From positions 186,001 through 250,000 of the forward strand of contig NZ_QPKJ02000006.1 of NCBI RefSeq assembly GCF_003344625.1: DNA of 64,000 nucleotides. Direction: 5' to 3'. The notes under the pieces are model-generated. The model saw nothing but the letters and a program-made list of their open reading frames with translations. It ran no database searches and had not been told where the DNA came from. Within the stretch, counting starts at the first letter, position 1; every line of letters begins with the position of its first letter. Positions 1 to 64,000 of this stretch are shown piece by piece. The DNA is from Solirubrobacter deserti (GTDB lineage Bacteria; Actinomycetota; Thermoleophilia; Solirubrobacterales; Solirubrobacteraceae). Both the position numbers and the translations under genes were made by a program.

Positions 1-366
1 CGCCGGCCGACCGGTGACCTCGTAGGAGCCGTGCACGTCGACGGCCGTGCCGCCTTCCTCGTCGCGCAGGACCAGCTCGACGTCGATGATCAGCCGCGAG
101 CCGATCTGCCGGTCCTCGCCGTCGCCGCGCGCACGGATGCGCTCGTTCACCGCCCGCTCGGCGACCTCCACGTCGAGGTCCGCCTTGAGCTTGAACGGCC
201 CCATCCGGTCCTGCAGCAACACTCGGTAGCGGGCGTCGGGTGCCACGACCTCCGCCTCGCCGACGATCGAGATCCACGACAGCACGGTCGGGATGTCGCT
301 GACCGCGGCCCAGACGGCGCCGCGGCCGTCAGGGAAGCGAACGGTCTCCTGGAACTCCTGACGCAA
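1..366 (-). CDS. CoxG-like SRPBCC protein (partial, 3' end outside window)
   Basis: The first 122 codons are visible and the gene runs off the left edge. The fold is SRPBCC/polyketide-cyclase: an early ..VWAAVSDIPTVLSWISIVGEAEV.. segment followed by alternating beta strands matches the CoxG family found beside molybdenum hydroxylases. CoxG proteins are thought to link the hydroxylase to the membrane or the quinone pool. I chose TTG at 366 because a GGAGG box lies five bases upstream. The start overlaps the 3' end of the MFS gene by 38 bases, and a GntR-type operator sits just upstream inside that gene. It is the distal gene of the molybdenum-hydroxylase operon and probably also has its own promoter. 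The family is fairly sure; the role is inferred from context. Confidence 0.75.
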   Translation of the reverse strand, partial: MRQEFQETVRFPDGRGAVWAAVSDIPTVLSWISIVGEAEVVAPDARYRVLLQDRMGPFKLKADLDVEVAERAVNERIRARGDGEDRQIGSRLIIDVELVLRDEEGGTAVDVHGSYEVTGRPA

Positions 367-1561
367 CTCGACCTCCGGGCGGCTCGGATATTGGATACGA
401 TTGTACCAGCAGCGGGTCGAGGCGGCGGACCGGACGCAGCGCCGGCAGCGTCGCCAGCGTGGCCACCCCGACGAGCGCGAACGCCGCCGACACCGGGACG
501 GCCAGGATCATGGCCCCCATCGCCAGCGGCGCGACCAGCTTCCCGGCGTTGCGCGTCATGCCGCTCACCGCGACCACACCGGCGCGCACGTTCGCCGGCG
601 CGGCTTCGGTGACCAGCGCGTTCTGGACCACCATGAGCGTGCCGTCGGCGAGACCGAACAGCACGGCGACGGCGAGCGCGAGCGGCCAGTTCGGCACCAC
701 CGCGAAGCCCAGCAGCGCCGCGCCGACGAAGACCACCGCCACCCGCAGGAGCCGCGACGCGGGCACGCGCGCGAGCAGCCGCACGATCACGAGGTTGACC
801 GCCGCCGCGACGCCGGAGGCGAGGCTCAGCACGAGCGCCGTCTGCCCGACCGACAGCCCACGGCCGTTCACCAGCAGCAGTGGCAGGTAGGCGACGAGCG
901 CGAACTTGCAGACCATCCGCATGAAGCCCGCCGTGAGCACGCCGACGAGGCCGGGCTGCCCGACCGCGCCGCGCAGCTCGCGCGCGTAGCCCTGGCCCAT
1001 GCGGTCCGAGCGCGTGCCGGCCAGCCACAGCAGGCCGCCGAGCGCCAGCGGGAGCAGCGCGCCCTGCGCGGCCAGCGCCGCGTGCCAGCTGACGGCCGCG
1101 AGCGCGGCGCCCACCAGCGGCAGCGCGAACTCCCCGAGCGCCATCCCGACCTGCCGGTGCGACTGCGCGCGCAGCTGAGCCGGCCCGCGCAGGACGTCGC
1201 CGATCAGGGTCATGCTCAGCGGCATCAACCCGCCGAAGCCGATCCCCTGCGCAAAGCGCAGCGCCAGCAACGCCCAGTAGTCGTCCAGCCCCGCCTGCGC
1301 CGCCCCGGCGAGCGAGTACAGCAACGCCATGGCGACGAACACGCGTCGCCGCCCCCAGCGGTCCGCCGCGTACCCGAGCGGCACGGCGAACAGCACCGCG
1401 GGGAGCATGTAGGCCGCCGTGAAGAGCCCCAGCTGGGCGTCGCTCACACCCAGCTCGTGGCCCATCGCGGGCAGCGCGGGCGCGATGCCCTGGGCTCCGT
1501 ACAGCGTCCCGACGGCGGCGACGATCGCCAGCCACACGGACGCGCGCGGGTGCGTCGCCAC
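329..1561 (-). CDS. MFS transporter
   Basis: A 410-residue major facilitator with about twelve hydrophobic segments. The loop 2-3 signature is present as GYAADRWGRRRV near residue 65, and the two six-helix halves are joined by a basic loop near residue 190 (TRSDRMGQGYARE). The start is GTG at 1561, four bases after the GntR stop. The last ~35 codons carry an operator and the coxG-like start, so the soluble tail (..QSYPISEPPGG..) is partly shaped by regulatory DNA. It probably exports or imports the substrate or a product of the adjacent catabolic enzymes. The substrate cannot be told from sequence. Confidence 0.85.
   Translation of the reverse strand: MATHPRASVWLAIVAAVGTLYGAQGIAPALPAMGHELGVSDAQLGLFTAAYMLPAVLFAVPLGYAADRWGRRRVFVAMALLYSLAGAAQAGLDDYWALLALRFAQGIGFGGLMPLSMTLIGDVLRGPAQLRAQSHRQVGMALGEFALPLVGAALAAVSWHAALAAQGALLPLALGGLLWLAGTRSDRMGQGYARELRGAVGQPGLVGVLTAGFMRMVCKFALVAYLPLLLVNGRGLSVGQTALVLSLASGVAAAVNLVIVRLLARVPASRLLRVAVVFVGAALLGFAVVPNWPLALAVAVLFGLADGTLMVVQNALVTEAAPANVRAGVVAVSGMTRNAGKLVAPLAMGAMILAVPVSAAFALVGVATLATLPALRPVRRLDPLLVQSYPISEPPGGRVASGVPGDRSLP
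386..407. promoter_or_regulatory. GntR/FCD operator, copy 1
   Basis: The core ATTGGATACGAT lies at 390-401, preceded by GGAT and followed by TGTACC. It is an imperfect palindrome (8 of 12 positions self-complementary) close to the ATTGTATACAAT palindrome typical of FCD-type GntR regulators. It sits about 20 bases upstream of the coxG-like start, inside the 3' end of the MFS gene. The other copies are at 5777, 14574 and 19688. Confidence 0.65.
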
Positions 1562-1565
1562 GGCG

Positions 1566-2276
1566 CTAGGCCGGGGTCTTGGCGTCCTTCTCCATCAAGC
1601 CGACCAGGTCATCGCAGACCTTCTGCAGGTGGTCCTCGAGCCACGCCACGGCCGACTCGATGTCACCGGCCTTGATGAACTCGATCAAGTGCAGGTGGTC
1701 GCGCTCACCGGGGCGGCTGACGTAGTCGACCTTGCGCTCGAGCCAGTACCGGCCGGCCTCGGCGCGCAGGCGCTCGATCAGCCCGACCGTGCGGGCCTGG
1801 TGCTCGTTGTCGTAGAGCTCCCGGTAGAACTCGTTGCGGCGGACGAGGAACTCCTCGCCGTCCTGGATCGCGTTGAGCTCGACCGCCAGCTGCTCCAGGT
1901 GCGCGAGCTTCTCCGGCGTCATCGCGTCCACGGCCTTGCGCAGCGCGTGCGCCTCGAGCACGGCGCGCAGCTCGTAGATCTCGCGCATCTCGTTCGACGA
2001 GAGCTTGTTGACGACGGCGCCGCGGTACGGGTTGAACGTGATCAGCCCGTCCGACTCGAGCTGGAGCAACGCCGAGCGCACGGGGATCCGCGAGACGCCG
2101 ATGGCCTCGGCGAGCTGGTCCTGGCGCAGGCGCTCGCCCGGCTGGAAGACACCGTTCAGGATCCCTTCGCGCAGGGTCTCGTAGACCATGTCGCCGACCG
2201 TGCGGAACTGGCGGCTGTTGCGGCTGACGATGTTGCGGAAGCGCTCGCTGTCGGCGGCGAGCCCGGACTCAGACAC
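1566..2276 (-). CDS. GntR-family (FCD/FadR subfamily) transcriptional regulator
   Basis: 236 residues. A winged helix (residues ~28-95, with the GntR signature ERLRQDQLAEAIGVSRIPVR) is followed by an all-helical FCD ligand domain (~105-225) carrying candidate metal-ligand residues in NEFYREL, ERDHLHL and EDHLQ. The start is GTG at 2276, overlapping the end of the molybdenum-subunit gene by eight bases, so it is co-transcribed with the enzyme it probably controls. FCD regulators usually repress and are released by organic-acid effectors. Four matching palindromes upstream of all transcription units between 1 and 20.7 kb make this the likely local master regulator. The family is secure; the target assignment is inference. 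Confidence 0.92.
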   Translation of the reverse strand: MSESGLAADSERFRNIVSRNSRQFRTVGDMVYETLREGILNGVFQPGERLRQDQLAEAIGVSRIPVRSALLQLESDGLITFNPYRGAVVNKLSSNEMREIYELRAVLEAHALRKAVDAMTPEKLAHLEQLAVELNAIQDGEEFLVRRNEFYRELYDNEHQARTVGLIERLRAEAGRYWLERKVDYVSRPGERDHLHLIEFIKAGDIESAVAWLEDHLQKVCDDLVGLMEKDAKTPA

Positions 2277-4458
2277 GAGCGTCCTCGGTCTGCGCCAGCC
2301 GCCAGACCCGCTCGGGCGTCAGCGGCAGCTCGCGCGGGTAGCGGCCGACGATGCGCCCCACCGCGGCCGCGACGGCGGCGCCGACCGGGTTCAGCGTGCC
2401 CTCCCCGGCGCCCTTGGCGCCGTAGGGGCCGATGCCGTCTTGTCGCTGGGCGAGAATCTGGTCCAACCGTTCAGGGATGTCACTACAACGAGGCACTCTG
2501 TAATCAACCACGTTCGGGTTGGCCAGAGTTTGGCCATCGTAGACAAGCTGCTCGGACAACGCGGCCCCGAGACCCATCGTGGCGGCGCCCAGGTCCTGCC
2601 CGTGGACCAGCGCCGGATTGATCGCGAAGCCGACGTCGCCCACCGTCGAGAGCTGCTCCACCCGTACCCGGCCGGTCTCGGCGTCCACCGCCGCGACCAC
2701 GCCGCTGCAGCCGATCTCCCAGAACGGCGGCATCTTTCGGAACTCGCCGTGCCGGCGCACCGCGCCGACGCCGATGATCTCGCCGCCCGCGCCGAAGAAC
2801 GCCTTGATGGCGTCGGCGAACTCGGCGCCTTCGCCCGCCAGCTCGGCCACCCGCCGCTTGGCGTCCGCGCACGCCGCCATCAGCGAGCGGCCCACCAGCG
2901 CGGTCGTGCGGCTGGCGCCGGTGGTGCGCTCGTAGGGCGTGACGCCCGTGTCGGCGGCGACGATCGCGACCTTCTCCATCGGCAGGCCGAGCTGCTCAGC
3001 GAGGATCTGGGACAGCACGGTGCGGCTGCCCTGACCCAGTTCGGTCGCGCCGACGGCGGCGGAAGCCGACCCGTCGGCGTGCAGGCGCACCATCGCGACC
3101 GAGGTCGGATGCGCGCCGGCGTCCGAGGCGGAGATGCCGAAGCCGATCCCGCGGCCCTCAGGCGCGTTCGGCCAGCCGAGCGAGGTCGTCAGCAGGTCCA
3201 GGTCGGCCGGGAGGTCGGCGTCGATCCCGCGCTTGCCCGGCAGGATCTCCTCCCCGGGCCGGACGACGTTCTTGAGCCGCAGCGCGAGCGCGTCGATCCC
3301 GAGCCGGTCGGCGGCGTCGTCCATCTGCAACTCGCCCGCGAGGTTGCCCTGGGGCGCGCCGAACCCGCGCAGCGAGGACGCGGGCACGGTGTTGGTGAAG
3401 GCCGAGCGCACGCGCACGCGGACGGCGCCGATGCGGTACGGGCCGAAGCAGCGGTTGGCGAGCTTGGCGCACACGACCGGGCTGTTGTCGGTGTAGGCGC
3501 CGGAGTCCATCACCACGTCGAAGTCGCGCGCGAGCAGCGTCCCGTCCGCGGCGAACGCGGAGCGGGCGCGCACGCGCGCGCCGTCGGAGCGCGTCGTGAG
3601 GATCGACTCCTCGACGCTGAGCGCGACCCGCACCGGGCGACCGGTGACGTAGGCGCCGAGCGCGGCCAGCGGCTCGACCTTCGTGTACGACTTGCTGCCG
3701 TAGCCGCCGCCGACGTACGGCACGACGACGCGCACCCGCGCCAGCGGCAGCGCGAAGATCCGCGCCAGGTCCTCGCGAACCATGTACGGGTGCTGCGCCG
3801 TCGAGTACACGACCAGCGAGCCCTCCTCGAAGCTCGCGATGGCGTTGTAGGGCTCCATCGCGTAGCCGTAGAGCATCGGGTAGCGATACTCGCCCTCGAG
3901 CACGAGGTCGGCGGCCGCCAACGCCGCGTCCACGTCGCCCCAGCCGAAGTCGGCCGCCGCGCACAGGTTGCCGACGAGCGCCTCGCCGCCCTGGTCGAGG
4001 CCTTCGTCCTTGGTGCGCTCGATGCGCTCGGGATGCAGCACCGGCGCCCCTTCGCCGAGCGCCTCGTCGGCGTCCATCACGGCCGGCAGGTCCTCGTAGT
4101 CGACTGACACCAGGCGCGCCGCCCGCTCGGCCGCGCGGCGCGTCTCGGCCACGACCAGCGCGACCGGCTCGCCGTGGTAGAGCACACGGTCCACGGCCAG
4201 CGCGGGATGGTCGCGCACGACGTGCCCGAAGCGGAGGTCCAGCGGCGCCAGCGACGCGCCGGTGATGACCTCCAGAACGCCGTTCACCGCTTCCGCCTCT
4301 CCCGTGTCGACGGAGAGGATGCGTGCGTGCGCGCGATCGGACCGCGCGACCGCGCCGTGCGTCATCCCGGGGACCGTGAGATCGAGCGCGTAGCGCGCGC
4401 GACCGGTGACCTTGGCCGGGCCGTCGACGCGCGGGACGCTCTGACCGGCGACCTTCAT
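2269..4458 (-). CDS. Molybdenum hydroxylase, large Mo-cofactor subunit (xanthine dehydrogenase family)
   Basis: 729 residues, a normal to slightly short length for the family. The N-terminal a/b-hammerhead domain begins VPRVDGPAKVTGRARY. The molybdopterin regions include GGYGSKSY, RGFGAPQGN and ELGQGSR, and the C-terminal GAKGAGEG supplies the catalytic Glu. The loop reads SSLRGFGAPQ and not AYXCSFR, so this is a nitrogen-heterocycle- or aldehyde-type hydroxylase and not a CO dehydrogenase. The start ATG at 4458 overlaps the iron-sulfur gene. The order FAD, 2Fe-2S, Mo subunit gives a complete heterotrimer. A stretch at about 2455-2545 is much less GC-rich than the rest yet still encodes the expected NPNVVDYRVP region. 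The substrate is unknown. Confidence 0.9.
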   Translation of the reverse strand: MKVAGQSVPRVDGPAKVTGRARYALDLTVPGMTHGAVARSDRAHARILSVDTGEAEAVNGVLEVITGASLAPLDLRFGHVVRDHPALAVDRVLYHGEPVALVVAETRRAAERAARLVSVDYEDLPAVMDADEALGEGAPVLHPERIERTKDEGLDQGGEALVGNLCAAADFGWGDVDAALAAADLVLEGEYRYPMLYGYAMEPYNAIASFEEGSLVVYSTAQHPYMVREDLARIFALPLARVRVVVPYVGGGYGSKSYTKVEPLAALGAYVTGRPVRVALSVEESILTTRSDGARVRARSAFAADGTLLARDFDVVMDSGAYTDNSPVVCAKLANRCFGPYRIGAVRVRVRSAFTNTVPASSLRGFGAPQGNLAGELQMDDAADRLGIDALALRLKNVVRPGEEILPGKRGIDADLPADLDLLTTSLGWPNAPEGRGIGFGISASDAGAHPTSVAMVRLHADGSASAAVGATELGQGSRTVLSQILAEQLGLPMEKVAIVAADTGVTPYERTTGASRTTALVGRSLMAACADAKRRVAELAGEGAEFADAIKAFFGAGGEIIGVGAVRRHGEFRKMPPFWEIGCSGVVAAVDAETGRVRVEQLSTVGDVGFAINPALVHGQDLGAATMGLGAALSEQLVYDGQTLANPNVVDYRVPRCSDIPERLDQILAQRQDGIGPYGAKGAGEGTLNPVGAAVAAAVGRIVGRYPRELPLTPERVWRLAQTEDARV

Positions 4459-4925
4459 GCCGCCATCTTCTGAGCCGCGGTCAGCACGGCGTCGACGATC
4501 GGCTCGTAGCCCGTGCAGCGGCAGATCGAGCCCTCCAGCCAGTGCGTGACCTCGTCCCGCGTGGGCTGGGGGTTGCTCTCCAGCAGCGCCTTGGCCGTCA
4601 TCACCATGCCAGGCGTGCAGAAGCCGCACTGCAGCGCCGAGCGCTCCAGGAAGGCCTGTTGCACCGGGTGCAGCTCACCGCCCGCGTCGAGGTGCTCGAC
4701 CGTCTCGACCGAGCGGCCGTCGAGCTCGACGGCGAGCGTCGTGCACGCGCTCACCGGCAGCCCGTCGAGCTGGACGGTGCACGCGCCGCACACCTCCATC
4801 TCGCAGCTCGGCTTGGCGCCCGTGAGCCCGCGGTCGCGCAGCAGGTCCAGCAGCAGCTCCGCATTGTCCACGCGCAGTGTCTGCTCGCGGCCGTTGATCC
4901 GGGTCGTGATGGTCGTCGCGCTCAT
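4455..4925 (-). CDS. Molybdenum hydroxylase, 2Fe-2S subunit
   Basis: 156 residues with two [2Fe-2S] domains. The plant-type cluster is CEMEVCGACTVQLDG followed by SAC (residues ~41-61). The C-terminal helical cluster is CGFCTPGMV and CRCTGY (~100-140). This subunit passes electrons from the molybdenum centre to FAD. ATG at 4925 overlaps the FAD-subunit stop (ATGA), and its stop overlaps the Mo-subunit start, indicating translational coupling. The length is standard for CoxS/XdhC-type small subunits. Confidence 0.94.
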   Translation of the reverse strand: MSATTITTRINGREQTLRVDNAELLLDLLRDRGLTGAKPSCEMEVCGACTVQLDGLPVSACTTLAVELDGRSVETVEHLDAGGELHPVQQAFLERSALQCGFCTPGMVMTAKALLESNPQPTRDEVTHWLEGSICRCTGYEPIVDAVLTAAQKMAA

Positions 4926-5770
4926 ACGTCTCCCAACGCTTGGACCGCGCGCTTGGCCAGCACGCCGGTCAGGTGCCGCTTGTAGTCCTCGCTGCCCGAG
5001 AGGTCGTCCACGGGCTCGACGGCTTCCGCGGCCGCTTCCGCCAGCGCCGCGAACGCGCCCTCGTCGTCCAGTGCCGCGCCGTCGAGCATCTCGGCACCCA
5101 CGCGCACCGGGCGCTCGTCGACGGCGCCCACGACCACGGTCGGCGCGCCGTCGAACACGCCGCCGACCAGGTTCCCGACCGCCGCCACGCCCACCGCCGG
5201 ACGCTCGAGCACCTGGAACTTGCGGTACACGGCGCCGGGCGCGCCCACCGGGACGACGATCGCCTCGATCAGCTCGTCCTCGCCCAGCTCGGTCTCGTAG
5301 GCACCGACCAGGAAGTCCTCGAGCGCGAGCTCGCGCGAGCCCTCGCCGCCGACGAGCACGACCCGCGCGCCGAGCGCCACCAGCAGCGCCGGCGGGTCGG
5401 CGTGCGGCTCGGCGAAGGCGAGGTTGCCGGCCAGCGTGCCCGCGGCGCGCACGCGGACGTTGGCCACGGCGCGCTCGAGCGCGGCGAGCCCGGGCAACTC
5501 GCGCACCACGTCCGGGTGCGTCTCCAGCTCGCGATGGGTGACCGCCGCGCCGATGCGCAGCTCCCCGCCGGCGCACGTCACGCCGCGCAGCCCCGCGATG
5601 CGCTTGAGGTCGATCAGGTGCTCGTAGTCGAGCACGCCCAGCTTCATGGCCAGCAGCAGCTCGGTGCCGCCGGCGTATAGGGCGGCGGCTTCCCCCAGCT
5701 CGGCGCGCAGGGCGACCGCCTCCCCCACGGTGGCGGGGCGGTGGAGCTCAAAGTCAGACGGCAACATCAT
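4922..5770 (-). CDS. Molybdenum hydroxylase, FAD-binding subunit
   Basis: 282 residues, CoxM/CutM family. FAD-contact motifs are YAGGTELL (residues ~32-39) and AGTLAGNLAFAEPHADPPA (~108-126). It is the first gene of the leftward operon. Two ATG codons at 5770 and 5767 are possible starts. The operator at 5777-5795 lies only a few bases upstream, so the transcript is probably leaderless or very short-leadered and directly repressible. It oxidises the reduced iron-sulfur centres and delivers electrons to an acceptor, possibly through the CoxG-like protein at the other end of the operon. Confidence 0.92.
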   Translation of the reverse strand: MMLPSDFELHRPATVGEAVALRAELGEAAALYAGGTELLLAMKLGVLDYEHLIDLKRIAGLRGVTCAGGELRIGAAVTHRELETHPDVVRELPGLAALERAVANVRVRAAGTLAGNLAFAEPHADPPALLVALGARVVLVGGEGSRELALEDFLVGAYETELGEDELIEAIVVPVGAPGAVYRKFQVLERPAVGVAAVGNLVGGVFDGAPTVVVGAVDERPVRVGAEMLDGAALDDEGAFAALAEAAAEAVEPVDDLSGSEDYKRHLTGVLAKRAVQALGDV

Positions 5771-5776
5771 CGGATT

Positions 5777-5795
5777 GGATTTTGGATACTATCGG
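5777..5795. promoter_or_regulatory. GntR/FCD operator, copy 2 (divergent promoter)
   Basis: Core TTTGGATACTAT at 5781-5792, preceded by GGAT; 10 of 12 positions match copy 1. It lies between the divergent starts of the molybdenum-hydroxylase operon (5770, minus) and the aldehyde dehydrogenase (5831, plus) and so could control both directions. Confidence 0.6.
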
Positions 5796-5830
5796 CCCGA
5801 CTGGCGGTAGAGCAAGGAGGGCACGGAACC

Positions 5831-7330
5831 GTGTCGGCACCTACAGCAGCAGCTGAGATCACGACGGACAGCCTTCTCCCGTGGGACGACACGGGCCGCC
5901 CGTGGATCGGTGGACGCTTCACCGAAGCCGCCGGACCCACTGTGGATGACCACGCCCCCGCCACCGGCGAGCGGCTCGCGCGCGTGCAGCTCGCCGCGGC
6001 CGAGGACGTGGACGCGGCGGTCGCGGCCGCACGCGCCGCGCAGCCGGCCTGGGCGGCGCTCTCGATCCGCGAGCGCGCCGAGCGCATGGAGGCGCTCGCC
6101 GACCGCATCCTCGCCACCGTGGACCGCATCGGCCGGCTCGACAGCCGCGACACCGGCAGCCCGCTCACGCCGATGACCAACGGCGCGCGCAAGGGCGCGC
6201 TCTACCTCAAGCAGATCGCGGGCGCCGCGCTCGAGCTGCAGGGCCGCACCATCCCCGCGAGCGCCCGCGGCTGGCACGTGACCCGGCGCGAGCCGTGGGG
6301 CGTGATCGGCGCGATCACGGCCTACAACCACCCGACGTTGTACTCGTGCCAGAAGAGCGGCCCGGCGCTGATCGCGGGCAACACGATCGTGATCAAGCCG
6401 TCCGAGCAGGCGCCGCTGTCCACGCTGCTGTTCGCGTCGCTCACCGAGGACCTGCTGCCGCCGGGCGTGCTCAACGTAGTGCCCGGACACGCCGAGGCGG
6501 GCGCCGCACTGGTCGCGCACCGCGACGTCACGCGCGTGTCCTTCACGGGCTCGGTCGCCACCGGCCTGCAGATCCAGCGCACGATCGCCGACAGCGGCCG
6601 GATCAAGAGCCTGCAGCTCGAGCTCGGCGGCAAGAACCCGATCGTCGTGTTCGCCGACGCCGACCCGGCCGAGGCCGCCGACGCGACCGTGCGCGGCATG
6701 AACTTCATGCGCGTCCAGGGCCAGAGCTGCGGCTCCACCTCCCGCTTGATCGTGCACCGCGAGCTGCGCGACGCGGTGACGGAGGAGATCCTCACGCGCG
6801 TGGACAAGATCCGGATCGGCCTGCCCGAGGCCGAGGGCACGCAGATGGGCTCGCTCATCTCGCCCGTGCACCGTGACCGCGTGCTCGGCTTCGTGGAGGC
6901 GGGCAAGGCCGACGGCGGGGAGCTGCTCGCGGGCGGCGGCGCCCCGGCCGATCCCGCCCTGGCCGGCGGCGCGTTCGTCTCCCCCACCGTGTTCGCCGGC
7001 GTCCAGCTCGGCCACACGCTCGCGCAGGAGGAGGTCTTCGGCCCGGTGCTGTCGATCATGACCTTCACCGAGGACGCCGACGCGATCGAGCTCGCCAACG
7101 CCACCGAGTACGGGCTCACCGCCAGCGTCTGGACGCGTGACATCGACCGCGCCCTGCGCGCCGCGGACGCGATCGAGGCCGGCTACGTGTGGGTCAACGA
7201 CGTCGAGACGCGTTACACGGGCGTGCCGTTCGGCGGCTTCAAGCAGTCCGGGATCGGCAGCGAGCAGAGCCTGCTCGACGACCTCGAGCAGTGCACGCGC
7301 ACGAAAGCTGTGAACATCGCCGTGCGATGA
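5831..7330 (+). CDS. NAD(P)-dependent aldehyde dehydrogenase
   Basis: 499 residues, normal for the family. The Rossmann domain contains ITAYNHPT and IKPSEQAPLS. The general base Glu is in LELGGKNP (~263) and the catalytic Cys in GQSCGS (~300). The C-terminal motif EEVFGPVL is intact. GTG at 5831 was chosen because an AAGGAGG box lies ten bases upstream; a longer reading would run through the operator. It is translationally coupled (ATGA) to the FMN oxidase downstream, so the pair may handle successive aldehyde/2-hydroxyacid steps of the pathway. The exact aldehyde is unknown. Confidence 0.92.
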   Translation: MSAPTAAAEITTDSLLPWDDTGRPWIGGRFTEAAGPTVDDHAPATGERLARVQLAAAEDVDAAVAAARAAQPAWAALSIRERAERMEALADRILATVDRIGRLDSRDTGSPLTPMTNGARKGALYLKQIAGAALELQGRTIPASARGWHVTRREPWGVIGAITAYNHPTLYSCQKSGPALIAGNTIVIKPSEQAPLSTLLFASLTEDLLPPGVLNVVPGHAEAGAALVAHRDVTRVSFTGSVATGLQIQRTIADSGRIKSLQLELGGKNPIVVFADADPAEAADATVRGMNFMRVQGQSCGSTSRLIVHRELRDAVTEEILTRVDKIRIGLPEAEGTQMGSLISPVHRDRVLGFVEAGKADGGELLAGGGAPADPALAGGAFVSPTVFAGVQLGHTLAQEEVFGPVLSIMTFTEDADAIELANATEYGLTASVWTRDIDRALRAADAIEAGYVWVNDVETRYTGVPFGGFKQSGIGSEQSLLDDLEQCTRTKAVNIAVR

Positions 7331-8388
7331 GCTCATTCGCCACCGCCGGGGAGGTCGCCGAGGCGGCCCGCGCCGCCTTGCCGCCGGAAGTCTGGGACTA
7401 CGTGTCGGGCGGCGGCGGGACCGAGGTCACCCTGCGCCGCAACCGCGCGGCGCTGGACGCGCTGCTGTTCCGCCCGCGGGTGTTGCGGGACGTGTCCGCG
7501 CGCCGGACGGACACGACGTTCCTCGGCCTCCCGATCGCCTTGCCCGTGCTCCTGGCGCCGATCGGGACGATCGGGCTCTTCGACGCCGGCGGCGCCGCGA
7601 CGTGCGCGCGCGCCGCGGCCCGCGCGGGCACGGGGGCGTTCGTCGGCATCCTGTCGGTCCCGTCGCTGGAGGAGGTGGCCGCGGCCGCGCCGGACGCGCC
7701 GCTGATCTTCCAGCACTACGTCCGGGGCGACCGCGAGTGGACGTTGGAGCTGTTCAAGCGCGCCGAGGCCGCCGGCTATCGCGCGCTCTGCATCACGGTC
7801 GACAGCGCCGTGGACGGCATCCGCGAGCGCGACCTGCGCAACCGCTTCGACCGCTCGAAGGCGCAGGACCGGCCGAACCTCGGCACCGCCTACGCCCGCC
7901 GCGAGCTGCAGGCCACGCTGACCTGGAGTGAGATCGCGTGGCTGGCCGAGCAGACCGAGCTGCCGTTGATGATCAAGGGCGTCACGCACCCCGACGACGC
8001 CAAGCTCGCGATCGAGTCCGGCGCCGCGGCCGTGGTCGTCTCCAACCACGGCGGGCGCCAGCTGGACCCGCAGCCCGGCGCGCTGGAGGTGCTGCCCGAC
8101 GTGGTCGCGGCCGCCGGCGGGCGCCTCGAGGTCGCGGTGGACGGCGGCTTCGAGCGCGGCGGCGACGTCGTGAAGGCGCTGGCGCTCGGCGCGCGCGCCG
8201 TGCTGATCGGCAAGGCGATGTGCTTCTCGTTGGCCGCGGGCGGTGAGGCGGCGCTGGTCGAGACGCTGACGCGCCTGCGCACGGAGGTCGAGCGCACGTT
8301 CGCGCTGCTCGGCGTCACCGCCCCGGACGACGTCAGGCCCGAGCACGTCAGGCCCGCCCCGTGGCCGACGCCGCCGCACGCCGGCTGA
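7327..8388 (+). CDS. FMN-dependent 2-hydroxyacid oxidase/dehydrogenase
   Basis: 353 residues, lactate/glycolate-oxidase family TIM barrel. FMN-binding APIGTIGLF (~75) and ITVDSAVDG are visible, the catalytic His-Arg pair is in SNHGGRQLD (~238-246), and the phosphate-binding VDGGFERGGDVVKAL...VLIGK follows. The start ATG overlaps the aldehyde dehydrogenase stop. It oxidises an L-2-hydroxyacid to a 2-oxoacid; whether O2 or a quinone is the acceptor cannot be read. The 2-oxoacid could feed the thiamine-diphosphate enzyme at 14614. Its last 41 bases overlap the converging flavoprotein gene. Confidence 0.88.
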   Translation: MSSFATAGEVAEAARAALPPEVWDYVSGGGGTEVTLRRNRAALDALLFRPRVLRDVSARRTDTTFLGLPIALPVLLAPIGTIGLFDAGGAATCARAAARAGTGAFVGILSVPSLEEVAAAAPDAPLIFQHYVRGDREWTLELFKRAEAAGYRALCITVDSAVDGIRERDLRNRFDRSKAQDRPNLGTAYARRELQATLTWSEIAWLAEQTELPLMIKGVTHPDDAKLAIESGAAAVVVSNHGGRQLDPQPGALEVLPDVVAAAGGRLEVAVDGGFERGGDVVKALALGARAVLIGKAMCFSLAAGGEAALVETLTRLRTEVERTFALLGVTAPDDVRPEHVRPAPWPTPPHAG

Positions 8389-9697
8389 AGACCACGTTGC
8401 GCGTCTGGCCCGCGCCGGACGGATAGCCGCCGTGGAAGAGGCCGATCACGTCGCCGGACGCGAACACGCCCGGCAGCGGCGCGCCGTCCTCCCCGAGCAC
8501 GCGGGCACCGTCGTCCACCGCGAGGCCGCCGAGCGTGAACGTCACGCCGCCGGTGACCGCGTACGCGCGGAACGGCGGCTCACGCAGCGGGACGGCCCAG
8601 TGGCTCTTGGGCGGGTCGAGCCCGATCGTCGCGCGGCCGTCGGGCCGCGTGGGATCGAACGGGCCGTCCGGGCACGCGGCGTTGAACGCGCGCACCGTCT
8701 CCTCCAACCCGTCGATCCCGAGCCCGGCGACCGTATCCGCGCGCCGCGGCGTGGCGAAGTCGTACGCGTAGCGCTTGAGCAGCCGCGTGCCCGCCGCGTC
8801 GAACACCTGCCACGCGCCCCCGCGCTCGAGCACGAGCCGGCCGACCACGGCGTAGGTGTCCGCGAGGAGGCCCGAGCCCTCGTCGAAGAAGCGCCGGCCG
8901 GCCGCGTCGACCGTGATCCCGTACGGGTACGAGTACCGGTTCATGCGGTTGCCGCCCTCGGCGGGCGGTGAGGCGGCGTCGACGGGCGTGATCACCGCCT
9001 CGCCCCAGCCCCCCGCGCGCGCGGCGCCGTCCTCGATCAGCGCCTCGAGCAGCTCGCCCGTGTCGTGCCGCGAGCCGCGGACGACCCCGCCCGCGGTCCC
9101 CAGGTGGCGCCGGCGCCGCGCGGCGTCGGCCTGGAAGCCGCCGCTGCACACGATCACGGCGTCCGCGCGCATGAACACGCCCCCCACGAGCACGCCTTCG
9201 TCGACCACGACGCGCTCGACCGGCGCGTCCACCCACACGTCCACGTCGTGCGCCGCCGCGATCCGCTCCCACGCCGCCACCAGCCCGTCCGCGGCCAGCA
9301 CCAGCCCCGGCTCGAAGCGCCCGTGCAGCGAGCGGTTGAACGTGAACCTCACGCCCAGCTCGCGCAGCCACTCCAGCGCGGCGTACGAGTCGCCCGCGAG
9401 CGCGTCGCGCAGCGCGGGCGGCACGCCGAAGCGGTCCAGGTCCGCCGCGTAGTCGGCGACCGAGTAGCCCGGCAGCTCGTAGCCCGCGAGGTCCGCCACG
9501 AACGGCGCGATCGCGTCCGGCCCGTCGTAGGCCGCGCGGAAGCCGGTGTGCGAGAACGCCGCGTTACCGCCCACCGCGCCGCTCTTCTCCAGCACGCAGA
9601 CGTGCGCGCCGGCGCGCGCCGCGGCCACCGCGGCGGCGAAGCCGGCGCTGCCCGCGCCGACCACGATCACCTCACAGGCTGACCGTGACCGCGTCAC
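8348..9697 (-). CDS. FAD-dependent dehydrogenase (fumarate-reductase/tricarballylate-dehydrogenase-like)
   Basis: About 449 residues. The N-terminal dinucleotide fold VIVVGAGSAGFAAAVAAARAG is followed by the FAD-contacting GGNAAFSHTGFR. A capping domain lies at ~125-310, and the C-terminal GVFASGDVIGLFHGGYPSGAG binds the flavin. The family oxidises or reduces C-C bonds alpha to carboxylates or ketones. GTG at 9697 overlaps the Rieske gene by 26 bases; a second GTG at 9670, directly after the Rieske stop, is an equally good start. The adjacent Rieske ferredoxin is a plausible electron partner. It is the last gene of the transporter operon. Confidence 0.85.
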   Translation of the reverse strand: MTRSRSACEVIVVGAGSAGFAAAVAAARAGAHVCVLEKSGAVGGNAAFSHTGFRAAYDGPDAIAPFVADLAGYELPGYSVADYAADLDRFGVPPALRDALAGDSYAALEWLRELGVRFTFNRSLHGRFEPGLVLAADGLVAAWERIAAAHDVDVWVDAPVERVVVDEGVLVGGVFMRADAVIVCSGGFQADAARRRRHLGTAGGVVRGSRHDTGELLEALIEDGAARAGGWGEAVITPVDAASPPAEGGNRMNRYSYPYGITVDAAGRRFFDEGSGLLADTYAVVGRLVLERGGAWQVFDAAGTRLLKRYAYDFATPRRADTVAGLGIDGLEETVRAFNAACPDGPFDPTRPDGRATIGLDPPKSHWAVPLREPPFRAYAVTGGVTFTLGGLAVDDGARVLGEDGAPLPGVFASGDVIGLFHGGYPSGAGQTRNVVFSRRAAASATGRA

Positions 9698-10022
9698 CGT
9701 CGACCTCGACCCTGGCCGGCCGCAGCCGGCGGGAGCGGTTCCACAGCGCCTCCCCGGTCTCGAGGTCGTACTCCCAGCCGTGCCACGGGCACGCGATCAC
9801 CTGCGAGCCCTCGACGAAGAACTCACGTGCCTCGCCACGCTCGTCGAGCACGGCGTCCAGGTGCGGGTGCAGCGTGCCGCGCGAGCACACCGGCCCGCTC
9901 TGATGCAGGCAGCGGTCCACGTAGGCGACGTAGCGCTCGCCCAGGTTGAAGACGGTCACCGGCGTGCCGTCGAGGTCGACGGTCACCCGCTCCCCCTCAC
10001 CGATGGCGCGGATCGTGACCAT
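9672..10022 (-). CDS. Rieske [2Fe-2S] ferredoxin-like protein
   Basis: 116 residues. The Rieske ligands are CLH (~residue 38) and CPWHGWEYDLETG (~77-89), the C-x-H and C-x2-H pairs. It lacks any oxygenase domain, so it is a ferredoxin component and not a terminal oxygenase. The spacing between the two boxes is longer than usual, with an inserted charged loop around DERGEAREF. The start ATG overlaps the amidohydrolase stop (TGATG). It probably shuttles electrons for the flavoprotein encoded next. Confidence 0.88.
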   Translation of the reverse strand: MVTIRAIGEGERVTVDLDGTPVTVFNLGERYVAYVDRCLHQSGPVCSRGTLHPHLDAVLDERGEAREFFVEGSQVIACPWHGWEYDLETGEALWNRSRRLRPARVEVDGDAVTVSL

Positions 10023-11071
10023 CAGCGGCCCTCGAACCGGAAGAACCGCAGCGCGTTGCCGCCCAGCACCTTGGCCTTCTCCTCGTCGGAGAGGAACGGC
10101 AGGTCCGTGATCACGCTGGGCATGTCGAAGTCCCAGTGCGGATAGTCGGTCGAGAACGTCAGCGTGTTCGGCCCGTCGATCATCTTGAAGATGTCGGCCA
10201 GGTAGTCCACGCGCGGCGGCTCCTCGATCGGCTGCGTGCCGTAGAAGAAGTCGAGCATGTACTCGCTCGGCAGGCGCTTGAGCAGCGGCGCCTCCGCCCG
10301 GCGCTTGCGAAACTCCGCGTCGAGCCGGAACATCAGCATCGGGATGTAGAAGATCCCGGCCTCCTGGAAGGCGAAGCGGACCCGCGGGAAGCGCTCGGGA
10401 ATCCCCTGGACGATCATCGAGACGATCGTGGCCATGTTGAACAGCACGAACCCCAGCGTGTGGGTCTCGATGAACCGCTGGAAGCCCTTGATGACGAAGT
10501 CGTCGATGCCGCTGCCGGCGGAGTGGTAGACGATCGGCAGCTCGACGTCCTGCGCGGCCCGGTAGATCGGGTCGTAGAACGTGTCCCCCAGCGGCGGCTC
10601 GGCGCCCGCCGTGACCAGGCATACGGCCGAGAAGCCCGGGTGGGCGGCGTGGGCGTGGATGATCTCCGCCGCCCGCCGCGGGTCCTGCACGGGCGCGATG
10701 ATCATCGAGTAGATCCCCGCCTTGGGGTCCATCACGCGGTCTTCCATGTAGCGCGCATAGCCCTCGGCCAGGCCGACCGCCACGTCCTTCTGGGAGGTGG
10801 TCGAGAGCGCGAGCATGCGGTTCGGCAGCTGGACCGAGATGTCCACCCCGAGGAACTTCATGATCTCGGGGATCTCCTCGGGCGGGGTCGGCTCCTGCGG
10901 GTAGTGGATGTCCGGGCGGACGATGCGGCCGGCGACCCCGCGGTCACCGGTGGAGCCGGGCAGCAGCCGCCCGGACGCCGTGCGCGAGATCCGCGTCTTC
11001 AGCGGCTCGGGCAGGTAGGAGGCGAGGACCTTGTGGTCCTCGAGGTAGTGCGCGTCGACGTCGACGATCAT
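10022..11071 (-). CDS. Amidohydrolase-2 family metal-dependent hydrolase/decarboxylase
   Basis: 349 residues, TIM-barrel family that includes ACMSD and resorcylate decarboxylases. The N-terminal metal motif is DVDAHYLE, a core His is in PIVYHSAG, a ligand region in RFAFQEAG, and the C-terminal Asp in FSTDYPHWD. Members act on aromatic or ring-opened acids, by non-oxidative decarboxylation or hydrolysis. ATG at 11071 overlaps the permease stop. Its place behind a dedicated importer and ahead of a Rieske protein and a dehydrogenase suggests a ring-acid intermediate as substrate. The reaction is unassigned. Confidence 0.85.
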   Translation of the reverse strand: MIVDVDAHYLEDHKVLASYLPEPLKTRISRTASGRLLPGSTGDRGVAGRIVRPDIHYPQEPTPPEEIPEIMKFLGVDISVQLPNRMLALSTTSQKDVAVGLAEGYARYMEDRVMDPKAGIYSMIIAPVQDPRRAAEIIHAHAAHPGFSAVCLVTAGAEPPLGDTFYDPIYRAAQDVELPIVYHSAGSGIDDFVIKGFQRFIETHTLGFVLFNMATIVSMIVQGIPERFPRVRFAFQEAGIFYIPMLMFRLDAEFRKRRAEAPLLKRLPSEYMLDFFYGTQPIEEPPRVDYLADIFKMIDGPNTLTFSTDYPHWDFDMPSVITDLPFLSDEEKAKVLGGNALRFFRFEGR

Positions 11072-11841
11072 GCGAGGTCCCCGAGCGTGCGCCAGCGCAC
11101 GAGGCGGCGCTCCAGCCAGAGCGCGGCGGCGTACAGCACGTAGCCGAGCAGCAGCGTCCACAGGATGCCGGCCAGCAGCTGGTCGGTGAGCAGGCGCGCC
11201 TGGGCGTCCAGGATGTACGCGCCGAGGTCGGCCGCGATCAGCAGCAGCTCGGCGGTGATCGCGCCGCGGATGCCGCGCGCGACGCCCGTGGAGATGCCCG
11301 ACGCGATGTGCGCCATGGCCGAGGGAAGGATGACGGCGCGCCACAGCTCGCGGCCTTTGAGCCCGAACGCGCGCCCGGTCTCCAGCAGGTCGCGCGGCAC
11401 GTCGCGCACGCCGGTGGAGGTGGTGATCACGATCACCAGCAGCACGTAGGTGATGACGATGAACACGCGCCCGCGGAAATCGAGGCCGGTGTAGACGCCG
11501 ATGACGGGGATGAGCATCGTGACGGGCATCGCGTAGGCGGCGTCGATCAGCGGGTCCAGCGTGTTGCGCGCCCACGGGAACAGGGCGACCGCGAACCCGA
11601 GGATCAGGCCGAAGACGATCGAGATCACGAGGCCGACCGAGAGCGTGGCCAGCGTGCCGGCCGTCGCGCCCAGGATCTCCCCCTCGGTGATGCCTTCCCA
11701 CAGTGCCGGGAAGACCTCGGTCGGCGGCGGCGTGGCGAAGTGGATCGGGTCGCTGCCGTACCACTGCCAGAGGGCGAGGAAGGCGACCAGCGACGCGATG
11801 CGCAGCAGCAGCGCGTTGCGGCGTTGCGCGGACATGGTCAT
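11068..11841 (-). CDS. ABC transporter permease (SsuC/TauC-type), second permease
   Basis: 257 residues with six hydrophobic segments and a BPD-transporter core. The EAA-like cytoplasmic loop is ETGRAFGLKGRELWRAVILPSAMAHI (about residues 140-165). It pairs with the permease encoded immediately upstream to form a heterodimeric channel, unlike the common homodimer of SsuC systems. ATG at 11841 overlaps the upstream stop; ATG at 11835 is a second candidate. Confidence 0.9.
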   Translation of the reverse strand: MTMSAQRRNALLLRIASLVAFLALWQWYGSDPIHFATPPPTEVFPALWEGITEGEILGATAGTLATLSVGLVISIVFGLILGFAVALFPWARNTLDPLIDAAYAMPVTMLIPVIGVYTGLDFRGRVFIVITYVLLVIVITTSTGVRDVPRDLLETGRAFGLKGRELWRAVILPSAMAHIASGISTGVARGIRGAITAELLLIAADLGAYILDAQARLLTDQLLAGILWTLLLGYVLYAAALWLERRLVRWRTLGDLA

Positions 11842-12641
11842 GCCGCGCGCACCTCCTTCGCCCACGGCATCAGGCGCTTCTCCAGCACCCGGATCAGGTA
11901 GGAGGAGAACGCCGCGAGCGCCGTGATCAGCAGCACCATGGCGAAGAACTTGGGCAGGTCGCGGTTCTGGCCCATGTTCTTGAGGATCCCGCCCGTGCCC
12001 ACGCCGACCCACAGCTCGGCGAGCACCATGCCCGTGTAGGCGTTGGCCACGGCGAGCCGCAGGCCGATGACGATGTACGGCAGCGACGAGGGCAGCACCA
12101 CCGCCGTGAAGCGCCGCGTGGGCGAGACGCAGAACGCCTCGGCCGTGCGCATCAGCTGGCGCGGGACGGCGCGCGCGCCGGCCGCGGTGTTGACGATCAC
12201 GAAGAAGACCGAGAACAGGAACACGACGGCGACCTGGAAGCGGAAGCCGACGCCGAACAGGATGATCAGCAGCGGCAGCAGCGCCGCCAGCGAGGTCACG
12301 AACAGGCCGCGAACGTACATGCCGATGACCTGGTCGACGACGAACGAGCGACCCATCGCGACGCCGATCGGGATGCCGACCGCGGCGGCCAGCGCGAACC
12401 CGACGAGGAGGTGCTCGAGCGAGGTCAGCACGGTCGGGATCCGGCCCTCTTCGACGATCTGGCCGAAGCCGGAGACGATGTCCTCCAGCGACGCCAGGTA
12501 GAAGTCGCCCAGGATGATCGCCAGCAGCTCGTAGAGCGCGAGCAGCGCGCCCCACACGATCGCGCGCTGCACCCACTTGTTGTCGGTCCAGCGCTCGCGT
12601 GGCTTGGCCTGCGTGGAGGCCGCCTCGGCGACCGCGGTCAC
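11838..12641 (-). CDS. ABC transporter permease (SsuC/TauC-type), first permease
   Basis: 267 residues with an N-terminal cytoplasmic stretch and about six membrane helices. The EAA loop is RTAEAFCVSPTRRFTAVVLPSSLPYIVIGLRLAV. GTG at 12641 overlaps the ATPase stop (GTGA). Together with the second permease, the ATPase and the substrate-binding lipoprotein it makes a complete importer of the nitrate/sulfonate/pyrimidine-precursor class. Confidence 0.9.
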   Translation of the reverse strand: MTAVAEAASTQAKPRERWTDNKWVQRAIVWGALLALYELLAIILGDFYLASLEDIVSGFGQIVEEGRIPTVLTSLEHLLVGFALAAAVGIPIGVAMGRSFVVDQVIGMYVRGLFVTSLAALLPLLIILFGVGFRFQVAVVFLFSVFFVIVNTAAGARAVPRQLMRTAEAFCVSPTRRFTAVVLPSSLPYIVIGLRLAVANAYTGMVLAELWVGVGTGGILKNMGQNRDLPKFFAMVLLITALAAFSSYLIRVLEKRLMPWAKEVRAA

Positions 12642-13435
12642 GGCGAGACCTCCTCCAGCAGCGCCTCCTGCTGGCCGGAACGCAGCAGCTTCCAGATCTC
12701 GCCCTTGAGCTGGGCGAACTCGGGCGCCGCGCGCCACTGCTCGCGCCGCGGCCGGGCGGCGTCCACCGCGATGTCGGCGATGATCCGGCCGGGCCGCGCC
12801 GACATGACGATCACGCGGTCGGCGAGGAACAGCGCCTCCTCGATGTCGTGCGTGATGAACACGACCGTCTTGGCGTTGGCCTCCCAGATGCGCTCGAGCT
12901 CCTCCTGGAGCAGCACGCGCGTCTGCGCGTCGAGCGCGCCGAACGGCTCGTCCATGAGAAGGATCGCCGGGTCGATGGCGAGCGCCCGCGCGAGGCCGAC
13001 GCGCTGCTGCATGCCGCCCGACAGCTGCGCGGGGTAGTAGCTGGCGAAGTCGGACAGGCCGACCTTGTCCAGCCACCGCTCCGCGCGCGAGCGGGCCTCG
13101 GCCTTGGACAGCTTCTGCGCCTCCAGGCCGAGCTCGACGTTGCGGATGACGGTCCGCCACGGCATCAGGTTGTGATGCTGGAAGACCATCCCGCGGTCCA
13201 GGCTCGGGGCGGTGACGCGCTCGCCCCGCACGCGGATCTCACCCGCGTCCGGCTGCTGGAGTCCGTGGATCAGGCGCAGCAGCGTCGACTTGCCGCACCC
13301 GCTCGGGCCGCAGATCGCGACGAAGCTCCCCTCGGCGACGCCGAACGAGATGCCTTCCAGGACGCACAGCTCCTCGGTGTGCTTGCGGCGCTCGAGGACG
13401 AACGTGCGTCCAACGGAGTCCAGCTCGAGGAACAT
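12638..13435 (-). CDS. ABC transporter ATP-binding protein (SsuB/TauB/NrtD-type)
   Basis: 265 residues. Walker A GPSGCGKST (~43-51), Q-loop MVFQHHNLMPW, signature LSGGMQQR, Walker B ILLMDEPFGALDAQT and H-loop ITHDIEEA are all intact. ATG at 13435 lies four bases after the substrate-binding-protein stop. It energises the adjacent importer. Confidence 0.94.
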   Translation of the reverse strand: MFLELDSVGRTFVLERRKHTEELCVLEGISFGVAEGSFVAICGPSGCGKSTLLRLIHGLQQPDAGEIRVRGERVTAPSLDRGMVFQHHNLMPWRTVIRNVELGLEAQKLSKAEARSRAERWLDKVGLSDFASYYPAQLSGGMQQRVGLARALAIDPAILLMDEPFGALDAQTRVLLQEELERIWEANAKTVVFITHDIEEALFLADRVIVMSARPGRIIADIAVDAARPRREQWRAAPEFAQLKGEIWKLLRSGQQEALLEEVSP

Positions 13436-13439
13436 GGCC

Positions 13440-14531
13440 CTAGGAGCCCACCATCTCCAGCGCGCGCTCCATCACGCGCCGGTCGACCACCTTGTCGGGC
13501 GTGAGGTCGGTCTCGATGATCCCTTCCTCCTTGCCGAGGTCGATCATGTACTGGACGCGCTCGTCGGTGAGCCCGCCGTCGACCGGATAGACCTCGTTGG
13601 ACTTGATGATCTCGAACAGCTCCTGCAGCTCCTCGGCGGGCGGCGGCTCCTCGATCAGCTGCTTGCAGGCGGCCTCGAAGCTCGCGTAGTCCTTCGTCAG
13701 GTCGCGGCTGGCCTGGATGACGCTGGCGGTCACGGCGGCGGCCGTCTCGATGTTCTCGTCGAGCCAGTCCGTGCGCGCGGCGTACGCCTCCTTCATGAAG
13801 TTCGGCTCGCCGTCGGGGCCGTAGAGCTTGGCGATGATGTTGACGTCGCCCGTCTCCTTGTTGACCGCGTTGGCCTGGACGATGTGGATGACCGTCGCGT
13901 CGGCGTCACCGCTGGCCAGCGCGCTGGTGCGTTCGCCCGAGGACTCGATGATGACCTTCTTCGGGATCCCGTCGACGAGGAAGCCGGCGTTGTTGGCCTT
14001 GAGCATCGCGTCGAAGACGGCCTGGCCGGCGCCGCCCGGCGAGTCCGACGCGACCGTGACCTTCGGGTCCTTGAGCTGCGCGATCGTCTTGACGTCGCCG
14101 CGGCCCGCGATCACGAAGTCGTCGTTCATGCTGTAGGTCGCGAAGATCTTGAACGGCTGGCCGCGGTCGATCAGCAGCAGCTGGGCGACGGTCGACTGCC
14201 CTGCGATCTGCACCTGCCCCGACAGCGTCGACTGCGTCAGCGTCGTGGACGAGTCGAACGTCGTGATGTCGGACTTCGTGATGTTGAGCCCGAACTTGGA
14301 CCCGGCCATGATCGGGCCCGCGATCACCGGCAGATATGACGCCTGCGGTGAGCTCGAGAGGCCGATCTTCGGCTTCGGGTTCACCTTCGCGGCGCCGTTC
14401 CCGGAGTTGCTCGCGGTCTCCTCCTCGCCGCCACAGGCGGCGAGCAATGCCGACAGCCCACTGAGCGTCAGTAGCCCGCCAGCGCCGATGCCGCTGCGGT
14501 GCAGGAACTCTCGCCGACTCACCTCAGCCAT
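13440..14531 (-). CDS. ABC transporter substrate-binding lipoprotein (NMT1/THI5/SsuA-like), Tat-exported
   Basis: 363 residues. The N-terminus has a twin-arginine motif (SRREFL), a hydrophobic segment and a lipobox LLAAC, so it is a Tat-exported lipoprotein. The mature part is an NMT1-like bilobal binding protein (KIGLSSSPQASYLPV, SPGGAGQAVFDAML, GDADATVIH). Such proteins bind sulfonates, nitrate, pyrimidine precursors or aromatic acids. Tat export suggests folding or cofactor binding before secretion. The start ATG at 14531 has a GAAGGGG ribosome site. It heads the seven-gene leftward operon, with an operator and a second palindrome in its leader. Confidence 0.9.
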   Translation of the reverse strand: MAEVSRREFLHRSGIGAGGLLTLSGLSALLAACGGEEETASNSGNGAAKVNPKPKIGLSSSPQASYLPVIAGPIMAGSKFGLNITKSDITTFDSSTTLTQSTLSGQVQIAGQSTVAQLLLIDRGQPFKIFATYSMNDDFVIAGRGDVKTIAQLKDPKVTVASDSPGGAGQAVFDAMLKANNAGFLVDGIPKKVIIESSGERTSALASGDADATVIHIVQANAVNKETGDVNIIAKLYGPDGEPNFMKEAYAARTDWLDENIETAAAVTASVIQASRDLTKDYASFEAACKQLIEEPPPAEELQELFEIIKSNEVYPVDGGLTDERVQYMIDLGKEEGIIETDLTPDKVVDRRVMERALEMVGS

Positions 14532-14553
14532 GCGTTTTCCCCTTCTCCCCGGC

Positions 14554-14568
14554 CGGTCACAGTGACCG
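14554..14568. promoter_or_regulatory. 15-bp perfect palindrome in the importer leader
   Basis: CGGTCAC-A-GTGACCG lies between the operator at 14574 and the substrate-binding-protein start at 14531. It is symmetrical enough to be a dimeric regulator site or a small RNA hairpin. No other copy was noticed in the window. Confidence 0.45.
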
Positions 14569-14573
14569 ACTCC

Positions 14574-14595
14574 GAAATACCGTATCCAATATTCA
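14574..14595. promoter_or_regulatory. GntR/FCD operator, copy 3
   Basis: On the minus strand the core reads ATTGGATACGGT (14590-14579), flanked by GAAT upstream. Eleven of 12 positions match copy 1. It lies upstream of the importer operon and just beyond the stop of the thiamine-diphosphate enzyme gene. Confidence 0.62.
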
Positions 14596-14613
14596 CTTGC
14601 TCGTATAGGGGGA

Positions 14614-16293
14614 TCAGCTGCCTCTGCACACAACGTCGATCAGGAGCGGCCGTTGTTGGACCGTCAGTCGGTGGACCGCGTCCTGAAGCGCTTTCTCGAG
14701 GTCTTGCGGGTCCTCGATCGGGCCGACGGCATCGACGCCCTGGGCTCGCGCCAGGCCGGCGAAGTCGATCTCCGGCCGTTGGAGCCGGATGCCCCGCGGC
14801 GGCGGCGCGCCGGGGCGACCGCGCAGCTTCGCGATCTCGGCCTGGTGCAGCTCGTCCTTGCCGTAGGTGCGGTTGTTGTGGACGACGATCAGCAACGGCA
14901 GCTCGTGGTGCGCGGCCGTCCACAGCGCCTCGGGCACGTACATGAGGTCGCCGTCGGCCTGGATGTCCACGACGAGCTTCTCGCCGTCCTTCTGGGCCAG
15001 CGCGGCGCCGAGCGAGGCCGGCAGGCCGTAGCCCAGGCCCTCCCCACCCGAACGGCCCAAGTAGGTCGACTCGTCCCGCAGCGGGAGCAGCTTGCGCGGC
15101 CAGCCGCCCAGCAGCCCATTGGCGAGCTGGAAGTCCGTGTCCGCGAGTGCGCGCGCGAGCGAGGCGGCGAGGTGCGCCGGCGCGATCGGATGCTCGCCGG
15201 CCGCGTCGGCGGCCGCCCGGGCCGCCGCGGCACGGGTGGCGTCGTGGGCGGCGGTGAGTGCGGCCCGGCGGTCAGGGCGGTCCTGCATCGCCACAGCCTC
15301 GTCCAACTCACCCAAGAAAACGGTGAGTTCGGCGGTGATGCGCTCGAAGCCCGGGGCGAACGCCTCCGGCTCGAGGAAGCCGCGGCCGCGCTGCTCGGCG
15401 AGGCCGACCGCGACCACGCGCGCGCCCGGCGCGGTGACCGGGGTCGTCGAGCGGTCCTCGAGGTTGACGGTCGTCAAGCCCCAGGTGACGTCGCGCAACT
15501 CGAGCGCCACCACGAGGTCGGCGTCGGCCAGCGCCGCGGTCGTCTGGTCGGCCCAGTGCTCGGCCGGGAACGAGCGCCCGCCGAGATCCACGACCGCCGC
15601 GCTCAGCTTCGCCGCCAGCGACAGCAGCGGCACGGACGCGCCGGGCGCGCCGCGGTCGACGACGAAGGCGGGCCGCTCGGCCGCCGTCAACGCCTGCGCC
15701 AGCTCGTCGACGACCGCACGCGGCGCGGTGATCGGCGGCGCGGGCGCGACGGGGCCGCCGCTCGGCAGATCCCCGGCCTCGGCCTCCTGCAGCAGCGCGT
15801 CGATCGCGACGTACACCGGGCCGTACGGCGGCGTGGTCGCGATCCGCAGCGCGCGGGCGAGCGTCTCCGGGATCGCCTCCAGGGCGGCCGGCTCGGCGTC
15901 CCACTTGACGATGTCGCGGATCACCGCCGACTCCGGGTGGCCCGAGTGGATCCAGTCGATCCAGGGCCGGCGGCGCGTGACGTCGCGCGGGCCGCTGCCG
16001 CCGATGACGAGCATCGGCACGGCGTCGACCCACGCGTTGAACAGCGCCATCGCGGCGTGGTGCAGCCCGACCTGGTCATGCACGAAGACCGCCATCGGCT
16101 TGCCCGCTGACTTCGCGTAGCCGTGGGCGATGCCGATGGCGACTTCCTCGTGGAGCGCGACGACGGGCTGCGGGGTCCCGGCCTCGTCGAGCGAGTCGTG
16201 CAGGCCGCGGAACGAGGCGCCCGGGTTGAGGGCGACGTACTCGATCCCCGCGGCGGCGAGGAACTCGACGACGACGTCGGACCCGTAGCGCAT
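14614..16293 (-). CDS. Thiamine-diphosphate-dependent enzyme (benzoylformate decarboxylase/acetolactate synthase-like)
   Basis: 559 residues with the three-domain POX/PDC architecture. The N-terminal PYR domain has the cofactor-activating Glu in ALHEEVAIGIAHGYAK (~48). A central Rossmann-like domain lies at ~190-330. The C-terminal PP domain has ADGDLMYV followed ~25 residues later by HNN, the Mg/ThDP motif. The family decarboxylates or ligates 2-oxoacids. The start ATG overlaps the F420-oxidoreductase stop (TGATG). It is the last gene of the hydrolase operon. It may act on the 2-oxoacid produced by the FMN oxidase, but this is inference. Confidence 0.87.
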   Translation of the reverse strand: MRYGSDVVVEFLAAAGIEYVALNPGASFRGLHDSLDEAGTPQPVVALHEEVAIGIAHGYAKSAGKPMAVFVHDQVGLHHAAMALFNAWVDAVPMLVIGGSGPRDVTRRRPWIDWIHSGHPESAVIRDIVKWDAEPAALEAIPETLARALRIATTPPYGPVYVAIDALLQEAEAGDLPSGGPVAPAPPITAPRAVVDELAQALTAAERPAFVVDRGAPGASVPLLSLAAKLSAAVVDLGGRSFPAEHWADQTTAALADADLVVALELRDVTWGLTTVNLEDRSTTPVTAPGARVVAVGLAEQRGRGFLEPEAFAPGFERITAELTVFLGELDEAVAMQDRPDRRAALTAAHDATRAAAARAAADAAGEHPIAPAHLAASLARALADTDFQLANGLLGGWPRKLLPLRDESTYLGRSGGEGLGYGLPASLGAALAQKDGEKLVVDIQADGDLMYVPEALWTAAHHELPLLIVVHNNRTYGKDELHQAEIAKLRGRPGAPPPRGIRLQRPEIDFAGLARAQGVDAVGPIEDPQDLEKALQDAVHRLTVQQRPLLIDVVCRGS

Positions 16294-17288
16294 CAGGCGG
16301 GCACTTCAGCGGGCCGGAGCTTGGGCAGCACTTCCTTGCCCAACAGCTCGATCTGCTCGAAGAAGCGGTCGAACTTGAAGCGGAAGTCGAACACCAGGTG
16401 CTCGCAGCCCGCGGCCTCGAACTTGCGGACCTCCTCGACGACGTCGTCGGGCGTGCCGGCGATCAGCGTGCCCTCCAGGTCCTCCCAGGTCTCGAACTTG
16501 CCCGACGGCGGCTTGACCCAGTACTTGGCCTTGTTGGCCCACGTCAGCAGGCCTTCGACGTTGACGTCGCGCAGGGCCTCCTCGCGCGTGGCCTCGACCG
16601 ACGTCGGCGGGATCACCGCGGCCGTCGGGGGCGTGCGCCCGGCCTCGGCGGACAGCTCCGCCATCTTGTTCACGCGCGCCTTGAACGTCGCGAGCGAGAT
16701 GCGCCCCGGCATCCAGCCCTCGCAGTACTCGACGGCGCGGCGCGCCGACGCCGGCGTGTTCCCGCAGTACCAGAACGGCACGCGGCCACCGACCGGCTTG
16801 GGCTCGATGGTCACGTCCTGGAACTCGTAGAAGTCGTCCTTGTAGTCGACCCCGTTCTCCTCCCAGACCTTGCGGAGGATCAGCGCCGTCGACTTGACCA
16901 GGTGCCAGCGCTTGATCTCCGGGTCGATGCCGATCGCCTCGAACTCGTGGTCGAACGTGCCGGCGCCGTAGCCGAGGATCACGCGCGGCCCGACCATCTG
17001 CGTCATCGTCGCCACCGACAGCGCGACCTCGAGCGGGTGGCGGAACGGGATCAGCGAGCCCGTCCCGAGCTCGATCTTCTCCGTCACGGCGCCGATCGCG
17101 GTCAGCGTGATGAGCGCGTCGTAGAAGGACCGGTTGGGATCCTCCATCTCGCCGTGCGGCTCGAAGATGAGGTGGTCGCGCACCCACACCGAGTCGAACC
17201 CCAGGTCCTCGGCGAGACGGGTCCCGTCGAGCAGGCGGTCCTTGTCGGCGTAGACGCCGAAGTGGGGTAGCAGCAGGCCGAACTTCAC
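16293..17288 (-). CDS. LLM-class F420-dependent oxidoreductase
   Basis: 331 residues, bacterial luciferase-like TIM barrel. It begins MKFGLLLPHFG and has GFDSVWVRDHL, IELGTGSLIPFRHPLEVA and VILGYGAGTFDHEF, all typical of F420-dependent members. GTG at 17288 follows a GGAG box. Its place between a cyclic amidohydrolase and a ThDP enzyme, with an F420-reducing dehydrogenase 2.4 kb away under a shared operator, suggests it reduces a ring or imine of the substrate with F420H2. FMN dependence cannot be strictly excluded. Confidence 0.85.
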   Translation of the reverse strand: MKFGLLLPHFGVYADKDRLLDGTRLAEDLGFDSVWVRDHLIFEPHGEMEDPNRSFYDALITLTAIGAVTEKIELGTGSLIPFRHPLEVALSVATMTQMVGPRVILGYGAGTFDHEFEAIGIDPEIKRWHLVKSTALILRKVWEENGVDYKDDFYEFQDVTIEPKPVGGRVPFWYCGNTPASARRAVEYCEGWMPGRISLATFKARVNKMAELSAEAGRTPPTAAVIPPTSVEATREEALRDVNVEGLLTWANKAKYWVKPPSGKFETWEDLEGTLIAGTPDDVVEEVRKFEAAGCEHLVFDFRFKFDRFFEQIELLGKEVLPKLRPAEVPA

Positions 17289-17304
17289 TGGTCTTGTCTC
17301 CTCG

Positions 17305-18702
17305 TTAAGCCGCCGTGGCGACGGCGGGGGCGGTGGCCATCCGGCCGCCACCGGGAACCCCGGTCACGACGCCGTCGGCATAGATCTCGGTGCCGCGCAG
17401 GAACGTGCGGTCGACCGCGACCCGGATGTCACGGCCGTCGTACGGCGTCCAGCCGCAGCGCGACAGGTCGGCGTCGTTGCTGATCGTCCACGCGCGGTCG
17501 GCGTCGAGGATCGCGACGTCGGCGTCGAGGCCGACCTCGAGCGCACCCTTGACCTCGCCGAGCCCGAACGTGTGGGCGGGAACGCTCGCGCACAGCTCGA
17601 CGGCGCGCTCGAGCGAGAGCTTGCCCTCGTGGACGGCGGCCTCGACGATCAGCGGCAGCTGGTACTGGATGCCGGGCGTGCCCGTGTGCGCGCTCCACAT
17701 CTTCTCCCAGCCGACCTCCTTCTCCTCGCGCGTGTGCGGCGCGTGGTCGGAGGACAGCATGTCGATCGTGCCGTCGTTGAGGCCTTTCCAGATCGCCTCG
17801 CGGTTCTCGTCGGGCACCCAGTAGCTGAGCACGTACGGGCCGAGCCGCTCGACCAGGTCCCAGGTGCCCAGGAACAGCGCCCAGTGGTTGACCTCGCACG
17901 TGATCTTGATCCCGCGCGCCTTGGCGCGGCGCACCGCCTCGATCGAGCGCGGCGTCTGCATGTGCATCAGGTGCACATGGCAGTCACTGGCCTCGGAGAG
18001 GCGGATCAGGACGTCGCACGCGGTGTCCCAGATCACGCCCTGGCGGGCGGCGTAGGCCTGCGCGTAGCCCTGCGGCGTGTTGTCCCCGCGCGCGAGGATC
18101 TCGCCCTCGATGTAGTCCATCAGGGCCTGGTCGTGCGGGTGGATCATGAACGGCAGCCCAGTGGGCGCGATCAGGTCCATCGTCCGCAGCAGGTCGCCGT
18201 GGTTGTGCATGCCCGTGCCCGCGGGGTGCGGGTACGTGCGGCCGGTGTCGACGACCATGAAGATCTTGAACGCGCGGATGCCGCGCTCGACCATCGGCGC
18301 GATCTCGTCCGGATCGGTGGCCGCCGGGTTGTGGTTGTAGTCCACGACCGACTTGGCCGCGTACAGCTCGAAGACCTCGTCGAGGAGCTTGGCGCTCGAC
18401 GTCGGTGGCTTGAGGTTGGGCATGCCGAAGATCGTCGTCACGCCGCCGGCCGCGGCCGCGAGGCCGGTGGTGGTGATGTCCTCCTTGTGCGTGAAGCCCG
18501 GCTCGCGCGTGTGCACGTGCGGGTCCACCATGCCGGGCAGCACGAGCTTGCCCGACGCGTCGACCGTACGGCCCACGTCGGAGAGCTCGAGCCCCGGGCT
18601 CACGATCCCCGCGATCTTGCCGTCCTCGACGAGCACGTCGGCCTGCCGGCGCCCGCCGGGCAGGACGACCTCGCCGCCTGCGATCCGCAGATCGATCCCC
18701 AT
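17305..18702 (-). CDS. Cyclic amidohydrolase (dihydropyrimidinase/allantoinase/dihydroorotase family)
   Basis: 465 residues. Binuclear metal ligands are visible: HVHTREPG (~62-69), the carbamylated-Lys candidate in AFKIFM (~145), HPHDQ (~185), CHVHLMHMQ (~240) and the catalytic Asp in SSDHAPH (~318). The family hydrolyses cyclic amides such as dihydropyrimidines, hydantoins, allantoin or dihydroorotate. The start is two bases downstream of the hydrolase stop. A ring-opening role after reduction by the F420 enzyme is a natural order of events. The precise ring is not determinable here. Confidence 0.88.
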   Translation of the reverse strand: MGIDLRIAGGEVVLPGGRRQADVLVEDGKIAGIVSPGLELSDVGRTVDASGKLVLPGMVDPHVHTREPGFTHKEDITTTGLAAAAGGVTTIFGMPNLKPPTSSAKLLDEVFELYAAKSVVDYNHNPAATDPDEIAPMVERGIRAFKIFMVVDTGRTYPHPAGTGMHNHGDLLRTMDLIAPTGLPFMIHPHDQALMDYIEGEILARGDNTPQGYAQAYAARQGVIWDTACDVLIRLSEASDCHVHLMHMQTPRSIEAVRRAKARGIKITCEVNHWALFLGTWDLVERLGPYVLSYWVPDENREAIWKGLNDGTIDMLSSDHAPHTREEKEVGWEKMWSAHTGTPGIQYQLPLIVEAAVHEGKLSLERAVELCASVPAHTFGLGEVKGALEVGLDADVAILDADRAWTISNDADLSRCGWTPYDGRDIRVAVDRTFLRGTEIYADGVVTGVPGGGRMATAPAVATAA

Positions 18703-18704
18703 GA

Positions 18705-19646
18705 TCAGCTGTCCTCTCTGAGCTCGATGGTGTCGGGCAGGCCGTCGCCGCTGCGGACCACGACGCCGCCGTTGCGCAAGTGGGTGTCGAACCAGTCGAC
18801 GATCAGCGGCGTGACCGTCGTCCAGTAGCGGTCGTAGGCCGCGTAGTGCGTCGTATGGCGCTGCATCACGAGCCGGCGCGGGCCCTGCGCCGCCTCGTAG
18901 AGCGCGGTCGCGTGGTCGGTCGGCGTCGTGGCGTCACCCTCCACGCCGATCACGAGCAGCGGCGTCGTGAGCCGCCGTGCCGCGTCGAGCGGCTTGTACT
19001 GCAGGATCTCGTCGGCGGCGGCGAGGGAGACGCTGCTCGGGATGCGATCGTCGACATCGGCCTTGACCGTGGTCGTGCGGCGCTCGGCCGTGGGGACCAT
19101 GATCTCCTCGCGCGGGTGCACGCGGCGGCCCTCGCCCGTCGCGACGCGCTGCCTGCGGTCCTCTTCGAGCGCGTTCAGGAAGGCCAGCCAGTCCGACTCG
19201 CTGCGCATGCGGTGCAGCCAGTCGCGGCCGTCGGCGACCGGGACCTGGCTGACGACGGCGCGGACGCGCGGATCGACGTGCGCCAGCAGGATCGAGTTGC
19301 CGCCGCCGGTGCCGCCCGTGCCGAACGTGCCGATCGCGTCGGCGTCCACGTCCTCGCGCGTCGTGAGGTAGGTGACGGCGTTGACCAGGTCCTGGAGCTG
19401 CTTGGCCGGTGAGAGCTCGCGCGCGCCGCCCGAGTCGCCGAAGCCGCGGTAGTCGATGACGAGGATGCCGTAGCCGGCCTCAGTCAACGCCTCGTGGTAG
19501 CGGACGTAGAGCTTCGCGTCCTTGAGCCCCAGCCACCCCGGGCCCTGCACGAGCACCTTGAGCGGCCCGGTCGCGGCGTCCGGTGTACGCCAGAGCGCCG
19601 CGATCCGCTCTCCCTCGCTGAAGAACTCCACCGCCGTGGTCTGCAC
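18705..19646 (-). CDS. Alpha/beta hydrolase with Thr in the nucleophile position
   Basis: 313 residues, dienelactone-hydrolase/Xaa-Pro-peptidase-like alpha/beta hydrolase. The oxyanion strand is VLVQGPGWLG, then VIDYRGFGDSGG. The nucleophile elbow reads GTGGTGGG where GxSxG with Ser is expected, so Thr (or nothing) takes the Ser place. The acid Asp (GVEGDATTPTD) and His (RHTTHYAAYD) are present. GTG at 19646 follows an AAGGAG box. It is the first gene of the leftward operon under operator copy 4. It may still be a hydrolase using Thr, or an inactive or differently acting homologue. Confidence 0.82.
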   Translation of the reverse strand: MQTTAVEFFSEGERIAALWRTPDAATGPLKVLVQGPGWLGLKDAKLYVRYHEALTEAGYGILVIDYRGFGDSGGARELSPAKQLQDLVNAVTYLTTREDVDADAIGTFGTGGTGGGNSILLAHVDPRVRAVVSQVPVADGRDWLHRMRSESDWLAFLNALEEDRRQRVATGEGRRVHPREEIMVPTAERRTTTVKADVDDRIPSSVSLAAADEILQYKPLDAARRLTTPLLVIGVEGDATTPTDHATALYEAAQGPRRLVMQRHTTHYAAYDRYWTTVTPLIVDWFDTHLRNGGVVVRSGDGLPDTIELREDS

Positions 19647-19687
19647 CCGGCTCCTTCCCCCTCGACCTGCCCTCCAATTGGTAGCCA

Positions 19688-19706
19688 GGATATCGGATAC
19701 GATTTG
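19688..19706. promoter_or_regulatory. GntR/FCD operator, copy 4 (divergent promoter)
   Basis: Core ATCGGATACGAT at 19692-19703, preceded by GGAT; 11 of 12 positions match copy 1. It lies between the divergent starts of the alpha/beta-hydrolase operon (19646) and fgd (19733). Confidence 0.65.
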
Positions 19707-19732
19707 CACGTCAAGCGATCGAGAGGACGCGC

Positions 19733-20728
19733 ATGCGTTACGGGTACAAGGCCTCCGCCGAGCAGTTCGAGACACGGGAGCTGCTCGAGTTCTCTTTGGC
19801 GGCGGAGCGTTCCGGGCTCGACACGATCGCGGTCTCCGACCACTTCCAGCCGTGGCGTCACAACGGCGGGCACGCGCCGGCGGCGATGACCTGGCTGGGC
19901 GCGGCCGCAGCGCGGATGGAGGGCGCGCGGCTCGGCACGAGCGTGCTGACGCCGACCATGCGCTACCACCCGTCGATCGTCGCGCAGTCGTTCGCGACGC
20001 TGGCGCGATTGAGCTCCGGGCCGGTGTTCCTCGGGATCGGGACGGGCGAGGCGATGAACGAGACGCCCGCGACGGGCGCGCCGTGGCCGGGCGCGAAGGA
20101 GCGGCGGCTGCGGATGGCCGAGGCGATCAAGCTGATCCGGCGGCTGTGGACCGAGGAACGTGTCGACTTCGAGGGCGAGTACTACCGGACCGAGCGGGCG
20201 ACGCTGTACGAGCGGCCGGAGGAGCCGCCGGCGATCTACGTCGCCGCCGCCGGACCGCTGGCCGCGAAGCTGGTGGGGCGCGCGGCGGACGGGTTCATCT
20301 GCACGAGCGGGAAGGCGCCGGAGCTGTACACGTCGCTGCTGGAGAACGTCGCCGAGGGGGCGGCCAAGGCGGGCCGCGACGCCGGGGCCATCCGCAAGCT
20401 GATCGAGATCAAGGTGTCCTACGACACGGACCTGGAGGCCGCGGAGCGGGCGTGCCACTGGTGGGGCGCGTTGGCGTTGACCTCCGAGGAGAAGCAGAGC
20501 ACCGAGGACCCGCTGGAGCTCGAGCGGCTGGCCGACGCGCATCCCGAGCGGGCGGCCTCGCGCTTCATCGTCTCCACCGACCCCGACGAGGTGGTCGACC
20601 GGATCGCGCCCTACGTGGAGCTCGGGTTCGACGAGCTGGTCTTCCACGCGCCCGGTGCCGACCAGCGGCGCTTCCTCGAGCTGTTCTCGCGTGACGTCCT
20701 ACCGCGGCTTCGGGCGCGCTTCGGCTGA
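19733..20728 (+). CDS. fgd: F420-dependent glucose-6-phosphate dehydrogenase
   Basis: 331 residues, near the 336 of the mycobacterial enzyme. Signature GYKASAEQF opens the protein. Active-site residues correspond one by one to the mycobacterial enzyme: Asp-His and Trp in SDHFQPWRH, Glu in GTGEA, and the phosphate-binding Lys (TSGKAPEL), Lys (EEKQSTEDP) and Arg (ASRFIVS). It oxidises glucose-6-phosphate to 6-phosphogluconolactone while reducing F420 to F420H2. ATG at 19733 has a GAGAGGA ribosome site. It diverges from the catabolic operon under the same operator, so F420H2 supply appears tied to substrate breakdown. Its 3' end overlaps the converging membrane-protein gene by 30 bases. Confidence 0.9.
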   Translation: MRYGYKASAEQFETRELLEFSLAAERSGLDTIAVSDHFQPWRHNGGHAPAAMTWLGAAAARMEGARLGTSVLTPTMRYHPSIVAQSFATLARLSSGPVFLGIGTGEAMNETPATGAPWPGAKERRLRMAEAIKLIRRLWTEERVDFEGEYYRTERATLYERPEEPPAIYVAAAGPLAAKLVGRAADGFICTSGKAPELYTSLLENVAEGAAKAGRDAGAIRKLIEIKVSYDTDLEAAERACHWWGALALTSEEKQSTEDPLELERLADAHPERAASRFIVSTDPDEVVDRIAPYVELGFDELVFHAPGADQRRFLELFSRDVLPRLRARFG

Positions 20729-21616
20729 CCGCTCTGCGCGGGCGGCCAGCGGCGCCTCACCCGCCCGGTACGGGTCGGGCTCGGGTGGGAGCGGACGGCG
20801 CGGGCGCAGGCCGGCGGCGAGCATGATCACGCCGCCCGTGAGCAGGAACAGCGGCCACACGTAGAGCGCCGTGCCGTGGCTCGCGCTGGCGATGAACAGC
20901 AGCAGGTTGAGGACGCCGACGTACGCCGGGCCGGGTGAGCGGTCGAGCGCGCCGAACGCGACCAGGCCGAGGCCCGCGGCGAGCAGGACGAGCTCCCAGA
21001 ACGCGGACAGGTCCGGCGTCGGCACGCCGCTCGAGTACTCCTGGATCGCGAGCGCGGCGGTGGCGAGGCCGGCGGCGTCGATGAGCACCTCGGCGTGGCG
21101 GCGCGCGGGTTCGCGCAGCGCGAGGCTGGCCAGCGTGAGCGCGATCGCGTATGCGAGGAGCAATGGGCGCCGAGCCGCGTCGGGCGCGAGGACGGCCAGC
21201 GTGAAGCCGACCAGCAGGGCCGACAACAGCAGCGAGATGGCGCTGTTGCGCTCGAGCGCGGGCCAGATGGCCAGGGCCGCGACGGCCAGGCTCGCGGTGA
21301 TCAGCACCCAGTTCGGCGGGATCGCGTCGAGCTCCCCGCCGAGCGCGACCAGCAGCCCGCCGTAGACCAGCGGCAGGCCGGTCGCGAGCAGCACGGACTG
21401 GTAGGCGGGCGGCTCGCCCTGCTCGTTCGGCGCCTGCGCGCCGAGCCAGAACAGCAGCGCGCCGGGCGCCAGCAGCAGCGCGGCGTCCACGCCGATCGGC
21501 AGCGTGGCCTGCAGGCGCAGGACGGTGAGGCTGACGCCGATCGCCAGCGCGACCCCGCCGGCCGCGATCAATGGCCCGCGGTGCGGCGGGGGCCGCAGCA
21601 GGTCGCGCAGGCTCAT
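20699..21616 (-). CDS. Polytopic membrane protein of unknown function
   Basis: 305 residues with about nine to ten hydrophobic helices and short loops, ending in a basic/proline-rich cytoplasmic tail (..RPRRPLPPEPDPYRAGEAP..). No enzyme motif was recognised. The start ATG at 21616 lies only 13 bases from the divergent enoyl-CoA hydratase start, so the two share a compact promoter region and at least one mRNA is probably leaderless. Similar small multi-helix proteins are common in actinobacteria, often without assigned function. Confidence 0.75.
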   Translation of the reverse strand: MSLRDLLRPPPHRGPLIAAGGVALAIGVSLTVLRLQATLPIGVDAALLLAPGALLFWLGAQAPNEQGEPPAYQSVLLATGLPLVYGGLLVALGGELDAIPPNWVLITASLAVAALAIWPALERNSAISLLLSALLVGFTLAVLAPDAARRPLLLAYAIALTLASLALREPARRHAEVLIDAAGLATAALAIQEYSSGVPTPDLSAFWELVLLAAGLGLVAFGALDRSPGPAYVGVLNLLLFIASASHGTALYVWPLFLLTGGVIMLAAGLRPRRPLPPEPDPYRAGEAPLAARAERSAEARPKPR

Positions 21617-21629
21617 GGAGAATCAGGAT

Positions 21630-22400
21630 ATGTCCGAGCTTGTGCTGACCGAGGACCGTGACGCGGTCCGTCACGTGATTTTGAACCGTCCCGAGAAGCG
21701 CAACGCGTTCAACGAGGAGCTGATCCTGGCGCTCGGCGCGGCGCTGCGGACCGCCGCCGACGACCCAGCGGTGCGGGTGGTGGTGCTGCGCGGGAACGGG
21801 CCGGTGTTCTCGGCCGGGATGGATGTCGGCGCGTTGGCGGGCGCGGCGTCGGCGCCCGAGCGGCTGCGGGCGTTCCGCCGCGACTGCCTGGACGCCTGGA
21901 ACCTGTGCGAGGAGATGCTCAAGCCGACCGTCTGCGTCATCCACGGCGCGTGCCTGGGCGGCGCCCTGGAGCTGGCGTTGGCGTGCGACCTGCGCGTGAT
22001 GGCCGAGGACGCGGTGGTCGGGCTGCCCGAGACGCGGCTCGGGCTCGTGCCCGACGTCGGCGGCGCGTCGCGGCTCCCGCAGGTGGTCGGAGTCGGGCGC
22101 GCGAAGGAGCTGATCCTCACGTCGCGCGTGATCGGCGCCGTCGACGCGGAGCGCTACGGGCTGGTCAACCGGATCGGCGGGATGGACGTCGCCTCGGCGC
22201 TGGTCGACGAGCTGCTCGGCTGCGCGCCGCTCGCGGTCGGGCTGGCGAAGCGGCTGATCGACGCGTCGGCGCGCCCCGCGCTGTCGACGACGCTGGAGCT
22301 GGAAGTGTCCGCGCAGGAGCAGTGCATGCGCTCGCAGGACGTGCGCGAGGGCGTCGCCGCGGCGGCCGAGCGGCGCGCGCCGGTCTGGACGGGCCGCTAG
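21630..22400 (+). CDS. Enoyl-CoA hydratase/isomerase (crotonase) family protein
   Basis: 256 residues. Oxyanion-hole segment VFSAGMDVGAL (~60), GACLGGALELALACD with the first catalytic Glu, and PETRLGLVPDVGG with the second. Both hydratase glutamates are therefore present. ATG at 21630 is preferred over ATG at 21615 because a GGAG lies nine bases upstream. It has no operator of the GntR type and may not belong to the catabolic island. A strong hairpin follows nine bases after its stop. Confidence 0.88.
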   Translation: MSELVLTEDRDAVRHVILNRPEKRNAFNEELILALGAALRTAADDPAVRVVVLRGNGPVFSAGMDVGALAGAASAPERLRAFRRDCLDAWNLCEEMLKPTVCVIHGACLGGALELALACDLRVMAEDAVVGLPETRLGLVPDVGGASRLPQVVGVGRAKELILTSRVIGAVDAERYGLVNRIGGMDVASALVDELLGCAPLAVGLAKRLIDASARPALSTTLELEVSAQEQCMRSQDVREGVAAAAERRAPVWTGR

Positions 22401-22408
22401 CCCGCGCG

Positions 22409-22449
22409 AGTGGTCGCTTGGTCAACTCCTGGTTGACCAAGCGACCACT
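22409..22449. terminator. Bidirectional hairpin between convergent genes
   Basis: A perfect 17-bp inverted repeat (arms 22409-22425 and 22433-22449, left arm starting AGTGGTCGCTTGG) encloses a 7-base loop. It lies between the converging stops at 22400 and 22457. No clear T-run follows on either side, so it may terminate by stem strength alone or protect 3' ends. Confidence 0.8.
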
Positions 22450-22456
22450 GGACGTT

Positions 22457-23992
22457 TCAACCGCGGGTGGGCTTGCGGCCCTTGCGCGCGGCGAACAGCT
22501 TCGCCTTGACCAGGTAGGCCTGGCCCGCCTTGACGACGATCGGCTTCTTCTGGGACTTGACCGCCAGGGTCACCTTGCCGCGGCCGACCTGGGTGAGCGT
22601 GCCGTCGCAGCGGTCGGTCGTGGAGAAGGTCGCGCTGCGGGCGGTGCCCGTGCTCGCTCCGCCGACCGTGCGGTACAGGCCCTTGACGACCATCGAGACC
22701 GAGCGGACGATCGTGCCCTTGGGCGGCGCGCCCACGCAGCGTGCCTCGGCGCCGGGTGGGCTGAGCAGGCTGACGTCGGTCGCGATCGTCGCGCTGCGGG
22801 CCTGCGCGCGGCGCTTCTGCTTGAGCTGGAACATCGCCGCGCGGATGTGGGCCCGCTGGCGCTTGGCGCGGCGGTCAGCGGCCGCGTAGCTGTTGGCCGC
22901 GGAGTCGATCGCGACCTCGCCGCGGGTGGTGTCCACGGTCGCGCCGAGCGGGATCGAGGCCTGGCCCTTCAGCGGGATGAAGCCGCCGACCTGGAACGGC
23001 CGGCCGAGCCGGTCGAAGCCGAGCGGTGTGCGCGTCGGGAGCTTGACGAAGACCTCGCCCGAGAGCACCTGCACGACGCTCGTCTCCCCCGGTTGGGGCG
23101 GGACGTTGCCGGGCGGGAGCACATCGCACGCGTTGCCGACCCGGTCACTGTCCCCGTCCGCCTGGTCGGAGTTCGCGACGTCCGGGCAATTGTCGGTCGC
23201 GTCGGGCACGCCGTCCCCGTCGCGGTCGGCCGCCGCAGGCGGAGGCGGCGCGGGCGGGTCGACCACGAAGTTCACCTGCGCGGGCGACTCGACGTCGGTG
23301 GTGCCGTACGCGTCGACGGCGTAGACGGCCAGCGTGTGCCGGCCGGGTGCGAGGCCGGCGATCGACGCGGGATTGCGGCACCGCTCGTAGGGCGCCCCGT
23401 CGACCGAGCACATGAACGTCGACGGCGTCGACGTGGACGCGAACGTGAACGTCGCCGGCGTCGGCGAAGTGACGGCGCCGCTCGCGACCGGAATCGACGT
23501 GTCGGGATGCCGTTCGCGGGCGAACGAGATGTCGTCGACGTCGAACGAGCCTGTCTCGGAGGACAGATACGCCGTGAGGACCCGCAGCGCGTGCTCGGGC
23601 GCCGCAAGCACGAACGGCTGCCAGTCGCCAGTCGCCTGGATGCTGGCGTATGCGACGACGTCGCCTTCGCCGTTGCAGTGGTACGCGCCGCACAGGCTCA
23701 TCGAGATGGCGACGCCACGCTCGGCGCGCACAAACAGCGAGACGACCGCCTGTTCGCGGGCGAACCGGAGCAGATTCGGACACTCGGAGTCGGAAAGCCG
23801 AAGAAACGGCCCGTTGTCCCAACCTCCGCTCGCCACGGTTCCGAGCGTGCATTCCCCGTTCTCGATCGTGCCGTCGCCGACGGTGACCGGCGTCTTCTGA
23901 TCCGGCGCGAACCGGATGACCGTCGGGGACTGTGCCGCGGCCGGTGCGGTCCACGCCACCGCCAGCAGCAGGGCGAGGACCGCGACCCTCAC
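22457..23992 (-). CDS. Secreted thrombospondin-type-3-repeat protein with FecR-like C-terminal domain
   Basis: 511 residues with a clear signal peptide (cleavage near AAAQ, ~21). Domain order: beta-sandwich region (~25-165), Ig-like/PKD-type stretch with MCSVDGAPYERC (~190-250), a calcium-binding TSP3-like repeat DRDGDGVPDATDNCPD..DGDSDRVGNACD (~255-290), then a ~200-residue domain with GEVFVKLP, GFIPLKGQASIPLGATVDT and ..GLYRTVGGA..DRCDGT..VGRG.. ending YLVKAKLFAAR. The same C-terminal domain occurs in the gene upstream. GTG at 23992 overlaps that gene (GTGA). It is probably a cell-surface protein of unknown function. Confidence 0.8.
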   Translation of the reverse strand: MRVAVLALLLAVAWTAPAAAQSPTVIRFAPDQKTPVTVGDGTIENGECTLGTVASGGWDNGPFLRLSDSECPNLLRFAREQAVVSLFVRAERGVAISMSLCGAYHCNGEGDVVAYASIQATGDWQPFVLAAPEHALRVLTAYLSSETGSFDVDDISFARERHPDTSIPVASGAVTSPTPATFTFASTSTPSTFMCSVDGAPYERCRNPASIAGLAPGRHTLAVYAVDAYGTTDVESPAQVNFVVDPPAPPPPAAADRDGDGVPDATDNCPDVANSDQADGDSDRVGNACDVLPPGNVPPQPGETSVVQVLSGEVFVKLPTRTPLGFDRLGRPFQVGGFIPLKGQASIPLGATVDTTRGEVAIDSAANSYAAADRRAKRQRAHIRAAMFQLKQKRRAQARSATIATDVSLLSPPGAEARCVGAPPKGTIVRSVSMVVKGLYRTVGGASTGTARSATFSTTDRCDGTLTQVGRGKVTLAVKSQKKPIVVKAGQAYLVKAKLFAARKGRKPTRG

Positions 23993-25566
23993 CGGCCGCC
24001 CGCCTGCCGGGCGGCGAACAGCTTCGCCTTCACCAGGTAGGAGCGCCCCGCGGGCACGCGCACGGTCTCCTTCGTCTCACGGTCGTAGACGGAGACGCGG
24101 CCGCGGCCGACCTCGGTCCGCGTGCCGTCGCAGCGGTCGCGCGTCACCCACGTGGCGTCCGGGGCCGTGGTGATCGCGGCGCCGCCGACCACCCGGTACA
24201 GGCCCTTCGTGGTGGCCGCGGTGAGGCTGCGGATCGTGTTGCGCGAGCGGCCCTTGATCGGCCCGGTGCGCGACGTCCGCGCGCACGCCGCTTCGGCGCC
24301 CGGCGCGGCCTGGAGCACGAGGTCGACGCCGACCACGGCGGCCGAGCCGCGCCTGGCCCGCTGCTGGCGGATGAGGAAGATGCCCGAGGACAGGCGGGCG
24401 CTGCGCTCGGTGCCTGCGGCGGTCTGGGCGGAGGCCATGGCCACGGTGCCCTTGCGCGTGTCGACGGTGGAGCCGACCGGGATCGTCGCCTGGCCCTTGA
24501 GCGGCACGAACCCCGACTCGGCCTGCTTGAGCGACCGCGAGCGCGAGGCGGCCGCCGGGAACTTGACGAACACCTCGCCCGCGATGACGGCGACGTTCAC
24601 ACGCTCGCCGGCGATCGGGTCGATCGTGCCGGGCTCGCCGACCTCGCAGGCGTCGCCCACCGCATCGCCGTCGCCGTCCGCCTGCCCGGCGTTCACCACG
24701 GCGGAGCAGTTGTCGCGCGCGTCGGGGACGCCGTCGCCGTCCGCGTCGGCGGGCGCGACGGGCTGGGGCTGCGGCGTGGGCGCGGCGGGCGGCGCGACCG
24801 TCCAGGTGTGCGTCGCGGGGGTCGTGTCGTCCTCGTCGTACCCGTCGACCATCGCGACCTCGAGCGTGTGCGTCCCGTCGGGCATCTGCGGAAGCGTGTA
24901 CGGCGCGCGGCACGGCTCCCAGCGGCCGCCGTCGATCCGGCAGTCGAAACGCGTGACGGCCTGGTTGCCCACGAACGTGAGGCGGCCGTCCGCGAGCGCG
25001 TGGATCTCGGTGTCCGGCTGCGCCACGGGGCTGTAGGACACGTCGTCGACCAGGAAGGTGGCGCAGAAGTACTCCGGGCAGGTCCTGATGCGCACCGAGG
25101 TGATGCCGGCGCCCTTGAGCGTCACCGGAACGCCGAACGGGCCGGTGTACTCGATCGCGTCCTGGGCGACGACGGTCTCCCCCGCGAGCGCCTCGACCTG
25201 CACCGCGTCGCCGTCGCCGGTGATGGTGCTCGAGAGCCAGAAGGACACAGTGGCCTGCGGCGCCGCGAACGCGATGTCGAGCAGACCGCCGTAGACGCGG
25301 AGGCCCGTGCTCCCGTAGCGACCGATCACGGCGTAGGCGCACTCCAGCGGCTCGGGCGCGGCGAAGGCGGCCGAGGCGAACTCCGCGCCGGTGCAGTTGC
25401 CCGGGGCGGTGAGCGTCACCCCCGGGTAGATCGAGCCGTCGAGCCCGGTCGTGCCCGAGTTCTTGTAGGCCTCGAAATCGAGCACCGTCGGCGGCGGGGC
25501 GAGCTGCGCCTGCGCCGGCGCGGCGAGCGCCAGCGCGGCGAGCACGGCTCCCAGGAAAGTCCTCAC
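23989..25566 (-). CDS. Secreted thrombospondin-type-3-repeat protein, paralogue
   Basis: 525 residues with signal peptide (MRTFLGAVLAALALAAPAQA). An N-terminal lectin-like beta region (~25-175) with FEAYKNSG..YPGVTLTAPG is followed by a CRIDGGRWEPC Ig-like unit, a TSP3 motif DADGDGVPDARDNCSA..DGDGDAVGDACE (~275-310) and the same C-terminal domain as its downstream neighbour (GEVFVKFP, GFVPLKGQATIPVGSTVDT, YLVKAKLFAAR). GTG at 25566 overlaps the preceding stop. The pair looks like an ancient tandem duplication in which the N-terminal half diverged. Confidence 0.8.
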   Translation of the reverse strand: MRTFLGAVLAALALAAPAQAQLAPPPTVLDFEAYKNSGTTGLDGSIYPGVTLTAPGNCTGAEFASAAFAAPEPLECAYAVIGRYGSTGLRVYGGLLDIAFAAPQATVSFWLSSTITGDGDAVQVEALAGETVVAQDAIEYTGPFGVPVTLKGAGITSVRIRTCPEYFCATFLVDDVSYSPVAQPDTEIHALADGRLTFVGNQAVTRFDCRIDGGRWEPCRAPYTLPQMPDGTHTLEVAMVDGYDEDDTTPATHTWTVAPPAAPTPQPQPVAPADADGDGVPDARDNCSAVVNAGQADGDGDAVGDACEVGEPGTIDPIAGERVNVAVIAGEVFVKFPAAASRSRSLKQAESGFVPLKGQATIPVGSTVDTRKGTVAMASAQTAAGTERSARLSSGIFLIRQQRARRGSAAVVGVDLVLQAAPGAEAACARTSRTGPIKGRSRNTIRSLTAATTKGLYRVVGGAAITTAPDATWVTRDRCDGTRTEVGRGRVSVYDRETKETVRVPAGRSYLVKAKLFAARQAGGR

Positions 25567-26522
25567 TTGCAGGTCTCGATCTTCGAGCTCGTCCCGGCCT
25601 CGATGCAACGGGTCGTGCGCTTGCTCAGCCCGTTCGCGCGCACGCCCCACTTGAAGTAGCTGCCGGTGGCCCCGAACTTGTAGGTGCCGTTGCCGGTCCG
25701 GCCGAGCGTCACGCGGATCTCGATGCTTCCGCCCGCGCGCACGGTCTTGCCGACGAGCTTGTCGAGCGAGACCGTGCCGGTCTTCTTTGCGCGCACCGTC
25801 TGGGACCCGCAGCCGGAGCAGCGGGCGACGACCTTGGCGCCCTTGGGCACGCGGTCGACGACCAGCCGCGAGAGCTGCACCCCGTTGCCGCCGGTGCGGT
25901 TGAAGCCGACGCCGGGCACGACCCGCAGCTCGGGCGGGCACCCGCCGAAGCGCGCGATGCCGGGCACGTCCTGGCACTTGTCGAGCCCGTCGAGCTCGCC
26001 GTCGCCGTCCGTGTCGGGGAAGTAGTCGACGCTCAGCGTCGCCACGCCGCCCGTCGCCGCGGCGCCGCCGACCTGGATCGTGTAGCTCTTGCCCTTCTCC
26101 ACGTCCAGCCGCAGCTCGCCGCCGGGGGCCGCCGTGCAGTCGACCATGCGCGTGATCTGGGAGTTGGCCTGGCTCCACTCGTAGACCACCACCACGGGGG
26201 TGAACCCGACCGCGGCCGCGGAGACCTCCACGCCGCCGCCGGCCTGCGGCGTGAGGTCGTACCAGACGGTCTTGCCGAACGGCGTCCCCTTGCAGTTCGT
26301 GTTCTCCGTCGTCCCGCCCCCGAGCGTCTGCCCGTCACGCGACGGGTTGAACAGGTCGGGCTGGGTCGTGGCCTCGGTCAGGTCCACGGTGTTGGTGAAC
26401 TCGACGCGGTCGACCGGCAACGACGCGAGGTAGTTGTCGTTCACCGGAGGCGCGGCGAGCGCGGAAGGAGCAGCCACCGCGAGGGTGGCCGCGGCGGCGA
26501 TCAGGCTGGGGACGATTCGCAT
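25563..26522 (-). CDS. Secreted protein with calcium-binding repeat, first gene of operon
   Basis: 319 residues; signal peptide ending near ALAAPPVNDNY. The N-terminal ~140 residues resemble PPC-type beta domains (KTVWYDLTPQAGG..SYTIQVGG). A short TSP3 motif DTDGDGELDGLDKCQD follows (~170), then a Cys-containing beta domain with CSGCGSQ. ATG at 26522 has a GGAG box seven bases upstream; a GTG at 26534 would bury that box. It heads a three-gene operon coupled by GTGA overlaps, so the three surface proteins are probably made together. Function unknown. Confidence 0.78.
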   Translation of the reverse strand: MRIVPSLIAAAATLAVAAPSALAAPPVNDNYLASLPVDRVEFTNTVDLTEATTQPDLFNPSRDGQTLGGGTTENTNCKGTPFGKTVWYDLTPQAGGGVEVSAAAVGFTPVVVVYEWSQANSQITRMVDCTAAPGGELRLDVEKGKSYTIQVGGAAATGGVATLSVDYFPDTDGDGELDGLDKCQDVPGIARFGGCPPELRVVPGVGFNRTGGNGVQLSRLVVDRVPKGAKVVARCSGCGSQTVRAKKTGTVSLDKLVGKTVRAGGSIEIRVTLGRTGNGTYKFGATGSYFKWGVRANGLSKRTTRCIEAGTSSKIETCK

Positions 26523-26593
26523 GCTGTTCTCCACTCGAACACACTGGGGGCGGACTCGTCAACCCGCTTTCTGTCCGTGAGTAGCGGTCCGGG

Positions 26594-27580
26594 CTACCAG
26601 GAGTGCCCGACGAGCACGGGCTCCGGGTGCAGGTCGACGCCGAACCTGGCCCGCACGCCCGCGGCGATCTCGCGCGCGAGCGCCATCAGCTCGGCGGTGG
26701 TCGCCTCGCCGCGGTTGACGAGCGCCAGCGTGTGCTTGGTGGAGATCCCGGCGCGTCCGTCTCCGTACCCCTTGTGGAAGCCCGCGCGCTCGATCAGCCA
26801 CGCCGCGGACGTCTTGATCCGCCCGTCCGGCTCGGGCCAGCCCGGCGGATCGCCCGGGATCGCGGCCCACTGCGCGTGCTCGAGGATCGGGTTGGTGAAG
26901 AACGAGCCGGCGCTGACGGAGTCCGGGTCACCCGGGTCGATCACCATGCCCTTGCCGCGCCGCAGCCCCAGCACCGCCTCACGCACCTGCGCGAGCGGAG
27001 CGACCCCGCCCACCGGTACGTCCAGCGTCCGGCACAGCTCGGCGTAGGTGAGCGGGCCCGAGACGGCGGACGGCCGCAGCCGGAATCCGACCGCCAGCAC
27101 GGTCCAGCGGTCGTGGTACTTGAACACGCTGTGGCGGTAGGCGAAGCCGCACTCCGCTGAGCTCATGGTGCGCACCTCGCCGGTCTCACGGTCATACGCG
27201 CGCACCCAGGCGATCGTCTGCGAGACGTCCTGCCCGTAGGCGCCGACGTTCTGGATGGGCGTCGCGCCGGTCGAGCCCGGGATGCCGGACAGGCACTCCA
27301 TCCCCGCCAGCTCGTGCTCGACCGCGTAGGCGACGACCGCGTCCCACGACTCCCCGGCGGCCACCGCGAGCACGTCACCCTCGAGCGCGATCCCGCGCGT
27401 GCGCACGAGCACGACCGTCCCGGGCAGGTCCTCGTCGGGCAGGACGACGTTGGAGCCGCCGGCCAGCACGAGCGTCGGGCGGTCGCGCACGGCCGCGAGC
27501 AGCTCCGCGTCCGTCTCGGCGGTGATCACGCGCTCGGCGGAGCCGCCCAGGCGCAGCGTGGTGAGGGCGGCGAGCCGCAT
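26594..27580 (-). CDS. murB: UDP-N-acetylenolpyruvoylglucosamine reductase
   Basis: 328 residues. FAD-binding LVLAGGSNVVLPD (~36-48), GIPGSTGATPIQNVGAYGQ (~100-118), the catalytic Ser in SAGSFFTNPI (~213-222) and a C-terminal Glu in LHPEPVLVG identify a type I MurB. It reduces UDP-GlcNAc-enolpyruvate to UDP-MurNAc in the cytoplasm for peptidoglycan synthesis. The start ATG at 27580 faces cofD across a 31-base gap. Confidence 0.95.
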   Translation of the reverse strand: MRLAALTTLRLGGSAERVITAETDAELLAAVRDRPTLVLAGGSNVVLPDEDLPGTVVLVRTRGIALEGDVLAVAAGESWDAVVAYAVEHELAGMECLSGIPGSTGATPIQNVGAYGQDVSQTIAWVRAYDRETGEVRTMSSAECGFAYRHSVFKYHDRWTVLAVGFRLRPSAVSGPLTYAELCRTLDVPVGGVAPLAQVREAVLGLRRGKGMVIDPGDPDSVSAGSFFTNPILEHAQWAAIPGDPPGWPEPDGRIKTSAAWLIERAGFHKGYGDGRAGISTKHTLALVNRGEATTAELMALAREIAAGVRARFGVDLHPEPVLVGHSW

Positions 27581-27594
27581 GCGCCGCCTCAGGC

Positions 27595-27600
27595 TATAAG
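27595..27600 (+). promoter_or_regulatory. Candidate -10 element of cofDCE
   Basis: TATAAG lies twelve bases before the cofD GTG, in the 31-base gap between murB and cofD. This spacing would give an almost leaderless cofD transcript. No good -35 box was recognised. Confidence 0.35.
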
Positions 27601-27611
27601 GTCCCTGCCCA

Positions 27612-28502
27612 GTGTCTGTCGTCCTCCTTGCCGGGGGTACCGGAGGCGCGAAGCTGGCCCGTGGCCTGCTGGACGAGCTCGGGCCCGAACTGGTCGTCAT
27701 CGCCAACACCGGCGACGACGTCGAGATCTACGGCGCCCACGTCTCCCCCGACCCCGACCTGATCACCTTCTGGCTCGCCGACGCCATCGACGACCGCGGC
27801 TGGGGCCTGGCCGGTGACACCTTCCACGCCATGGACCAGCTGCGCGCGCTCGGCGAGCAGATCTGGTTCAACCTCGGCGACCGCGACCTCGCGATCGGCC
27901 TGCACCGCGCACAACGGCTCGCCGCCGGCGCGCGGCTCACGCACACGATCGACGAGCTGCGGCGCGCGTTCGCCGTCCCGGCGCGCGTGCTGGTCCCGAC
28001 GGACGCGCCGCTGCGCACGTTCATCCGCAGCGGCGGGAACTGGAACGCGTTCCAGGAGTTCATGATCCGCGTCAAGGGTCCGCTGGAGGACGTCGAGTAC
28101 CGCGCCGCGGCCGCGCCCGAACCGACCCCGGAGGCGCTGGAGGCGATCGCCGAGGCGCGCGCGATCGTCGTCGGCCCGAGCAACCCGGTGCTGTCGATCG
28201 ACCCGATCCTGGCCGTGCTCGGCGAGGCGATCCGCGCCGCCGACGCACCCGTGGTGGCCGTGTCCCCGCTCGTGCGCGGCGCCGTGCTCAAGGGCCCGAC
28301 CGCCGACTGCCTGACGTGGGCGGGCCAGACGCTCGACTCCGACGGCATCGCCGACCACTACGGCAGCCTGCTCGACGGGCTGGTGGCCGATCAGCGCACG
28401 GACCTGGTGCCCACGCTGGAGACCGACGTCGAGCTCGGCGATCCCGAGTCCCGCCGCCGGGTGGCGGCGTCGGTGCTCGAGTTCGCCGCTGCGCTAGCTT
28501 GA
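27612..28502 (+). CDS. cofD: 2-phospho-L-lactate transferase (CofD/FbiA)
   Basis: 296 residues. GGTGGAKLARGL at the N-terminus, IANTGDDVEIYG (~35-46), LGDRDLAIGLHR (~90) and GPSNPVLSIDPIL (~190-202) are the family hallmarks. It transfers the phospholactyl or phosphoenolpyruvyl group onto the deazaflavin Fo to make F420-0 or dehydro-F420-0. The GTG at 27612 is used. It opens the cofD-cofC-cofE operon, which supplies the coenzyme used by the F420 enzymes of the catabolic island. Confidence 0.95.
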   Translation: MSVVLLAGGTGGAKLARGLLDELGPELVVIANTGDDVEIYGAHVSPDPDLITFWLADAIDDRGWGLAGDTFHAMDQLRALGEQIWFNLGDRDLAIGLHRAQRLAAGARLTHTIDELRRAFAVPARVLVPTDAPLRTFIRSGGNWNAFQEFMIRVKGPLEDVEYRAAAAPEPTPEALEAIAEARAIVVGPSNPVLSIDPILAVLGEAIRAADAPVVAVSPLVRGAVLKGPTADCLTWAGQTLDSDGIADHYGSLLDGLVADQRTDLVPTLETDVELGDPESRRRVAASVLEFAAALA

Positions 28503-28511
28503 GCCACCGCC

Positions 28512-29144
28512 ATGCGGACCGTCGCGATCCTCCCCGTGAAGTCGTTCAGCCGCGCCAAGTCGCGGCTCGGCCAGGCGTTCCCCGACCGCCCGGCGCTTGC
28601 CGCCGCGATGGTCGCGGACGTGCTCGACGCGCTGTTCGCCGCGCCCTCGCTGGACGGCGTGGTCGTGGTGACCGCCGAGCCGGTCGCCTCCCGGGTGGCC
28701 GCGGAGATGGGGGCCGAGGTGGTCCACGACCCGGCCGAGACCGGCCAGTCGGACGCGGTGTTGCGCGGCGTCGACGCGACGGACGCGGAGCGGGTCCTGC
28801 TCGTCCCCGGCGACTGCCCCGCGCTCGATCCCGCCGAGGTCGAGGCGCTGCTCGCGCACGCCGCGCCGGTCGTGATCGTCCCCGACCGCCACGGGACGGG
28901 CACGAACGCGCTGCTGCTCTCCCCGCCGCGCGTGATGACGCCGGCGTTCGGCGAGGGCTCGTTCGAGCGCCACTCGCGGCTCGCGCGCGAAGCCGGGATC
29001 GACCCGGAGGTCGCGCCCGTGCGGACGCTCGGTCTCGACGTGGACACGCCGGACGACCTGGACGCGCTGCGGCGCGCGCTCTCGAGCTTCGCGGGCGGCG
29101 CCGTCCGCACGCGCGCGCTCCTCGACGAAGCGCTCGCCGCCTAA
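28512..29144 (+). CDS. cofC: 2-phospho-L-lactate (or PEP) guanylyltransferase
   Basis: 210 residues with a Rossmann-like nucleotidyltransferase fold: ILPVKSFSRAKSRL at the N-terminus, VLLVPGDCPALDPAEV (~100-115), PDRHGTGTNALLL (~127-139) and LDVDTPDDLDAL (~180-191). It makes the guanylated donor used by CofD. The gap from the cofD stop is nine bases. Actinobacterial homologues (FbiD) use phosphoenolpyruvate; sequence alone does not decide which substrate is used here. Confidence 0.92.
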   Translation: MRTVAILPVKSFSRAKSRLGQAFPDRPALAAAMVADVLDALFAAPSLDGVVVVTAEPVASRVAAEMGAEVVHDPAETGQSDAVLRGVDATDAERVLLVPGDCPALDPAEVEALLAHAAPVVIVPDRHGTGTNALLLSPPRVMTPAFGEGSFERHSRLAREAGIDPEVAPVRTLGLDVDTPDDLDALRRALSSFAGGAVRTRALLDEALAA

Positions 29145-29876
29145 GTGATCGAGCTGCTCGCCCTGCCCGGCCTCCCGGAGGTGCGCCCGGGTGACGACCT
29201 CGCGCGCCTGATCCTGGACACCGGCACCGAGCTCACCGCCGATGACGTCCTCGTCGTCGCCCACAAGGTCGTGTCCAAGGCCGAAGGCCGCGTGGTCGAC
29301 CTCGGCGACGTCACGCCCGGCGAACGCGCCCGCCGGCTCGCCGCCGACCACGGCAAGGACCCACGCCACGTCGAGGTCGTGCTGTCGGAGGCCGCGCAGC
29401 TCGTCCGGGCCGACGGCGGGCGCCTGATCTGCCGCACCCGGCACGGGTTCGTGTGCGCGAACGCAGGAGTCGATCAGTCCAACGCTTCCCACCCGGATCA
29501 GCTGATCCTGCTGCCGCTCGACCCCGACGCCTCGGCGCGCCGGCTGCGCGCCGCGCTCCCCAACCGGCCGGCGGTGATCATCACCGACTCGTTCGGGCGC
29601 GCGTGGCGCACGGGCCAGTGCGAGGTGGCGATCGGCGCCGCCGGGATCATCGCGCTCGAGGACTGGCGCGGCCAGCCGGACACGCAGGGCCGCGAGCTGC
29701 ACGCGACGATGATCGCCGTCGCGGACGAAGCCGCCGCGGCCGCCGACCTCGCGCGTGCCAAGGACTCACGCGAGCCGGCGATCCGCGTGCGCGGCCTGCA
29801 CCGGCACATCACCCCGGAAGACGGTGCGGGCGTCGCGCCGCTCATCCGCCGCCTGGAGGACGACCTCTTCCGCTGA
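29145..29876 (+). CDS. cofE: Coenzyme F420-0:L-glutamate ligase (stand-alone)
   Basis: 243 residues. VVAHKVVSKAEGRVV (~38-52), HGFVCANAGVDQSNA (~104-118) and ITDSFGRAWRTGQ are CofE/FbiB-N signatures. It adds the polyglutamate tail to F420-0. GTG follows the cofC stop with no gap (TAAGTG). Unlike mycobacterial FbiB there is no C-terminal flavin reductase domain, so if this organism makes dehydro-F420-0 the reductase must be encoded elsewhere. Confidence 0.93.
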   Translation: MIELLALPGLPEVRPGDDLARLILDTGTELTADDVLVVAHKVVSKAEGRVVDLGDVTPGERARRLAADHGKDPRHVEVVLSEAAQLVRADGGRLICRTRHGFVCANAGVDQSNASHPDQLILLPLDPDASARRLRAALPNRPAVIITDSFGRAWRTGQCEVAIGAAGIIALEDWRGQPDTQGRELHATMIAVADEAAAAADLARAKDSREPAIRVRGLHRHITPEDGAGVAPLIRRLEDDLFR

Positions 29877-29893
29877 TCGGACAAGCGTCCAAA

Positions 29894-29909
29894 TGGGGTC
29901 GACGCCCCA
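29894..29909. terminator. Short GC hairpin after cofE
   Basis: TGGGG-TCGACG-CCCCA, followed by CTTT, lies 18 bases after the cofE stop. A short stem and minimal T-run make it a weak terminator candidate. The following leader also has a small hairpin (GGCAC-ACGGAG-GTGCC near 29950-29963) whose loop holds the ribosome-binding GGAG of the subtilase gene. Confidence 0.4.
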
Positions 29910-29971
29910 CTTTCCCGCCGATGAATGGGCAAGTTAGCCCGATCAGCAGGCACACGGAGGTGCCCTGAAAC

Positions 29972-31648
29972 GTGTCGATTCCCAGTTCTAGCCGTGCGCG
30001 CAGGAGCGCAGTAGCGGCCCTTCTCGCGGTAGCGGTACCGCTGACGGCGGCGACGTCCGCCAGCGCGGCACCGAACGCGGCGCAGAAGCTCGCGTCCGCC
30101 GCGAAGCAGCACCCGAACAAGCGCGTCACCGCCATCGTCCAGTTCAAGTCCTCGGTGTCCGAGGGCAAGGCCAAGGCGATCGTGAAGGCCCACAAGGGCA
30201 AGGTCACGGACAAGCTCCCGGCCGTCAACGGCTTCGCGGTCAAGCTGCCCGCCAAGCAGGCGGGCGTGCTGAAGACCGTCAAGGGCGTCGCGAACGTCAC
30301 GCTTAACACCAAGGTCAACACCACCGGCGTGTCGGCCGAGCAGCTGGTCACCAACTTCCCGAAGACCACCGGCGCCGACCAGGCGTGGGCGCAGGGCATC
30401 ACCGGCAAGGGCATCGGCGTCGCGGTCATCGACTCCGGCGTCAACGGCGACATCGCGGACTTCAAGAACGCCGACGGCTCGTCGCGCATCACCAACGTCA
30501 TCTCCAACCCGGGCGCGCTGACCGCGGGCGACCCGGTCGGCCACGGCACGCACGTCGCGGGCATCGTGGCCGGCAACTCGGCCTACCGCACCGACGGCCT
30601 GGCCGGCAAGTACGCCGGCATCGCGCCGGAGGCGGACATCGTCGCCATCAAGACCTCGGACGAGCTCGGCAACTCGACCGTCCTGGACGTCATCAACGCG
30701 CTGCAGTTCGTCGTCGAGCGCAAGGACGAGCTCAACATCCGCGTCGTGAACCTGTCGGTGTCCTCGGACACGCCGGGCTCCTCGCAGGTCGACCCGCTCA
30801 ACGCGGCCGTCGAATTCGCCTGGCACGCCGGCATCGTCGTCGTGTCCGCCGTCGGCAACCGCGGCAACGCGGCCGACGCCGCCCAGTACGCGCCGGGCAA
30901 CGACCCGTACGTGATCTCCGTCGGCGCGACCGATGAAGCCGACACGCCGAACCCCGCCGACGACACGGTCGCGGCCTTCTCGAGCCGTGGCCGGAGCCAG
31001 GACGGCTTCGACAAGCCGGACGTGTTCGCGCCGGGCGCCAAGATCGTCGCCCCGCTGGCCGCCGGCTCGGCGTTCTCGCTGCTGGCCCCGGCCACCAGCA
31101 TCTTCGAGGGCGGCCAGTACGTCCGCATCGGTGGCACCTCGATGGCCGCTCCGGTCGTCGCCGGCGCCGCCGCCCTGGTCCTCCAGGCGCGCCCCGAGCT
31201 GAACCCCGACCAGGTCAAGGCCCTGCTCACGCAGAACGTCAGCCCGACCGCGGCCGGCGTCGGCTCGGTCAACGTCCCGGCCGCGCTCGCCGCGCAGCCC
31301 GGTGCGGCCAACGCCGGCCTGACGCCGAACCCGATCGTCAAACAGGCCCTGGTGGTCAACGGGATCGACCCGACGCGCGCCACCTGGACGCGCGCCACCT
31401 GGACGCGCGCCACCTGGACCCGGGCCACCTGGACCGGCTCCGTCTGGACCCGCGCCACGTGGACGGCGGGCGCCGCGCCCACCAACGCCCCGTGGGCGCG
31501 CGCCACCTGGACCTGCACGGCCTGCATCGGCTCCCCCGATGCGGTCGTCGACCCCACCCGCTCCACCTGGAGCCGCTCCACCTGGAGCCGTTCGACCTGG
31601 AGCCGTTCGACCTGGTCCCGCAGCACGTGGTCGAGCATCGAATGGTGA
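29972..31648 (+). CDS. Secreted S8 (subtilisin-like) serine protease with Trp-pentapeptide-repeat tail
   Basis: 558 residues. Signal peptide (~1-33), an inhibitor-I9-like prodomain (~45-115, TAIVQFKSSVSEG..), then the catalytic domain with Asp in VAVIDSGVNG (~153), His in GHGTHVAGI (~191) and Ser in GGTSMAAPV (~390). The last ~90 residues are repeats of R-[AS]-T-W-[TS], a DNA-level 15-bp tandem array, interrupted by a Cys-containing spacer (TWTCTACIG). The start is GTG at 29972 behind CGGAGG. It is probably a secreted or surface protease whose tail binds the cell envelope or folds as a small solenoid; this role is a guess. A 10-bp hairpin ends the transcript. Confidence 0.93.
   Translation: MSIPSSSRARRSAVAALLAVAVPLTAATSASAAPNAAQKLASAAKQHPNKRVTAIVQFKSSVSEGKAKAIVKAHKGKVTDKLPAVNGFAVKLPAKQAGVLKTVKGVANVTLNTKVNTTGVSAEQLVTNFPKTTGADQAWAQGITGKGIGVAVIDSGVNGDIADFKNADGSSRITNVISNPGALTAGDPVGHGTHVAGIVAGNSAYRTDGLAGKYAGIAPEADIVAIKTSDELGNSTVLDVINALQFVVERKDELNIRVVNLSVSSDTPGSSQVDPLNAAVEFAWHAGIVVVSAVGNRGNAADAAQYAPGNDPYVISVGATDEADTPNPADDTVAAFSSRGRSQDGFDKPDVFAPGAKIVAPLAAGSAFSLLAPATSIFEGGQYVRIGGTSMAAPVVAGAAALVLQARPELNPDQVKALLTQNVSPTAAGVGSVNVPAALAAQPGAANAGLTPNPIVKQALVVNGIDPTRATWTRATWTRATWTRATWTGSVWTRATWTAGAAPTNAPWARATWTCTACIGSPDAVVDPTRSTWSRSTWSRSTWSRSTWSRSTWSSIEW
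31371..31635 (+). repeat. 15-bp in-frame tandem repeats in the subtilase tail
   Basis: Two blocks of 15-bp units encode Trp-containing pentapeptides: 31371-31470 (unit around CGCGCCACCTGGACG, about six copies, some degenerate) and 31552-31635 (units around CGCTCCACCTGGAGC, later CGTTCGACCTGGAGC). The second block uses Ser where the first uses Ala/Thr. Near-identical codons in adjacent copies suggest recent expansion by slippage or recombination. Confidence 0.9.
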
Positions 31649-31703
31649 CCTCCGAAGAGCGCGCCACCTGGGGCGGCAAGTAACAACCAAGACCATCTCT
31701 CGT

Positions 31704-31728
31704 GCGAGCGGCCCCAGTGGCCGCTCGC
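31704..31728 (+). terminator. Hairpin terminator after the subtilase gene
   Basis: Arms GCGAGCGGCC (31704-31713) and GGCCGCTCGC (31719-31728) pair perfectly around CCAGT, followed by GGCGTTT. It lies about 55 bases after the subtilase stop and before the next coding region. Confidence 0.75.
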
Positions 31729-31751
31729 GGCGTTTAACCCCTCAAAACGGC

Positions 31752-34286
31752 GTGACCACGGCCGATCAAAAGGATGTGGGTGTCATACGCAAGATCGAGC
31801 CGATCTGGGGTCTCATCGTCGCGACGTCGGCGATCTCGGCGATCCTGTACTTCGTCTTCGTGCGCGACTTCGGCGCGATCCAGACGCCGGAGATCGCCTG
31901 GTACGTGATCGCGCTGCTCGTGCTCTTCACCGAGCGCTTCCCGGTCGAGCTCGAGTTCCGCCGCAGCTCGCACTCGTTCTCGCTGACCGACATCCCGCTC
32001 TCGGTCGCGCTCGTCTTCACCACCGGCTCGCACGCCTTCTGGGCGATCGTCGGCGGCTCGCTGGTCGCGCTGCTGCTGCGCCGCATGCCGCTCGTGAAGT
32101 TCTGCTTCAACGTCGCCCAGCTCGCGCTGGTGACGACGGTGATGCTGGTCGTCGTCCACCTCGCCGCGCAGCTCGACGACGACTTCGGCTGGCTGACGTG
32201 GGGCTCGGTCCTGCTCGCCACCCAGCTCGGCGGCGTGCTCACGATCGCCCAGATCCTCGCCGCGATCGTGCTCACCGAGGGCCACGTCTCCCGCGACCAG
32301 GTCCGCCAGATGTTCGGCATGGACTTCGTGGTGACGCTGACCGGCACCGCGATGGCGCTGGTGAGCTCCATCCTGTGGATCGAGCGCCCGGGCGCCGCGC
32401 CGCTGCTGGCGATCCCGATCCTTGTCGCCTTCATGGGCTACCGCGCCTACGTCCACGAGCGCCAGGGCCACGAGAAGGTCAAGTTCCTCTATGAGGCCAA
32501 CCGCACGCTGTCGGAGTCCCCGGAGGTCGCGATCGCGCTCGAGGGCCTGCTCGAGCGCGCGCTCGAGGCCTTCCGGGCCGAGCAGGCGGAGGTCATCCTG
32601 TTCGCCGGCGACGGCGGTGCGCCGCTGCGGACCGGGCTCGGCCCGGGCAGCGCCCGCGAGGCGATGACGCCGATGAACCGCGAAGCCGCCAACGCCCTGC
32701 GCGACCTCGCCGAGCGCTCCGAGACGGCCGTTGCGCTCACCGACCCGCTGTCGGCGGGGGAAGAGATCGCCGTCTATCTCTCCGAGCGCGGGGTCCGCCA
32801 CGGCATGCTCGGCGTGCTGCGCGGCGAGGACCGCGTGATCGGCACGCTGATGCTCGCCAACCGCTTCGGCCTGGCCCGTGGCTTCACCGACGGCGACCGC
32901 GCGCTGTTCGAGACGCTGGCCGCCAACGCGTCCGCCGCGCTCCAGTTCGACCGCCTCGAGCAGGCCGTCACCGAGCTGCGCGACCTGCAGGACCAGCTCA
33001 CCCACCAGGCTCACCACGATCCGCTGACCGGGCTCGCCAACCGCGCGCTGTTCTCTCAGCGCGTGCGCGAGGCGCTCGAGGGCAACGCCGCCGACAAGGT
33101 CGCGGTGATGTTCATCGACCTCGACGACTTCAAGGGCGTCAACGACACGCTCGGCCACGCCATCGGCGACGAGCTGCTGCGCGGCGTCGCGTCCCGGCTC
33201 GTGCGCTCCGTGCACCAGCAGGACGTCGTCGCACGCCTCGGCGGCGACGAGTTCGCCGTGCTCGTGCAGCGCGACAGCGCCGTCGAGCAGGGCGCGGTGG
33301 AGCTCGCCGAGCGCACGCTGACCGCGTTCCTGGGACCCGTGCAGGCCGGCGACAAGCCGCTCAACGTGTCGCTGTCGATCGGCATCGCCGCCACCCAGCA
33401 GCCGCGCACGCTCGTGGACGAGCTGCTGCGCGACGCCGACGTGGCCATGTACGAGGCCAAGGAGGGCGGCAAGCGCCGCTTCGCCGTCTTCACGCCCGCG
33501 ATGCGCGACTCGATCGTCCGCCGCCACGACCTCAAGGAGGAGCTGGCCGAGGCGATCTCCAACCGCGACCTGATGGTTCAGTACCAGCCGATCGTGGACA
33601 TCCAGACCGGCGAGGCCATCTCCGTGGAGGCGCTCGTGCGCTGGAACCACTCCGACCGCGGCCGCATCCCGCCGATGGAGTTCATCCCGCTCGCCGAGGA
33701 CACGGGCCTGATCGTGCCGCTCGGGCGCTACGTGCTCGAGGAGGCGTGCGCGTCGGTCGTCCAGCGCTCGCACACGCTGCAGGTGCAGGTGAACTTGAGC
33801 GCGATCGAGCTCGAGCACCCGGACCTCATCCAGACCATCACCGACGTGCTCGAGCGCACCGGGATCGCGCCCGGCCGGCTCGTGCTCGAGGTGACCGAGA
33901 CGCTGCTGGTCAAGGACGCCGAGCGCGGCGCGGCGACGCTGCAGCAGCTGCGCGACCTCGGCGTGCAGCTCGCGCTCGACGACTTCGGCACGGGCTACTC
34001 GTCACTGTCCTACTTGCGCAACCTGCCGCTCGACACGCTGAAGATCGCGCGCGAGTTCGTCGAGGGCCTGGCCTTCTCCGATCACGACGCCGCGTTCGTG
34101 CGCCTGATCGTCGGCCTGGCCAAGACGGTCGGCCTGAAGGTGGTCGCCGAGGGCATCGAGACGCGCGCCCAGCTGGACATGCTGCGCGAGATCGGCTGCG
34201 ACCTCGGGCAGGGCTACTACTTCGCCGCACCGATGGACGTCGACGCGGACTGGGAGTCCGCGCCGGTCGCCGCGGCCCTCGTGTAG
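31752..34286 (+). CDS. Membrane GAF-GGDEF-EAL protein (cyclic di-GMP turnover)
   Basis: About 844 residues. Roughly eight membrane helices (1-245) are followed by a GAF domain (~260-400), a short coiled coil, GGDEF (intact motif RLGGDEF near 497) and EAL (EALVRW near 625, DDFGTGYSS, EGIET). Both catalytic motifs look competent, while the RxxD inhibitory site is HQQD and so is probably lost. The start is uncertain: GTG at 31752 lacks a ribosome site, and GTG at 31776 has AAAGGA too close. The membrane-GAF-GGDEF order recalls PelD, the c-di-GMP receptor of Pel systems, and a Pel-like locus begins 1 kb downstream. Confidence 0.9.
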   Translation: MTTADQKDVGVIRKIEPIWGLIVATSAISAILYFVFVRDFGAIQTPEIAWYVIALLVLFTERFPVELEFRRSSHSFSLTDIPLSVALVFTTGSHAFWAIVGGSLVALLLRRMPLVKFCFNVAQLALVTTVMLVVVHLAAQLDDDFGWLTWGSVLLATQLGGVLTIAQILAAIVLTEGHVSRDQVRQMFGMDFVVTLTGTAMALVSSILWIERPGAAPLLAIPILVAFMGYRAYVHERQGHEKVKFLYEANRTLSESPEVAIALEGLLERALEAFRAEQAEVILFAGDGGAPLRTGLGPGSAREAMTPMNREAANALRDLAERSETAVALTDPLSAGEEIAVYLSERGVRHGMLGVLRGEDRVIGTLMLANRFGLARGFTDGDRALFETLAANASAALQFDRLEQAVTELRDLQDQLTHQAHHDPLTGLANRALFSQRVREALEGNAADKVAVMFIDLDDFKGVNDTLGHAIGDELLRGVASRLVRSVHQQDVVARLGGDEFAVLVQRDSAVEQGAVELAERTLTAFLGPVQAGDKPLNVSLSIGIAATQQPRTLVDELLRDADVAMYEAKEGGKRRFAVFTPAMRDSIVRRHDLKEELAEAISNRDLMVQYQPIVDIQTGEAISVEALVRWNHSDRGRIPPMEFIPLAEDTGLIVPLGRYVLEEACASVVQRSHTLQVQVNLSAIELEHPDLIQTITDVLERTGIAPGRLVLEVTETLLVKDAERGAATLQQLRDLGVQLALDDFGTGYSSLSYLRNLPLDTLKIAREFVEGLAFSDHDAAFVRLIVGLAKTVGLKVVAEGIETRAQLDMLREIGCDLGQGYYFAAPMDVDADWESAPVAAALV

Positions 34287-34326
34287 TTCTGTTTCGAACA
34301 TCGCCGCGCGCCGTGCGTATCCCGGG

Positions 34327-34355
34327 TTGATCCGCTCGCCCGAGGTTGGTAGGCG
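34327..34355 (+). promoter_or_regulatory. Promoter shared by the two recombinase-like genes, copy A
   Basis: TTGATC, 17-base spacer, TAGGCG, preceded by a GCGTA element. The same two hexamers with the same 17-base spacing occur upstream of the paralogue (50954-50982), which supports a genuine sigma-70-type promoter. Confidence 0.65.
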
Positions 34356-34402
34356 TACCCGCAGCAGTGAGGGACGGTTGTCGTCGTGGGAAGGAGCCGT
34401 GT

Positions 34403-35311
34403 ATGCAACGCGGAGCAGTCCGGACAGGCGGTTCGCGGCGAGTGCGACGGCAGGCGGTGGCGATCGCGCTCCTGTTCTCCGCGGACGGCGTAGGCGCTTC
34501 GCTGCTCGGCGCCCCGGCGTGGCTGGCGCTCCTGTACGTCGCGCTCGGCCTGGCCCTCGCCACGCTGCGTTTACGCTTCGCCCGTCGGCCCTCCGCACCC
34601 GCCGAGGCCGCGGCCGCGGCGGAGCCGGCGCCCGTCGCACCCCTGCCCGCCCGCCGACGAGCCATCGGCTACGTCTGCTTGGCGGACGTATCGAACGGAG
34701 CGCTTGAAGCACACACGGCCGCCGTCACGGCGTGCTGTGAGGCCCGTGGCCTGCAGCTGCTGACCGTGGTCCACGACATCGACGCGGCCGGGCGCGACCA
34801 GCGCCCCTCGCTGGCGTGGGCCCTCGAGCAGCTCGCGGACGGCAAGGCCGAGGCGCTCGTCGTCGGGCGGCTGCGCGACCTGTCCGCGAACGTGGCGAAC
34901 CTCCCGCCGCTGCTGACGTGGTTCAACGACGAGGACCGGCGGCTGATCGCCGTGGACCTCGAGCTCGACACGTCGACCGAGGCCGGCCAGCTCGCGGCGT
35001 CCGCGGTCGCGGGCGTCGGCGGTTGGGAGCACGAGAAGATCTCCGAGCGCACGCGCCGCGGGCTCGAGGCCGCGCGCGCCCGCGGCAACGGCAACGGCCG
35101 CACCTCCGTCGCCGACGTGCCTGAGCTGCAGGAGCGGATCGCCGGGATGCGCGCGAACGGGATGACGCTGCAGGCCATCGCCGACGTCTTGAACAGCGAA
35201 GGCGTGCCGACGCTCCGGGGCGGGACGATGTGGCGCCCGTCGAGCGTGCAACGGGCCACAGGCTACCGGCGGCCGTCGAACAGCCGCGGCATCGAGCTGC
35301 CCAAGCGCTGA
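34403..35311 (+). CDS. Membrane-anchored serine-recombinase homologue lacking catalytic residues (paralogue A)
   Basis: 302 residues. One or two hydrophobic helices (~18-60) and a proline/alanine linker precede a resolvase-like domain (~87-220) and a recombinase-type helix-turn-helix (MTLQAIADVLNSEGVPTLRGG, ~250-270). The nucleophile motif YVRVS reads YVCLA (Arg and Ser both lost), and DRLSR reads RDLSAN (both Arg lost). The helix-E region GWEHEKISERTRRGLEAARARG is kept. ATG at 34403 has GAAGGAG upstream. It cannot recombine DNA by the known mechanism. A membrane-bound DNA-binding or regulatory role is the simplest guess. Confidence 0.87.
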   Translation: MQRGAVRTGGSRRVRRQAVAIALLFSADGVGASLLGAPAWLALLYVALGLALATLRLRFARRPSAPAEAAAAAEPAPVAPLPARRRAIGYVCLADVSNGALEAHTAAVTACCEARGLQLLTVVHDIDAAGRDQRPSLAWALEQLADGKAEALVVGRLRDLSANVANLPPLLTWFNDEDRRLIAVDLELDTSTEAGQLAASAVAGVGGWEHEKISERTRRGLEAARARGNGNGRTSVADVPELQERIAGMRANGMTLQAIADVLNSEGVPTLRGGTMWRPSSVQRATGYRRPSNSRGIELPKR

Positions 35312-35348
35312 CGCATTTCCCGCGTTAAACGCAAGGGGTCGGAAGTGG

Positions 35349-38300
35349 ATGGCGAAGCCCCCTTGCGCCGGGCCTTCGCGGGTTCTGAGAATCGGCGGCA
35401 TGCTGCTCAAGGGCCTTGCCGCCGCACTCGCCGTCGTCGCGACGTCACTGGCCGTCGCGAGCGCCGCGACACCCGCTCGCATCGCGCCGGGCCAGCGCGT
35501 CGAGCTCAAGGTCCTCCTGCTCTCCGCCGACGGGCAGGAGTCCGGTTTCGGAGCGTGGAAGGCGCAGCTCGAACGCGAGGGCGTCCCCTACGACACGTTC
35601 GTCGCCTACGACCAGCGGCGCCGGATCGCGACGTTGACGGACGCGCGGCTGGCCGACTACGGCGCCCAGCTGGCGCGCTACCAGGCGGTCATCCTCGCCA
35701 CCGGCGACCTGGGCCATGACGTCCGCAACGCGGACGGCACCGTCAGCCACCTCTCCGCGCTGACGGACACCGAGTGGGCGGCGCTCGCCAGGTTCGAGCG
35801 GACCTTCGGCGTCCGCCGGCTCAGCGACTACACCGCACCGTCCGCCGCGCGCGGGCTCACCGCCGTGCCCGGTGCGTGGCAGGACGGCAACCCGGCGCGG
35901 CTCACCGCCGCCGGGCGGGCCGCGTTCCCGTACCTGCGCGGGCCGGTCACGATCGCCGACGACGCGCCCGGCCCCAACGAGGCCTTCGGGTACGGGGCCA
36001 AGCCGGTGGCGGGTGCGCCGTGGCTGACGCTGCTCGAAGGCGCCGGGGAGACGGCGCTGCTCGGGATCTACACGCATCCCGAGGACGGGCGCGAGGAGCT
36101 GGTCATGACCGTCGCGAGCAACCAGTTCCAGAACCACAACCAGCTGCTGCGCCACGGCATGCTCAACTGGGTCACGCGCGGCGTGTTCCTCGGCGCCGAA
36201 CGGCACTACCTGGGGCTGCAGATCGACGACCTGTTCCTCGGCGACGACGTGTGGGACCCGGTCACGCACACGACCCGCTACGACCAGAGCAGCCGCATGA
36301 CGCCCGCGGACGTCGACCGGGCGATCGGGTGGTCGCGCGGGCGCGGCCTGCGTCTGGACATGGTCTTCAACGGCGGCGGCAGCGAGCCCGGTGACCCGCT
36401 TGCGGCGTACTTCCGCGACAACGCCGGCGTGCGCGCCGCGTTCGGCTACATCAACCACACCGACACGCACGCGAACCTGGACTGCTCGACGAGCTCGTTC
36501 ATCCGTGACCAGATCCGCGACAACGTGGCCTTCGCGCGGGCGAACGGGCTCCCCCTCGACCCCACCGAGCTGGTGACGGGCGAGCACTCCGGACTCGCCA
36601 ACGCGCGCCCGGGCAACCCCGGGACGATCGACCCGCCGTCCATCGACGAGACGACCGTCGGCACCGGCACGCTCGCCGCCGGCACCTACGACTACGCGTT
36701 GACCGCGCGCTCACCGGCCGGTGAGACGGTTCCGTACGAGGAGGAGCTGACGGTGCCCGCGGCGTCGTCGGTGACCGTGCACTTCGACGCCGTCTGCCAC
36801 GCGATCGGGTTCGACCTCTACCGGCGCGTGACGGGCACCACCGACTGGACCCGCGTGGCGTCGATGCCTCGCAGCGCGACGGCGGCGACCGACGACGGCG
36901 TCGTGCCGGTCACCCACACGCTCACGGACACGGGCGCGGCGGGCACGGCCGCGGCGCCGCCGGCGGTCAACGGCGCGGCGCTCGCGCCCTACGGGCAGAA
37001 CCCCGCGTTCCTCGCCGGTGTCACGGCCGGTGGCGTGTCGACGATCGCGTCCGACGCGTCGAAGGGCTATCCCACGACGCCGACGGTCATCACGAGCCCG
37101 CTGCTCCCGGCCGGCGCTTCCTTCGTCATGGGCGCCGTGCGCGCCGTCCCGCGCTATCCCAGCAACGTCTACTACAACGCCTCGCGCCAGGGTCAGCAGC
37201 TCGACGAGTACAACTGGATCTACGTGGCTCCGCCGGGCGGCGCCTGCGTCCCGGTGGCGGGCGTGACGACGTGCCGCGCCGCGGCCGCCACCTGGGCGGA
37301 GTACGTGAGCAGCGAGACGCAGGTGATGTTCCGGCACGTCACCGGCAACGACGCGCGGCCGCACTACTTCCACCAGAGCAACCTCGCCGATCACAACCCG
37401 GCGCTGCCTGACGTCCACCCCGACCAGGGCGGCGTCCTGTACCCGGTCATCGACGCGCTGGTGGCCCGCTACGAGGCGGCGTTCGATCGCGCCGCGGCGC
37501 CCCTGGTGCAGCTCGGGGCGACGCAGATCGCGGCGACGCTCGCGCGCCAGGAGGCGTGGGCGCGCGACGAGGGCGCCATCCGCGCGTGGCTGCAGGACGG
37601 GCGCGTATACGTACGCAACACCGGCTCGTCCGCGGTGACCGTGCCGCTGACGGGCGTCGAGGGCGGGGAGAGCTACGGCGGCCAGCGCTCGCGCTGGGTG
37701 TCGGTCGACCCGGGCGCCCAGGTCAGCTTCGCGCCCGCGGAACCCGCGCCGACACGGGCCCCGGCCGTGCGCGGCGAGCCGCGGGTGGGTGAGCGGCTGG
37801 AAGCCGAAGCGGGCGCGTGGACGGGAGCTCCGGAGCTCTCATACCAGTGGCAGCGGTGTGTCACCGCGTGCGTGAACGTGGCGGGCGCGACCGAGGCCGC
37901 GTACACGCTGGAAGACGCCGACGAGGGCCGCACCGTGCGCGTGGCGGTGCTCGCCGGCAACTGGGTGTCGTCCGTCAGCCAGGCGCTCTCCGCGCCGACC
38001 CGGACGATCGCGCCGCGGGCGCCAGCGGCGCGGGAGGAACGCGCCGGACGTGACAACGAACCCCCCGCGCGTCCGGCGCCGCCTTCCGGCTCGACGCCCG
38101 CTCCCGGCTCTGCGCCGCCTTCCGGCTCGACGCCCCCTTCCGGCACGTCCCGGCCGGTCGCCGCACCCGCGCGGCTGCGCCTGACTCGCCTGAGCATGAG
38201 CCCGCGGCGCTTCGCGGTCGCACACCGCCGCGCACGGCTCGGGTCGCGCCTCGACGGCACGCGGATCACGTGGCGGCTCAACCGCGCCGCGACGGTCCGG

Positions 38301-38510
38301 CTCACCTTCCAGCGGCGCACGCGGACCGGCTGGGTACGCGTCGGGCGGATCGAGCGAGCGGGGTCGCCGGGAACGAGCGTCGTCCGCTTCCGCGGGCGCT
38401 TCGGAGAGCGACGGCTGCGGGCGCAGCGCCACCGGCTCGTCGTCACGGCCGTCGCCGGCCGTGAGCGGACCGCCCCGCGCCGCCTCGCCTTCCGGGTCGT
38501 GAGCGGATGA
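35349..38510 (+). CDS. Secreted Agd3-like (CE18) polysaccharide deacetylase with Ig-like domain
   Basis: 1053 residues. Signal peptide (ATG 35349, or ATG 35400 giving MLLKGLAAALAVV..), an N-terminal beta-sandwich region (~45-270), then a NodB-type deacetylase: metal Asp in LQIDDLF (~290), HTDTH (~372) and TGEHSGL (~412). An Ig-like unit with SYQWQRC (~830), a Pro/Ser/Gly linker and a basic C-terminal beta domain follow. This architecture matches Agd3, which removes acetyl groups from N-acetylgalactosamine polymers outside the cell. It opens the Pel-like operon and overlaps the next gene by four bases. Confidence 0.85.
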   Translation: MAKPPCAGPSRVLRIGGMLLKGLAAALAVVATSLAVASAATPARIAPGQRVELKVLLLSADGQESGFGAWKAQLEREGVPYDTFVAYDQRRRIATLTDARLADYGAQLARYQAVILATGDLGHDVRNADGTVSHLSALTDTEWAALARFERTFGVRRLSDYTAPSAARGLTAVPGAWQDGNPARLTAAGRAAFPYLRGPVTIADDAPGPNEAFGYGAKPVAGAPWLTLLEGAGETALLGIYTHPEDGREELVMTVASNQFQNHNQLLRHGMLNWVTRGVFLGAERHYLGLQIDDLFLGDDVWDPVTHTTRYDQSSRMTPADVDRAIGWSRGRGLRLDMVFNGGGSEPGDPLAAYFRDNAGVRAAFGYINHTDTHANLDCSTSSFIRDQIRDNVAFARANGLPLDPTELVTGEHSGLANARPGNPGTIDPPSIDETTVGTGTLAAGTYDYALTARSPAGETVPYEEELTVPAASSVTVHFDAVCHAIGFDLYRRVTGTTDWTRVASMPRSATAATDDGVVPVTHTLTDTGAAGTAAAPPAVNGAALAPYGQNPAFLAGVTAGGVSTIASDASKGYPTTPTVITSPLLPAGASFVMGAVRAVPRYPSNVYYNASRQGQQLDEYNWIYVAPPGGACVPVAGVTTCRAAAATWAEYVSSETQVMFRHVTGNDARPHYFHQSNLADHNPALPDVHPDQGGVLYPVIDALVARYEAAFDRAAAPLVQLGATQIAATLARQEAWARDEGAIRAWLQDGRVYVRNTGSSAVTVPLTGVEGGESYGGQRSRWVSVDPGAQVSFAPAEPAPTRAPAVRGEPRVGERLEAEAGAWTGAPELSYQWQRCVTACVNVAGATEAAYTLEDADEGRTVRVAVLAGNWVSSVSQALSAPTRTIAPRAPAAREERAGRDNEPPARPAPPSGSTPAPGSAPPSGSTPPSGTSRPVAAPARLRLTRLSMSPRRFAVAHRRARLGSRLDGTRITWRLNRAATVRLTFQRRTRTGWVRVGRIERAGSPGTSVVRFRGRFGERRLRAQRHRLVVTAVAGRERTAPRRLAFRVVSG

Positions 38511-38887
38511 GCGTCGACGAGCGGCCGCGGCGGTTCGGACGCCGGCGCGCGGACTTCGAGGCCCTGGAGGCCGCGGGCGAGTCGCTCGGGGCGCTGCGCG
38601 CCGAGCTGACGCTGCTGCGCGAGGAGAACGCGCGGCTGAAGGCGGCCCCGCACCAGGCGCCGGACATCGCCGCGCTGCTCGGACGCGCCCGGACGCTGCC
38701 CGAGACGCCGCTGGACGACGCCAGCCTCGCCGATGAGATGACGCGGGTGCTGGTCGAAGGGCTCGTCGTGCGCGAGTCGCTGCTCGAGATCTGCCAGGAG
38801 ATCGAGCGGGCGATGGTGTCGTTCGAGGCTCGGCTGAAGGCGTTGGACACCACGGTGAGCCTGCATGGCGGCGGCACCCGCGCTTGA
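38507..38887 (+). CDS. Small coiled-coil protein of the exopolysaccharide operon
   Basis: 126 residues, no signal peptide or membrane helix. A basic N-terminus is followed by a coiled coil (FEALEAAGESLGALRAELTLLREENARL, ~20-50) and a second helical half. ATG at 38507 overlaps the deacetylase stop, and the pelF start lies inside its 3' end, so it is translationally coupled on both sides. It is in the place where Pel loci carry assembly or scaffold proteins, but no homology to PelE or PelD was recognised. Confidence 0.75.
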   Translation: MSVDERPRRFGRRRADFEALEAAGESLGALRAELTLLREENARLKAAPHQAPDIAALLGRARTLPETPLDDASLADEMTRVLVEGLVVRESLLEICQEIERAMVSFEARLKALDTTVSLHGGGTRA

Positions 38888-40364
38888 GCCCGCACCCCCG
38901 GCGCCGGCGCCGCGCGCGGCGGCGCCGGGCCCTCGCCCCCGGGTCCTGCTGCTCACGGAGGGCACGTACCCGTACGCGCTCGGCGGCGTGAGCTCGTGGT
39001 GTGACCTGCTGATCCGGGGGCTCGACGAATTCGACTGGGCGGTGCTGCCGATCGTCGCCGCGGACGGGCGCCCGCCCCTGTACGAGCTGCCGCCGCACGC
39101 CCACGAGATCGGGCCGCTGGAGGTGTGGTCGGAGCGCCGGCCGCGAGGCGGCGGCCGCGGGCCGTGCCGGTGGGACCTTCCGGGGGCGCTCGTCCGAGGG
39201 CTGCTGGGGTGGCACGGTGACACCGAGGCCGTGGTCGCCGAGTGCGTGTGGTGCCGGCACCACCCGGCCGGGGTGCGGCGCGTGTTCCGGTCCGGGCGGG
39301 GGTGGAACGCGTTCCTGGCCGGGCTGCGGGACGTGCTGGCCGAGCGCATCCCGGAGGCGGGGACGCCGCCCCGGCTGGACCTCGTGGAGGCCGCCGCGCT
39401 CTACCAGACGCTGTACTGGGTCGCGCGCACGGCGTCCGCGCCGACCCCCGCCGCGGACGTGCTCCACGTCACCGCCGCAGGCTGGTCGGCCATCCCGGCG
39501 CGGGTCCACAAGGCGCTGCACGCGACCCCGATCGTGTTGACCGAGCACGGTGTCTACCTGCGGGAGGCGTACCTCGCGGCCGTGCGCAGCGGCGGCTCGC
39601 CCGGTGCGCGGTTCTCCGCCACGCGCTTGGCGCGCGGGCTCGCGCGCTGCGCGTACGCGGGCGCGGACGTCATCTGCCCGGTCACCGACGCGAACGCCTA
39701 CTGGGAGATGGGGCTCGGGATCGACCCGGCGAAGATCCTCGTCCTCTACAACGGGCTGCGTCAGCCGCCGCCACCGTCGCCGCCGCCGGGCGAGCGCATC
39801 GTCGTGTCGGTCGGGCGGATCGATCCGCTCAAGGACATCTACACGCTGCTGCGCGTGGCGGCGGAGACGGTGCGGGTCATGCCGGAGGCGCGCTTCCGCC
39901 ACTTCGGGTCGACGACCGCCGGGGAGGAGGCCTACGGCCGCTCGTGCCTGGCGCTGCACGAGCGGCTCGGTCTCGGTGACCGGTTCGCGTTCATGGGACG
40001 CACCACGGACCCGACGGGCGTGGTGCAAGGGGCCGACGTGGTCCTTATGACGAGCATCTCGGAAGGGCTTCCGATGTCCGTGCTCGAGGCGATGAGCCAG
40101 GGCCGCCCCGTCGTGTCCACCGCCGTGGGCGGCGTGCCCGACGTGGTCAAGGGCTGCGGCGTCGTGTGCGCCCCCGGGGACGACCACGCGCTCACGACCG
40201 CGGTCGTGATGCTCCTTCGCAATCCGGAGCTCGCGTGGCGGCTCGGGCTGCGTGGGCACGCCCGGCTTGGACGCATCTTCAACGAAGGCGCCTGCGTCGA
40301 GGGCTACCGCGAGCTGTTGCACACGCTCACCCGCGACCGGGCGCGGCTGCACGCGGTGCGGTGA
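38865..40364 (+). CDS. pelF: PelF-type GT4 glycosyltransferase
   Basis: 499 residues, the usual PelF length. After a proline/alanine-rich leader the DUF3492 N-terminus reads VLLLTEGTYPYALGGVSSWCDLLI. The C-terminal GT-B half has VSVGRIDPLKDI and the retaining GT4 E-x7-E in SEGLPMSVLEAM (~397). PelF is cytoplasmic and polymerises UDP-GalNAc/GlcNAc into the Pel chain. It overlaps the gene before by 23 bases and the gene after by one. Confidence 0.88.
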   Translation: MAAAPALEPAPPAPAPRAAAPGPRPRVLLLTEGTYPYALGGVSSWCDLLIRGLDEFDWAVLPIVAADGRPPLYELPPHAHEIGPLEVWSERRPRGGGRGPCRWDLPGALVRGLLGWHGDTEAVVAECVWCRHHPAGVRRVFRSGRGWNAFLAGLRDVLAERIPEAGTPPRLDLVEAAALYQTLYWVARTASAPTPAADVLHVTAAGWSAIPARVHKALHATPIVLTEHGVYLREAYLAAVRSGGSPGARFSATRLARGLARCAYAGADVICPVTDANAYWEMGLGIDPAKILVLYNGLRQPPPPSPPPGERIVVSVGRIDPLKDIYTLLRVAAETVRVMPEARFRHFGSTTAGEEAYGRSCLALHERLGLGDRFAFMGRTTDPTGVVQGADVVLMTSISEGLPMSVLEAMSQGRPVVSTAVGGVPDVVKGCGVVCAPGDDHALTTAVVMLLRNPELAWRLGLRGHARLGRIFNEGACVEGYRELLHTLTRDRARLHAVR

Positions 40365-41674
40365 TGACGGCCGCGCGCGCCTCCGGGCTGGTCGAGGCAC
40401 GGCTGGGGCGCCCGCCGCAGGATGCCCTCGAGGCCGCGGTCGTGCTCGAGGCGTGGGCGGGCGTGCCCGCACAACAGGCGCTGGAGACCGCGAGCGCCTG
40501 CATGCCCCGCACGCCGGCGCCGCCGGCCCTGAGCGGTACGCGGCCGGCGACGCCGCGCCGCCCACCACGGATGGCCGCCGAGGGAGCGGCCCTGCTCGCG
40601 ACCGTGTCGGCGATCGCCCTTTGGGCCGCGCCGCTCGCGGCGGCGCTCGGCGACGGCGTGGTCGGCCGCGCTCTGACGCTCGCCCTGCCGCTGGCGCTCG
40701 GCCTGCACTCGGCGCTTCAGGCCCGGCACCTCGGGCGGCCGTCCGGCCTCGACGGTCTGCGCCACCGGCGCGCCGCACTGATCGTCGGGGCCGTCGCGCT
40801 CGTGGCCGGCCCGGCCGCGGTCCTCGGCTCGGCGGGAGCGCTGGCCGGCCTGCTCACGGTCACCTGGACGAGCGGCAGCATCCTGCTCCGCCGCGGCTGG
40901 GTCGCGGGGTACGCCGCGGTCGTCGTCGGCGCGACGCCCGTGATGCTCGCGGACGTGCCCGCGCTCGCCGTGGTGGCCGCAGTCGCGACGATCGCCACGG
41001 CCGCCGCCGCGTGCGCCATCGGCACCCCGCGCGGGCGGCGTGCCGCCGACGAGCCGCGCGCGCGCCGCGTACGGCGGGCCGTCGTGCCCGGGCCCTGGAC
41101 CCGGATGGCCGGCGCGGGGCTCGCCGGGGTCGGCATCGGGGTGCTGCTCGTCGGCGACCCGTCCGTGGGGTGGGCGGGTGGGCCGGCGGCGGCGCTCGCC
41201 CTGTTGCCGTCGGCGGTCGGCGGGCTGTGGGCGGGGCACGCGCTCTGGCGGCTCGCCGACGTGTTCCCGCAGGCGCTGTCCGGCGTGCCGGCGTGCGACG
41301 GGACGGGTCCTTCGGCGCGGCGCTCGGTGGGGACGCTCGCCGGGGCGATCGGGCGGCTCGCGCTGACGACCGTGGTCGGGTCGCTCGCCGTCGTGCTGGT
41401 GGCGCCGGGTCCCGGGGCGGGCGTGCTCGCCGGCTTCGGCGTGGTCGCGCTCGCCGGCGTGCTCGTCGCGCTGCTGGAGTCGCTCGGGCGACCGGTCTGG
41501 GCGACACCGGCCATCGCGGCGGGCGTCGCCGCCGAGCTCGCCGTCCCGGTGCCGTTCGACGGCGCCGCGTTGGCCGCCGGCGGCGCGGTGGCGGTCCTGC
41601 TGATGGCGCCCGCGGCACTGGTCCTGCTCGCCCGGCCGGCTCGCACGCTGGCCACGGCCCTGTGGATCCCATGA
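40364..41674 (+). CDS. Polytopic membrane protein in the PelG position
   Basis: 436 residues. A cytoplasmic N-terminal ~65 residues (DALEAAVVLEAWAGVPAQQALE) precede about eleven or twelve hydrophobic helices, very Ala/Val/Gly-rich. Directly after pelF, Pel operons encode PelG, a twelve-helix Wzx-like inner-membrane transporter of similar size. Clear PelG sequence motifs were not recognised, so the assignment rests on position, length and topology. TGATG coupling to pelF supports a working partnership. GTG at 40361 is an alternative start. Confidence 0.7.
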   Translation: MTAARASGLVEARLGRPPQDALEAAVVLEAWAGVPAQQALETASACMPRTPAPPALSGTRPATPRRPPRMAAEGAALLATVSAIALWAAPLAAALGDGVVGRALTLALPLALGLHSALQARHLGRPSGLDGLRHRRAALIVGAVALVAGPAAVLGSAGALAGLLTVTWTSGSILLRRGWVAGYAAVVVGATPVMLADVPALAVVAAVATIATAAAACAIGTPRGRRAADEPRARRVRRAVVPGPWTRMAGAGLAGVGIGVLLVGDPSVGWAGGPAAALALLPSAVGGLWAGHALWRLADVFPQALSGVPACDGTGPSARRSVGTLAGAIGRLALTTVVGSLAVVLVAPGPGAGVLAGFGVVALAGVLVALLESLGRPVWATPAIAAGVAAELAVPVPFDGAALAAGGAVAVLLMAPAALVLLARPARTLATALWIP

Positions 41675-42342
41675 GCCGCGCCGGCGTGCTCGCCACCGTG
41701 GTGCTCGCGGGCTGCGGCGCACAGCCCGATCCGGTCTGCCCGGAGCCGCTCGTCCCCGCCTACGTGTCCGCCGACGAGTTCCTGCGGATCGCAGAACGCG
41801 CGCCGCTTCCGCGGCTGCTCGTCGTCAACCCCGCCAGCGGCCCGGGGACCGAGGCCGAGCCGGCCTTCCGCCGCGCCATCGCCACCGCCCAGGCGAACGG
41901 CGCGCGCGTCCTGGGCTACGTGGCGACCCGCTGGGGCGCGCGCCCGCGCGCTGAGGTGGCCCGCGACGTCCGGCGCTACCGCGCGTGGTACGGCATCGAC
42001 GGCATCTTCCTCGACGAGGCGGGGGACGACGAACCCCGCATCGACCAGTACCGGGCGCTCGCCGCCGACGCACGGGCCGCGGGAGCGGACTTCCTGGTCC
42101 TGAACCCGGGCGTGGTGCCGGCCCGCGCCTACTTCGAGCTCGCCGACGTCGTCGTCACGTTCGAGGGCTCCTACGCCGACTACCGGCGTTGGCACCCGCC
42201 CGCCTGGCTGGACTCGGAACGCACCGCGCACCTCGTCTACGCGGCACCGCAGGCTGCCGACGTGCCGCCCAACGCGTACCTGACCACCGGCACCCTGCCC
42301 CACCCGTGGGGCACCGTCACGCGGCCGCGAGCGTGCCCATGA
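41671..42342 (+). CDS. Spherulin-4/GH135-type galactosaminan hydrolase lipoprotein
   Basis: 223 residues. Lipobox VVLAGC at ~12-17 predicts a lipoprotein. The TIM-barrel-like body has LLVVNPASGPG, VLGYVATRWG, the acidic motif GIDGIFLDEAGDD (~112-124) and FLVLNPGVVPARAYFELADVVVTFE, all typical of Spherulin-4 (Sph3, GH135), which cleaves partially deacetylated GalNAc polymers. ATG at 41671 overlaps the membrane-protein stop. It could trim the polymer made by the locus. Confidence 0.86.
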   Translation: MSRAGVLATVVLAGCGAQPDPVCPEPLVPAYVSADEFLRIAERAPLPRLLVVNPASGPGTEAEPAFRRAIATAQANGARVLGYVATRWGARPRAEVARDVRRYRAWYGIDGIFLDEAGDDEPRIDQYRALAADARAAGADFLVLNPGVVPARAYFELADVVVTFEGSYADYRRWHPPAWLDSERTAHLVYAAPQAADVPPNAYLTTGTLPHPWGTVTRPRACP

Positions 42343-43802
42343 CCCGCGAGCCGAACCTCTGGGCCCGCCGCCCGCACGACCGCCACCCCGACCTGTACGA
42401 AGCGGAGTACGCGAAGCAGCTCGAGCGGATCGCGCGTATACGCACCACCGTCAGCGCAGGACTGCCGCACGACGAGCCGCCGACCCACGCGAGCGGTGAC
42501 GAGCGTTGGCTCGCGCCGGCGGGCCCGCGCGACGACGCCCCCTGGGCCGCAATGGGCGGCCCATGCGACGACGAAGCGCCGCCACGCGCGGCCGCCGCGG
42601 ACGCGAGCGCGCGCGTCCGCCGCGACGGGACGTCCACCCGCTGGGACGTCGCGCCGGCCGACCTGGCGCCGCCGCTCGGCGAGCCACCGCGGCCGTGGCG
42701 CCGCCCACCGGAGTGGCGTCGCCACAACGGCACGCCGGGCGGCACAGCGAGCTCGTGGGAAGCACCGGCCGCCGCGCAGCCCGACTCGCGCCGGCCCGCC
42801 ACGACGCCGCAAGACGCACCGGCGCGTCCCGCGCCCGGCTCCCGCCGCTCCGGCGCCGGCACGACTCGCTCGCGCCGCCTGGCCGTGGCCCGGTGGGCGG
42901 CGCTGGTCGCGATCGCCGTCGGGCTCGCCGCCAGCGCGCTCTGGCTCGTCCGGTCCGAGCCGCGCACCGCCGCGGCCGCGACCACGTTCCGCGTGCCGGC
43001 TCAACCGACCGGGATCGCGGTTGCCGGCGGCCGGGTGTGGGTCGCGGGACCGGGTGCCGGGGCTGTCTGGATCCTCGACCCGGCGACGGGTCGTCCCGCG
43101 GCCCCGGCGCTCAGGACGGGCGGCACGCCCGCCCGGGTCGCCGTCGGGCCGCGGTGGGCATGGGTCGCCGATACGCGCAGCGGCGCGATCGTGCGCGCCA
43201 GGGCCGACGGCACCGGCGCTCCCCGGGTGTTGAGCCGGGGCCCGGACGTGACCGACGTCGCGGTCGCCGCCGGGGCCGTGTGGGCGGCCGGCTCCGCGGA
43301 CGGGACGATCCGGGTGCGCCCGGACCGAGGCCCGTGGCGGACGCTGCACGTCGGCTCGCGCCCGCTGGCGCTGGCGGCGGACGAGCGTCGTGTGGTGGCC
43401 GTGGACGCCAGCACAGGGACGCTCGTGCGGTTGTCCGCGGCCCGCAGACGCGTCGAAGGACCACCGATCGCGCTCGGCGGTGCCCCGGTGGACGTCGCGC
43501 TGGACGGGGAGCACGCCTGGGCGGTCGACTCGGCCGCCGGGACGCTGCAGCGGATCGACGTCGATCGTGGCGTGGCCGACCTGCCCGCACCGCTGTGCGC
43601 CGCACCACTGGCCGTCGCGGCCGGCCGCGGCGAGGTGTTCGTCCTGTGCCGCGGCGACCGCGCTCTTCTCCACCTCGACGGCCTCACGGGGCAGCTCCGC
43701 CGCCGCACGCCTCTGCCCGCGCCGCCGACCGCCCTCGCCCTCGACGACCGGCACGTGTGGATCGCGGCCGGCGAGCACGAGGTGATCCGCGTTGACCGTT
43801 GA
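42339..43802 (+). CDS. Single-pass membrane beta-propeller protein A
   Basis: 487 residues. A long charged, proline-rich cytoplasmic segment (1-170) leads to one membrane helix (RRLAVARWAALVAIAVGLAASALWLV, ~172-197) and an extracytoplasmic propeller of repeats such as PTGIAVAGGRVWVAGPGAGAVWILDP, each ~40 residues. YncE/Vgb-like repeats of this kind bind proteins or sugars. ATGA coupling to the GH135 gene puts it firmly in the operon. A similar but separately oriented protein lies at 46347. Confidence 0.82.
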   Translation: MTREPNLWARRPHDRHPDLYEAEYAKQLERIARIRTTVSAGLPHDEPPTHASGDERWLAPAGPRDDAPWAAMGGPCDDEAPPRAAAADASARVRRDGTSTRWDVAPADLAPPLGEPPRPWRRPPEWRRHNGTPGGTASSWEAPAAAQPDSRRPATTPQDAPARPAPGSRRSGAGTTRSRRLAVARWAALVAIAVGLAASALWLVRSEPRTAAAATTFRVPAQPTGIAVAGGRVWVAGPGAGAVWILDPATGRPAAPALRTGGTPARVAVGPRWAWVADTRSGAIVRARADGTGAPRVLSRGPDVTDVAVAAGAVWAAGSADGTIRVRPDRGPWRTLHVGSRPLALAADERRVVAVDASTGTLVRLSAARRRVEGPPIALGGAPVDVALDGEHAWAVDSAAGTLQRIDVDRGVADLPAPLCAAPLAVAAGRGEVFVLCRGDRALLHLDGLTGQLRRRTPLPAPPTALALDDRHVWIAAGEHEVIRVDR

Positions 43803-43824
43803 CAACCCCAGGAAGGGGGATCGC

Positions 43825-44721
43825 ATGCGCCGCATACCGCTGCTGATCGGACTCGCGGTGACGGCCACCGCCGCGCACCCCGCGCGCGCCGCGGCTCAGG
43901 CGCCGCCCGGGCCCCCGGGGCCGCCGCCCGGAAGCGGGGCGAACCTGCCGTCCTCACCGGGCACGGCGCTGTCCTTCGTTCCGCCCGGCGTCCCGATGAA
44001 CGTCCCGCCGGCCACCGGCCCGGGACTGCTGCGCGACACGAACGCCCGCCTCGACGACCGCCGCTTCACCCTCCGCTTCGCCTGCCAGCGGGACGGCGCG
44101 CTGCAGGTCCGCGCCCCGCGCATCGCGCCACGCGCAATCGCCGCCACCCGCTTCCGCTGCGTGAACCAGCGCGCCACCGCGCGCCTGACGGTCTCGACCC
44201 GCAGCGCGCGCCGGATCGCACGTCGCTCGAGCGTCGCGGCCACGGCCGTGATCGACCGCGCCCGGCTGCACTTCACGCTCACCTCCCGCAGACGCGCCGC
44301 GGCCGTGAAGGGCTTCTGGACGGACGGCCACCTCCAATGCGACCCCGGGTTCCTCGTCGAGCCGGACTTCACCACCAAGGCCGCGACGCCCGTGTCCACG
44401 CGCGGCTGGGTCGCGGTGTACACGGCCGCCACCGGCTGGCACTGGTTCGGCACCCTGGGCGAGAACCGCGGACGCTGGAACGCCTGGACGGCGACGCGCA
44501 CCGGCATCGCCCAGTTCCACCCGGACGCGAGCGTGACGCCGGTTCCCTGGACGCTCGGCCCGATCAGCGTGCCGCCCGGCTCCGGACGCTACGCCGTCGG
44601 CGTGTACGAGATCGTCTATTGGGTCGGCGGGCGCGCCGACCACCAGTGGCAGTACGTCAACGCGGGCACGACCGGCGCTGTCGCCGCGGGCTCGCCCACC
44701 CACTACTGCGTGTACCCGTGA
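43825..44721 (+). CDS. Secreted protein of unknown function in the exopolysaccharide operon
   Basis: 298 residues. Signal peptide (MRRIPLLIGLAVTATAAHPARAAAQ) followed by a Pro/Gly-rich linker, a basic beta region (~70-165, RFACQRDGALQVRAP) and a C-terminal domain with several Trp and paired Cys (HLQCDPGF, WHWFGTLGENRGRW, HYCVYP). ATG at 43825 follows a strong AGGAAGGGGG box. No family was recognised. Its high positive charge outside the cell could favour contact with anionic polymers. Confidence 0.75.
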   Translation: MRRIPLLIGLAVTATAAHPARAAAQAPPGPPGPPPGSGANLPSSPGTALSFVPPGVPMNVPPATGPGLLRDTNARLDDRRFTLRFACQRDGALQVRAPRIAPRAIAATRFRCVNQRATARLTVSTRSARRIARRSSVAATAVIDRARLHFTLTSRRRAAAVKGFWTDGHLQCDPGFLVEPDFTTKAATPVSTRGWVAVYTAATGWHWFGTLGENRGRWNAWTATRTGIAQFHPDASVTPVPWTLGPISVPPGSGRYAVGVYEIVYWVGGRADHQWQYVNAGTTGAVAAGSPTHYCVYP

Positions 44722-44723
44722 TC

Positions 44724-45674
44724 ATGCGCAGCGCCCTCGTCACCGGCGGAGCCGGGTTCATCGGCTCCCACCTCGTCAACGCGCTCGTCGAAGACGGCCG
44801 CCGCGTCACCGTCCTGGACGACCTCTCGACCGGTCGCTGGGAGAACCTGTTCGGCGCGCTCAACCACGGCGTGCGGCTGACACCGGGGAACGTGACCGAC
44901 CCACACGCCGTCGCCCGCGCGCTCACCGCCGAGCGGCCCGACACGATCTACCACCTCGCCGCCCAGATCGACGTCCGCCACGCCGTCGCCGACCCCATCC
45001 ACGACGCCGTCGTCAACCTGATCGGCACGCTGACGCTGCTGCAGGCCGCCCAGCGCCACGGCGTCCGGCGCTTCGTGCTGGCCTCGACCGGCGGGGCCAT
45101 CTACGGCGAGGCGGACGTCCTGCCGACGCCCGAGAGCGCCGAGGTCCGTCCCGCGTCCCCCTACGCCGCCTCCAAGGCGGCCGCCGAGAGCTACCTGGAC
45201 CTCTACCGCACGCTGTTCGGCCTCTCGACACTCAGCCTGCGCCTGTCCAACGTCTACGGCCCGCGCCAGAACGGCGCGGGCGAGGCCGGCGTGGTCGCGA
45301 TGTTCTGCGCTGCCGCCCGCGCCGGGCACCCCGTCACCGTGTTCGGCGACGGCGGCCAGACGCGTGACTTCCTGTACGTCGACGACGTCGTGCGCGCGTT
45401 CATGGCCGCCGGCGAGCGCCCGGTGACCGGCTGCGTGAACGTCGCCACCGGGCGCGAGACGACCGTGCTGGCGGTGGCGCAGGAACTCGGCCTGCGCGTG
45501 CGTCACGCGCCCGAGCGCGCGGGCGAGGTCCGACGCTCCTGCCTGGACCCGTCGCGCGCAGCCGCGGCGCTGGGCTGGGCGGCCCGCGTCGCGTTCACCG
45601 ACGGGCTGGACCGCACGCTCACCAGCATGGCTCCCGCCACGCGTCGAGCGCCAGTCGCTTCCGTTGCGCCATGA
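44724..45674 (+). CDS. NAD-dependent sugar-nucleotide epimerase (GalE-like)
   Basis: 316 residues, extended SDR. NAD motif GGAGFIGSH at the N-terminus, DDLSTGR, LAAQIDV, the Ser/Thr in ASTGGAIYG and YAASK (the catalytic Tyr-x3-Lys), then SNVYGPRQ and VFGDGGQTRDFLYVDDVV. In Pel and galactosaminogalactan clusters a UDP-glucose/UDP-GlcNAc 4-epimerase supplies UDP-GalNAc, which fits here. ATG at 44724 is used; GTG at 44718 overlapping the upstream stop is equally possible. Its last 56 bases overlap the converging GH114 gene. Confidence 0.86.
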   Translation: MRSALVTGGAGFIGSHLVNALVEDGRRVTVLDDLSTGRWENLFGALNHGVRLTPGNVTDPHAVARALTAERPDTIYHLAAQIDVRHAVADPIHDAVVNLIGTLTLLQAAQRHGVRRFVLASTGGAIYGEADVLPTPESAEVRPASPYAASKAAAESYLDLYRTLFGLSTLSLRLSNVYGPRQNGAGEAGVVAMFCAAARAGHPVTVFGDGGQTRDFLYVDDVVRAFMAAGERPVTGCVNVATGRETTVLAVAQELGLRVRHAPERAGEVRRSCLDPSRAAAALGWAARVAFTDGLDRTLTSMAPATRRAPVASVAP

Positions 45675-46350
45675 ACCCGAGGTCGCGGGCGGCGGGGCAG
45701 AACCCGCCGTCCGCGTACTCGACGACGAAGACCGCCTTGCCCGCGTCCGCGAACGGCTTCAACCGCGCGCACTCACGGTACGCGAAGCACTCCTCGCTGA
45801 GCGCCCAGTCGTACCACGGCTCGAGCGCGCGCACCTGCTCCAGGTCGTTCTTGAGAGCGATGGAGAGCCCGCGAGCGTGCGCGGCCCGCGCGAGCCACCG
45901 GTTGAAGCGCAGCTGATGGCGCCCGCGCAGGGCGAACCCGGAGTCGTTGGCATACCCGTCCACGTTGTCGGGCTCGACCGCGTCGAAGCCCTTCTCGGCG
46001 CACAGGTTCAGCCGCCGCCGCATGATCGGCCGCAGGACGCTCAACCGGCGCACGTCGAGCCAGCGTTCGCGCGGCCAGTCCGCGAGCCGCTGGCCGATCA
46101 CGCTTCGGGGGAAGGCCTTCGAGTCCGGGCGCCCCGGCTCGTGCGTGCCCGCGCTGAAGTAGCACGCGGCCCGCGCGCCCATCGCGTGGATGCGCGCGAC
46201 GTCGGCGGCCGAGGTCTCGAACAGGTCGACGTCGTAGAGGTCCGCACGCACGGACAGGTCGAGCCGGCCGCTGAGCTGCCACTGGAAGGTGCTCGTCGGC
46301 GGCGGGGCCCACGGAACGGCGAGCGCCACCGCGGCGATCAACGCGATCAC
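45619..46350 (-). CDS. GH114 endo-alpha-1,4-polygalactosaminidase, secreted
   Basis: 243 residues. A short signal peptide (MIALIAAVALAVPWAPP) is followed by a TIM barrel with YDVDLFETSAADVARIHAMG, ACYFSAGTHE, the catalytic-region motif FDAVEPDNVDGY (~130-141), IALKNDLEQ and the acidic SEECFAY. This matches GH114/Ega3, which cleaves alpha-1,4-galactosamine. GTG at 46350 overlaps the upstream stop. It is the last gene of a leftward three-gene operon converging on the synthesis operon, and probably degrades or releases the same polymer. Confidence 0.88.
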   Translation of the reverse strand: MIALIAAVALAVPWAPPPTSTFQWQLSGRLDLSVRADLYDVDLFETSAADVARIHAMGARAACYFSAGTHEPGRPDSKAFPRSVIGQRLADWPRERWLDVRRLSVLRPIMRRRLNLCAEKGFDAVEPDNVDGYANDSGFALRGRHQLRFNRWLARAAHARGLSIALKNDLEQVRALEPWYDWALSEECFAYRECARLKPFADAGKAVFVVEYADGGFCPAARDLGFMAQRKRLALDAWREPCW

Positions 46351-47327
46351 CGCGGGCGCAGCCGGATCACCGTGCCGCTGCGCGCGTCGACCACCCACGC
46401 GCTGCCGGCGCCGACCGCCAGCCCCGTCGGGAAGCCTTCGATCCGGGTCACACGGCGGGTCCGCCCGCTCGGGTCGATCGCCCGCACCGTGCCGTCGCGG
46501 GTGTCGAGGACGAGCACGCCCTCGGCCGTCACGGCCAGCGCCCCAGGCGCCCCGCCCACGGGGATGGCGCCCTCCGGACGCCCCGTGCGCGCGGACAGCC
46601 GCGTCACGGTACCGTCGCCGCGGTTGGCCACCCACACCGAGCCGTGCCCGACCGCGATGTCCTGCGGATCCCGGCCGACGGGGATGCGGCGTCCCAGCAC
46701 CACGTCCTCGCGGGGATCGATGCGCGCGACGGTGCCGTCCCCCGCGTTCACGACCCACACCGAACCGGCGCCGACCGCGAGCGCCGCCGGGAAGCTGCCG
46801 GTCCGCACCGGGGTCCCGAGGACGCGGTTGCCGACCGGGTCCACGCGCGTCACCGTGCCGGCGAGCCCGTTCGTCACCCACGTGCCCTCGGCGCTCACCG
46901 CGACGTCCACGGCCGGCGCGCGGATGGCGATCCGGCGCCCGCTGCCGGGCACGAGAGGATCGATGCGGGTGACGCTGTCGTCGCCGGCGTTCGCCGTCCA
47001 CACCGAGCCGCCACCGACGGCGACGCGCAGCGGCGAGGAGCCTGCTCGGTGGATCGTGGGGTCCCCTTCCACATCGCGGACGTCCAGGGCCACGACCCGG
47101 TCGTCGCGGCCGCTGACGACCCACACGGTCGAGCCCTCGACCGCGACGTCGGTGGGCAAGCGGCCGGCCGCGAGCCGGCGGTCGTCGGACACGACCGCCG
47201 GCTCGCGCAGCAGGATCACCACGGCGGCGGGCGCGAGCAGCAGGACCAGCATCACCGCCGCGAACGCCGCCATCGTCTTGCGCGACAGCGGGCGCGTCGG
47301 GTCGCGAGGCGCCGTCAGCACCGACAT
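46347..47327 (-). CDS. Single-pass membrane beta-propeller protein B
   Basis: 326 residues. A short cytoplasmic N-terminus, one membrane helix (MAAFAAVMLVLLLAPAAVVILL, ~19-40) and about six YVTN-like repeats of the form P..VAVG.GSVWVVN..DGTV.RIDP. It resembles the propeller at 42339 but lacks the long cytoplasmic region. TGATG coupling joins it to the protease-like gene upstream and GTGA coupling to GH114 downstream. Its role is unknown; binding of envelope polymer or protein is likely. Confidence 0.82.
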   Translation of the reverse strand: MSVLTAPRDPTRPLSRKTMAAFAAVMLVLLLAPAAVVILLREPAVVSDDRRLAAGRLPTDVAVEGSTVWVVSGRDDRVVALDVRDVEGDPTIHRAGSSPLRVAVGGGSVWTANAGDDSVTRIDPLVPGSGRRIAIRAPAVDVAVSAEGTWVTNGLAGTVTRVDPVGNRVLGTPVRTGSFPAALAVGAGSVWVVNAGDGTVARIDPREDVVLGRRIPVGRDPQDIAVGHGSVWVANRGDGTVTRLSARTGRPEGAIPVGGAPGALAVTAEGVLVLDTRDGTVRAIDPSGRTRRVTRIEGFPTGLAVGAGSAWVVDARSGTVIRLRPR

Positions 47328-48112
47328 CACGGATCGACGCTCTCCGTGCCGGGAAGCCGCGTGGGCGCGACGGCGGCGTTCAACCGAGCGTCCTCGGGCC
47401 GGAAACCCGGGTGCGCGGCGCGAGCGCGCGCGTGCTGGCGGCTCACGCACCGGTACTGCTCCGCCCAGCCGACGAAGACCCGCCGTGGCCCCGGCCTCAG
47501 TTCGCCCATGCGCGCCTTGATCCGCGCCCACCGCACGGCGGTGGCCGGCGCGCCGGCGAGCTCGGCACGCGCCATGCCGACCAGCCGCCCGGCCGCGTCG
47601 ACGACGGGCCCGCCGGACACCTCGGGCACCAGTGGCGAGTCCAGCCGCCCGGCGGAGTCCGCTCGCACGGGGATGGTCGCCAGGCCCGAGCCCACGCCGG
47701 CCGCGCGCCGGCCGACGGACCGCAGCAGGCCGTCGCCGGCGGGCGAGCCGGCCGGCGCGCTCGCGAGCGCCGCAAGGCCCGGGATGCGCGGGTGGACCTC
47801 GAGCAACGCGAGGTCGTCGCACGGCGCTCGGGCCACGATCCGCCCGTGCAGCACGCCGAAGCCGGTCGCGAGCTTGAGCGAGCGCGCGCCCCACACGGCG
47901 TGGGCGGTGGTCGCCACCAGCCCGCGATCCGCGTCGACCACGAACCCCGAGCCGAGCTGCTCCTCGCCGCCCACACGCGCCGACACGCCCACGACGCCCA
48001 GGTCGAGCCGCTGCGCCGGCGGCGCCGGGGCGGCCGGGCCCTGGCGCTCGTCGCCACAACCCGCCAGCGCGGCGCATACCACAGCGGCTGTCGGAACCAC
48101 GAGCCGGTCCAT
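47327..48112 (-). CDS. Trypsin-like (S1C) serine protease lipoprotein
   Basis: 261 residues. A lipobox ALAGC at ~15-19 predicts a lipoprotein. A chymotrypsin-fold protease region has GSGFVVD, His in ATTAHAV (~70), Asp in CDDLALLEV (~100) and Ser in EVSGGPVVD (~166). The Ser motif is VSGGP where NSGGP is usual. The C-terminal tail carries one Cys (EQYRCVSRQH). ATG at 48112 is used. It heads the operon with propeller B and GH114 and may mature or regulate secreted components. Confidence 0.8.
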   Translation of the reverse strand: MDRLVVPTAAVVCAALAGCGDERQGPAAPAPPAQRLDLGVVGVSARVGGEEQLGSGFVVDADRGLVATTAHAVWGARSLKLATGFGVLHGRIVARAPCDDLALLEVHPRIPGLAALASAPAGSPAGDGLLRSVGRRAAGVGSGLATIPVRADSAGRLDSPLVPEVSGGPVVDAAGRLVGMARAELAGAPATAVRWARIKARMGELRPGPRRVFVGWAEQYRCVSRQHARARAAHPGFRPEDARLNAAVAPTRLPGTESVDP

Positions 48113-48172
48113 CGGCGCGATCCTAAGTCGAGCGATGCTCGCTGTGACAGCCACTTCCGAGGTGGTATGCGG

Positions 48173-48203
48173 ATTTGCTGACCGCTCTGCACGTATACGC
48201 GAT
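48173..48203 (+). promoter_or_regulatory. Conserved intergenic element, copy 1
   Basis: TTGCTGACC, eight variable bases, CGTATACGC and ATC. The same arrangement is found at 51828-51856. This copy lies between the divergent protease-like (48112) and Sco1-like (48258) genes and contains the palindrome CGTATACG. Confidence 0.45.
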
Positions 48204-48257
48204 CCGCCTTGCGGATGTCCGTTGCGTGAATCGTCCGCCCGGTGACGTCCCGGCCCC

Positions 48258-49127
48258 TTGACGGCACCCGTGCGAGTAGACCGTGCCGGACCCGTGGCTC
48301 TCTTGCATCCCACCGAGCGCCCCCAGCCCGCACCAGCGGCCCCGCCGCGCCGGCGCCTGCTGCTGCTCGCGCTCATGTGCCTCGTGCTCGGCGCGCTCGG
48401 CGGAGCCTGGGCGGCGACGGCCACGCGCACCGAACCCGTGCAGACGCGCTTCGTCCCGCCACGCGAGGCCGCGTTCGACTTCACCCTCCGCGACCAGGAC
48501 GGCCGCCCCGCCCGCCTGGCGGACGCGCGCGGGCGCGTCGTCGCGCTCACGTTCATCTACGCCAGCTGCCGGGACCTGTGCCCCGCGGAGGGCAATGACG
48601 TCGCGAGCGCGATGGATCTCGTGGGCGGGGACGACGTCGTCGCGTACATCGTGAGCGTCGACCCGGTGGGAGACACCCCCGAGCGCGCGCGGGCGTGGAT
48701 CGACCGCCGCGGGCTCGGCGGTCGTGGCCGCTACCTGCTCGGCACCCGGGACCAGCTGCGGCCGGTGTGGATCCACTACGGGATCGCGCCGATGAACGCC
48801 ACGCGGGCCGAGTCGATCGCCGCCGCCGCGCGCGCGGACGCGTTCCGCGCCGCGAACCCGCCGAACCGCTCGCGCGGTGGCTTCCGCTACGAGCCGCCGC
48901 CCCAGCCCGCGCAGCCCCCGCCGGGCGCGGACGACCCGTACCCGGACACGGCCGACCTGGCGTACCGCGGGCGCGCCCGCCACATCGCCGGCTGGGACTT
49001 CGAGCACTCCGCGTACGTGTTGCTCATCGACAAGCGGGGCGAGCAACGGCTTGGCATCCCGTTCGAGTCGCTCGACCCGCGGTCGCTGGCCCAGGATCTC
49101 CGCGCGCTCGTCGCCGAGCCGGTCTGA
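48258..49127 (+). CDS. Sco1/SenC-like copper chaperone, membrane-anchored
   Basis: About 289 residues. One N-terminal membrane helix (RLLLLALMCLVLGALGGAW, ~33-52) and a thioredoxin fold with FDFTLRDQDGRPARLADARGR, the copper-binding CRDLC (~103-107) and a distal His in WDFEHSAYVLLID. The Cys-x3-Cys and His set is that of Sco1, which delivers Cu to cytochrome oxidase CuA. A ~40-residue Pro-rich insertion (YEPPPQPAQPPPG) is unusual. The start is unclear: TTG 48258, or GTG at 48270 or 48294, none with a good ribosome site. No oxidase genes are nearby. Confidence 0.83.
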   Translation: MTAPVRVDRAGPVALLHPTERPQPAPAAPPRRRLLLLALMCLVLGALGGAWAATATRTEPVQTRFVPPREAAFDFTLRDQDGRPARLADARGRVVALTFIYASCRDLCPAEGNDVASAMDLVGGDDVVAYIVSVDPVGDTPERARAWIDRRGLGGRGRYLLGTRDQLRPVWIHYGIAPMNATRAESIAAAARADAFRAANPPNRSRGGFRYEPPPQPAQPPPGADDPYPDTADLAYRGRARHIAGWDFEHSAYVLLIDKRGEQRLGIPFESLDPRSLAQDLRALVAEPV

Positions 49128-49148
49128 AGCGGCCTACAGTGGCGCGCC

Positions 49149-49790
49149 GTGGAGCGCGTCAAGTACCCACGCACCTGGCATCTGCCGGACAGCCCGAACC
49201 GCGGCGCGGACGGCGATCACGCCTACGCGGACTACGGCTCCTTCGAGGGCCGCGAGGTCGTGGTGACCGAGAAGCTCGATGGCGAGAACACGTCCATCTA
49301 CGCCGACGGGTACACGCACGCCCGCAGCGTCTCCTCCGGCTACCACCAGACGCGCACGTGGGTGCGTGCGCTGGCCGGGCGGATCGCCCACGCGCTGCCC
49401 GACGGCTGGCGCGTGTGCGGCGAGAACACCTACGGGCGCCACTCGATCGCCTACGACGCGCTGCCGTCCTACTTCCAGCTGTTCGCGGTCTATGACGCGG
49501 ACGACGTGTGCCTGTCGTGGGACGACACCGCGGCGTGGGCGCACCGGCTCGGCGTCGATCTCGTGCCGCTGCTGTTCCGGGGCGAGTTCGACCGGGTTCG
49601 AGTCCTGTCGCTGCTCGGCGGGGCGTCGGCGTACGGGCCCGAGCGCGAGGGCGTGGTGGTGCGCTGGGCGAGCGCCTTCGGGCGCGACGAGCACCTGGGC
49701 GCGGTCGGCAAGCTCGTGCGCGCCGACCATGTCAAGACCGACCAGCACTGGATGAGCGGGGCGGTCGTGCCGAACGGGCTGGCGTCGTGA
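49149..49790 (+). CDS. ATP-dependent RNA ligase
   Basis: 213 residues. Nucleotidyltransferase motif I is EKLDGENTSIY (~41-51, Lys the adenylation site), motif III-like QLFAVYDADD, motif IV EGVVVRW (~178-184) and motif V GKLVRADHVKTDQHW. It is a compact Rnl-type ligase without an extra C-terminal domain. GTG at 49149 is used. Its stop overlaps the start of the HD-kinase gene, so the two make an end-healing and sealing pair for RNA repair. Confidence 0.88.
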   Translation: MERVKYPRTWHLPDSPNRGADGDHAYADYGSFEGREVVVTEKLDGENTSIYADGYTHARSVSSGYHQTRTWVRALAGRIAHALPDGWRVCGENTYGRHSIAYDALPSYFQLFAVYDADDVCLSWDDTAAWAHRLGVDLVPLLFRGEFDRVRVLSLLGGASAYGPEREGVVVRWASAFGRDEHLGAVGKLVRADHVKTDQHWMSGAVVPNGLAS

Positions 49791-50890
49791 TCGCCGTGGG
49801 CGCGGAGCTGGGGGCCGAAGACGCCCCGTGGCTGGCGGCGATGGCCGAGACGCCGCAGAACCCGCTCTACCACGGTGAGGGCGACGTGCTCGCGCACACG
49901 CGGATGGTGTGCGAGCAGCTGGTCGCGGCGCCCGACTGGGCGCAGCTGAGCGAGCTCACGCGCGAGGAGCTGTGGCTCGCGGCGGTGCTGCACGACGTCG
50001 GCAAGCCGGCCACGACGCGTTTCCAGGACGGCCGCTGGACCGCGCCCGGCCACGCGCGCCGTGGCGCGATCATCGCGCGCCGGCTGCTGTGGGAGGCGGG
50101 CGTGGAGCCGCACGCGCGCGAGCGGATCTGCGCGCTGGTGCGCCACCACATGGCCCCGTACCGGCTCGTGGGCGCCGGCCGCGCCGTGCGCCGGTGCCTG
50201 GAGATCTCGGTCGAGGCGGGCTGTGATCGCCAGCACCGGCTCACCCGCGCGGACGCGCTCGGGCGGATCGCGCCCGACGTCGAAGGGCTCGCGCTCGAGG
50301 TGGACCTGTTCGCCGAGTTCGCGGCCGAGCTCGGCTGTCTGGACGCGCCGTACCCGTTCGCGTCCGACCACGCGCGCTTCAGCTACTTCACCCGCGACGA
50401 CCGCGACCCCGCGTACGCCGCCTACGACGACACGCGCAGCCGCGTGGTGGTGCTGTCCGGCCTGCCCGGCTCCGGCAAGGACCTGTGGATTGCGCTCCAC
50501 GGGGACGGCCGGCCCGTCATCTCCCTCGACGACCTGCGCCGCGAACGCGGGATCAAGCGCGGCGACTCCACCGGCGAGGGCCGGCTGATCCAGGACGCGC
50601 GCGAGCAGGCACGCGTGTACCTGCGCGCCGGTGAGCCGTTCATCTGGAACGCGACGAACCTGTCGGCGCAGCTGCGCGGCCAGACGCTCGCGCTGCTCGC
50701 CGACTACCACGCGCACGTCACCATCGTGGCCGTCGAGGCGCCCGCGGACGAGCTCGCCCGCCGTAACCGTGACCGCGCGCACCCGGTGCCCTGGCCGGCG
50801 ATCGAGCGGATGCTCGACCGCTGGGAGGCGCCGACCCGGACGGAGTGTCATGTGCTCGACACCTGGAACGCAGGTGTGTCAGCGACCTGA
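49787..50890 (+). CDS. HD-Pnk: HD-domain phosphoesterase fused to polynucleotide kinase
   Basis: 367 residues. The N-terminal HD domain has HTRMV, LHDVGKPATT (His-Asp pair, ~67), HARRGAIIARRLL and VRHHMAPYR, the set of a 2',3'-phosphoesterase. The C-terminal P-loop kinase has GLPGSGKD (~224-231, Asp in place of the usual Ser/Thr), VISLDDLRRE and WNATNLS. Known HD-Pnk proteins remove 2',3'-cyclic or 3' phosphates and phosphorylate 5'-OH ends. GTGA overlap with the ligase gene supports joint action. Confidence 0.88.
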   Translation: MIAVGAELGAEDAPWLAAMAETPQNPLYHGEGDVLAHTRMVCEQLVAAPDWAQLSELTREELWLAAVLHDVGKPATTRFQDGRWTAPGHARRGAIIARRLLWEAGVEPHARERICALVRHHMAPYRLVGAGRAVRRCLEISVEAGCDRQHRLTRADALGRIAPDVEGLALEVDLFAEFAAELGCLDAPYPFASDHARFSYFTRDDRDPAYAAYDDTRSRVVVLSGLPGSGKDLWIALHGDGRPVISLDDLRRERGIKRGDSTGEGRLIQDAREQARVYLRAGEPFIWNATNLSAQLRGQTLALLADYHAHVTIVAVEAPADELARRNRDRAHPVPWPAIERMLDRWEAPTRTECHVLDTWNAGVSAT

Positions 50891-50920
50891 CAGACCGGTC
50901 GGTCCGATGTCTGGGTTTTT
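50891..50920 (+). terminator. Intrinsic terminator after the RNA-repair operon
   Basis: CAGAC pairs with GTCTG and, inside, CGG with CCG (two-base bulge), followed by GGGTTTTT. It begins at the stop of the HD-Pnk gene and ends in five T residues, a rare feature in this GC-rich window. Confidence 0.65.
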
Positions 50921-50953
50921 GCTCTCTGACGCGCGAGCCTGCGTACGAGCGCG

Positions 50954-50982
50954 TTGATCCATGACGACACCGCTGGTAGGCG
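50954..50982 (+). promoter_or_regulatory. Promoter shared by the two recombinase-like genes, copy B
   Basis: TTGATC, 17-base spacer, TAGGCG, preceded by GCGTACGA. The hexamers and spacing equal those at 34327-34355. This makes the TTG at 50954 part of the -35 box and not a start codon. Confidence 0.65.
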
Positions 50983-50995
50983 TTGTGCCTGGCTG

Positions 50996-51622
50996 GTGAC
51001 GGACGTGGAGGCGGCGTTGGCGAACGGCAATGGCGGATCCCGAAGGGCGATCGGCTATGTGTGCCTCACGCACCCCGCCGAGGACGAGCTCGCGCGGCGC
51101 AGCCACGCCCTCCGCGCGTGCTGCGCGGAGCGTGGGCTGCTCCTGACCCGCGTCGTGCACGACGTCGACCCGTACGGGCAGGACCGGCGTCCGTCGCTCG
51201 TGTGGGCGCTCGAGCAGCTGGCCGACCGCCGGGCGGATGCGCTCGTGCTGACCCGGCTGCACGATCTGTCCGCGAACCCGCTCAACCTGCGCCCGCTGCT
51301 GACGTGGTTCGACCACGAGCACCGAACCCTGATCGCGCTCGACCCGCCCGTGGACACGTCCGTGGAGGGCGGCCGGGTGGTGGCGCTGGCCAACGCGCGC
51401 CTGCGCGACGGCGGGCGTTTCTCGGTCGCCGACATCCCGGAGCTGCAGGAGCGGATCGCGATCATGCGCGAGAGCGGGATGACCCTGCAGGCGATCGCCG
51501 ACCGGCTCAACGCCGAGGGCGTGCCGACCCTGCGCGGCGGCGCGAAGTGGCGCCCGTCGAGCGTGCAACGGGCGACGGGTTACCGGCGTCCGCCCGGGCG
51601 TGGCGTCAAGCTCTCGAACTGA
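50996..51622 (+). CDS. Serine-recombinase homologue lacking catalytic residues (paralogue B)
   Basis: About 208 residues; GTG at 50996 is chosen because it lies just past the predicted transcription start; GTG 51005, or TTG 51017 with GGAGG, are alternatives. The resolvase-like domain starts RRAIGYVCLTH: the Arg and Ser of YVRVS are replaced (Cys, Thr), and DRLSR reads HDLSAN. Compared with paralogue A it has no membrane helix and lacks about 20 residues around helix E (the ..WEHEKISERTR.. segment). The helix-turn-helix MTLQAIADRLNAEGVPTLRGG and WRPSSVQRATGYRRP are almost identical to A. It is not a recombinase; a DNA-binding regulator is likely. Confidence 0.83.
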   Translation: MTDVEAALANGNGGSRRAIGYVCLTHPAEDELARRSHALRACCAERGLLLTRVVHDVDPYGQDRRPSLVWALEQLADRRADALVLTRLHDLSANPLNLRPLLTWFDHEHRTLIALDPPVDTSVEGGRVVALANARLRDGGRFSVADIPELQERIAIMRESGMTLQAIADRLNAEGVPTLRGGAKWRPSSVQRATGYRRPPGRGVKLSN

Positions 51623-51855
51623 CCGGCGCTCCGCTCGGCGCCGGACTTTGGCAGGTAAGGGTCCGGCGCCGGAGCGAGTGTCACGGAGCGCTTGAGCCCG
51701 GCCGGACGCTCCCCAGAACCCGGCCGGTGCGCCGGTGTCGCGTCGGCCCTACGACGCGACTGCTCTCTCGCGCTCCGTATCGCCGGGAACCGCGCGGATC
51801 ACTCCCGCTTCGCGCCCGGCCTGCCGATTGCTGACCAAACCGCGCGTATACGCAA
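51623..51855. other. Intergenic region with a conserved element
   Basis: 233 bases between the recombinase-like gene and the converging SUFU gene. The first part has GC-rich inverted repeats (around GGCGCCGGACTTTGG..GGTCCGGCGCC, 51637-51670), which may terminate the upstream gene. The last 28 bases hold copy 2 of the TTGCTGACC-N8-CGTATACGC element. No gene was seen. Confidence 0.5.
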
Positions 51856-51856
51856 T
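51828..51856 (+). promoter_or_regulatory. Conserved intergenic element, copy 2
   Basis: GATTGCTGACC, eight variable bases, CGTATACGC, AATC; the counterpart of 48173-48203. Here it lies between two convergent stops, where a promoter for an annotated gene is not expected, so it may serve an unseen transcript or another DNA-binding protein. Confidence 0.4.
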
Positions 51857-52587
51857 CATGAAGCCCGGGCGGCGCTGGCGCGGCCCGGTTGCAGGCGCTC
51901 GGTCAGCTGGAGCGCCTCGAAACCGTCGACCAGCGCGTCGGTGCCCTGCTCGAGCTTGAGCTGCATCTCATCGGCGTAGAGCGGATAGACGCCGAGGAAG
52001 GTCACGGTGTGGTCGCCGTGCTCGAGGCGCGTGAACGGCTCGTCGACGGTCATGACGGGGAACAGCAGCGCGCAGCAGAACTGGGTGTCCTCGGCGTACG
52101 GCTCGGGTGGGTCGCCGTTCGGGACGGTGTGGCCGAACCACAGCCAGGTGTTGAAGGAGTGCGGAAGCACGGCGAGGTTCTGCAGCAGCCGGAACGGCCA
52201 GTACACGCGCTCGTCATCGAACGCGTCGTGGTCGATGGGCCAGTCCGGAGGCAGCGCCATCACCAGCTCGGCGCGGGAGACGTCGTCGCTCGGCGCGTCC
52301 ATCGGGCGCTCGCTCATGCCGGAGGTCACGAGCGTGATCATCGGGCGCTCCTGCGTCGGCATCACGACGTGGATGTCGACGTGCACGTACGGCGACAGCG
52401 CTTGGTGAAAGACGCCCTCGGGCTCGCCGAGGTGGCGTTCGATGTGCGCGTCGATGGCCTCGATCAGGTCGGGGTCGCCGCCCGACAGCACCGGCTCCGC
52501 GGCCTCCTCGTGACGGTAGATGCGGCTGCCGCCGGCGCTGTACTGGTCATCGGATCTGCCGCGACGGAAGCGGTCCAGGAAGCCCAT
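51856..52587 (-). CDS. SUFU (suppressor of fused) domain protein
   Basis: 243 residues. After a basic N-terminus ([13 protein letters not shown]) the SUFU domain covers ~35-220: [72 protein letters not shown] and [19 protein letters not shown]. Bacterial SUFU proteins are small cytoplasmic proteins, some acting as immunity factors. No toxin gene is adjacent, so that role is not supported here. ATG at 52587 is used; it diverges from the chemoreceptor gene. Confidence 0.87.
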
Positions 52588-52704
52588 GCGCCTCCCCGTA
52601 CCCGAAGTTGGCGTGCGGGAACTTCACACCGCCCCGCGCAAACTTGCCACATGAGGGGTGGACGGTCCGTTTTGCTCAACCTCACTTCACCGAAGGCCGA
52701 CAGG

Positions 52705-53904
52705 GTGGATGTGCCGCTGTTCCGTCGCTCTCCCTCCCCCGCCTCAGTGGCCGCGCCTGACGCTGCCGCGGCCGAGCTGCGCGCTCGCCTGCGCAGCATG
52801 CACGACCACTGCCTGACCAACCTCGTCGCGGGGCTCGACGCCATGAACCGCGGCGACCTGACGTACCACGTCGCTCCTGCCACCAAGCCGATCACCACGC
52901 GCTCGGACGATCCCGAGACCCAGGAGCTGGTCGACCTCTTCAACTCGATGCTCGACAAGGCGCAGACCGCCTTGCAGGGTTACAACGACGTGCGCGAGAC
53001 GATGCGCGCCGCGCTCGGTGACCAGTCCTGTCTGGACGGGCTCCAGGAGCGCCTGACGAGCATGTCGCAACACTGCCTGACCGGGCTCGGCGACGGGCTC
53101 GGCGCGATGGCGCAGGGCGACCTGACCGTGACCGTGCACCCGGCGACGACCGCGCTCGAGGCCCCGCACGGCCGCGAGCTCGGCTCGCTCGGCGAGACCT
53201 TCAACGTGATGCTCGGCCAGGCCCAGGGCGGCCTCGAGCTCTACAACGCGACGCGCGAGAGCGTCGCCCAGATCATCGCCGGCATCAGCGAGACCGCCGA
53301 GCGTGTCTCAGGCGCCTCGCAGGAGATGTCCGCGACCACGTCGGAGACCGGCAGCGCGATCGAGGACATCGCGCGCCTGTCGTCCACCGTCGCCGAGGGT
53401 GCCGACCGCCAGGTCCGCAGCATCGAGGCGGCGGAGTCGATCAACCGCGAGGCCGTCGAGCTGGCCGCGCACGCCGCGCAGCTCGCCGCCCAGGGTGTCG
53501 AGCTCACCACCCAGATCTCCGCGATCGCCGACCAGACCAACCTGCTCGCGCTCAACGCCGCGATCGAGGCCGCCCGTGCGGGCGAGACCGGCCGCGGGTT
53601 CGCCGTCGTCGCCGACGAGGTCCGCAAGCTCGCGGAGTCCTCCAACGGCACCGTGCGCGAGACCGAGGCCGCGTTCCACGGGCTGTCCGAGAGCATCACC
53701 AGCGTCTCCGCGTGCATCGAACGCATGTCCGAGGCGACGGTCAACGTGGGCCAGATCGCCCGGGAAGCCGGCGCCGCGACGGCCGACGTGTCCGCCGCGA
53801 CCGAGCAGTCCTCCGCCGCCACCCAGCAGATCGCCGCCTCCAGCGCCGACCTCGCCGAGATGGCGACCTCGCTGCAGGGCCTCGTGGAGACCTTTCGCCG
53901 CTAA
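52705..53904 (+). CDS. Soluble methyl-accepting chemotaxis-type signalling protein with tandem HAMP-like units
   Basis: 399 residues with no membrane helix. Two HAMP-like units (~30-90 and ~110-170) each start with an H-C-L motif ([18 protein letters not shown]), then GDLT and end in FN.ML. The signalling domain follows with the conserved tip [33 protein letters not shown] (~272-320) and long coiled-coil arms. GTG at 52705 is chosen for the GAAGG box upstream. It is a cytoplasmic receptor or transducer. No che genes are in the window, so its partner kinase is unknown. Confidence 0.88.
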
Positions 53905-55133
53905 GTCGTGAAGGTCAGCGTCATCCAGCCGAACTGGTCGCCGGGCAGGTAGAAGCCGGCGAACACGGAGTCCGCGGCGCCCTCCGGGATGATCCCGGCG
54001 ATCCGCTCGTAGACGTAGGTGTTGTTGGTTCCCGCCGGGTTGTGGATGCCGGCGGGGCCGGGGTCGACCGAGCATGCGGCGGGCGCGGGGCCTTTCGCGG
54101 TGTCGAGGTTCACGAGCACGGCGCGCTTGTTGCCGGCGTCGGTGCCGCCGGAGCCGTCGAAGCGGAAGATCATCCGGGACGCCGCGCCATTGATCTCGAC
54201 CTCGGGCTCTTTGGCGTTGAAGTCGATCGTGTGCGCGCGATAGCCGAAGTGCACGGCGCCGTTGAAGTACAACGCCGCCTGGCCGCTCGCGGGGTCGTAC
54301 CAGCCCTCGCGGAACGGGAACTGGTACTGGTAGCGCAGCTGCGCGGGGTTCACGCCGCCGCTGCTCGAGCAGCCCTGCGAAGGCGGGTCGGCGACCGCCG
54401 GCGCGACCGCGCTGGCGCCGTCGCCTGAGGCCGTGCCGGCGCTCACGTACTGCACGAACGAGTCCCGCACGCGCCAGGTGACCGAGGCTGACGTGATCGC
54501 CACCGCGGTCGCCGGGCGGGCGAGCGGCGACGGCTCGTTGGTGATCGGCGTCGTCGCCGGCCCACCGCTGCCCGGCGTGGTGGGCGAGGCGGGCGCGGTC
54601 GGCGTCGTGGTGCCGGGCTGGAACGCGGCGTCCACGGACGTGGTGCCGAACGTGCCGGTCTTGACGCGCTCGAGGCGCAGCGCCTTGCGGATCGCGGTGG
54701 CGCCCGCTTTGGTCAGCGTCACGCGGGCACTCGAGACGCGCACGGTGCCGGCCGCCGCGCCGAGCGAGAGGTTGCTTGCCGTCGTGCGCACGGTGAACGC
54801 CGTGCGGCGCGTGCCCGCGATGCGGGCGGTCAGCCGGGAGGAAGAGCCGAGCGTGGCCTGCCAGCGCGTCAGCGTGACCGCGCGCCGTCCGGCGCGCAGG
54901 CGCAGGGCGCCGTCGTGGGTGAGCGTCGCGGTCGTCCCGACCGTCCCGCTCGCCACCGGGAGCGTGAGCTTGGAGCCCCGCAGCGTGGCCGGCGCGACGG
55001 CACTCACCTTCACGCCCTGCCGCTTGAGCGCGCTCAGCGCGCTGCCCTTGAGGGTGACCGTCGTGTCGGCCGCGGCCGCCGCGGGAAGCGCGAGCGCGGC
55101 GAGCGCCGCGCCGGCGAGTGCCGTCCTGAACAT
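53901..55133 (-). CDS. Secreted HtaA-domain haem-binding protein (second gene)
   Basis: 410 residues with signal peptide (~1-22). The N-terminal half is a repeat-like basic beta region (~25-165). A Thr/Pro linker leads to an HtaA domain (~205-405): [72 protein letters not shown]. HtaA proteins bind haem at the actinobacterial surface. No C-terminal anchor is seen. Its start is one base after the stop of the first HtaA gene, so both share the iron-box promoter. Confidence 0.85.
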
Positions 55134-55134
55134 C

Positions 55135-56235
55135 TCAGCCCTTTCGGAGCTTGAAGCTCGTCGAGATCGTCTGCGTGACCCGCTGGCCGCCGGCCGGGGT
55201 GACCGTCACCGTCATGCGCGCCTTCACAGTACGACGGCCGAGTGCGCGGACCGCCGCCTTCGGAAGCCGCAGGCGCAACTCGCCCGCCCGGCCCGCGGCG
55301 AGCTTCGTCGGGCCCGTCACCCGCGCACTGTAGGTCCTGCCGCCGATCTTGAGCTTGACCGTGCGCGGGCGCGAGATCGTGCAGCCCGCGCTCGGGCAGG
55401 TGAGCGAGGCGAAGCGCAGCACGCCGCTGCGGGTGACCGTCTGCAGGGCGGCGACGCGCGTGACGGCCGGCGCCTCGACCGCGGCCGGCGTGGCCGCCGG
55501 TGTGGGCGTCGGCGTGCTCGCCGGCGGAGCCGGGGTCGCCATCGGCGTGGCCGTCGCGTCAGGGGTCGCGGTCGGCGTGGCTGTCGGGTCGGGCGTCACG
55601 GTCGGCTGCGGCGTGGCCGTCGGCTCGGGCTCCGGCGCCCACGCCGTCACGGTGATGGTCACCGGGTCGAGCTCCGTGCCCTCGGTGTAGAAGCCCGCGA
55701 ACGCGGGCGCGCCGTCCTGGGTCAGCGTCGCCGGCAGCTTGTCGAGCACGACCGGCGGCGTCGCGTTCGCGGGAGCGCCGCCCGCGAGCGCCGCGAACTC
55801 CACGTTCGGGAAGTGCTCGACCTCACCGGAGTTGAGCGACTTGCTCTTGACGTCCGCGTACAGCCTCGAGCTCGTCGTCCCCACCAGCACGCGCGGGTTG
55901 GTGAACGTCATGTCGAGCAGGCCGCTGTGGCCGAGGAACCTGACGGTACCGCCTGCGCGCACCAAGCCGGTGCGCGTCTCGGGATCGAAGTCGTCGCCCG
56001 TCAGCGGAAAGCGGAACGTGCCGTCGGCGTTGCGAGTCACGCCTTCGCTGAGCGTGATCGAGCCGTGCGCGATCGGGCCGGCGATGTAGGTGCGGAACGA
56101 GGCCTTCAGGCCCCAGTCAAGGTGGCCGGTGGTGACGTCCTGGGCCCGGGCGGGGGTCGCGAACGCCAGCCCCGCGAGCGCCGCGGCAACCGCGACGCGC
56201 TTGTCAAGGAGACTTAACAGCTGTCGTGAAAGCAC
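55135..56235 (-). CDS. Secreted HtaA-domain haem-binding protein (first gene)
   Basis: 366 residues. Signal peptide ending near ARAQDV (~32). HtaA domain (~33-205): LDWGLKASFRTYIAGPIAHGSI, GTVRFLGHSGLLDMTFTNPRV, then a long Thr/Pro-Thr repeat linker (~208-260) and a C-terminal beta domain with two Cys (LTCPSAGCTIS). GTG at 56235 lies six bases from an IdeR-like palindrome, so the mRNA is probably leaderless and repressed by iron. It is predicted to capture haem; no haem ABC transporter lies nearby. Confidence 0.87.
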   Translation of the reverse strand: MLSRQLLSLLDKRVAVAAALAGLAFATPARAQDVTTGHLDWGLKASFRTYIAGPIAHGSITLSEGVTRNADGTFRFPLTGDDFDPETRTGLVRAGGTVRFLGHSGLLDMTFTNPRVLVGTTSSRLYADVKSKSLNSGEVEHFPNVEFAALAGGAPANATPPVVLDKLPATLTQDGAPAFAGFYTEGTELDPVTITVTAWAPEPEPTATPQPTVTPDPTATPTATPDATATPMATPAPPASTPTPTPAATPAAVEAPAVTRVAALQTVTRSGVLRFASLTCPSAGCTISRPRTVKLKIGGRTYSARVTGPTKLAAGRAGELRLRLPKAAVRALGRRTVKARMTVTVTPAGGQRVTQTISTSFKLRKG

Positions 56236-56240
56236 CCGAA

Positions 56241-56254
56241 TTAGGGTACCCTAA
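56241..56254. promoter_or_regulatory. IdeR/DtxR-like iron box
   Basis: TTAGGGTACCCTAA is a perfect 14-bp palindrome with the TTAGG-N4-CCTAA arms of the IdeR/DtxR box. It sits at the expected promoter position directly before the leaderless start of the first HtaA gene. Confidence 0.75.
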
Positions 56255-56324
56255 CGGTGCGATCACCCGCGGAACCGACATCGCCGATCCGTCGAGCCGG
56301 CTCCCGGCATATGTCGCGAACGGA

Positions 56325-56753
56325 TTACGCGGCGCGGACCCGCGCGGCGGCGCGGGCGTCGAAGCGCTCGCGCGCCTCGTCCACCCGCTTGCCGTGCGCA
56401 AGCGACCATGAGCCCAGCGCCTTCAGCGGCGGCGCCATGGTCGCGCCGAGCGACGAGAGCGCGTACTCCACCCGCGGCGGCACCTCGGCGTGCACGCGGC
56501 GGATGAGCAAGCCGTCGCGCTCCATCGCGCGCAGCGTCTGTGTGAGCACTTTCTCGGAGATCGGCGAGAGGTCTTCGAGCAGCTCGTGATAGCGGCGCGT
56601 CCCGTCGCCCAGGGCGAGCAGGACGTCGACCGACCATTTGGAGCTGAGCAGCCCGATCGAGTCGCGGATGAGCCGGGCCGAGCGCGTGCGCTCAGCCACC
56701 CGGCGGGTGTGGGCCTGTTCCGCCGCGGCGGGCGGGGCGGGGCTGGTGGTCAT
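56325..56753 (-). CDS. HxlR-family transcriptional regulator
   Basis: 142 residues. Winged helix typical of HxlR: KWSVDVLLALGDGTRRYHELLEDLSPISEKVLTQTLRAMERDGLLIRRVHAEVPPRVEYALSSLG (~38-103), with extra basic N- and C-terminal tails. The usual conserved Cys near the N-terminus is absent, so thiol sensing is unlikely. ATG at 56753 overlaps the stop of the ECF sigma gene, making a two-gene regulatory operon. Confidence 0.9.
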   Translation of the reverse strand: MTTSPAPPAAAEQAHTRRVAERTRSARLIRDSIGLLSSKWSVDVLLALGDGTRRYHELLEDLSPISEKVLTQTLRAMERDGLLIRRVHAEVPPRVEYALSSLGATMAPPLKALGSWSLAHGKRVDEARERFDARAAARVRAA

Positions 56754-57310
56754 GCCTGTGCTCCCCTTAGCTTGAGTCCCAACGCTCTCAGCGCGCGGGA
56801 CACGCGCAGCCGCGCGGCGTTCTGGGTGCAGCCCAGCGCGCCCGCGACCTCCTCATAGTCCAGTTGCTGTACGACGCGAAGCTCCAGGGCCCGCTGCTGC
56901 TCGGCCGGCAACGCCCGGACCGCGACCCGCAGCAAGGGCGCGAGCGACGACGCTTCCATGCGCTCGTCGACGGCCTCGTACTCCTCGCACTCGGCCCACG
57001 CCGTCGGGATGCCCATGCGCTCCCGGGCCGCGCTCTCGATGCGGTTGTGCTTGTGGTACTGGCGCAGCAGGTTGCGCGCGATCCCGAACAGCCACGGCGC
57101 CCCCGAGCCGTCGGCCATGTCGCGAAAGCGCCTGGAGGAATGCCAGGCCTGGGCGAACGTCTCCGCCGTGAGATCGAGCGCGGCGGAATCGGACCCCGTC
57201 TGGCGGGCGAACCAGGAGTGCACCCAGGTCGCGTACCGGTCGTAGAACTCCCGGAAAGCGGCCGGATCCTGCCTCGCGGCGGCGAGCAGATCAGCATCGG
57301 TTCTGGTCAC
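56750..57310 (-). CDS. ECF-type RNA polymerase sigma factor
   Basis: 186 residues. Sigma region 2 at ~20-90 (FREFYDRYATWVHSWF..TAETFAQAWHSSRRF..APWLFGIARNLLRQY) and region 4 at ~125-180 (ALPAEQQRALELRVVQQLDYEEVAGALGCTQNAARLRVSRALR). GTG at 57310 is used. No anti-sigma gene is adjacent; instead an HxlR regulator is translationally coupled to it. Its target promoters are unknown. Confidence 0.92.
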   Translation of the reverse strand: MTRTDADLLAAARQDPAAFREFYDRYATWVHSWFARQTGSDSAALDLTAETFAQAWHSSRRFRDMADGSGAPWLFGIARNLLRQYHKHNRIESAARERMGIPTAWAECEEYEAVDERMEASSLAPLLRVAVRALPAEQQRALELRVVQQLDYEEVAGALGCTQNAARLRVSRALRALGLKLRGAQA

Positions 57311-57373
57311 GTGGTGCGTAGCAGCTCCAAGCGGTTCGCTACCTGATCATGACCGGAGCGCGAAGACTGTGTC

Positions 57374-59035
57374 TTAAGTCCTCGCGAAGACGCGGTTGGG
57401 TTCGATGGAGCGCTCGAAGACCCGCTCCATGATCGGCTCTCCCGTTCCATCTTCCGGCGGGAGCGCCTTCACCAGCACGAACTTGGCCCGCTCCCCGTCG
57501 AGCTCCAGCCACGCCACCTGGTTGTTGAACCAGGGCTTCTCGTGGGCCAACCGCCAGCGCACGTCCGGGTCGCGGACACCGGCCAGCCGTGCCCACAAGC
57601 GCGTCCAGCGGCCCGCGAAGCCCGTCCAGGCGCCGAGGATCACGCGGCGCTCGTTCGCGTCGAGCGGGTTGCGGAAGGGCGAGCACACGGCCTGCCATAC
57701 CGCAGATCTCACACCAGATCCGGGCGGGAATCCAATCTCGGCGAGGTACGCGTGGTGCACGTCGCCGCTGAGCACGGTGATCGTCGACGGCGGCTCCCCG
57801 TGTTCCCCGGCGCCGACGGCCCGCAGGTGGTCGATCATCCGGTGGAAGGAGTCCTGGAACGCCGGCCAGTGCTCGAGGTCCAGCTCCTGACGCAGCTTCT
57901 CGGCGACCCGCTTGATGAGCCGGCCCCAGCCGCCGTCCGCGGTGACCTCGTTCCACGCCTCCAGCCAGTGCATCGCGGGGCCCATGATCAGCGGCAGCGA
58001 GGTGCCGATCAGCAGGTGCTCGTGATCACCGGTGGCGTGCTCGGTGATCCATTGCCACTCCTCGGGGTCGACCATCGCGCGGTCGCCGGGATCGAGCACG
58101 CGGCCGGCCCGCGAGTCGACCATCACCAGCCGCGCGGGGCCGATGTCGCGGCAGAAGCTCCAGCGCGTGCCCGCGACCTCGGCGTCCGCGCGGCGCGCGT
58201 ACTCGCGCAGGCGCTCGGTGGGCTCGTCGCCGTGGAGGAGGTCCTGATAGAGGTCGTACTCCTCCCGGTCGGCGTGCGAGAGGTTGCCGAGGTGCTGGTA
58301 GATCAAATAGCTCTCGAACGCGGCCACGATCCGGCGCCGCCACCAGCCCTTCTGGCGCATCTCGGCCAGCCACTCGACCGACGTGTTCCAGTCGTCGTGG
58401 ACGTCGTGGTCGTCGAAGATCATCGCGCTGGAGACGGTCGAGAGCAGCCAGCGGATGACGGGCTCGCCCCACGAGGCCCTGTACAGGTCCACGTAGTCGT
58501 CGTAGGTCTCGACCTGGTCGCCGTCGAGCTTGGCCTCCAGGTCCGGGTGCACCTCGTCGGCGTACACCTGGTCGCCGAGCAGGACCAGCGCGTGCGGGTA
58601 GGTGTCGGCCGGCTGGCGCATGAGCTCGAGCGCCAGGCCGCGCAGCGCGTCCACCTCACGGCCCTTGGGGTCCTCGTCCTTGCGCAGCGTGTACGGCGGC
58701 TCGTGCGGCGCGGCCACGCGGCAGGAGCCGAACACGACCTTGACGTGCTCGTCGGGCGTCTGCGTGCGGATCACGCTCGGCGGGAACTCGGAGCCGGGCT
58801 CGGGCCAAACCACCTCGCCGTCGAGCCGCACCTCGTAGGGCGTCGTCGTCCCCGGCTCGAGCCCGACGACGTGGACGAGCGCGTAGTGGTGGCCCTCGAC
58901 GCTGAACGTCCGCTCGGACGACGGCTCGACGCCCTCAGGGTGGACCTCGACGTGCGCCGGCCCATCCGTCTGGACCCAGATCGTCGCTTCGTCGGCGCCG
59001 GAGTAGCGGAGGAGGGGACCGAGAAGCAGATTCAT
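57374..59035 (-). CDS. PhoD-like metallophosphoesterase/alkaline phosphatase D
   Basis: 553 residues. An N-terminal Ig-like beta domain (~1-90) is followed by the catalytic domain: FGSCR (~100), LVLLGDQVYADE (~145-156), MIFDDHDVHDDWN (~210-222), VMVDSRAGR and LSGDVHHAYLAEIGF. The metal-binding Asp, Asn/His residues of PhoD are therefore present. No signal peptide or Tat motif is seen from ATG at 59035, which is unusual for PhoD, so it may act in the cytoplasm. It diverges from the lipoprotein gene with a 20-base gap. Confidence 0.87.
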   Translation of the reverse strand: MNLLLGPLLRYSGADEATIWVQTDGPAHVEVHPEGVEPSSERTFSVEGHHYALVHVVGLEPGTTTPYEVRLDGEVVWPEPGSEFPPSVIRTQTPDEHVKVVFGSCRVAAPHEPPYTLRKDEDPKGREVDALRGLALELMRQPADTYPHALVLLGDQVYADEVHPDLEAKLDGDQVETYDDYVDLYRASWGEPVIRWLLSTVSSAMIFDDHDVHDDWNTSVEWLAEMRQKGWWRRRIVAAFESYLIYQHLGNLSHADREEYDLYQDLLHGDEPTERLREYARRADAEVAGTRWSFCRDIGPARLVMVDSRAGRVLDPGDRAMVDPEEWQWITEHATGDHEHLLIGTSLPLIMGPAMHWLEAWNEVTADGGWGRLIKRVAEKLRQELDLEHWPAFQDSFHRMIDHLRAVGAGEHGEPPSTITVLSGDVHHAYLAEIGFPPGSGVRSAVWQAVCSPFRNPLDANERRVILGAWTGFAGRWTRLWARLAGVRDPDVRWRLAHEKPWFNNQVAWLELDGERAKFVLVKALPPEDGTGEPIMERVFERSIEPNRVFART

Positions 59036-59055
59036 GGGTTCGGCAAGATACTCGG

Positions 59056-59616
59056 GTGAAGCGCGCGGCCACCCTGCTTGCCCTCCTCTGCGCCGGTTGC
59101 GGCTCGACCCAGACCGCCAGCCAGTTCGGCGAGGTTCCCCTCCTGCTTCCCGCGCAGGTGAGCGGGAACGACGCCGGCGTCTACTTCGCCAGCGCCCGCA
59201 CCTACGACCAGGGTGAAGGCGCCGAGTTGCTGCCGTCAAGGCAAGGTGACGCGGACTTCCGGATCACGGCCGATCCGCCCGCGGGCTGCATCACGGTGAT
59301 GGCGATCGTGCCGCCCGACGAGCTCGTGCTGTGCGTGGACGAAGTGATCCTCCAGGACGACCGCGCGAAGGTCCTGGCGGTCGTGCGCGCGCTGCAGCGC
59401 GGCTACACGCAGGCGCAGAAGGAGCCCGAGGAGGCGATCACCGCGATGACGACGGCGCTGCCGGACGCCAACCGCGAGGAACTCGCGGCCTCGCTCGATG
59501 ACGTCGCCGCCAGCTGGACGGCGGGGCAACCCTTTTTCGGCGCGGTGCAGCGCGGCGACGCGACCGACTCCTCGGTCGCGCTTGAAGCGAACGAGCAGCG
59601 CAGCGAGGGCGACTGA
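59056..59616 (+). CDS. Internally deleted NMT1/THI5-like lipoprotein
   Basis: 186 residues. Lipobox LCAGC at ~12-16. The segment after it (VPLLLPAQVSGNDAGVYFASARTYDQGEG) matches the N-terminus of THI5-like substrate-binding proteins, and the second half (ELVLCVDEVILQDDRAKVLAVVRALQRGYTQAQKEPEEAI) matches their C-terminal lobe. About 120 central residues of the usual fold are missing. No transporter genes flank it. GTG at 59056 is used. It is either a decaying binding protein or a small lipoprotein with a new role. Confidence 0.72.
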   Translation: MKRAATLLALLCAGCGSTQTASQFGEVPLLLPAQVSGNDAGVYFASARTYDQGEGAELLPSRQGDADFRITADPPAGCITVMAIVPPDELVLCVDEVILQDDRAKVLAVVRALQRGYTQAQKEPEEAITAMTTALPDANREELAASLDDVAASWTAGQPFFGAVQRGDATDSSVALEANEQRSEGD

Positions 59617-59619
59617 CGC

Positions 59620-59979
59620 CTACTGCGCGCGGATCCGGCGGAACTCTTCCCGCCAGGACTCCGGCCGGCCCCACGTGTTGATCGTCTCCACGCGGCCCGC
59701 GCGCACCTCGCGCAGCACGAGCTCACCCTCGATCCCCGCCTCGTCGAGCAGGCGCAGCGTGCCGTGGACGGTCGGCGCGGACGCGGCGTGCCCGAACTGG
59801 TGCGCCACGATCAGGTGGAAGTGCCAGTCGTGGTTGGAGTACGGCTGGGCGTTGCAGGTGACGAGCAGCACGGCGGCGTCGACGTAGCGTTCCTCGTCGA
59901 TGCGCAGGTCGAGCTCGAGGTCGGTCCAGTCCGACGGCAGCGCGTCGATGAGCTCCTGGAAATCGTCGGCAAGCGGCAT
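59620..59979 (-). CDS. Conserved hypothetical protein
   Basis: 119 residues, no signal peptide or membrane helix. It alternates helix and strand: DDFQELIDALPSDWTDLELDLRI, AAVLLVTCNAQPYSNHDWHFHLIVAHQFGHAAS, LRLLDEAGIEGELVLREVRAGRVETINTWGRPESW. The His-rich NHDWHFH..HQFGH stretch might bind metal. ATG at 59979. No family was recognised. It diverges from a small ORF 22 bases away. Confidence 0.75.
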   Translation of the reverse strand: MPLADDFQELIDALPSDWTDLELDLRIDEERYVDAAVLLVTCNAQPYSNHDWHFHLIVAHQFGHAASAPTVHGTLRLLDEAGIEGELVLREVRAGRVETINTWGRPESWREEFRRIRAQ

Positions 59980-60001
59980 GATCTGGTGAGAGAGCGTACC
60001 G

Positions 60002-60184
60002 ATGCCCGGTGACTCCCTCCCACTCGACCTCGACGGACTGCTGGCGCTGCTCGAGCGGCTCGACGGCGCGGAGGAGGCGTCGGTGGTCCGCAGCGCGCTG
60101 GCCGCGGGCTATCCGCGCGACCGTGTCCAGGACGAGCTCGAGCGCGAGGTGACGCGCCGGCTGGCCCGCCTCGAGGAGCGCTAA
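60002..60184 (+). CDS. Small helical protein upstream of ygfZ
   Basis: 60 residues, acidic N-terminal half and basic C-terminal helix (LDGLLALLERLDGAEEASVVRSALAAGYPRDRVQDELEREVTRRLARLEER). The codon bias is similar to its neighbours and the stop is ten bases before the YgfZ start, so co-transcription is likely. No ribosome site of note. Function unknown. Confidence 0.55.
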   Translation: MPGDSLPLDLDGLLALLERLDGAEEASVVRSALAAGYPRDRVQDELEREVTRRLARLEER

Positions 60185-60194
60185 CGTTTCGTCA

Positions 60195-61073
60195 GTGACC
60201 ACCTTCGTCGTCGACCGATCCGAACGCGGCAAGCTCGCGCTCACGGGTGCCGAGGCCAAGGACTTCCTGCACGGGCAGGTGACCAACGACATCCTCCGGC
60301 TCGAGCCCGGCCAGGGCCTCTACGCCGCGTTCCTGACCAACAAGGGCAAGATGCTCGGGGACCTGCGGGTCTTCGATCTCGGGGACGAGCTGCTGATCGA
60401 CTGCGAGCGCGTCGCGCTGCAGGGGCTGTTCAACCTGCTGCACCGGACCAAGCTCGGGCGCGACGTGGAGCTGCACAAGCGCACGCTGCAGATGGCGCTG
60501 TTCAGCGTCATCGGGCCGGACGCGCCGCCGCTGGTCGGCGTCGGCGAGCACACGTGCGCGCGGGTGCAGCTGGGCAACGCGACGGTGGTCGCCGCGCGGA
60601 CCGACCTCGGCGTCGACGTCTTCTGCTGGGCGGAGGACCGTGCCGCGGTGCGGGCCGCTTTGGACTTCCCGGACGGGGACGAGGCCGCGGCGGAGATCGC
60701 GCGCGTGGAGTCGGGCCGGCCACGCTACGGCGTCGACCTCGACGACAGCGTGATCCCCCAGGAGGCCGGCCTCAACGAGCGCGCGGTCTCCTTCACCAAG
60801 GGTTGCTACGTCGGCCAGGAGACGGTCGCGCGCCTCTACTACCGCGGCAAGCCGAACCGGCGCCTGCTCGGCGTCAAGCTCGAGGAGCCGGCCGAGCCGG
60901 GGACGGAGCTGCGGTTGGGCGAGAAGGTCGTGGGCAAGCTCGGCTCGGTGGTCGTCTCCCCCGAGCACGGGCCGATCGGCCTGGCGCTGGTGCGGCGCGA
61001 GGCCAGCCCGGGCGACACGGTGCAGGCGGCCGGCACGTCCGCGCTCATCGTCGAAGTGCCGTTCGCGCGGTAA
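60195..61073 (+). CDS. ygfZ: Folate-binding protein YgfZ (GcvT-like)
   Basis: 292 residues. GcvT-type fold with AEAKDFLHGQVTNDI at the N-terminus and the diagnostic KGCYVGQETVARLYYRGKPNRRL (~197-219) containing the functional Cys. YgfZ uses tetrahydrofolate and helps repair or assemble some iron-sulfur enzymes. GTG at 60195 is used. It would be useful to the several Fe-S enzymes of the catabolic island, but no shared regulation is seen. Confidence 0.92.
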   Translation: MTTFVVDRSERGKLALTGAEAKDFLHGQVTNDILRLEPGQGLYAAFLTNKGKMLGDLRVFDLGDELLIDCERVALQGLFNLLHRTKLGRDVELHKRTLQMALFSVIGPDAPPLVGVGEHTCARVQLGNATVVAARTDLGVDVFCWAEDRAAVRAALDFPDGDEAAAEIARVESGRPRYGVDLDDSVIPQEAGLNERAVSFTKGCYVGQETVARLYYRGKPNRRLLGVKLEEPAEPGTELRLGEKVVGKLGSVVVSPEHGPIGLALVRREASPGDTVQAAGTSALIVEVPFAR

Positions 61074-61114
61074 CTTTCTTGTAGCAATCCGCACCCGATG
61101 AAGGGAGCCGCCCG

Positions 61115-61600
61115 ATGGCCGCTCACGTGATCGTGCTCGCCAACCGCACCGCCGCGGCGCCTGAACTGATCGAGGCGCTCAAGCACCGCGCCGAGCGCGG
61201 ACCGATCGCGGCGACGCTCGTGATGCCGGCGGGCGGGCCGGGCACCGCGGAGCGGGCGGTCGCGCAGGAGCGGCTCGAGGGCGCGCTGAACGCGTGGCGC
61301 AACGCCGGCATCACCGTGTGCGACGGCGTCGTGTGCGACCCGGTGCCGCTGGAAGCGCTGTCGGAGGTGTGGGACCCGATGCGCCACGACGAGGTGATCG
61401 TGTCCACGCTGCCGGGCCAGTCGTCGAAGTGGATCCGGTCCGACCTCCCGCACGCGGTCGCACGCTTCACCGGCGTGAGTGTGCTGCACGTGGTGGCGCA
61501 CGACCCGGAGACGCACGTGGAGACCTCGCCCGCCCCGGTGCACGAGCGCGAGCCGCTCGGGCCGCTCAGCGTGCTGGCGTGGGGCGGGCGCCGCAGCTAG
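61115..61600 (+). CDS. USP-like conserved protein
   Basis: 161 residues with a Rossmann-like alternating pattern (HVIVLANRTAAAPELIEALKHRAERGPIAATLVMPAGG; DEVIVSTLPGQSSKWIRSDLPHAVARFTGVSVLHVVAH). It resembles universal-stress-type proteins found in related actinobacteria but lacks the standard ATP-binding G-x2-G-x9-G(S/T) motif. ATG at 61115 has GAAGGGAG upstream. Function unknown. Confidence 0.72.
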   Translation: MAAHVIVLANRTAAAPELIEALKHRAERGPIAATLVMPAGGPGTAERAVAQERLEGALNAWRNAGITVCDGVVCDPVPLEALSEVWDPMRHDEVIVSTLPGQSSKWIRSDLPHAVARFTGVSVLHVVAHDPETHVETSPAPVHEREPLGPLSVLAWGGRRS

Positions 61601-61601
61601 C

Positions 61602-62390
61602 TCAGCGCCAGACGTACCGGGTGTCGAGCGTCTTGTCGAACTTGAGCAGCTGCTCGTTTCGCGCGTTGAGCGGCAGACGCTCGTACAGCGTCACCTTGAA
61701 CTGCGGCCCGCGCATGAACTTGCCGCCGCGGCGCCGAAAGCTCATGTGACCGCCGATGGGCTCGAACGTCTTCGGGTCGACGTGATAGACGAACCGGCGC
61801 TTGAAGCCGTACTGGCCGTCCTCGCGCACGAGCCGGCGGACCTGGCGGCCGTCGACGCTGACGACACCGTCGTCGCGCACGTCGCCCTTGTCGAGCTCGG
61901 CCCGCAGGTCCGTGGCGGGATCGCCGCCGAACATGCTCGGCGAGGCGCCGGCCTGCGGGAGCTTCGCGTCGCGCCAGATCGTCACGGTGTCGGTCCACGC
62001 GTCGTAGAAGCGCAGCCGATCCTTGAAGAAGGCGGTCTCGATCCGGTTGCCTCCGGACCGGCGGCCGATCACCCCGCCCTCGAAGCGGGTTCGCCAGCGC
62101 GTGGGGTTCGCGGCGTACCACTGCTCGGAGGGCATCACGACACGGGTCCCGTGCCTGAGCTCGATCTTCATGTGGACGATCTCGCCGTCCGGTGCGAGCG
62201 CCTCGCGGGCGGCGGCGATGGCGTCGACGCCACCGCCGCCGCTGGGGAGCGCGGAGATCGCGACGGCCAGGGCCGCTCCGGCGGGGACCGCCGGGAGCAA
62301 CAGGCGCGCGGCACGGCGGCGGGAGCGCCGCGTGTGGGCCGCGCGGTGCAGGTCGCGGCCGAAGTCGTCCATGTAGGCGTCGAGGTTCAT
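61602..62390 (-). CDS. Probable membrane-anchored anti-sigma/regulatory protein
   Basis: 262 residues. A basic cytoplasmic N-terminus (~1-28), one membrane helix (LLLPAVPAGAALAVAISAL, ~30-48) and an extracytoplasmic beta-rich domain (VHMKIELRHGTRVVMPSEQWYAANPTRWR...VYHVDPKTFEPIGG) like those that sense lipids or envelope state (LolA/RseB-like). ATG at 62390 overlaps the stop of the ECF sigma gene, the usual arrangement of a sigma factor and its anti-sigma. The cytoplasmic part is short for a classic anti-sigma domain and lacks a zinc motif. Confidence 0.72.
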   Translation of the reverse strand: MNLDAYMDDFGRDLHRAAHTRRSRRRAARLLLPAVPAGAALAVAISALPSGGGGVDAIAAAREALAPDGEIVHMKIELRHGTRVVMPSEQWYAANPTRWRTRFEGGVIGRRSGGNRIETAFFKDRLRFYDAWTDTVTIWRDAKLPQAGASPSMFGGDPATDLRAELDKGDVRDDGVVSVDGRQVRRLVREDGQYGFKRRFVYHVDPKTFEPIGGHMSFRRRGGKFMRGPQFKVTLYERLPLNARNEQLLKFDKTLDTRYVWR

Positions 62391-62917
62391 GTCGTGGTCG
62401 CCTCCCGGATGGCGATCGGGTCGAGGAGGTCGGCGAGCGCGGCCAGGCCGCGGGACACGCGCGCCCGGGCCGCCGGCTCGGAGATGCGGAGCGAGTGCGC
62501 GACGTCGGCGTACGGAAGCTCGTCGACGATGCGAAGCTGCACCGCGTCGCGGATCGGCTCCGAGAGCGCGCTGAGCGCTTCAGAGAGGTCGCGGCGCAGG
62601 TCCTGCAGGGCGGCGCGCTCCTCCACCTCGCGGAGGAGCTCGTCCGTGGCGGGCGGGCGCTCGAGGCCGAGCTTGTTCAGGGCACGTTGCTCGGCGTGGC
62701 CGCGGCGATAGTAGAGGGCGAGCTGTCGCTTGGCGATCCCGTACAGCCACCCCGCCGCCTCGGCTTCGGTGCGCCCGCGGAACTTGTGGCGCGACGCCAC
62801 TGCCTGGGCGAACGTCTCGGCCCACAGGTCCAGCGCGACCTCCGTATCCGCCGTACGCCGCACCAGGAACACGAGCAACGCGTCCCGGTGCCGTTGGTAG
62901 AGGGCGTCAACGTCCAT
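62387..62917 (-). CDS. ECF-type RNA polymerase sigma factor
   Basis: 176 residues from ATG at 62917. Region 2 (YQRHRDALLVFLVRRTADTEVALDLWAETFAQAVASRHKFRG..AAGWLYGIAKRQLALYYRRG) and region 4 (ALSEPIRDAVQLRIVDELPYADVAHSLRISEPAARARVSRGL) are clear. Longer readings upstream are GC-rich noise. It is coupled to the membrane protein downstream, its probable anti-sigma. Confidence 0.9.
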   Translation of the reverse strand: MDVDALYQRHRDALLVFLVRRTADTEVALDLWAETFAQAVASRHKFRGRTEAEAAGWLYGIAKRQLALYYRRGHAEQRALNKLGLERPPATDELLREVEERAALQDLRRDLSEALSALSEPIRDAVQLRIVDELPYADVAHSLRISEPAARARVSRGLAALADLLDPIAIREATTT

Positions 62918-63033
62918 CGGCCCCACAGTTGCACCGGGCAGTGCGAGTGTGACATTGGCGGTACTCCCACGTGCGGGGTGCGGCTGCCTCCTGGCGCGAC
63001 ACGAGCTACCTGGGCTTTTGAGGACCGCGAATC

Positions 63034-63049
63034 CGGGGAAAATTCCCCG
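63034..63049. promoter_or_regulatory. Palindrome at the start of the receiver-domain gene
   Basis: CGGGGAA-AA-TTCCCCG, seven-base arms with two bases between, ends two bases before the ATG at 63052. It could be an operator on a leaderless promoter. Confidence 0.5.
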
Positions 63050-63051
63050 TG

Positions 63052-63405
63052 ATGCCACAGACCGTCCTCATCGTCGACGACCACGCCGGGTTCCGGCACG
63101 CCGCTCGCGCGCTGCTCGAAGCCGACGGGTACCGCGTCGTGGGCGAGAGCGCGACGGGCGGCGAGGGCCTCGCCGCGGCCGAGCTGCTGCGACCGGACCT
63201 GGTGCTGCTCGACGTCGGGCTGCCCGACGTGGACGGCATCGAGGTGACGCGGCGGTTGTCGCGCATGGGCGGGCCGATGGTGGTGCTGACGTCGTCACGG
63301 GACGCGTCGGATTATCCGCCGCACTTCGACCATTGCGGCGCGCGCGGGTTCATCCCGAAAGCCGAGTTGTCGGGGACGGCGATCGCGGCGCTCGCCGCGG
63401 CCTAG
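63052..63405 (+). CDS. Stand-alone response-regulator receiver domain
   Basis: 117 residues, a single REC domain. VLIVDDHAGFRHAAR (acidic pair), the phosphoacceptor Asp in LVLLDVGLPD (~53), Thr in VVLTSSRD and Lys in GFIPKAEL are all present, so phosphorylation is likely. There is no output domain and no adjacent kinase. ATG at 63052 is chosen; GTG at 63049 overlaps the palindrome. It may be a CheY/Spo0F-like phosphate carrier. Confidence 0.9.
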   Translation: MPQTVLIVDDHAGFRHAARALLEADGYRVVGESATGGEGLAAAELLRPDLVLLDVGLPDVDGIEVTRRLSRMGGPMVVLTSSRDASDYPPHFDHCGARGFIPKAELSGTAIAALAAA

Positions 63406-63418
63406 GCGCTCGGCGCCT

Positions 63419-64000
63419 TCACGCCGCGCGGGTGGCTGGCCACTCCCTCGATGCGCCGTCGTAGCCGTGGCGCGCGAGGAAGCGATCGAGCTGCTCTGCG
63501 CTGATGCGCGGCCCGAGCTCGAGCGTCGGCGGGTTGTTCGCGGCGATCCACCAGCCGACCAGGCGGGCCTCCCACACGGCTTCCGCGGGCATCGAGCCGC
63601 CGAGGCGCCCCGGCGGCGGCGCCTGCGCGTACGCGCGGCGCGACCGCTCCACCAGCGGTGAGCCGTCCACGGCGCCCCAGTCCACCACCCGGCCCCCGGC
63701 GATCCAGATCGCGTCGAAGCGCCCCGCGGCCGACGGATGCGGCGCCAGCACCAGCCGCGCACCCGTGTGGATCGCGCGCAGCACGCCGCCCAACCGGCTC
63801 AGCAAAGCCTCCAACCGCACCCGGCGACGCGCCAGCCACGCCGCGCGCTCGTAGCGCTGGGCCGCTGCCGCCTCCTTGATCTGGTGGTCCACGCGCGCGA
63901 GCAGCGCCTCTCCCCCGCTGCGGCCCACGAACAGGCGCAGCGCCGCGTCCAGGCGCTCGCGGTAGACGTTCGGGTCCAGGTCGTGCAGGCAGGGCGACAG
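63419..64000 (-). CDS. UvrC/DnaQ-like exonuclease-family protein, C-terminal part (partial)
   Basis: The gene enters from the right edge (194 codons to the stop at 63419). The visible part begins LSPCLHDLDPNVYRERLDAALRLF and continues GGEALLARVDHQIKEAAAAQRYERAAWLARRRVRLEALLSRLGGVLRA. A UVR-like helical pair is seen, followed by an alpha/beta region (IWIAGGRVVDWGAVDG) and ISAEQLDRFLARHGY. This pattern is that of actinobacterial DEDDh-exonuclease/UvrC-like fusion proteins; the catalytic N-terminal part is outside the window. It converges on the receiver-domain gene with a 13-base gap. Confidence 0.65.
   Translation of the reverse strand: MSPCLHDLDPNVYRERLDAALRLFVGRSGGEALLARVDHQIKEAAAAQRYERAAWLARRRVRLEALLSRLGGVLRAIHTGARLVLAPHPSAAGRFDAIWIAGGRVVDWGAVDGSPLVERSRRAYAQAPPPGRLGGSMPAEAVWEARLVGWWIAANNPPTLELGPRISAEQLDRFLARHGYDGASREWPATRAA

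What the first reader, a model, noticed from the sequence alone, without database searches (positions are those of the whole stretch)
35349..48112. Pel/galactosaminogalactan-like polysaccharide locus in an actinobacterium
Agd3-type deacetylase, PelF glycosyltransferase, a PelG-sized membrane protein, GalE-like epimerase and two different galactosaminan hydrolase families (GH135, GH114) occur together. This mixes parts of bacterial Pel with fungal galactosaminogalactan machinery. Canonical PelD/E/B/C are missing, and propeller, coiled-coil and unknown secreted proteins take their place.
Basis: partly seen in the sequence, partly recalled or inferred. Interest (0 to 1): 0.85.

Follow-up and report, generated by a model that had tools for sequence, protein, structure and literature searches.

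The report
Bacterial galactosamine biofilm-polymer gene cluster
A soil bacterium carries one compact gene cluster that looks built to make, export, trim and partly deacetylate a sticky galactosamine polymer like those in mould and Pseudomonas biofilms; related clusters are common in actinobacteria, and its unannotated membrane protein is predicted to have a transporter fold.

Summary
In Solirubrobacter (S. deserti by a 100% match), 35400-45674 (+) is a packed eight-gene run: Agd3-type CE18/CBM87 deacetylase, small coiled-coil-like protein, PelF, membrane protein, GH135, anchored propeller, secreted beta-protein, GalE-like epimerase. GH114, a second propeller and a trypsin-like lipoprotein converge on the minus strand. 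CE18, PelF, GH135 and GH114 each match once in the 7.55-Mb genome, all here. Catalytic residues are intact.

The idea is not new: Bamford et al. 2020 reported bacterial agd3 operons with a glycosyltransferase, a multi-spanning membrane protein, often GH114, sometimes spherulin-4. Of 69 named CE18 loci, 62 hold PelF; of 49 with long flanks, 35 hold PelF, GalE-like, GH135 and GH114 together.

What I add: the membrane protein, without Pfam or PelG match, is predicted as a MATE/WzxE/MurJ (MOP) fold, the class reported for PelG, and its family is present in 61 of 62 PelF loci. I read this as a CE18-type Gram-positive Pel/GAG-like machine with a cryptic PelG-like exporter. Propellers and coiled-coil look like lineage additions, not replacements for Pel parts. 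The sugar is inferred, not shown.

The parts
35400..38510 (+). Agd3-type deacetylase (CE18 with CBM87), 1036 aa; the longest open frame starts at 35349
   Evidence: Pfam Agd3_CE and CBM87_Agd3 over cut-off; PDB 6nwz, E 3.5e-12 single sequence, 1.3e-21 with profile; D276, D277, H353, H357 kept in 69 of 69 and R585, H658 in 68 of 69 named loci
38507..38887 (+). 126-aa soluble protein with a coiled-coil-like N-terminal half (my reading of the sequence)
   Evidence: No family over cut-off in Pfam (one sub-threshold match) and none in NCBIfam; sequence; relatives in 9 of 69 named loci
38865..40364 (+). PelF, GT4 glycosyltransferase, 499 aa
   Evidence: DUF3492, NCBIfam NF038011 over cut-off; R318, K323, E400, E408 kept in 61-62 of 62 loci, the rest gaps
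40364..41674 (+). Membrane protein, 436 aa: about 60 residues of short helices, then 12 long helices; predicted MOP-superfamily fold; candidate PelG-like exporter
41671..42342 (+). GH135 (Spherulin4/Sph3-like), 223 aa, lipoprotein-like start
   Evidence: PF12138 E 1e-33; PDB 5c5g E 4.1e-16; D115 and E165 kept in 47 of 47 loci
42339..43802 (+). Propeller-like protein with one membrane segment, 487 aa
   Evidence: DUF6923 20.8 bits, below cut-off 27; sequence; relatives in L035, L036, L118 only
43825..44721 (+). Secreted all-beta protein of unknown function, 298 aa
44724..45674 (+). GalE-like sugar-nucleotide epimerase, 316 aa
   Evidence: PF01370; PDB 7ys8 E 2.6e-73; Y147 and K151 kept in 53 of 53 loci
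45619..46350 (-). GH114 (Ega3-like endo-galactosaminidase), 243 aa, GTG start
   Evidence: PF03537 E 1.6e-75; PDB 6oj1 E 4.2e-47; D128 in 47 and E186 in 45 of 48 loci, the rest gaps
46347..47327 (-). Second membrane-anchored beta-propeller, 326 aa
   Evidence: NHL over cut-off (20.4 vs 20 bits), Vgb_lyase below cut-off; NCBIfam YVTN repeat over cut-off
47327..48112 (-). Trypsin-like peptidase with lipoprotein-like start, 261 aa; link to the system uncertain
   Evidence: PF13365 40.4 bits, cut-off 27.6; frame and start

Best explanation
This is a CE18-type Gram-positive Pel/galactosaminogalactan-like exopolysaccharide operon. The GalE-like epimerase supplies UDP-GalNAc (inferred). PelF polymerises it into an alpha-1,4-linked, GalNAc-rich chain at the inner face of the membrane (inferred from its family). 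The MOP-fold membrane protein passes the chain across the membrane, as PelG is thought to do (fold predicted here, export inferred). Outside, the Agd3-type enzyme removes part of the N-acetyl groups, giving a cationic, adhesive polymer, and GH135 (acetylated stretches) and GH114 (deacetylated stretches) trim or release it (domains and catalytic residues shown here; activities inferred from Agd3, Sph3 and Ega3). Propellers, coiled-coil and secreted beta-protein are lineage-specific accessories of unknown role.
For: Four enzyme families tied to GalNAc/GalN polymers, each with one match in the genome, in one locus. Overlapping or closely spaced genes. Same core in other actinobacteria: 62 of 69 CE18 loci hold PelF; 35 of 49 long-flank loci hold PelF, GalE-like, GH135 and GH114. 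Catalytic columns conserved. Membrane protein: MOP fold, family in 61 of 62 named PelF loci, and the two subfamilies are related by hhalign, 95.5% over 382 columns. PelG is described as a 12-helix MOP exporter in PMC13254593 (passages).
Against: No chemistry or mutant. Sugar specificity of PelF and of the epimerase is not tested; the epimerase column that I tried as a specificity marker varies between loci. No sequence kinship of the membrane protein with PelG. No Foldseek hit below E 0.001. No PelD in the locus. Of 49 long-flank loci 9 lack GH135, 6 lack GH114 and 4 lack the GalE-like gene. The Agd3 residue M666, which the paper says is needed, aligns to a tyrosine, though in a weak stretch, and the CBM tryptophan W344 aligns to a glutamine. 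GH135 E116 is kept in only 4 of 47 loci.
Confidence: 0.75

Rival explanations
1. The locus makes a different amino-sugar or mixed polymer (for example Gal/GalNAc as in fungal GAG, or a wall-linked polymer), with the same tailoring enzymes.
For: The epimerase is nearest to UDP-glucose 4-epimerases in the PDB, so UDP-Gal could also be made; Streptomyces locus L093 adds a nucleotidyltransferase and a second epimerase.
Against: GH135, GH114 and CE18 members studied so far act on GalNAc/GalN polymers, and PelF is reported to use UDP-GalNAc (passage).
Confidence: 0.15
2. The membrane protein is a lipid-linked-oligosaccharide flippase (Wzx type) and PelF only extends a lipid-linked unit that is polymerised elsewhere.
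For: The best Foldseek hit is the flippase WzxE (E 8.6e-3), and MurJ also matches.
Against: No initiating sugar-phosphate transferase or Wzy-type polymerase was found among the locus proteins scanned, and its family is present next to PelF as PelG is in pel operons.
Confidence: 0.05
3. The hydrolases and deacetylase serve to attack polymers of competitors (fungal GAG, bacterial Pel) and PelF is unrelated to them.
For: Secreted hydrolases can be catabolic; some loci lack one or more of them.
Against: CE18 and PelF lie within 300 bp in 51 of 69 named loci, and in the window they are in one packed run with the membrane protein and the epimerase.
Confidence: 0.05

Closest known systems
Bacterial agd3 (CE18) operons of Bamford et al. 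2020 (PMC7229062; section 13 read, passages)
   Same: CE18 deacetylase with a cytoplasmic glycosyltransferase, a multi-spanning membrane protein, GH114 and, in some actinobacteria, spherulin-4 (GH135)
   Different: Here the glycosyltransferase is identified as PelF and the membrane protein is given a predicted MOP fold; Solirubrobacter adds propellers, a coiled-coil-like protein and a secreted beta-protein
Gram-positive pelDEADAFG (Whitfield et al. 2020, PMC7112168; section 6 read)
   Same: PelF, deacetylase, GalE-type gene, and a membrane protein of the predicted PelG fold class
   Different: CE18 instead of PelADA (classed CE26 in PMC13254593, passage); no sequence-detectable PelG; no PelD in the locus; two endo-galactosaminidase families added
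Fungal galactosaminogalactan cluster (uge3, sph3, gtb3, agd3, ega3; gene names and recall)
   Same: Homologues of Agd3, Sph3 and Ega3, and an epimerase
   Different: PelF plus a separate MOP-fold protein in place of the fungal synthase Gtb3 (its nature recalled)
P. aeruginosa pelABCDEFG
   Same: PelF; deacetylase and hydrolase functions
   Different: No PelA fusion and no sequence-detectable PelG; PelB, PelC and PelE were not searched for as families

Membership tests
CE18/CBM87 (Agd3) | Agd3_CE and CBM87_Agd3 domains over Pfam cut-off | tested here: met
   38.9 and 29.1 bits, cut-offs 27.6; below cut-off in the genome-wide six-frame scan, 24.3 bits
CE18/CBM87 (Agd3) | Catalytic motifs CM1 (DD), CM2 (HxxxH), CM3 (R), CM4 (H) | tested here: met
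   D276/D277, H353/H357, H658 aligned to 6nwz (CM4 stretch weak); R585 by invariance and spacing; conservation; M666 of CM4 not kept in the window protein
GH135 (Sph3) | Spherulin4 domain and catalytic D/E | tested here: met
   PF12138; D115 and E165 aligned to 5c5g. PMC12054363 prints Asp196/Glu222; my alignment fits 166/222, and D166 is recalled
GH114 (Ega3) | Glyco_hydro_114 domain and Asp189/Glu247 equivalents | tested here: met
   PF03537; D128 and E186 aligned to 6oj1; residues named
PelF | DUF3492 and the NCBIfam PelF equivalog over cut-off | tested here: met
PelF | Uses UDP-GalNAc to make Pel | not testable with these tools
   Needs biochemistry
PelG | PF16933 sequence match | tested here: not met
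   No match at E<=10 in the genome, control Thermotoga maritima positive; no Pfam match; hhalign with 3 PelG sequences 0.2% (one search repeated)
PelG | 12-helix MOP-superfamily fold | tested here: met
   Predicted model only; superfamily-level evidence, not PelG-specific
pelDEADAFG operon | PelD c-di-GMP receptor in the operon | tested here: not met
   PelD_GGDEF only sub-threshold, on other contigs; no GGDEF match in the eight-gene run
pelDEADAFG operon | PelE | not tested
   No family search for PelE was made
Fungal GAG-type polymer | Polymer of Gal and GalNAc/GalN | not testable with these tools
   Needs chemistry

The most novel reading that the evidence does not exclude
Actinobacteria carry a second Gram-positive Pel pathway in which PelF works with a cryptic MOP exporter that has its own conserved N-terminal helical domain, without PelD and so perhaps without direct c-di-GMP control, and with CE18/GH135/GH114 tailoring. 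It would be a living counterpart of the bacterial system from which the fungal GAG cluster was assembled.
Probability: 0.35. Interest if true: 0.75.

Novelty: new variant of a known kind. Interest (0 to 1): 0.5.

Why it matters
Galactosamine polymers hold Pseudomonas and Aspergillus biofilms together. Surveys that rest on PelF plus PelG would probably miss these loci, because the partner protein does not match PelG by sequence. A testable exporter assignment turns a set of 'hypothetical' actinobacterial genes into a candidate pathway, suggests a polymer to look for in Streptomyces and Solirubrobacter, and gives material for the proposed bacterial origin of the fungal cluster.

Tried and rejected
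Rejected: 'replacement' of Pel parts by propellers and coiled-coil (not conserved in the core). Rejected: an epimerase residue as a sign of GalNAc specificity (S272 column is L in 45, V in 4, S in 3, gap in 1 of 53). Tried: hhalign of the membrane family against PelG; only three actinobacterial PelG sequences were to be had, and the first extraction took wrong frames for two of them (mended), so the negative result is weak. The two membrane subfamilies compared with small alignments gave probability 49.5 over 172 columns; larger ones gave 95.5 over 382. A crude hydropathy count saw 8 membrane segments in the longer frame, against 12 long helices in the model. Tried: structure of the secreted protein; weak generic matches only, among them RbmA at Foldseek E 1.2e-3. 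A regex count of active-site motifs was misleading and was replaced by aligned columns. Two early queries were out of frame: propeller 1, and the protease; corrected. Locus counts use my own iterated HMMs at E<1e-5; the GalE model also matches other SDR enzymes, so GalE counts are upper bounds. Not done: family searches for PelB, PelC, PelE; a tree of CE18, GH114 and GH135 with fungal genes. Literature: listings in the open-licence library; no listed abstract and no passage that I read gives a fold for this membrane family, but subscription papers, figures and supplements were not seen.
Full report
What is there. The window is G000:C399:186001-250000. The Agd3-like gene is 100% identical to that of Solirubrobacter deserti CPCC 204708 (L036), so I take the genome as that species. 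On the + strand eight open frames run from 35400 to 45674, overlapping or at most 22 bases apart: CE18/CBM87 deacetylase, a 126-aa coiled-coil-like protein, PelF, a membrane protein, GH135, an anchored propeller, a secreted beta-protein and a GalE-like epimerase. On the minus strand GH114 (45619-46350, overlapping the end of the epimerase gene), a second propeller and a trypsin-like lipoprotein follow.

Identities. Agd3_CE and CBM87 with PDB 6nwz (E 1.3e-21 with a profile); PelF by DUF3492 and the NCBIfam equivalog; GH135 with Sph3 5c5g; GH114 with Ega3 6oj1, E 4.2e-47; epimerase with UDP-glucose 4-epimerases. Public records already call some relatives 'Agd3-related'. Agd3's catalytic residues are named in PMC7229062 (passages). 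Five of six are placed by the alignments, one of these in a weak stretch; R585 for R613 rests on invariance and spacing. Across the named loci CM1 and CM2 residues are kept in 69 of 69, R585 and H658 in 68 of 69; PelF R318 in 62 and K323, E400, E408 in 61 of 62; GH135 D115 and E165 in 47 of 47; GH114 D128 in 47 and E186 in 45 of 48, the rest gaps. That the PelF R, K and ExxxxxxxE positions matter is recalled. Against a strict match: GH135 E116 is kept in 4 of 47, M666 of Agd3 aligns to tyrosine and CBM W344 to glutamine.

More than chance. The genome gives one match each to Agd3_CE, DUF3492, Spherulin4 and GH114, all in this locus.

How widespread. A profile of 21 Agd3 relatives (A1) fetched 69 named loci, without reference to PelF; by their titles 48 of 69 are Streptomyces, Kitasatospora or Actinacidiphila. 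Sixty-two hold PelF, 51 within 300 bp of the CE18 frame. The seven without are two Myxococcales MAGs, two gammaproteobacterial loci and three contigs that end within 20 bases of the CE18 frame. Of 49 loci with at least 5 kb upstream and 8 kb downstream, 48 have PelF, 45 a GalE-like gene, 43 GH114, 40 GH135 and 35 all four. The two gammaproteobacterial loci have GH114 and TPR genes, one with a PelB match below cut-off (18.8 bits, cut-off 31) and a GAF-domain gene, in line with Bamford's remark on Gram-negative operons. In the class search 14 of 399 genomes matched Agd3_CE at E<=0.001, 9 over the cut-off. I fetched 14 regions: 13 chosen for CE18, of which 10 hold PelF, and one chosen for PelF, which has two PelF frames, two GH135 and no CE18. 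The other way round, 7 of 61 relatives have PelF: 11 matched places that I count as 10 genes, 8 at CE18 loci (by adjacency or contig length) and the two of G020.

What it is not. PelD is not in the locus; two sub-threshold matches lie on other contigs. PelB, PelC and PelE were not searched for as families. A GGDEF-EAL protein lies upstream at 31539-34286; matches near CE18 were found in L033, L036 and L118 (close relatives) and one partial in L048. The coiled-coil-like protein (9 of 69) and the secreted protein (5 of 69) and the propellers are restricted, so they are not general substitutes for Pel parts. The secreted protein's model (pLDDT 83.3) is all-beta with only generic matches.

Relation to what is known. 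Bamford et al. [quoted passage not shown] they discuss a bacterial origin of the fungal cluster (passages). Whitfield et al. 2020 (section 6 read) defined Gram-positive pelDEADAFG starting from PelF and PelG loci. This locus joins the two: a PelF synthase and a MOP-fold partner with CE18 tailoring.

Verdict. Shown here: gene content, single-copy clustering, conservation of the core, intact catalytic residues, a predicted MOP fold. Inferred: UDP-GalNAc as substrate, alpha-1,4-galactosaminan as product, export by the membrane protein, a role in adhesion. New variant of a known kind.

Noticed in passing
window 34346-35311 (+): A resolvase-type recombinase (PF00239) lies just upstream of the CE18 gene; relatives lie upstream of CE18 in L033, L035 and L036 and, on the other strand, in L037. 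Phase variation or mobility was not tested.
   Followed up: partly
window 31539-34286 (+): GAF-GGDEF-EAL protein two genes upstream; similar genes near CE18 in L033, L036, L118 and a partial one in L048. It could supply c-di-GMP control, untested.
   Followed up: partly
L033/L037 and L035/L039: Solirubrobacter taibaiensis and Ca. Solirubrobacter pratensis each carry two CE18-PelF loci of differing make-up.
   Followed up: no
L106 (G020:C81:20000-39999): Two PelF frames and two GH135 genes with a Streptomyces-type membrane protein but no CE18 in 20 kb.
   Followed up: no
L041 and L111: Two CE18 frames beside an oppositely oriented PelF-membrane protein-coiled-coil set.
   Followed up: no
alignments A2 and A3, N-terminal parts: The membrane protein family has a conserved N-terminal stretch before the first long helix in both subfamilies; it may be a contact or control domain.
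   Followed up: no
L093 16301-18113: This Streptomyces locus has a nucleotidyltransferase (PF00483) and a second epimerase between galE and GH135.
   Followed up: no
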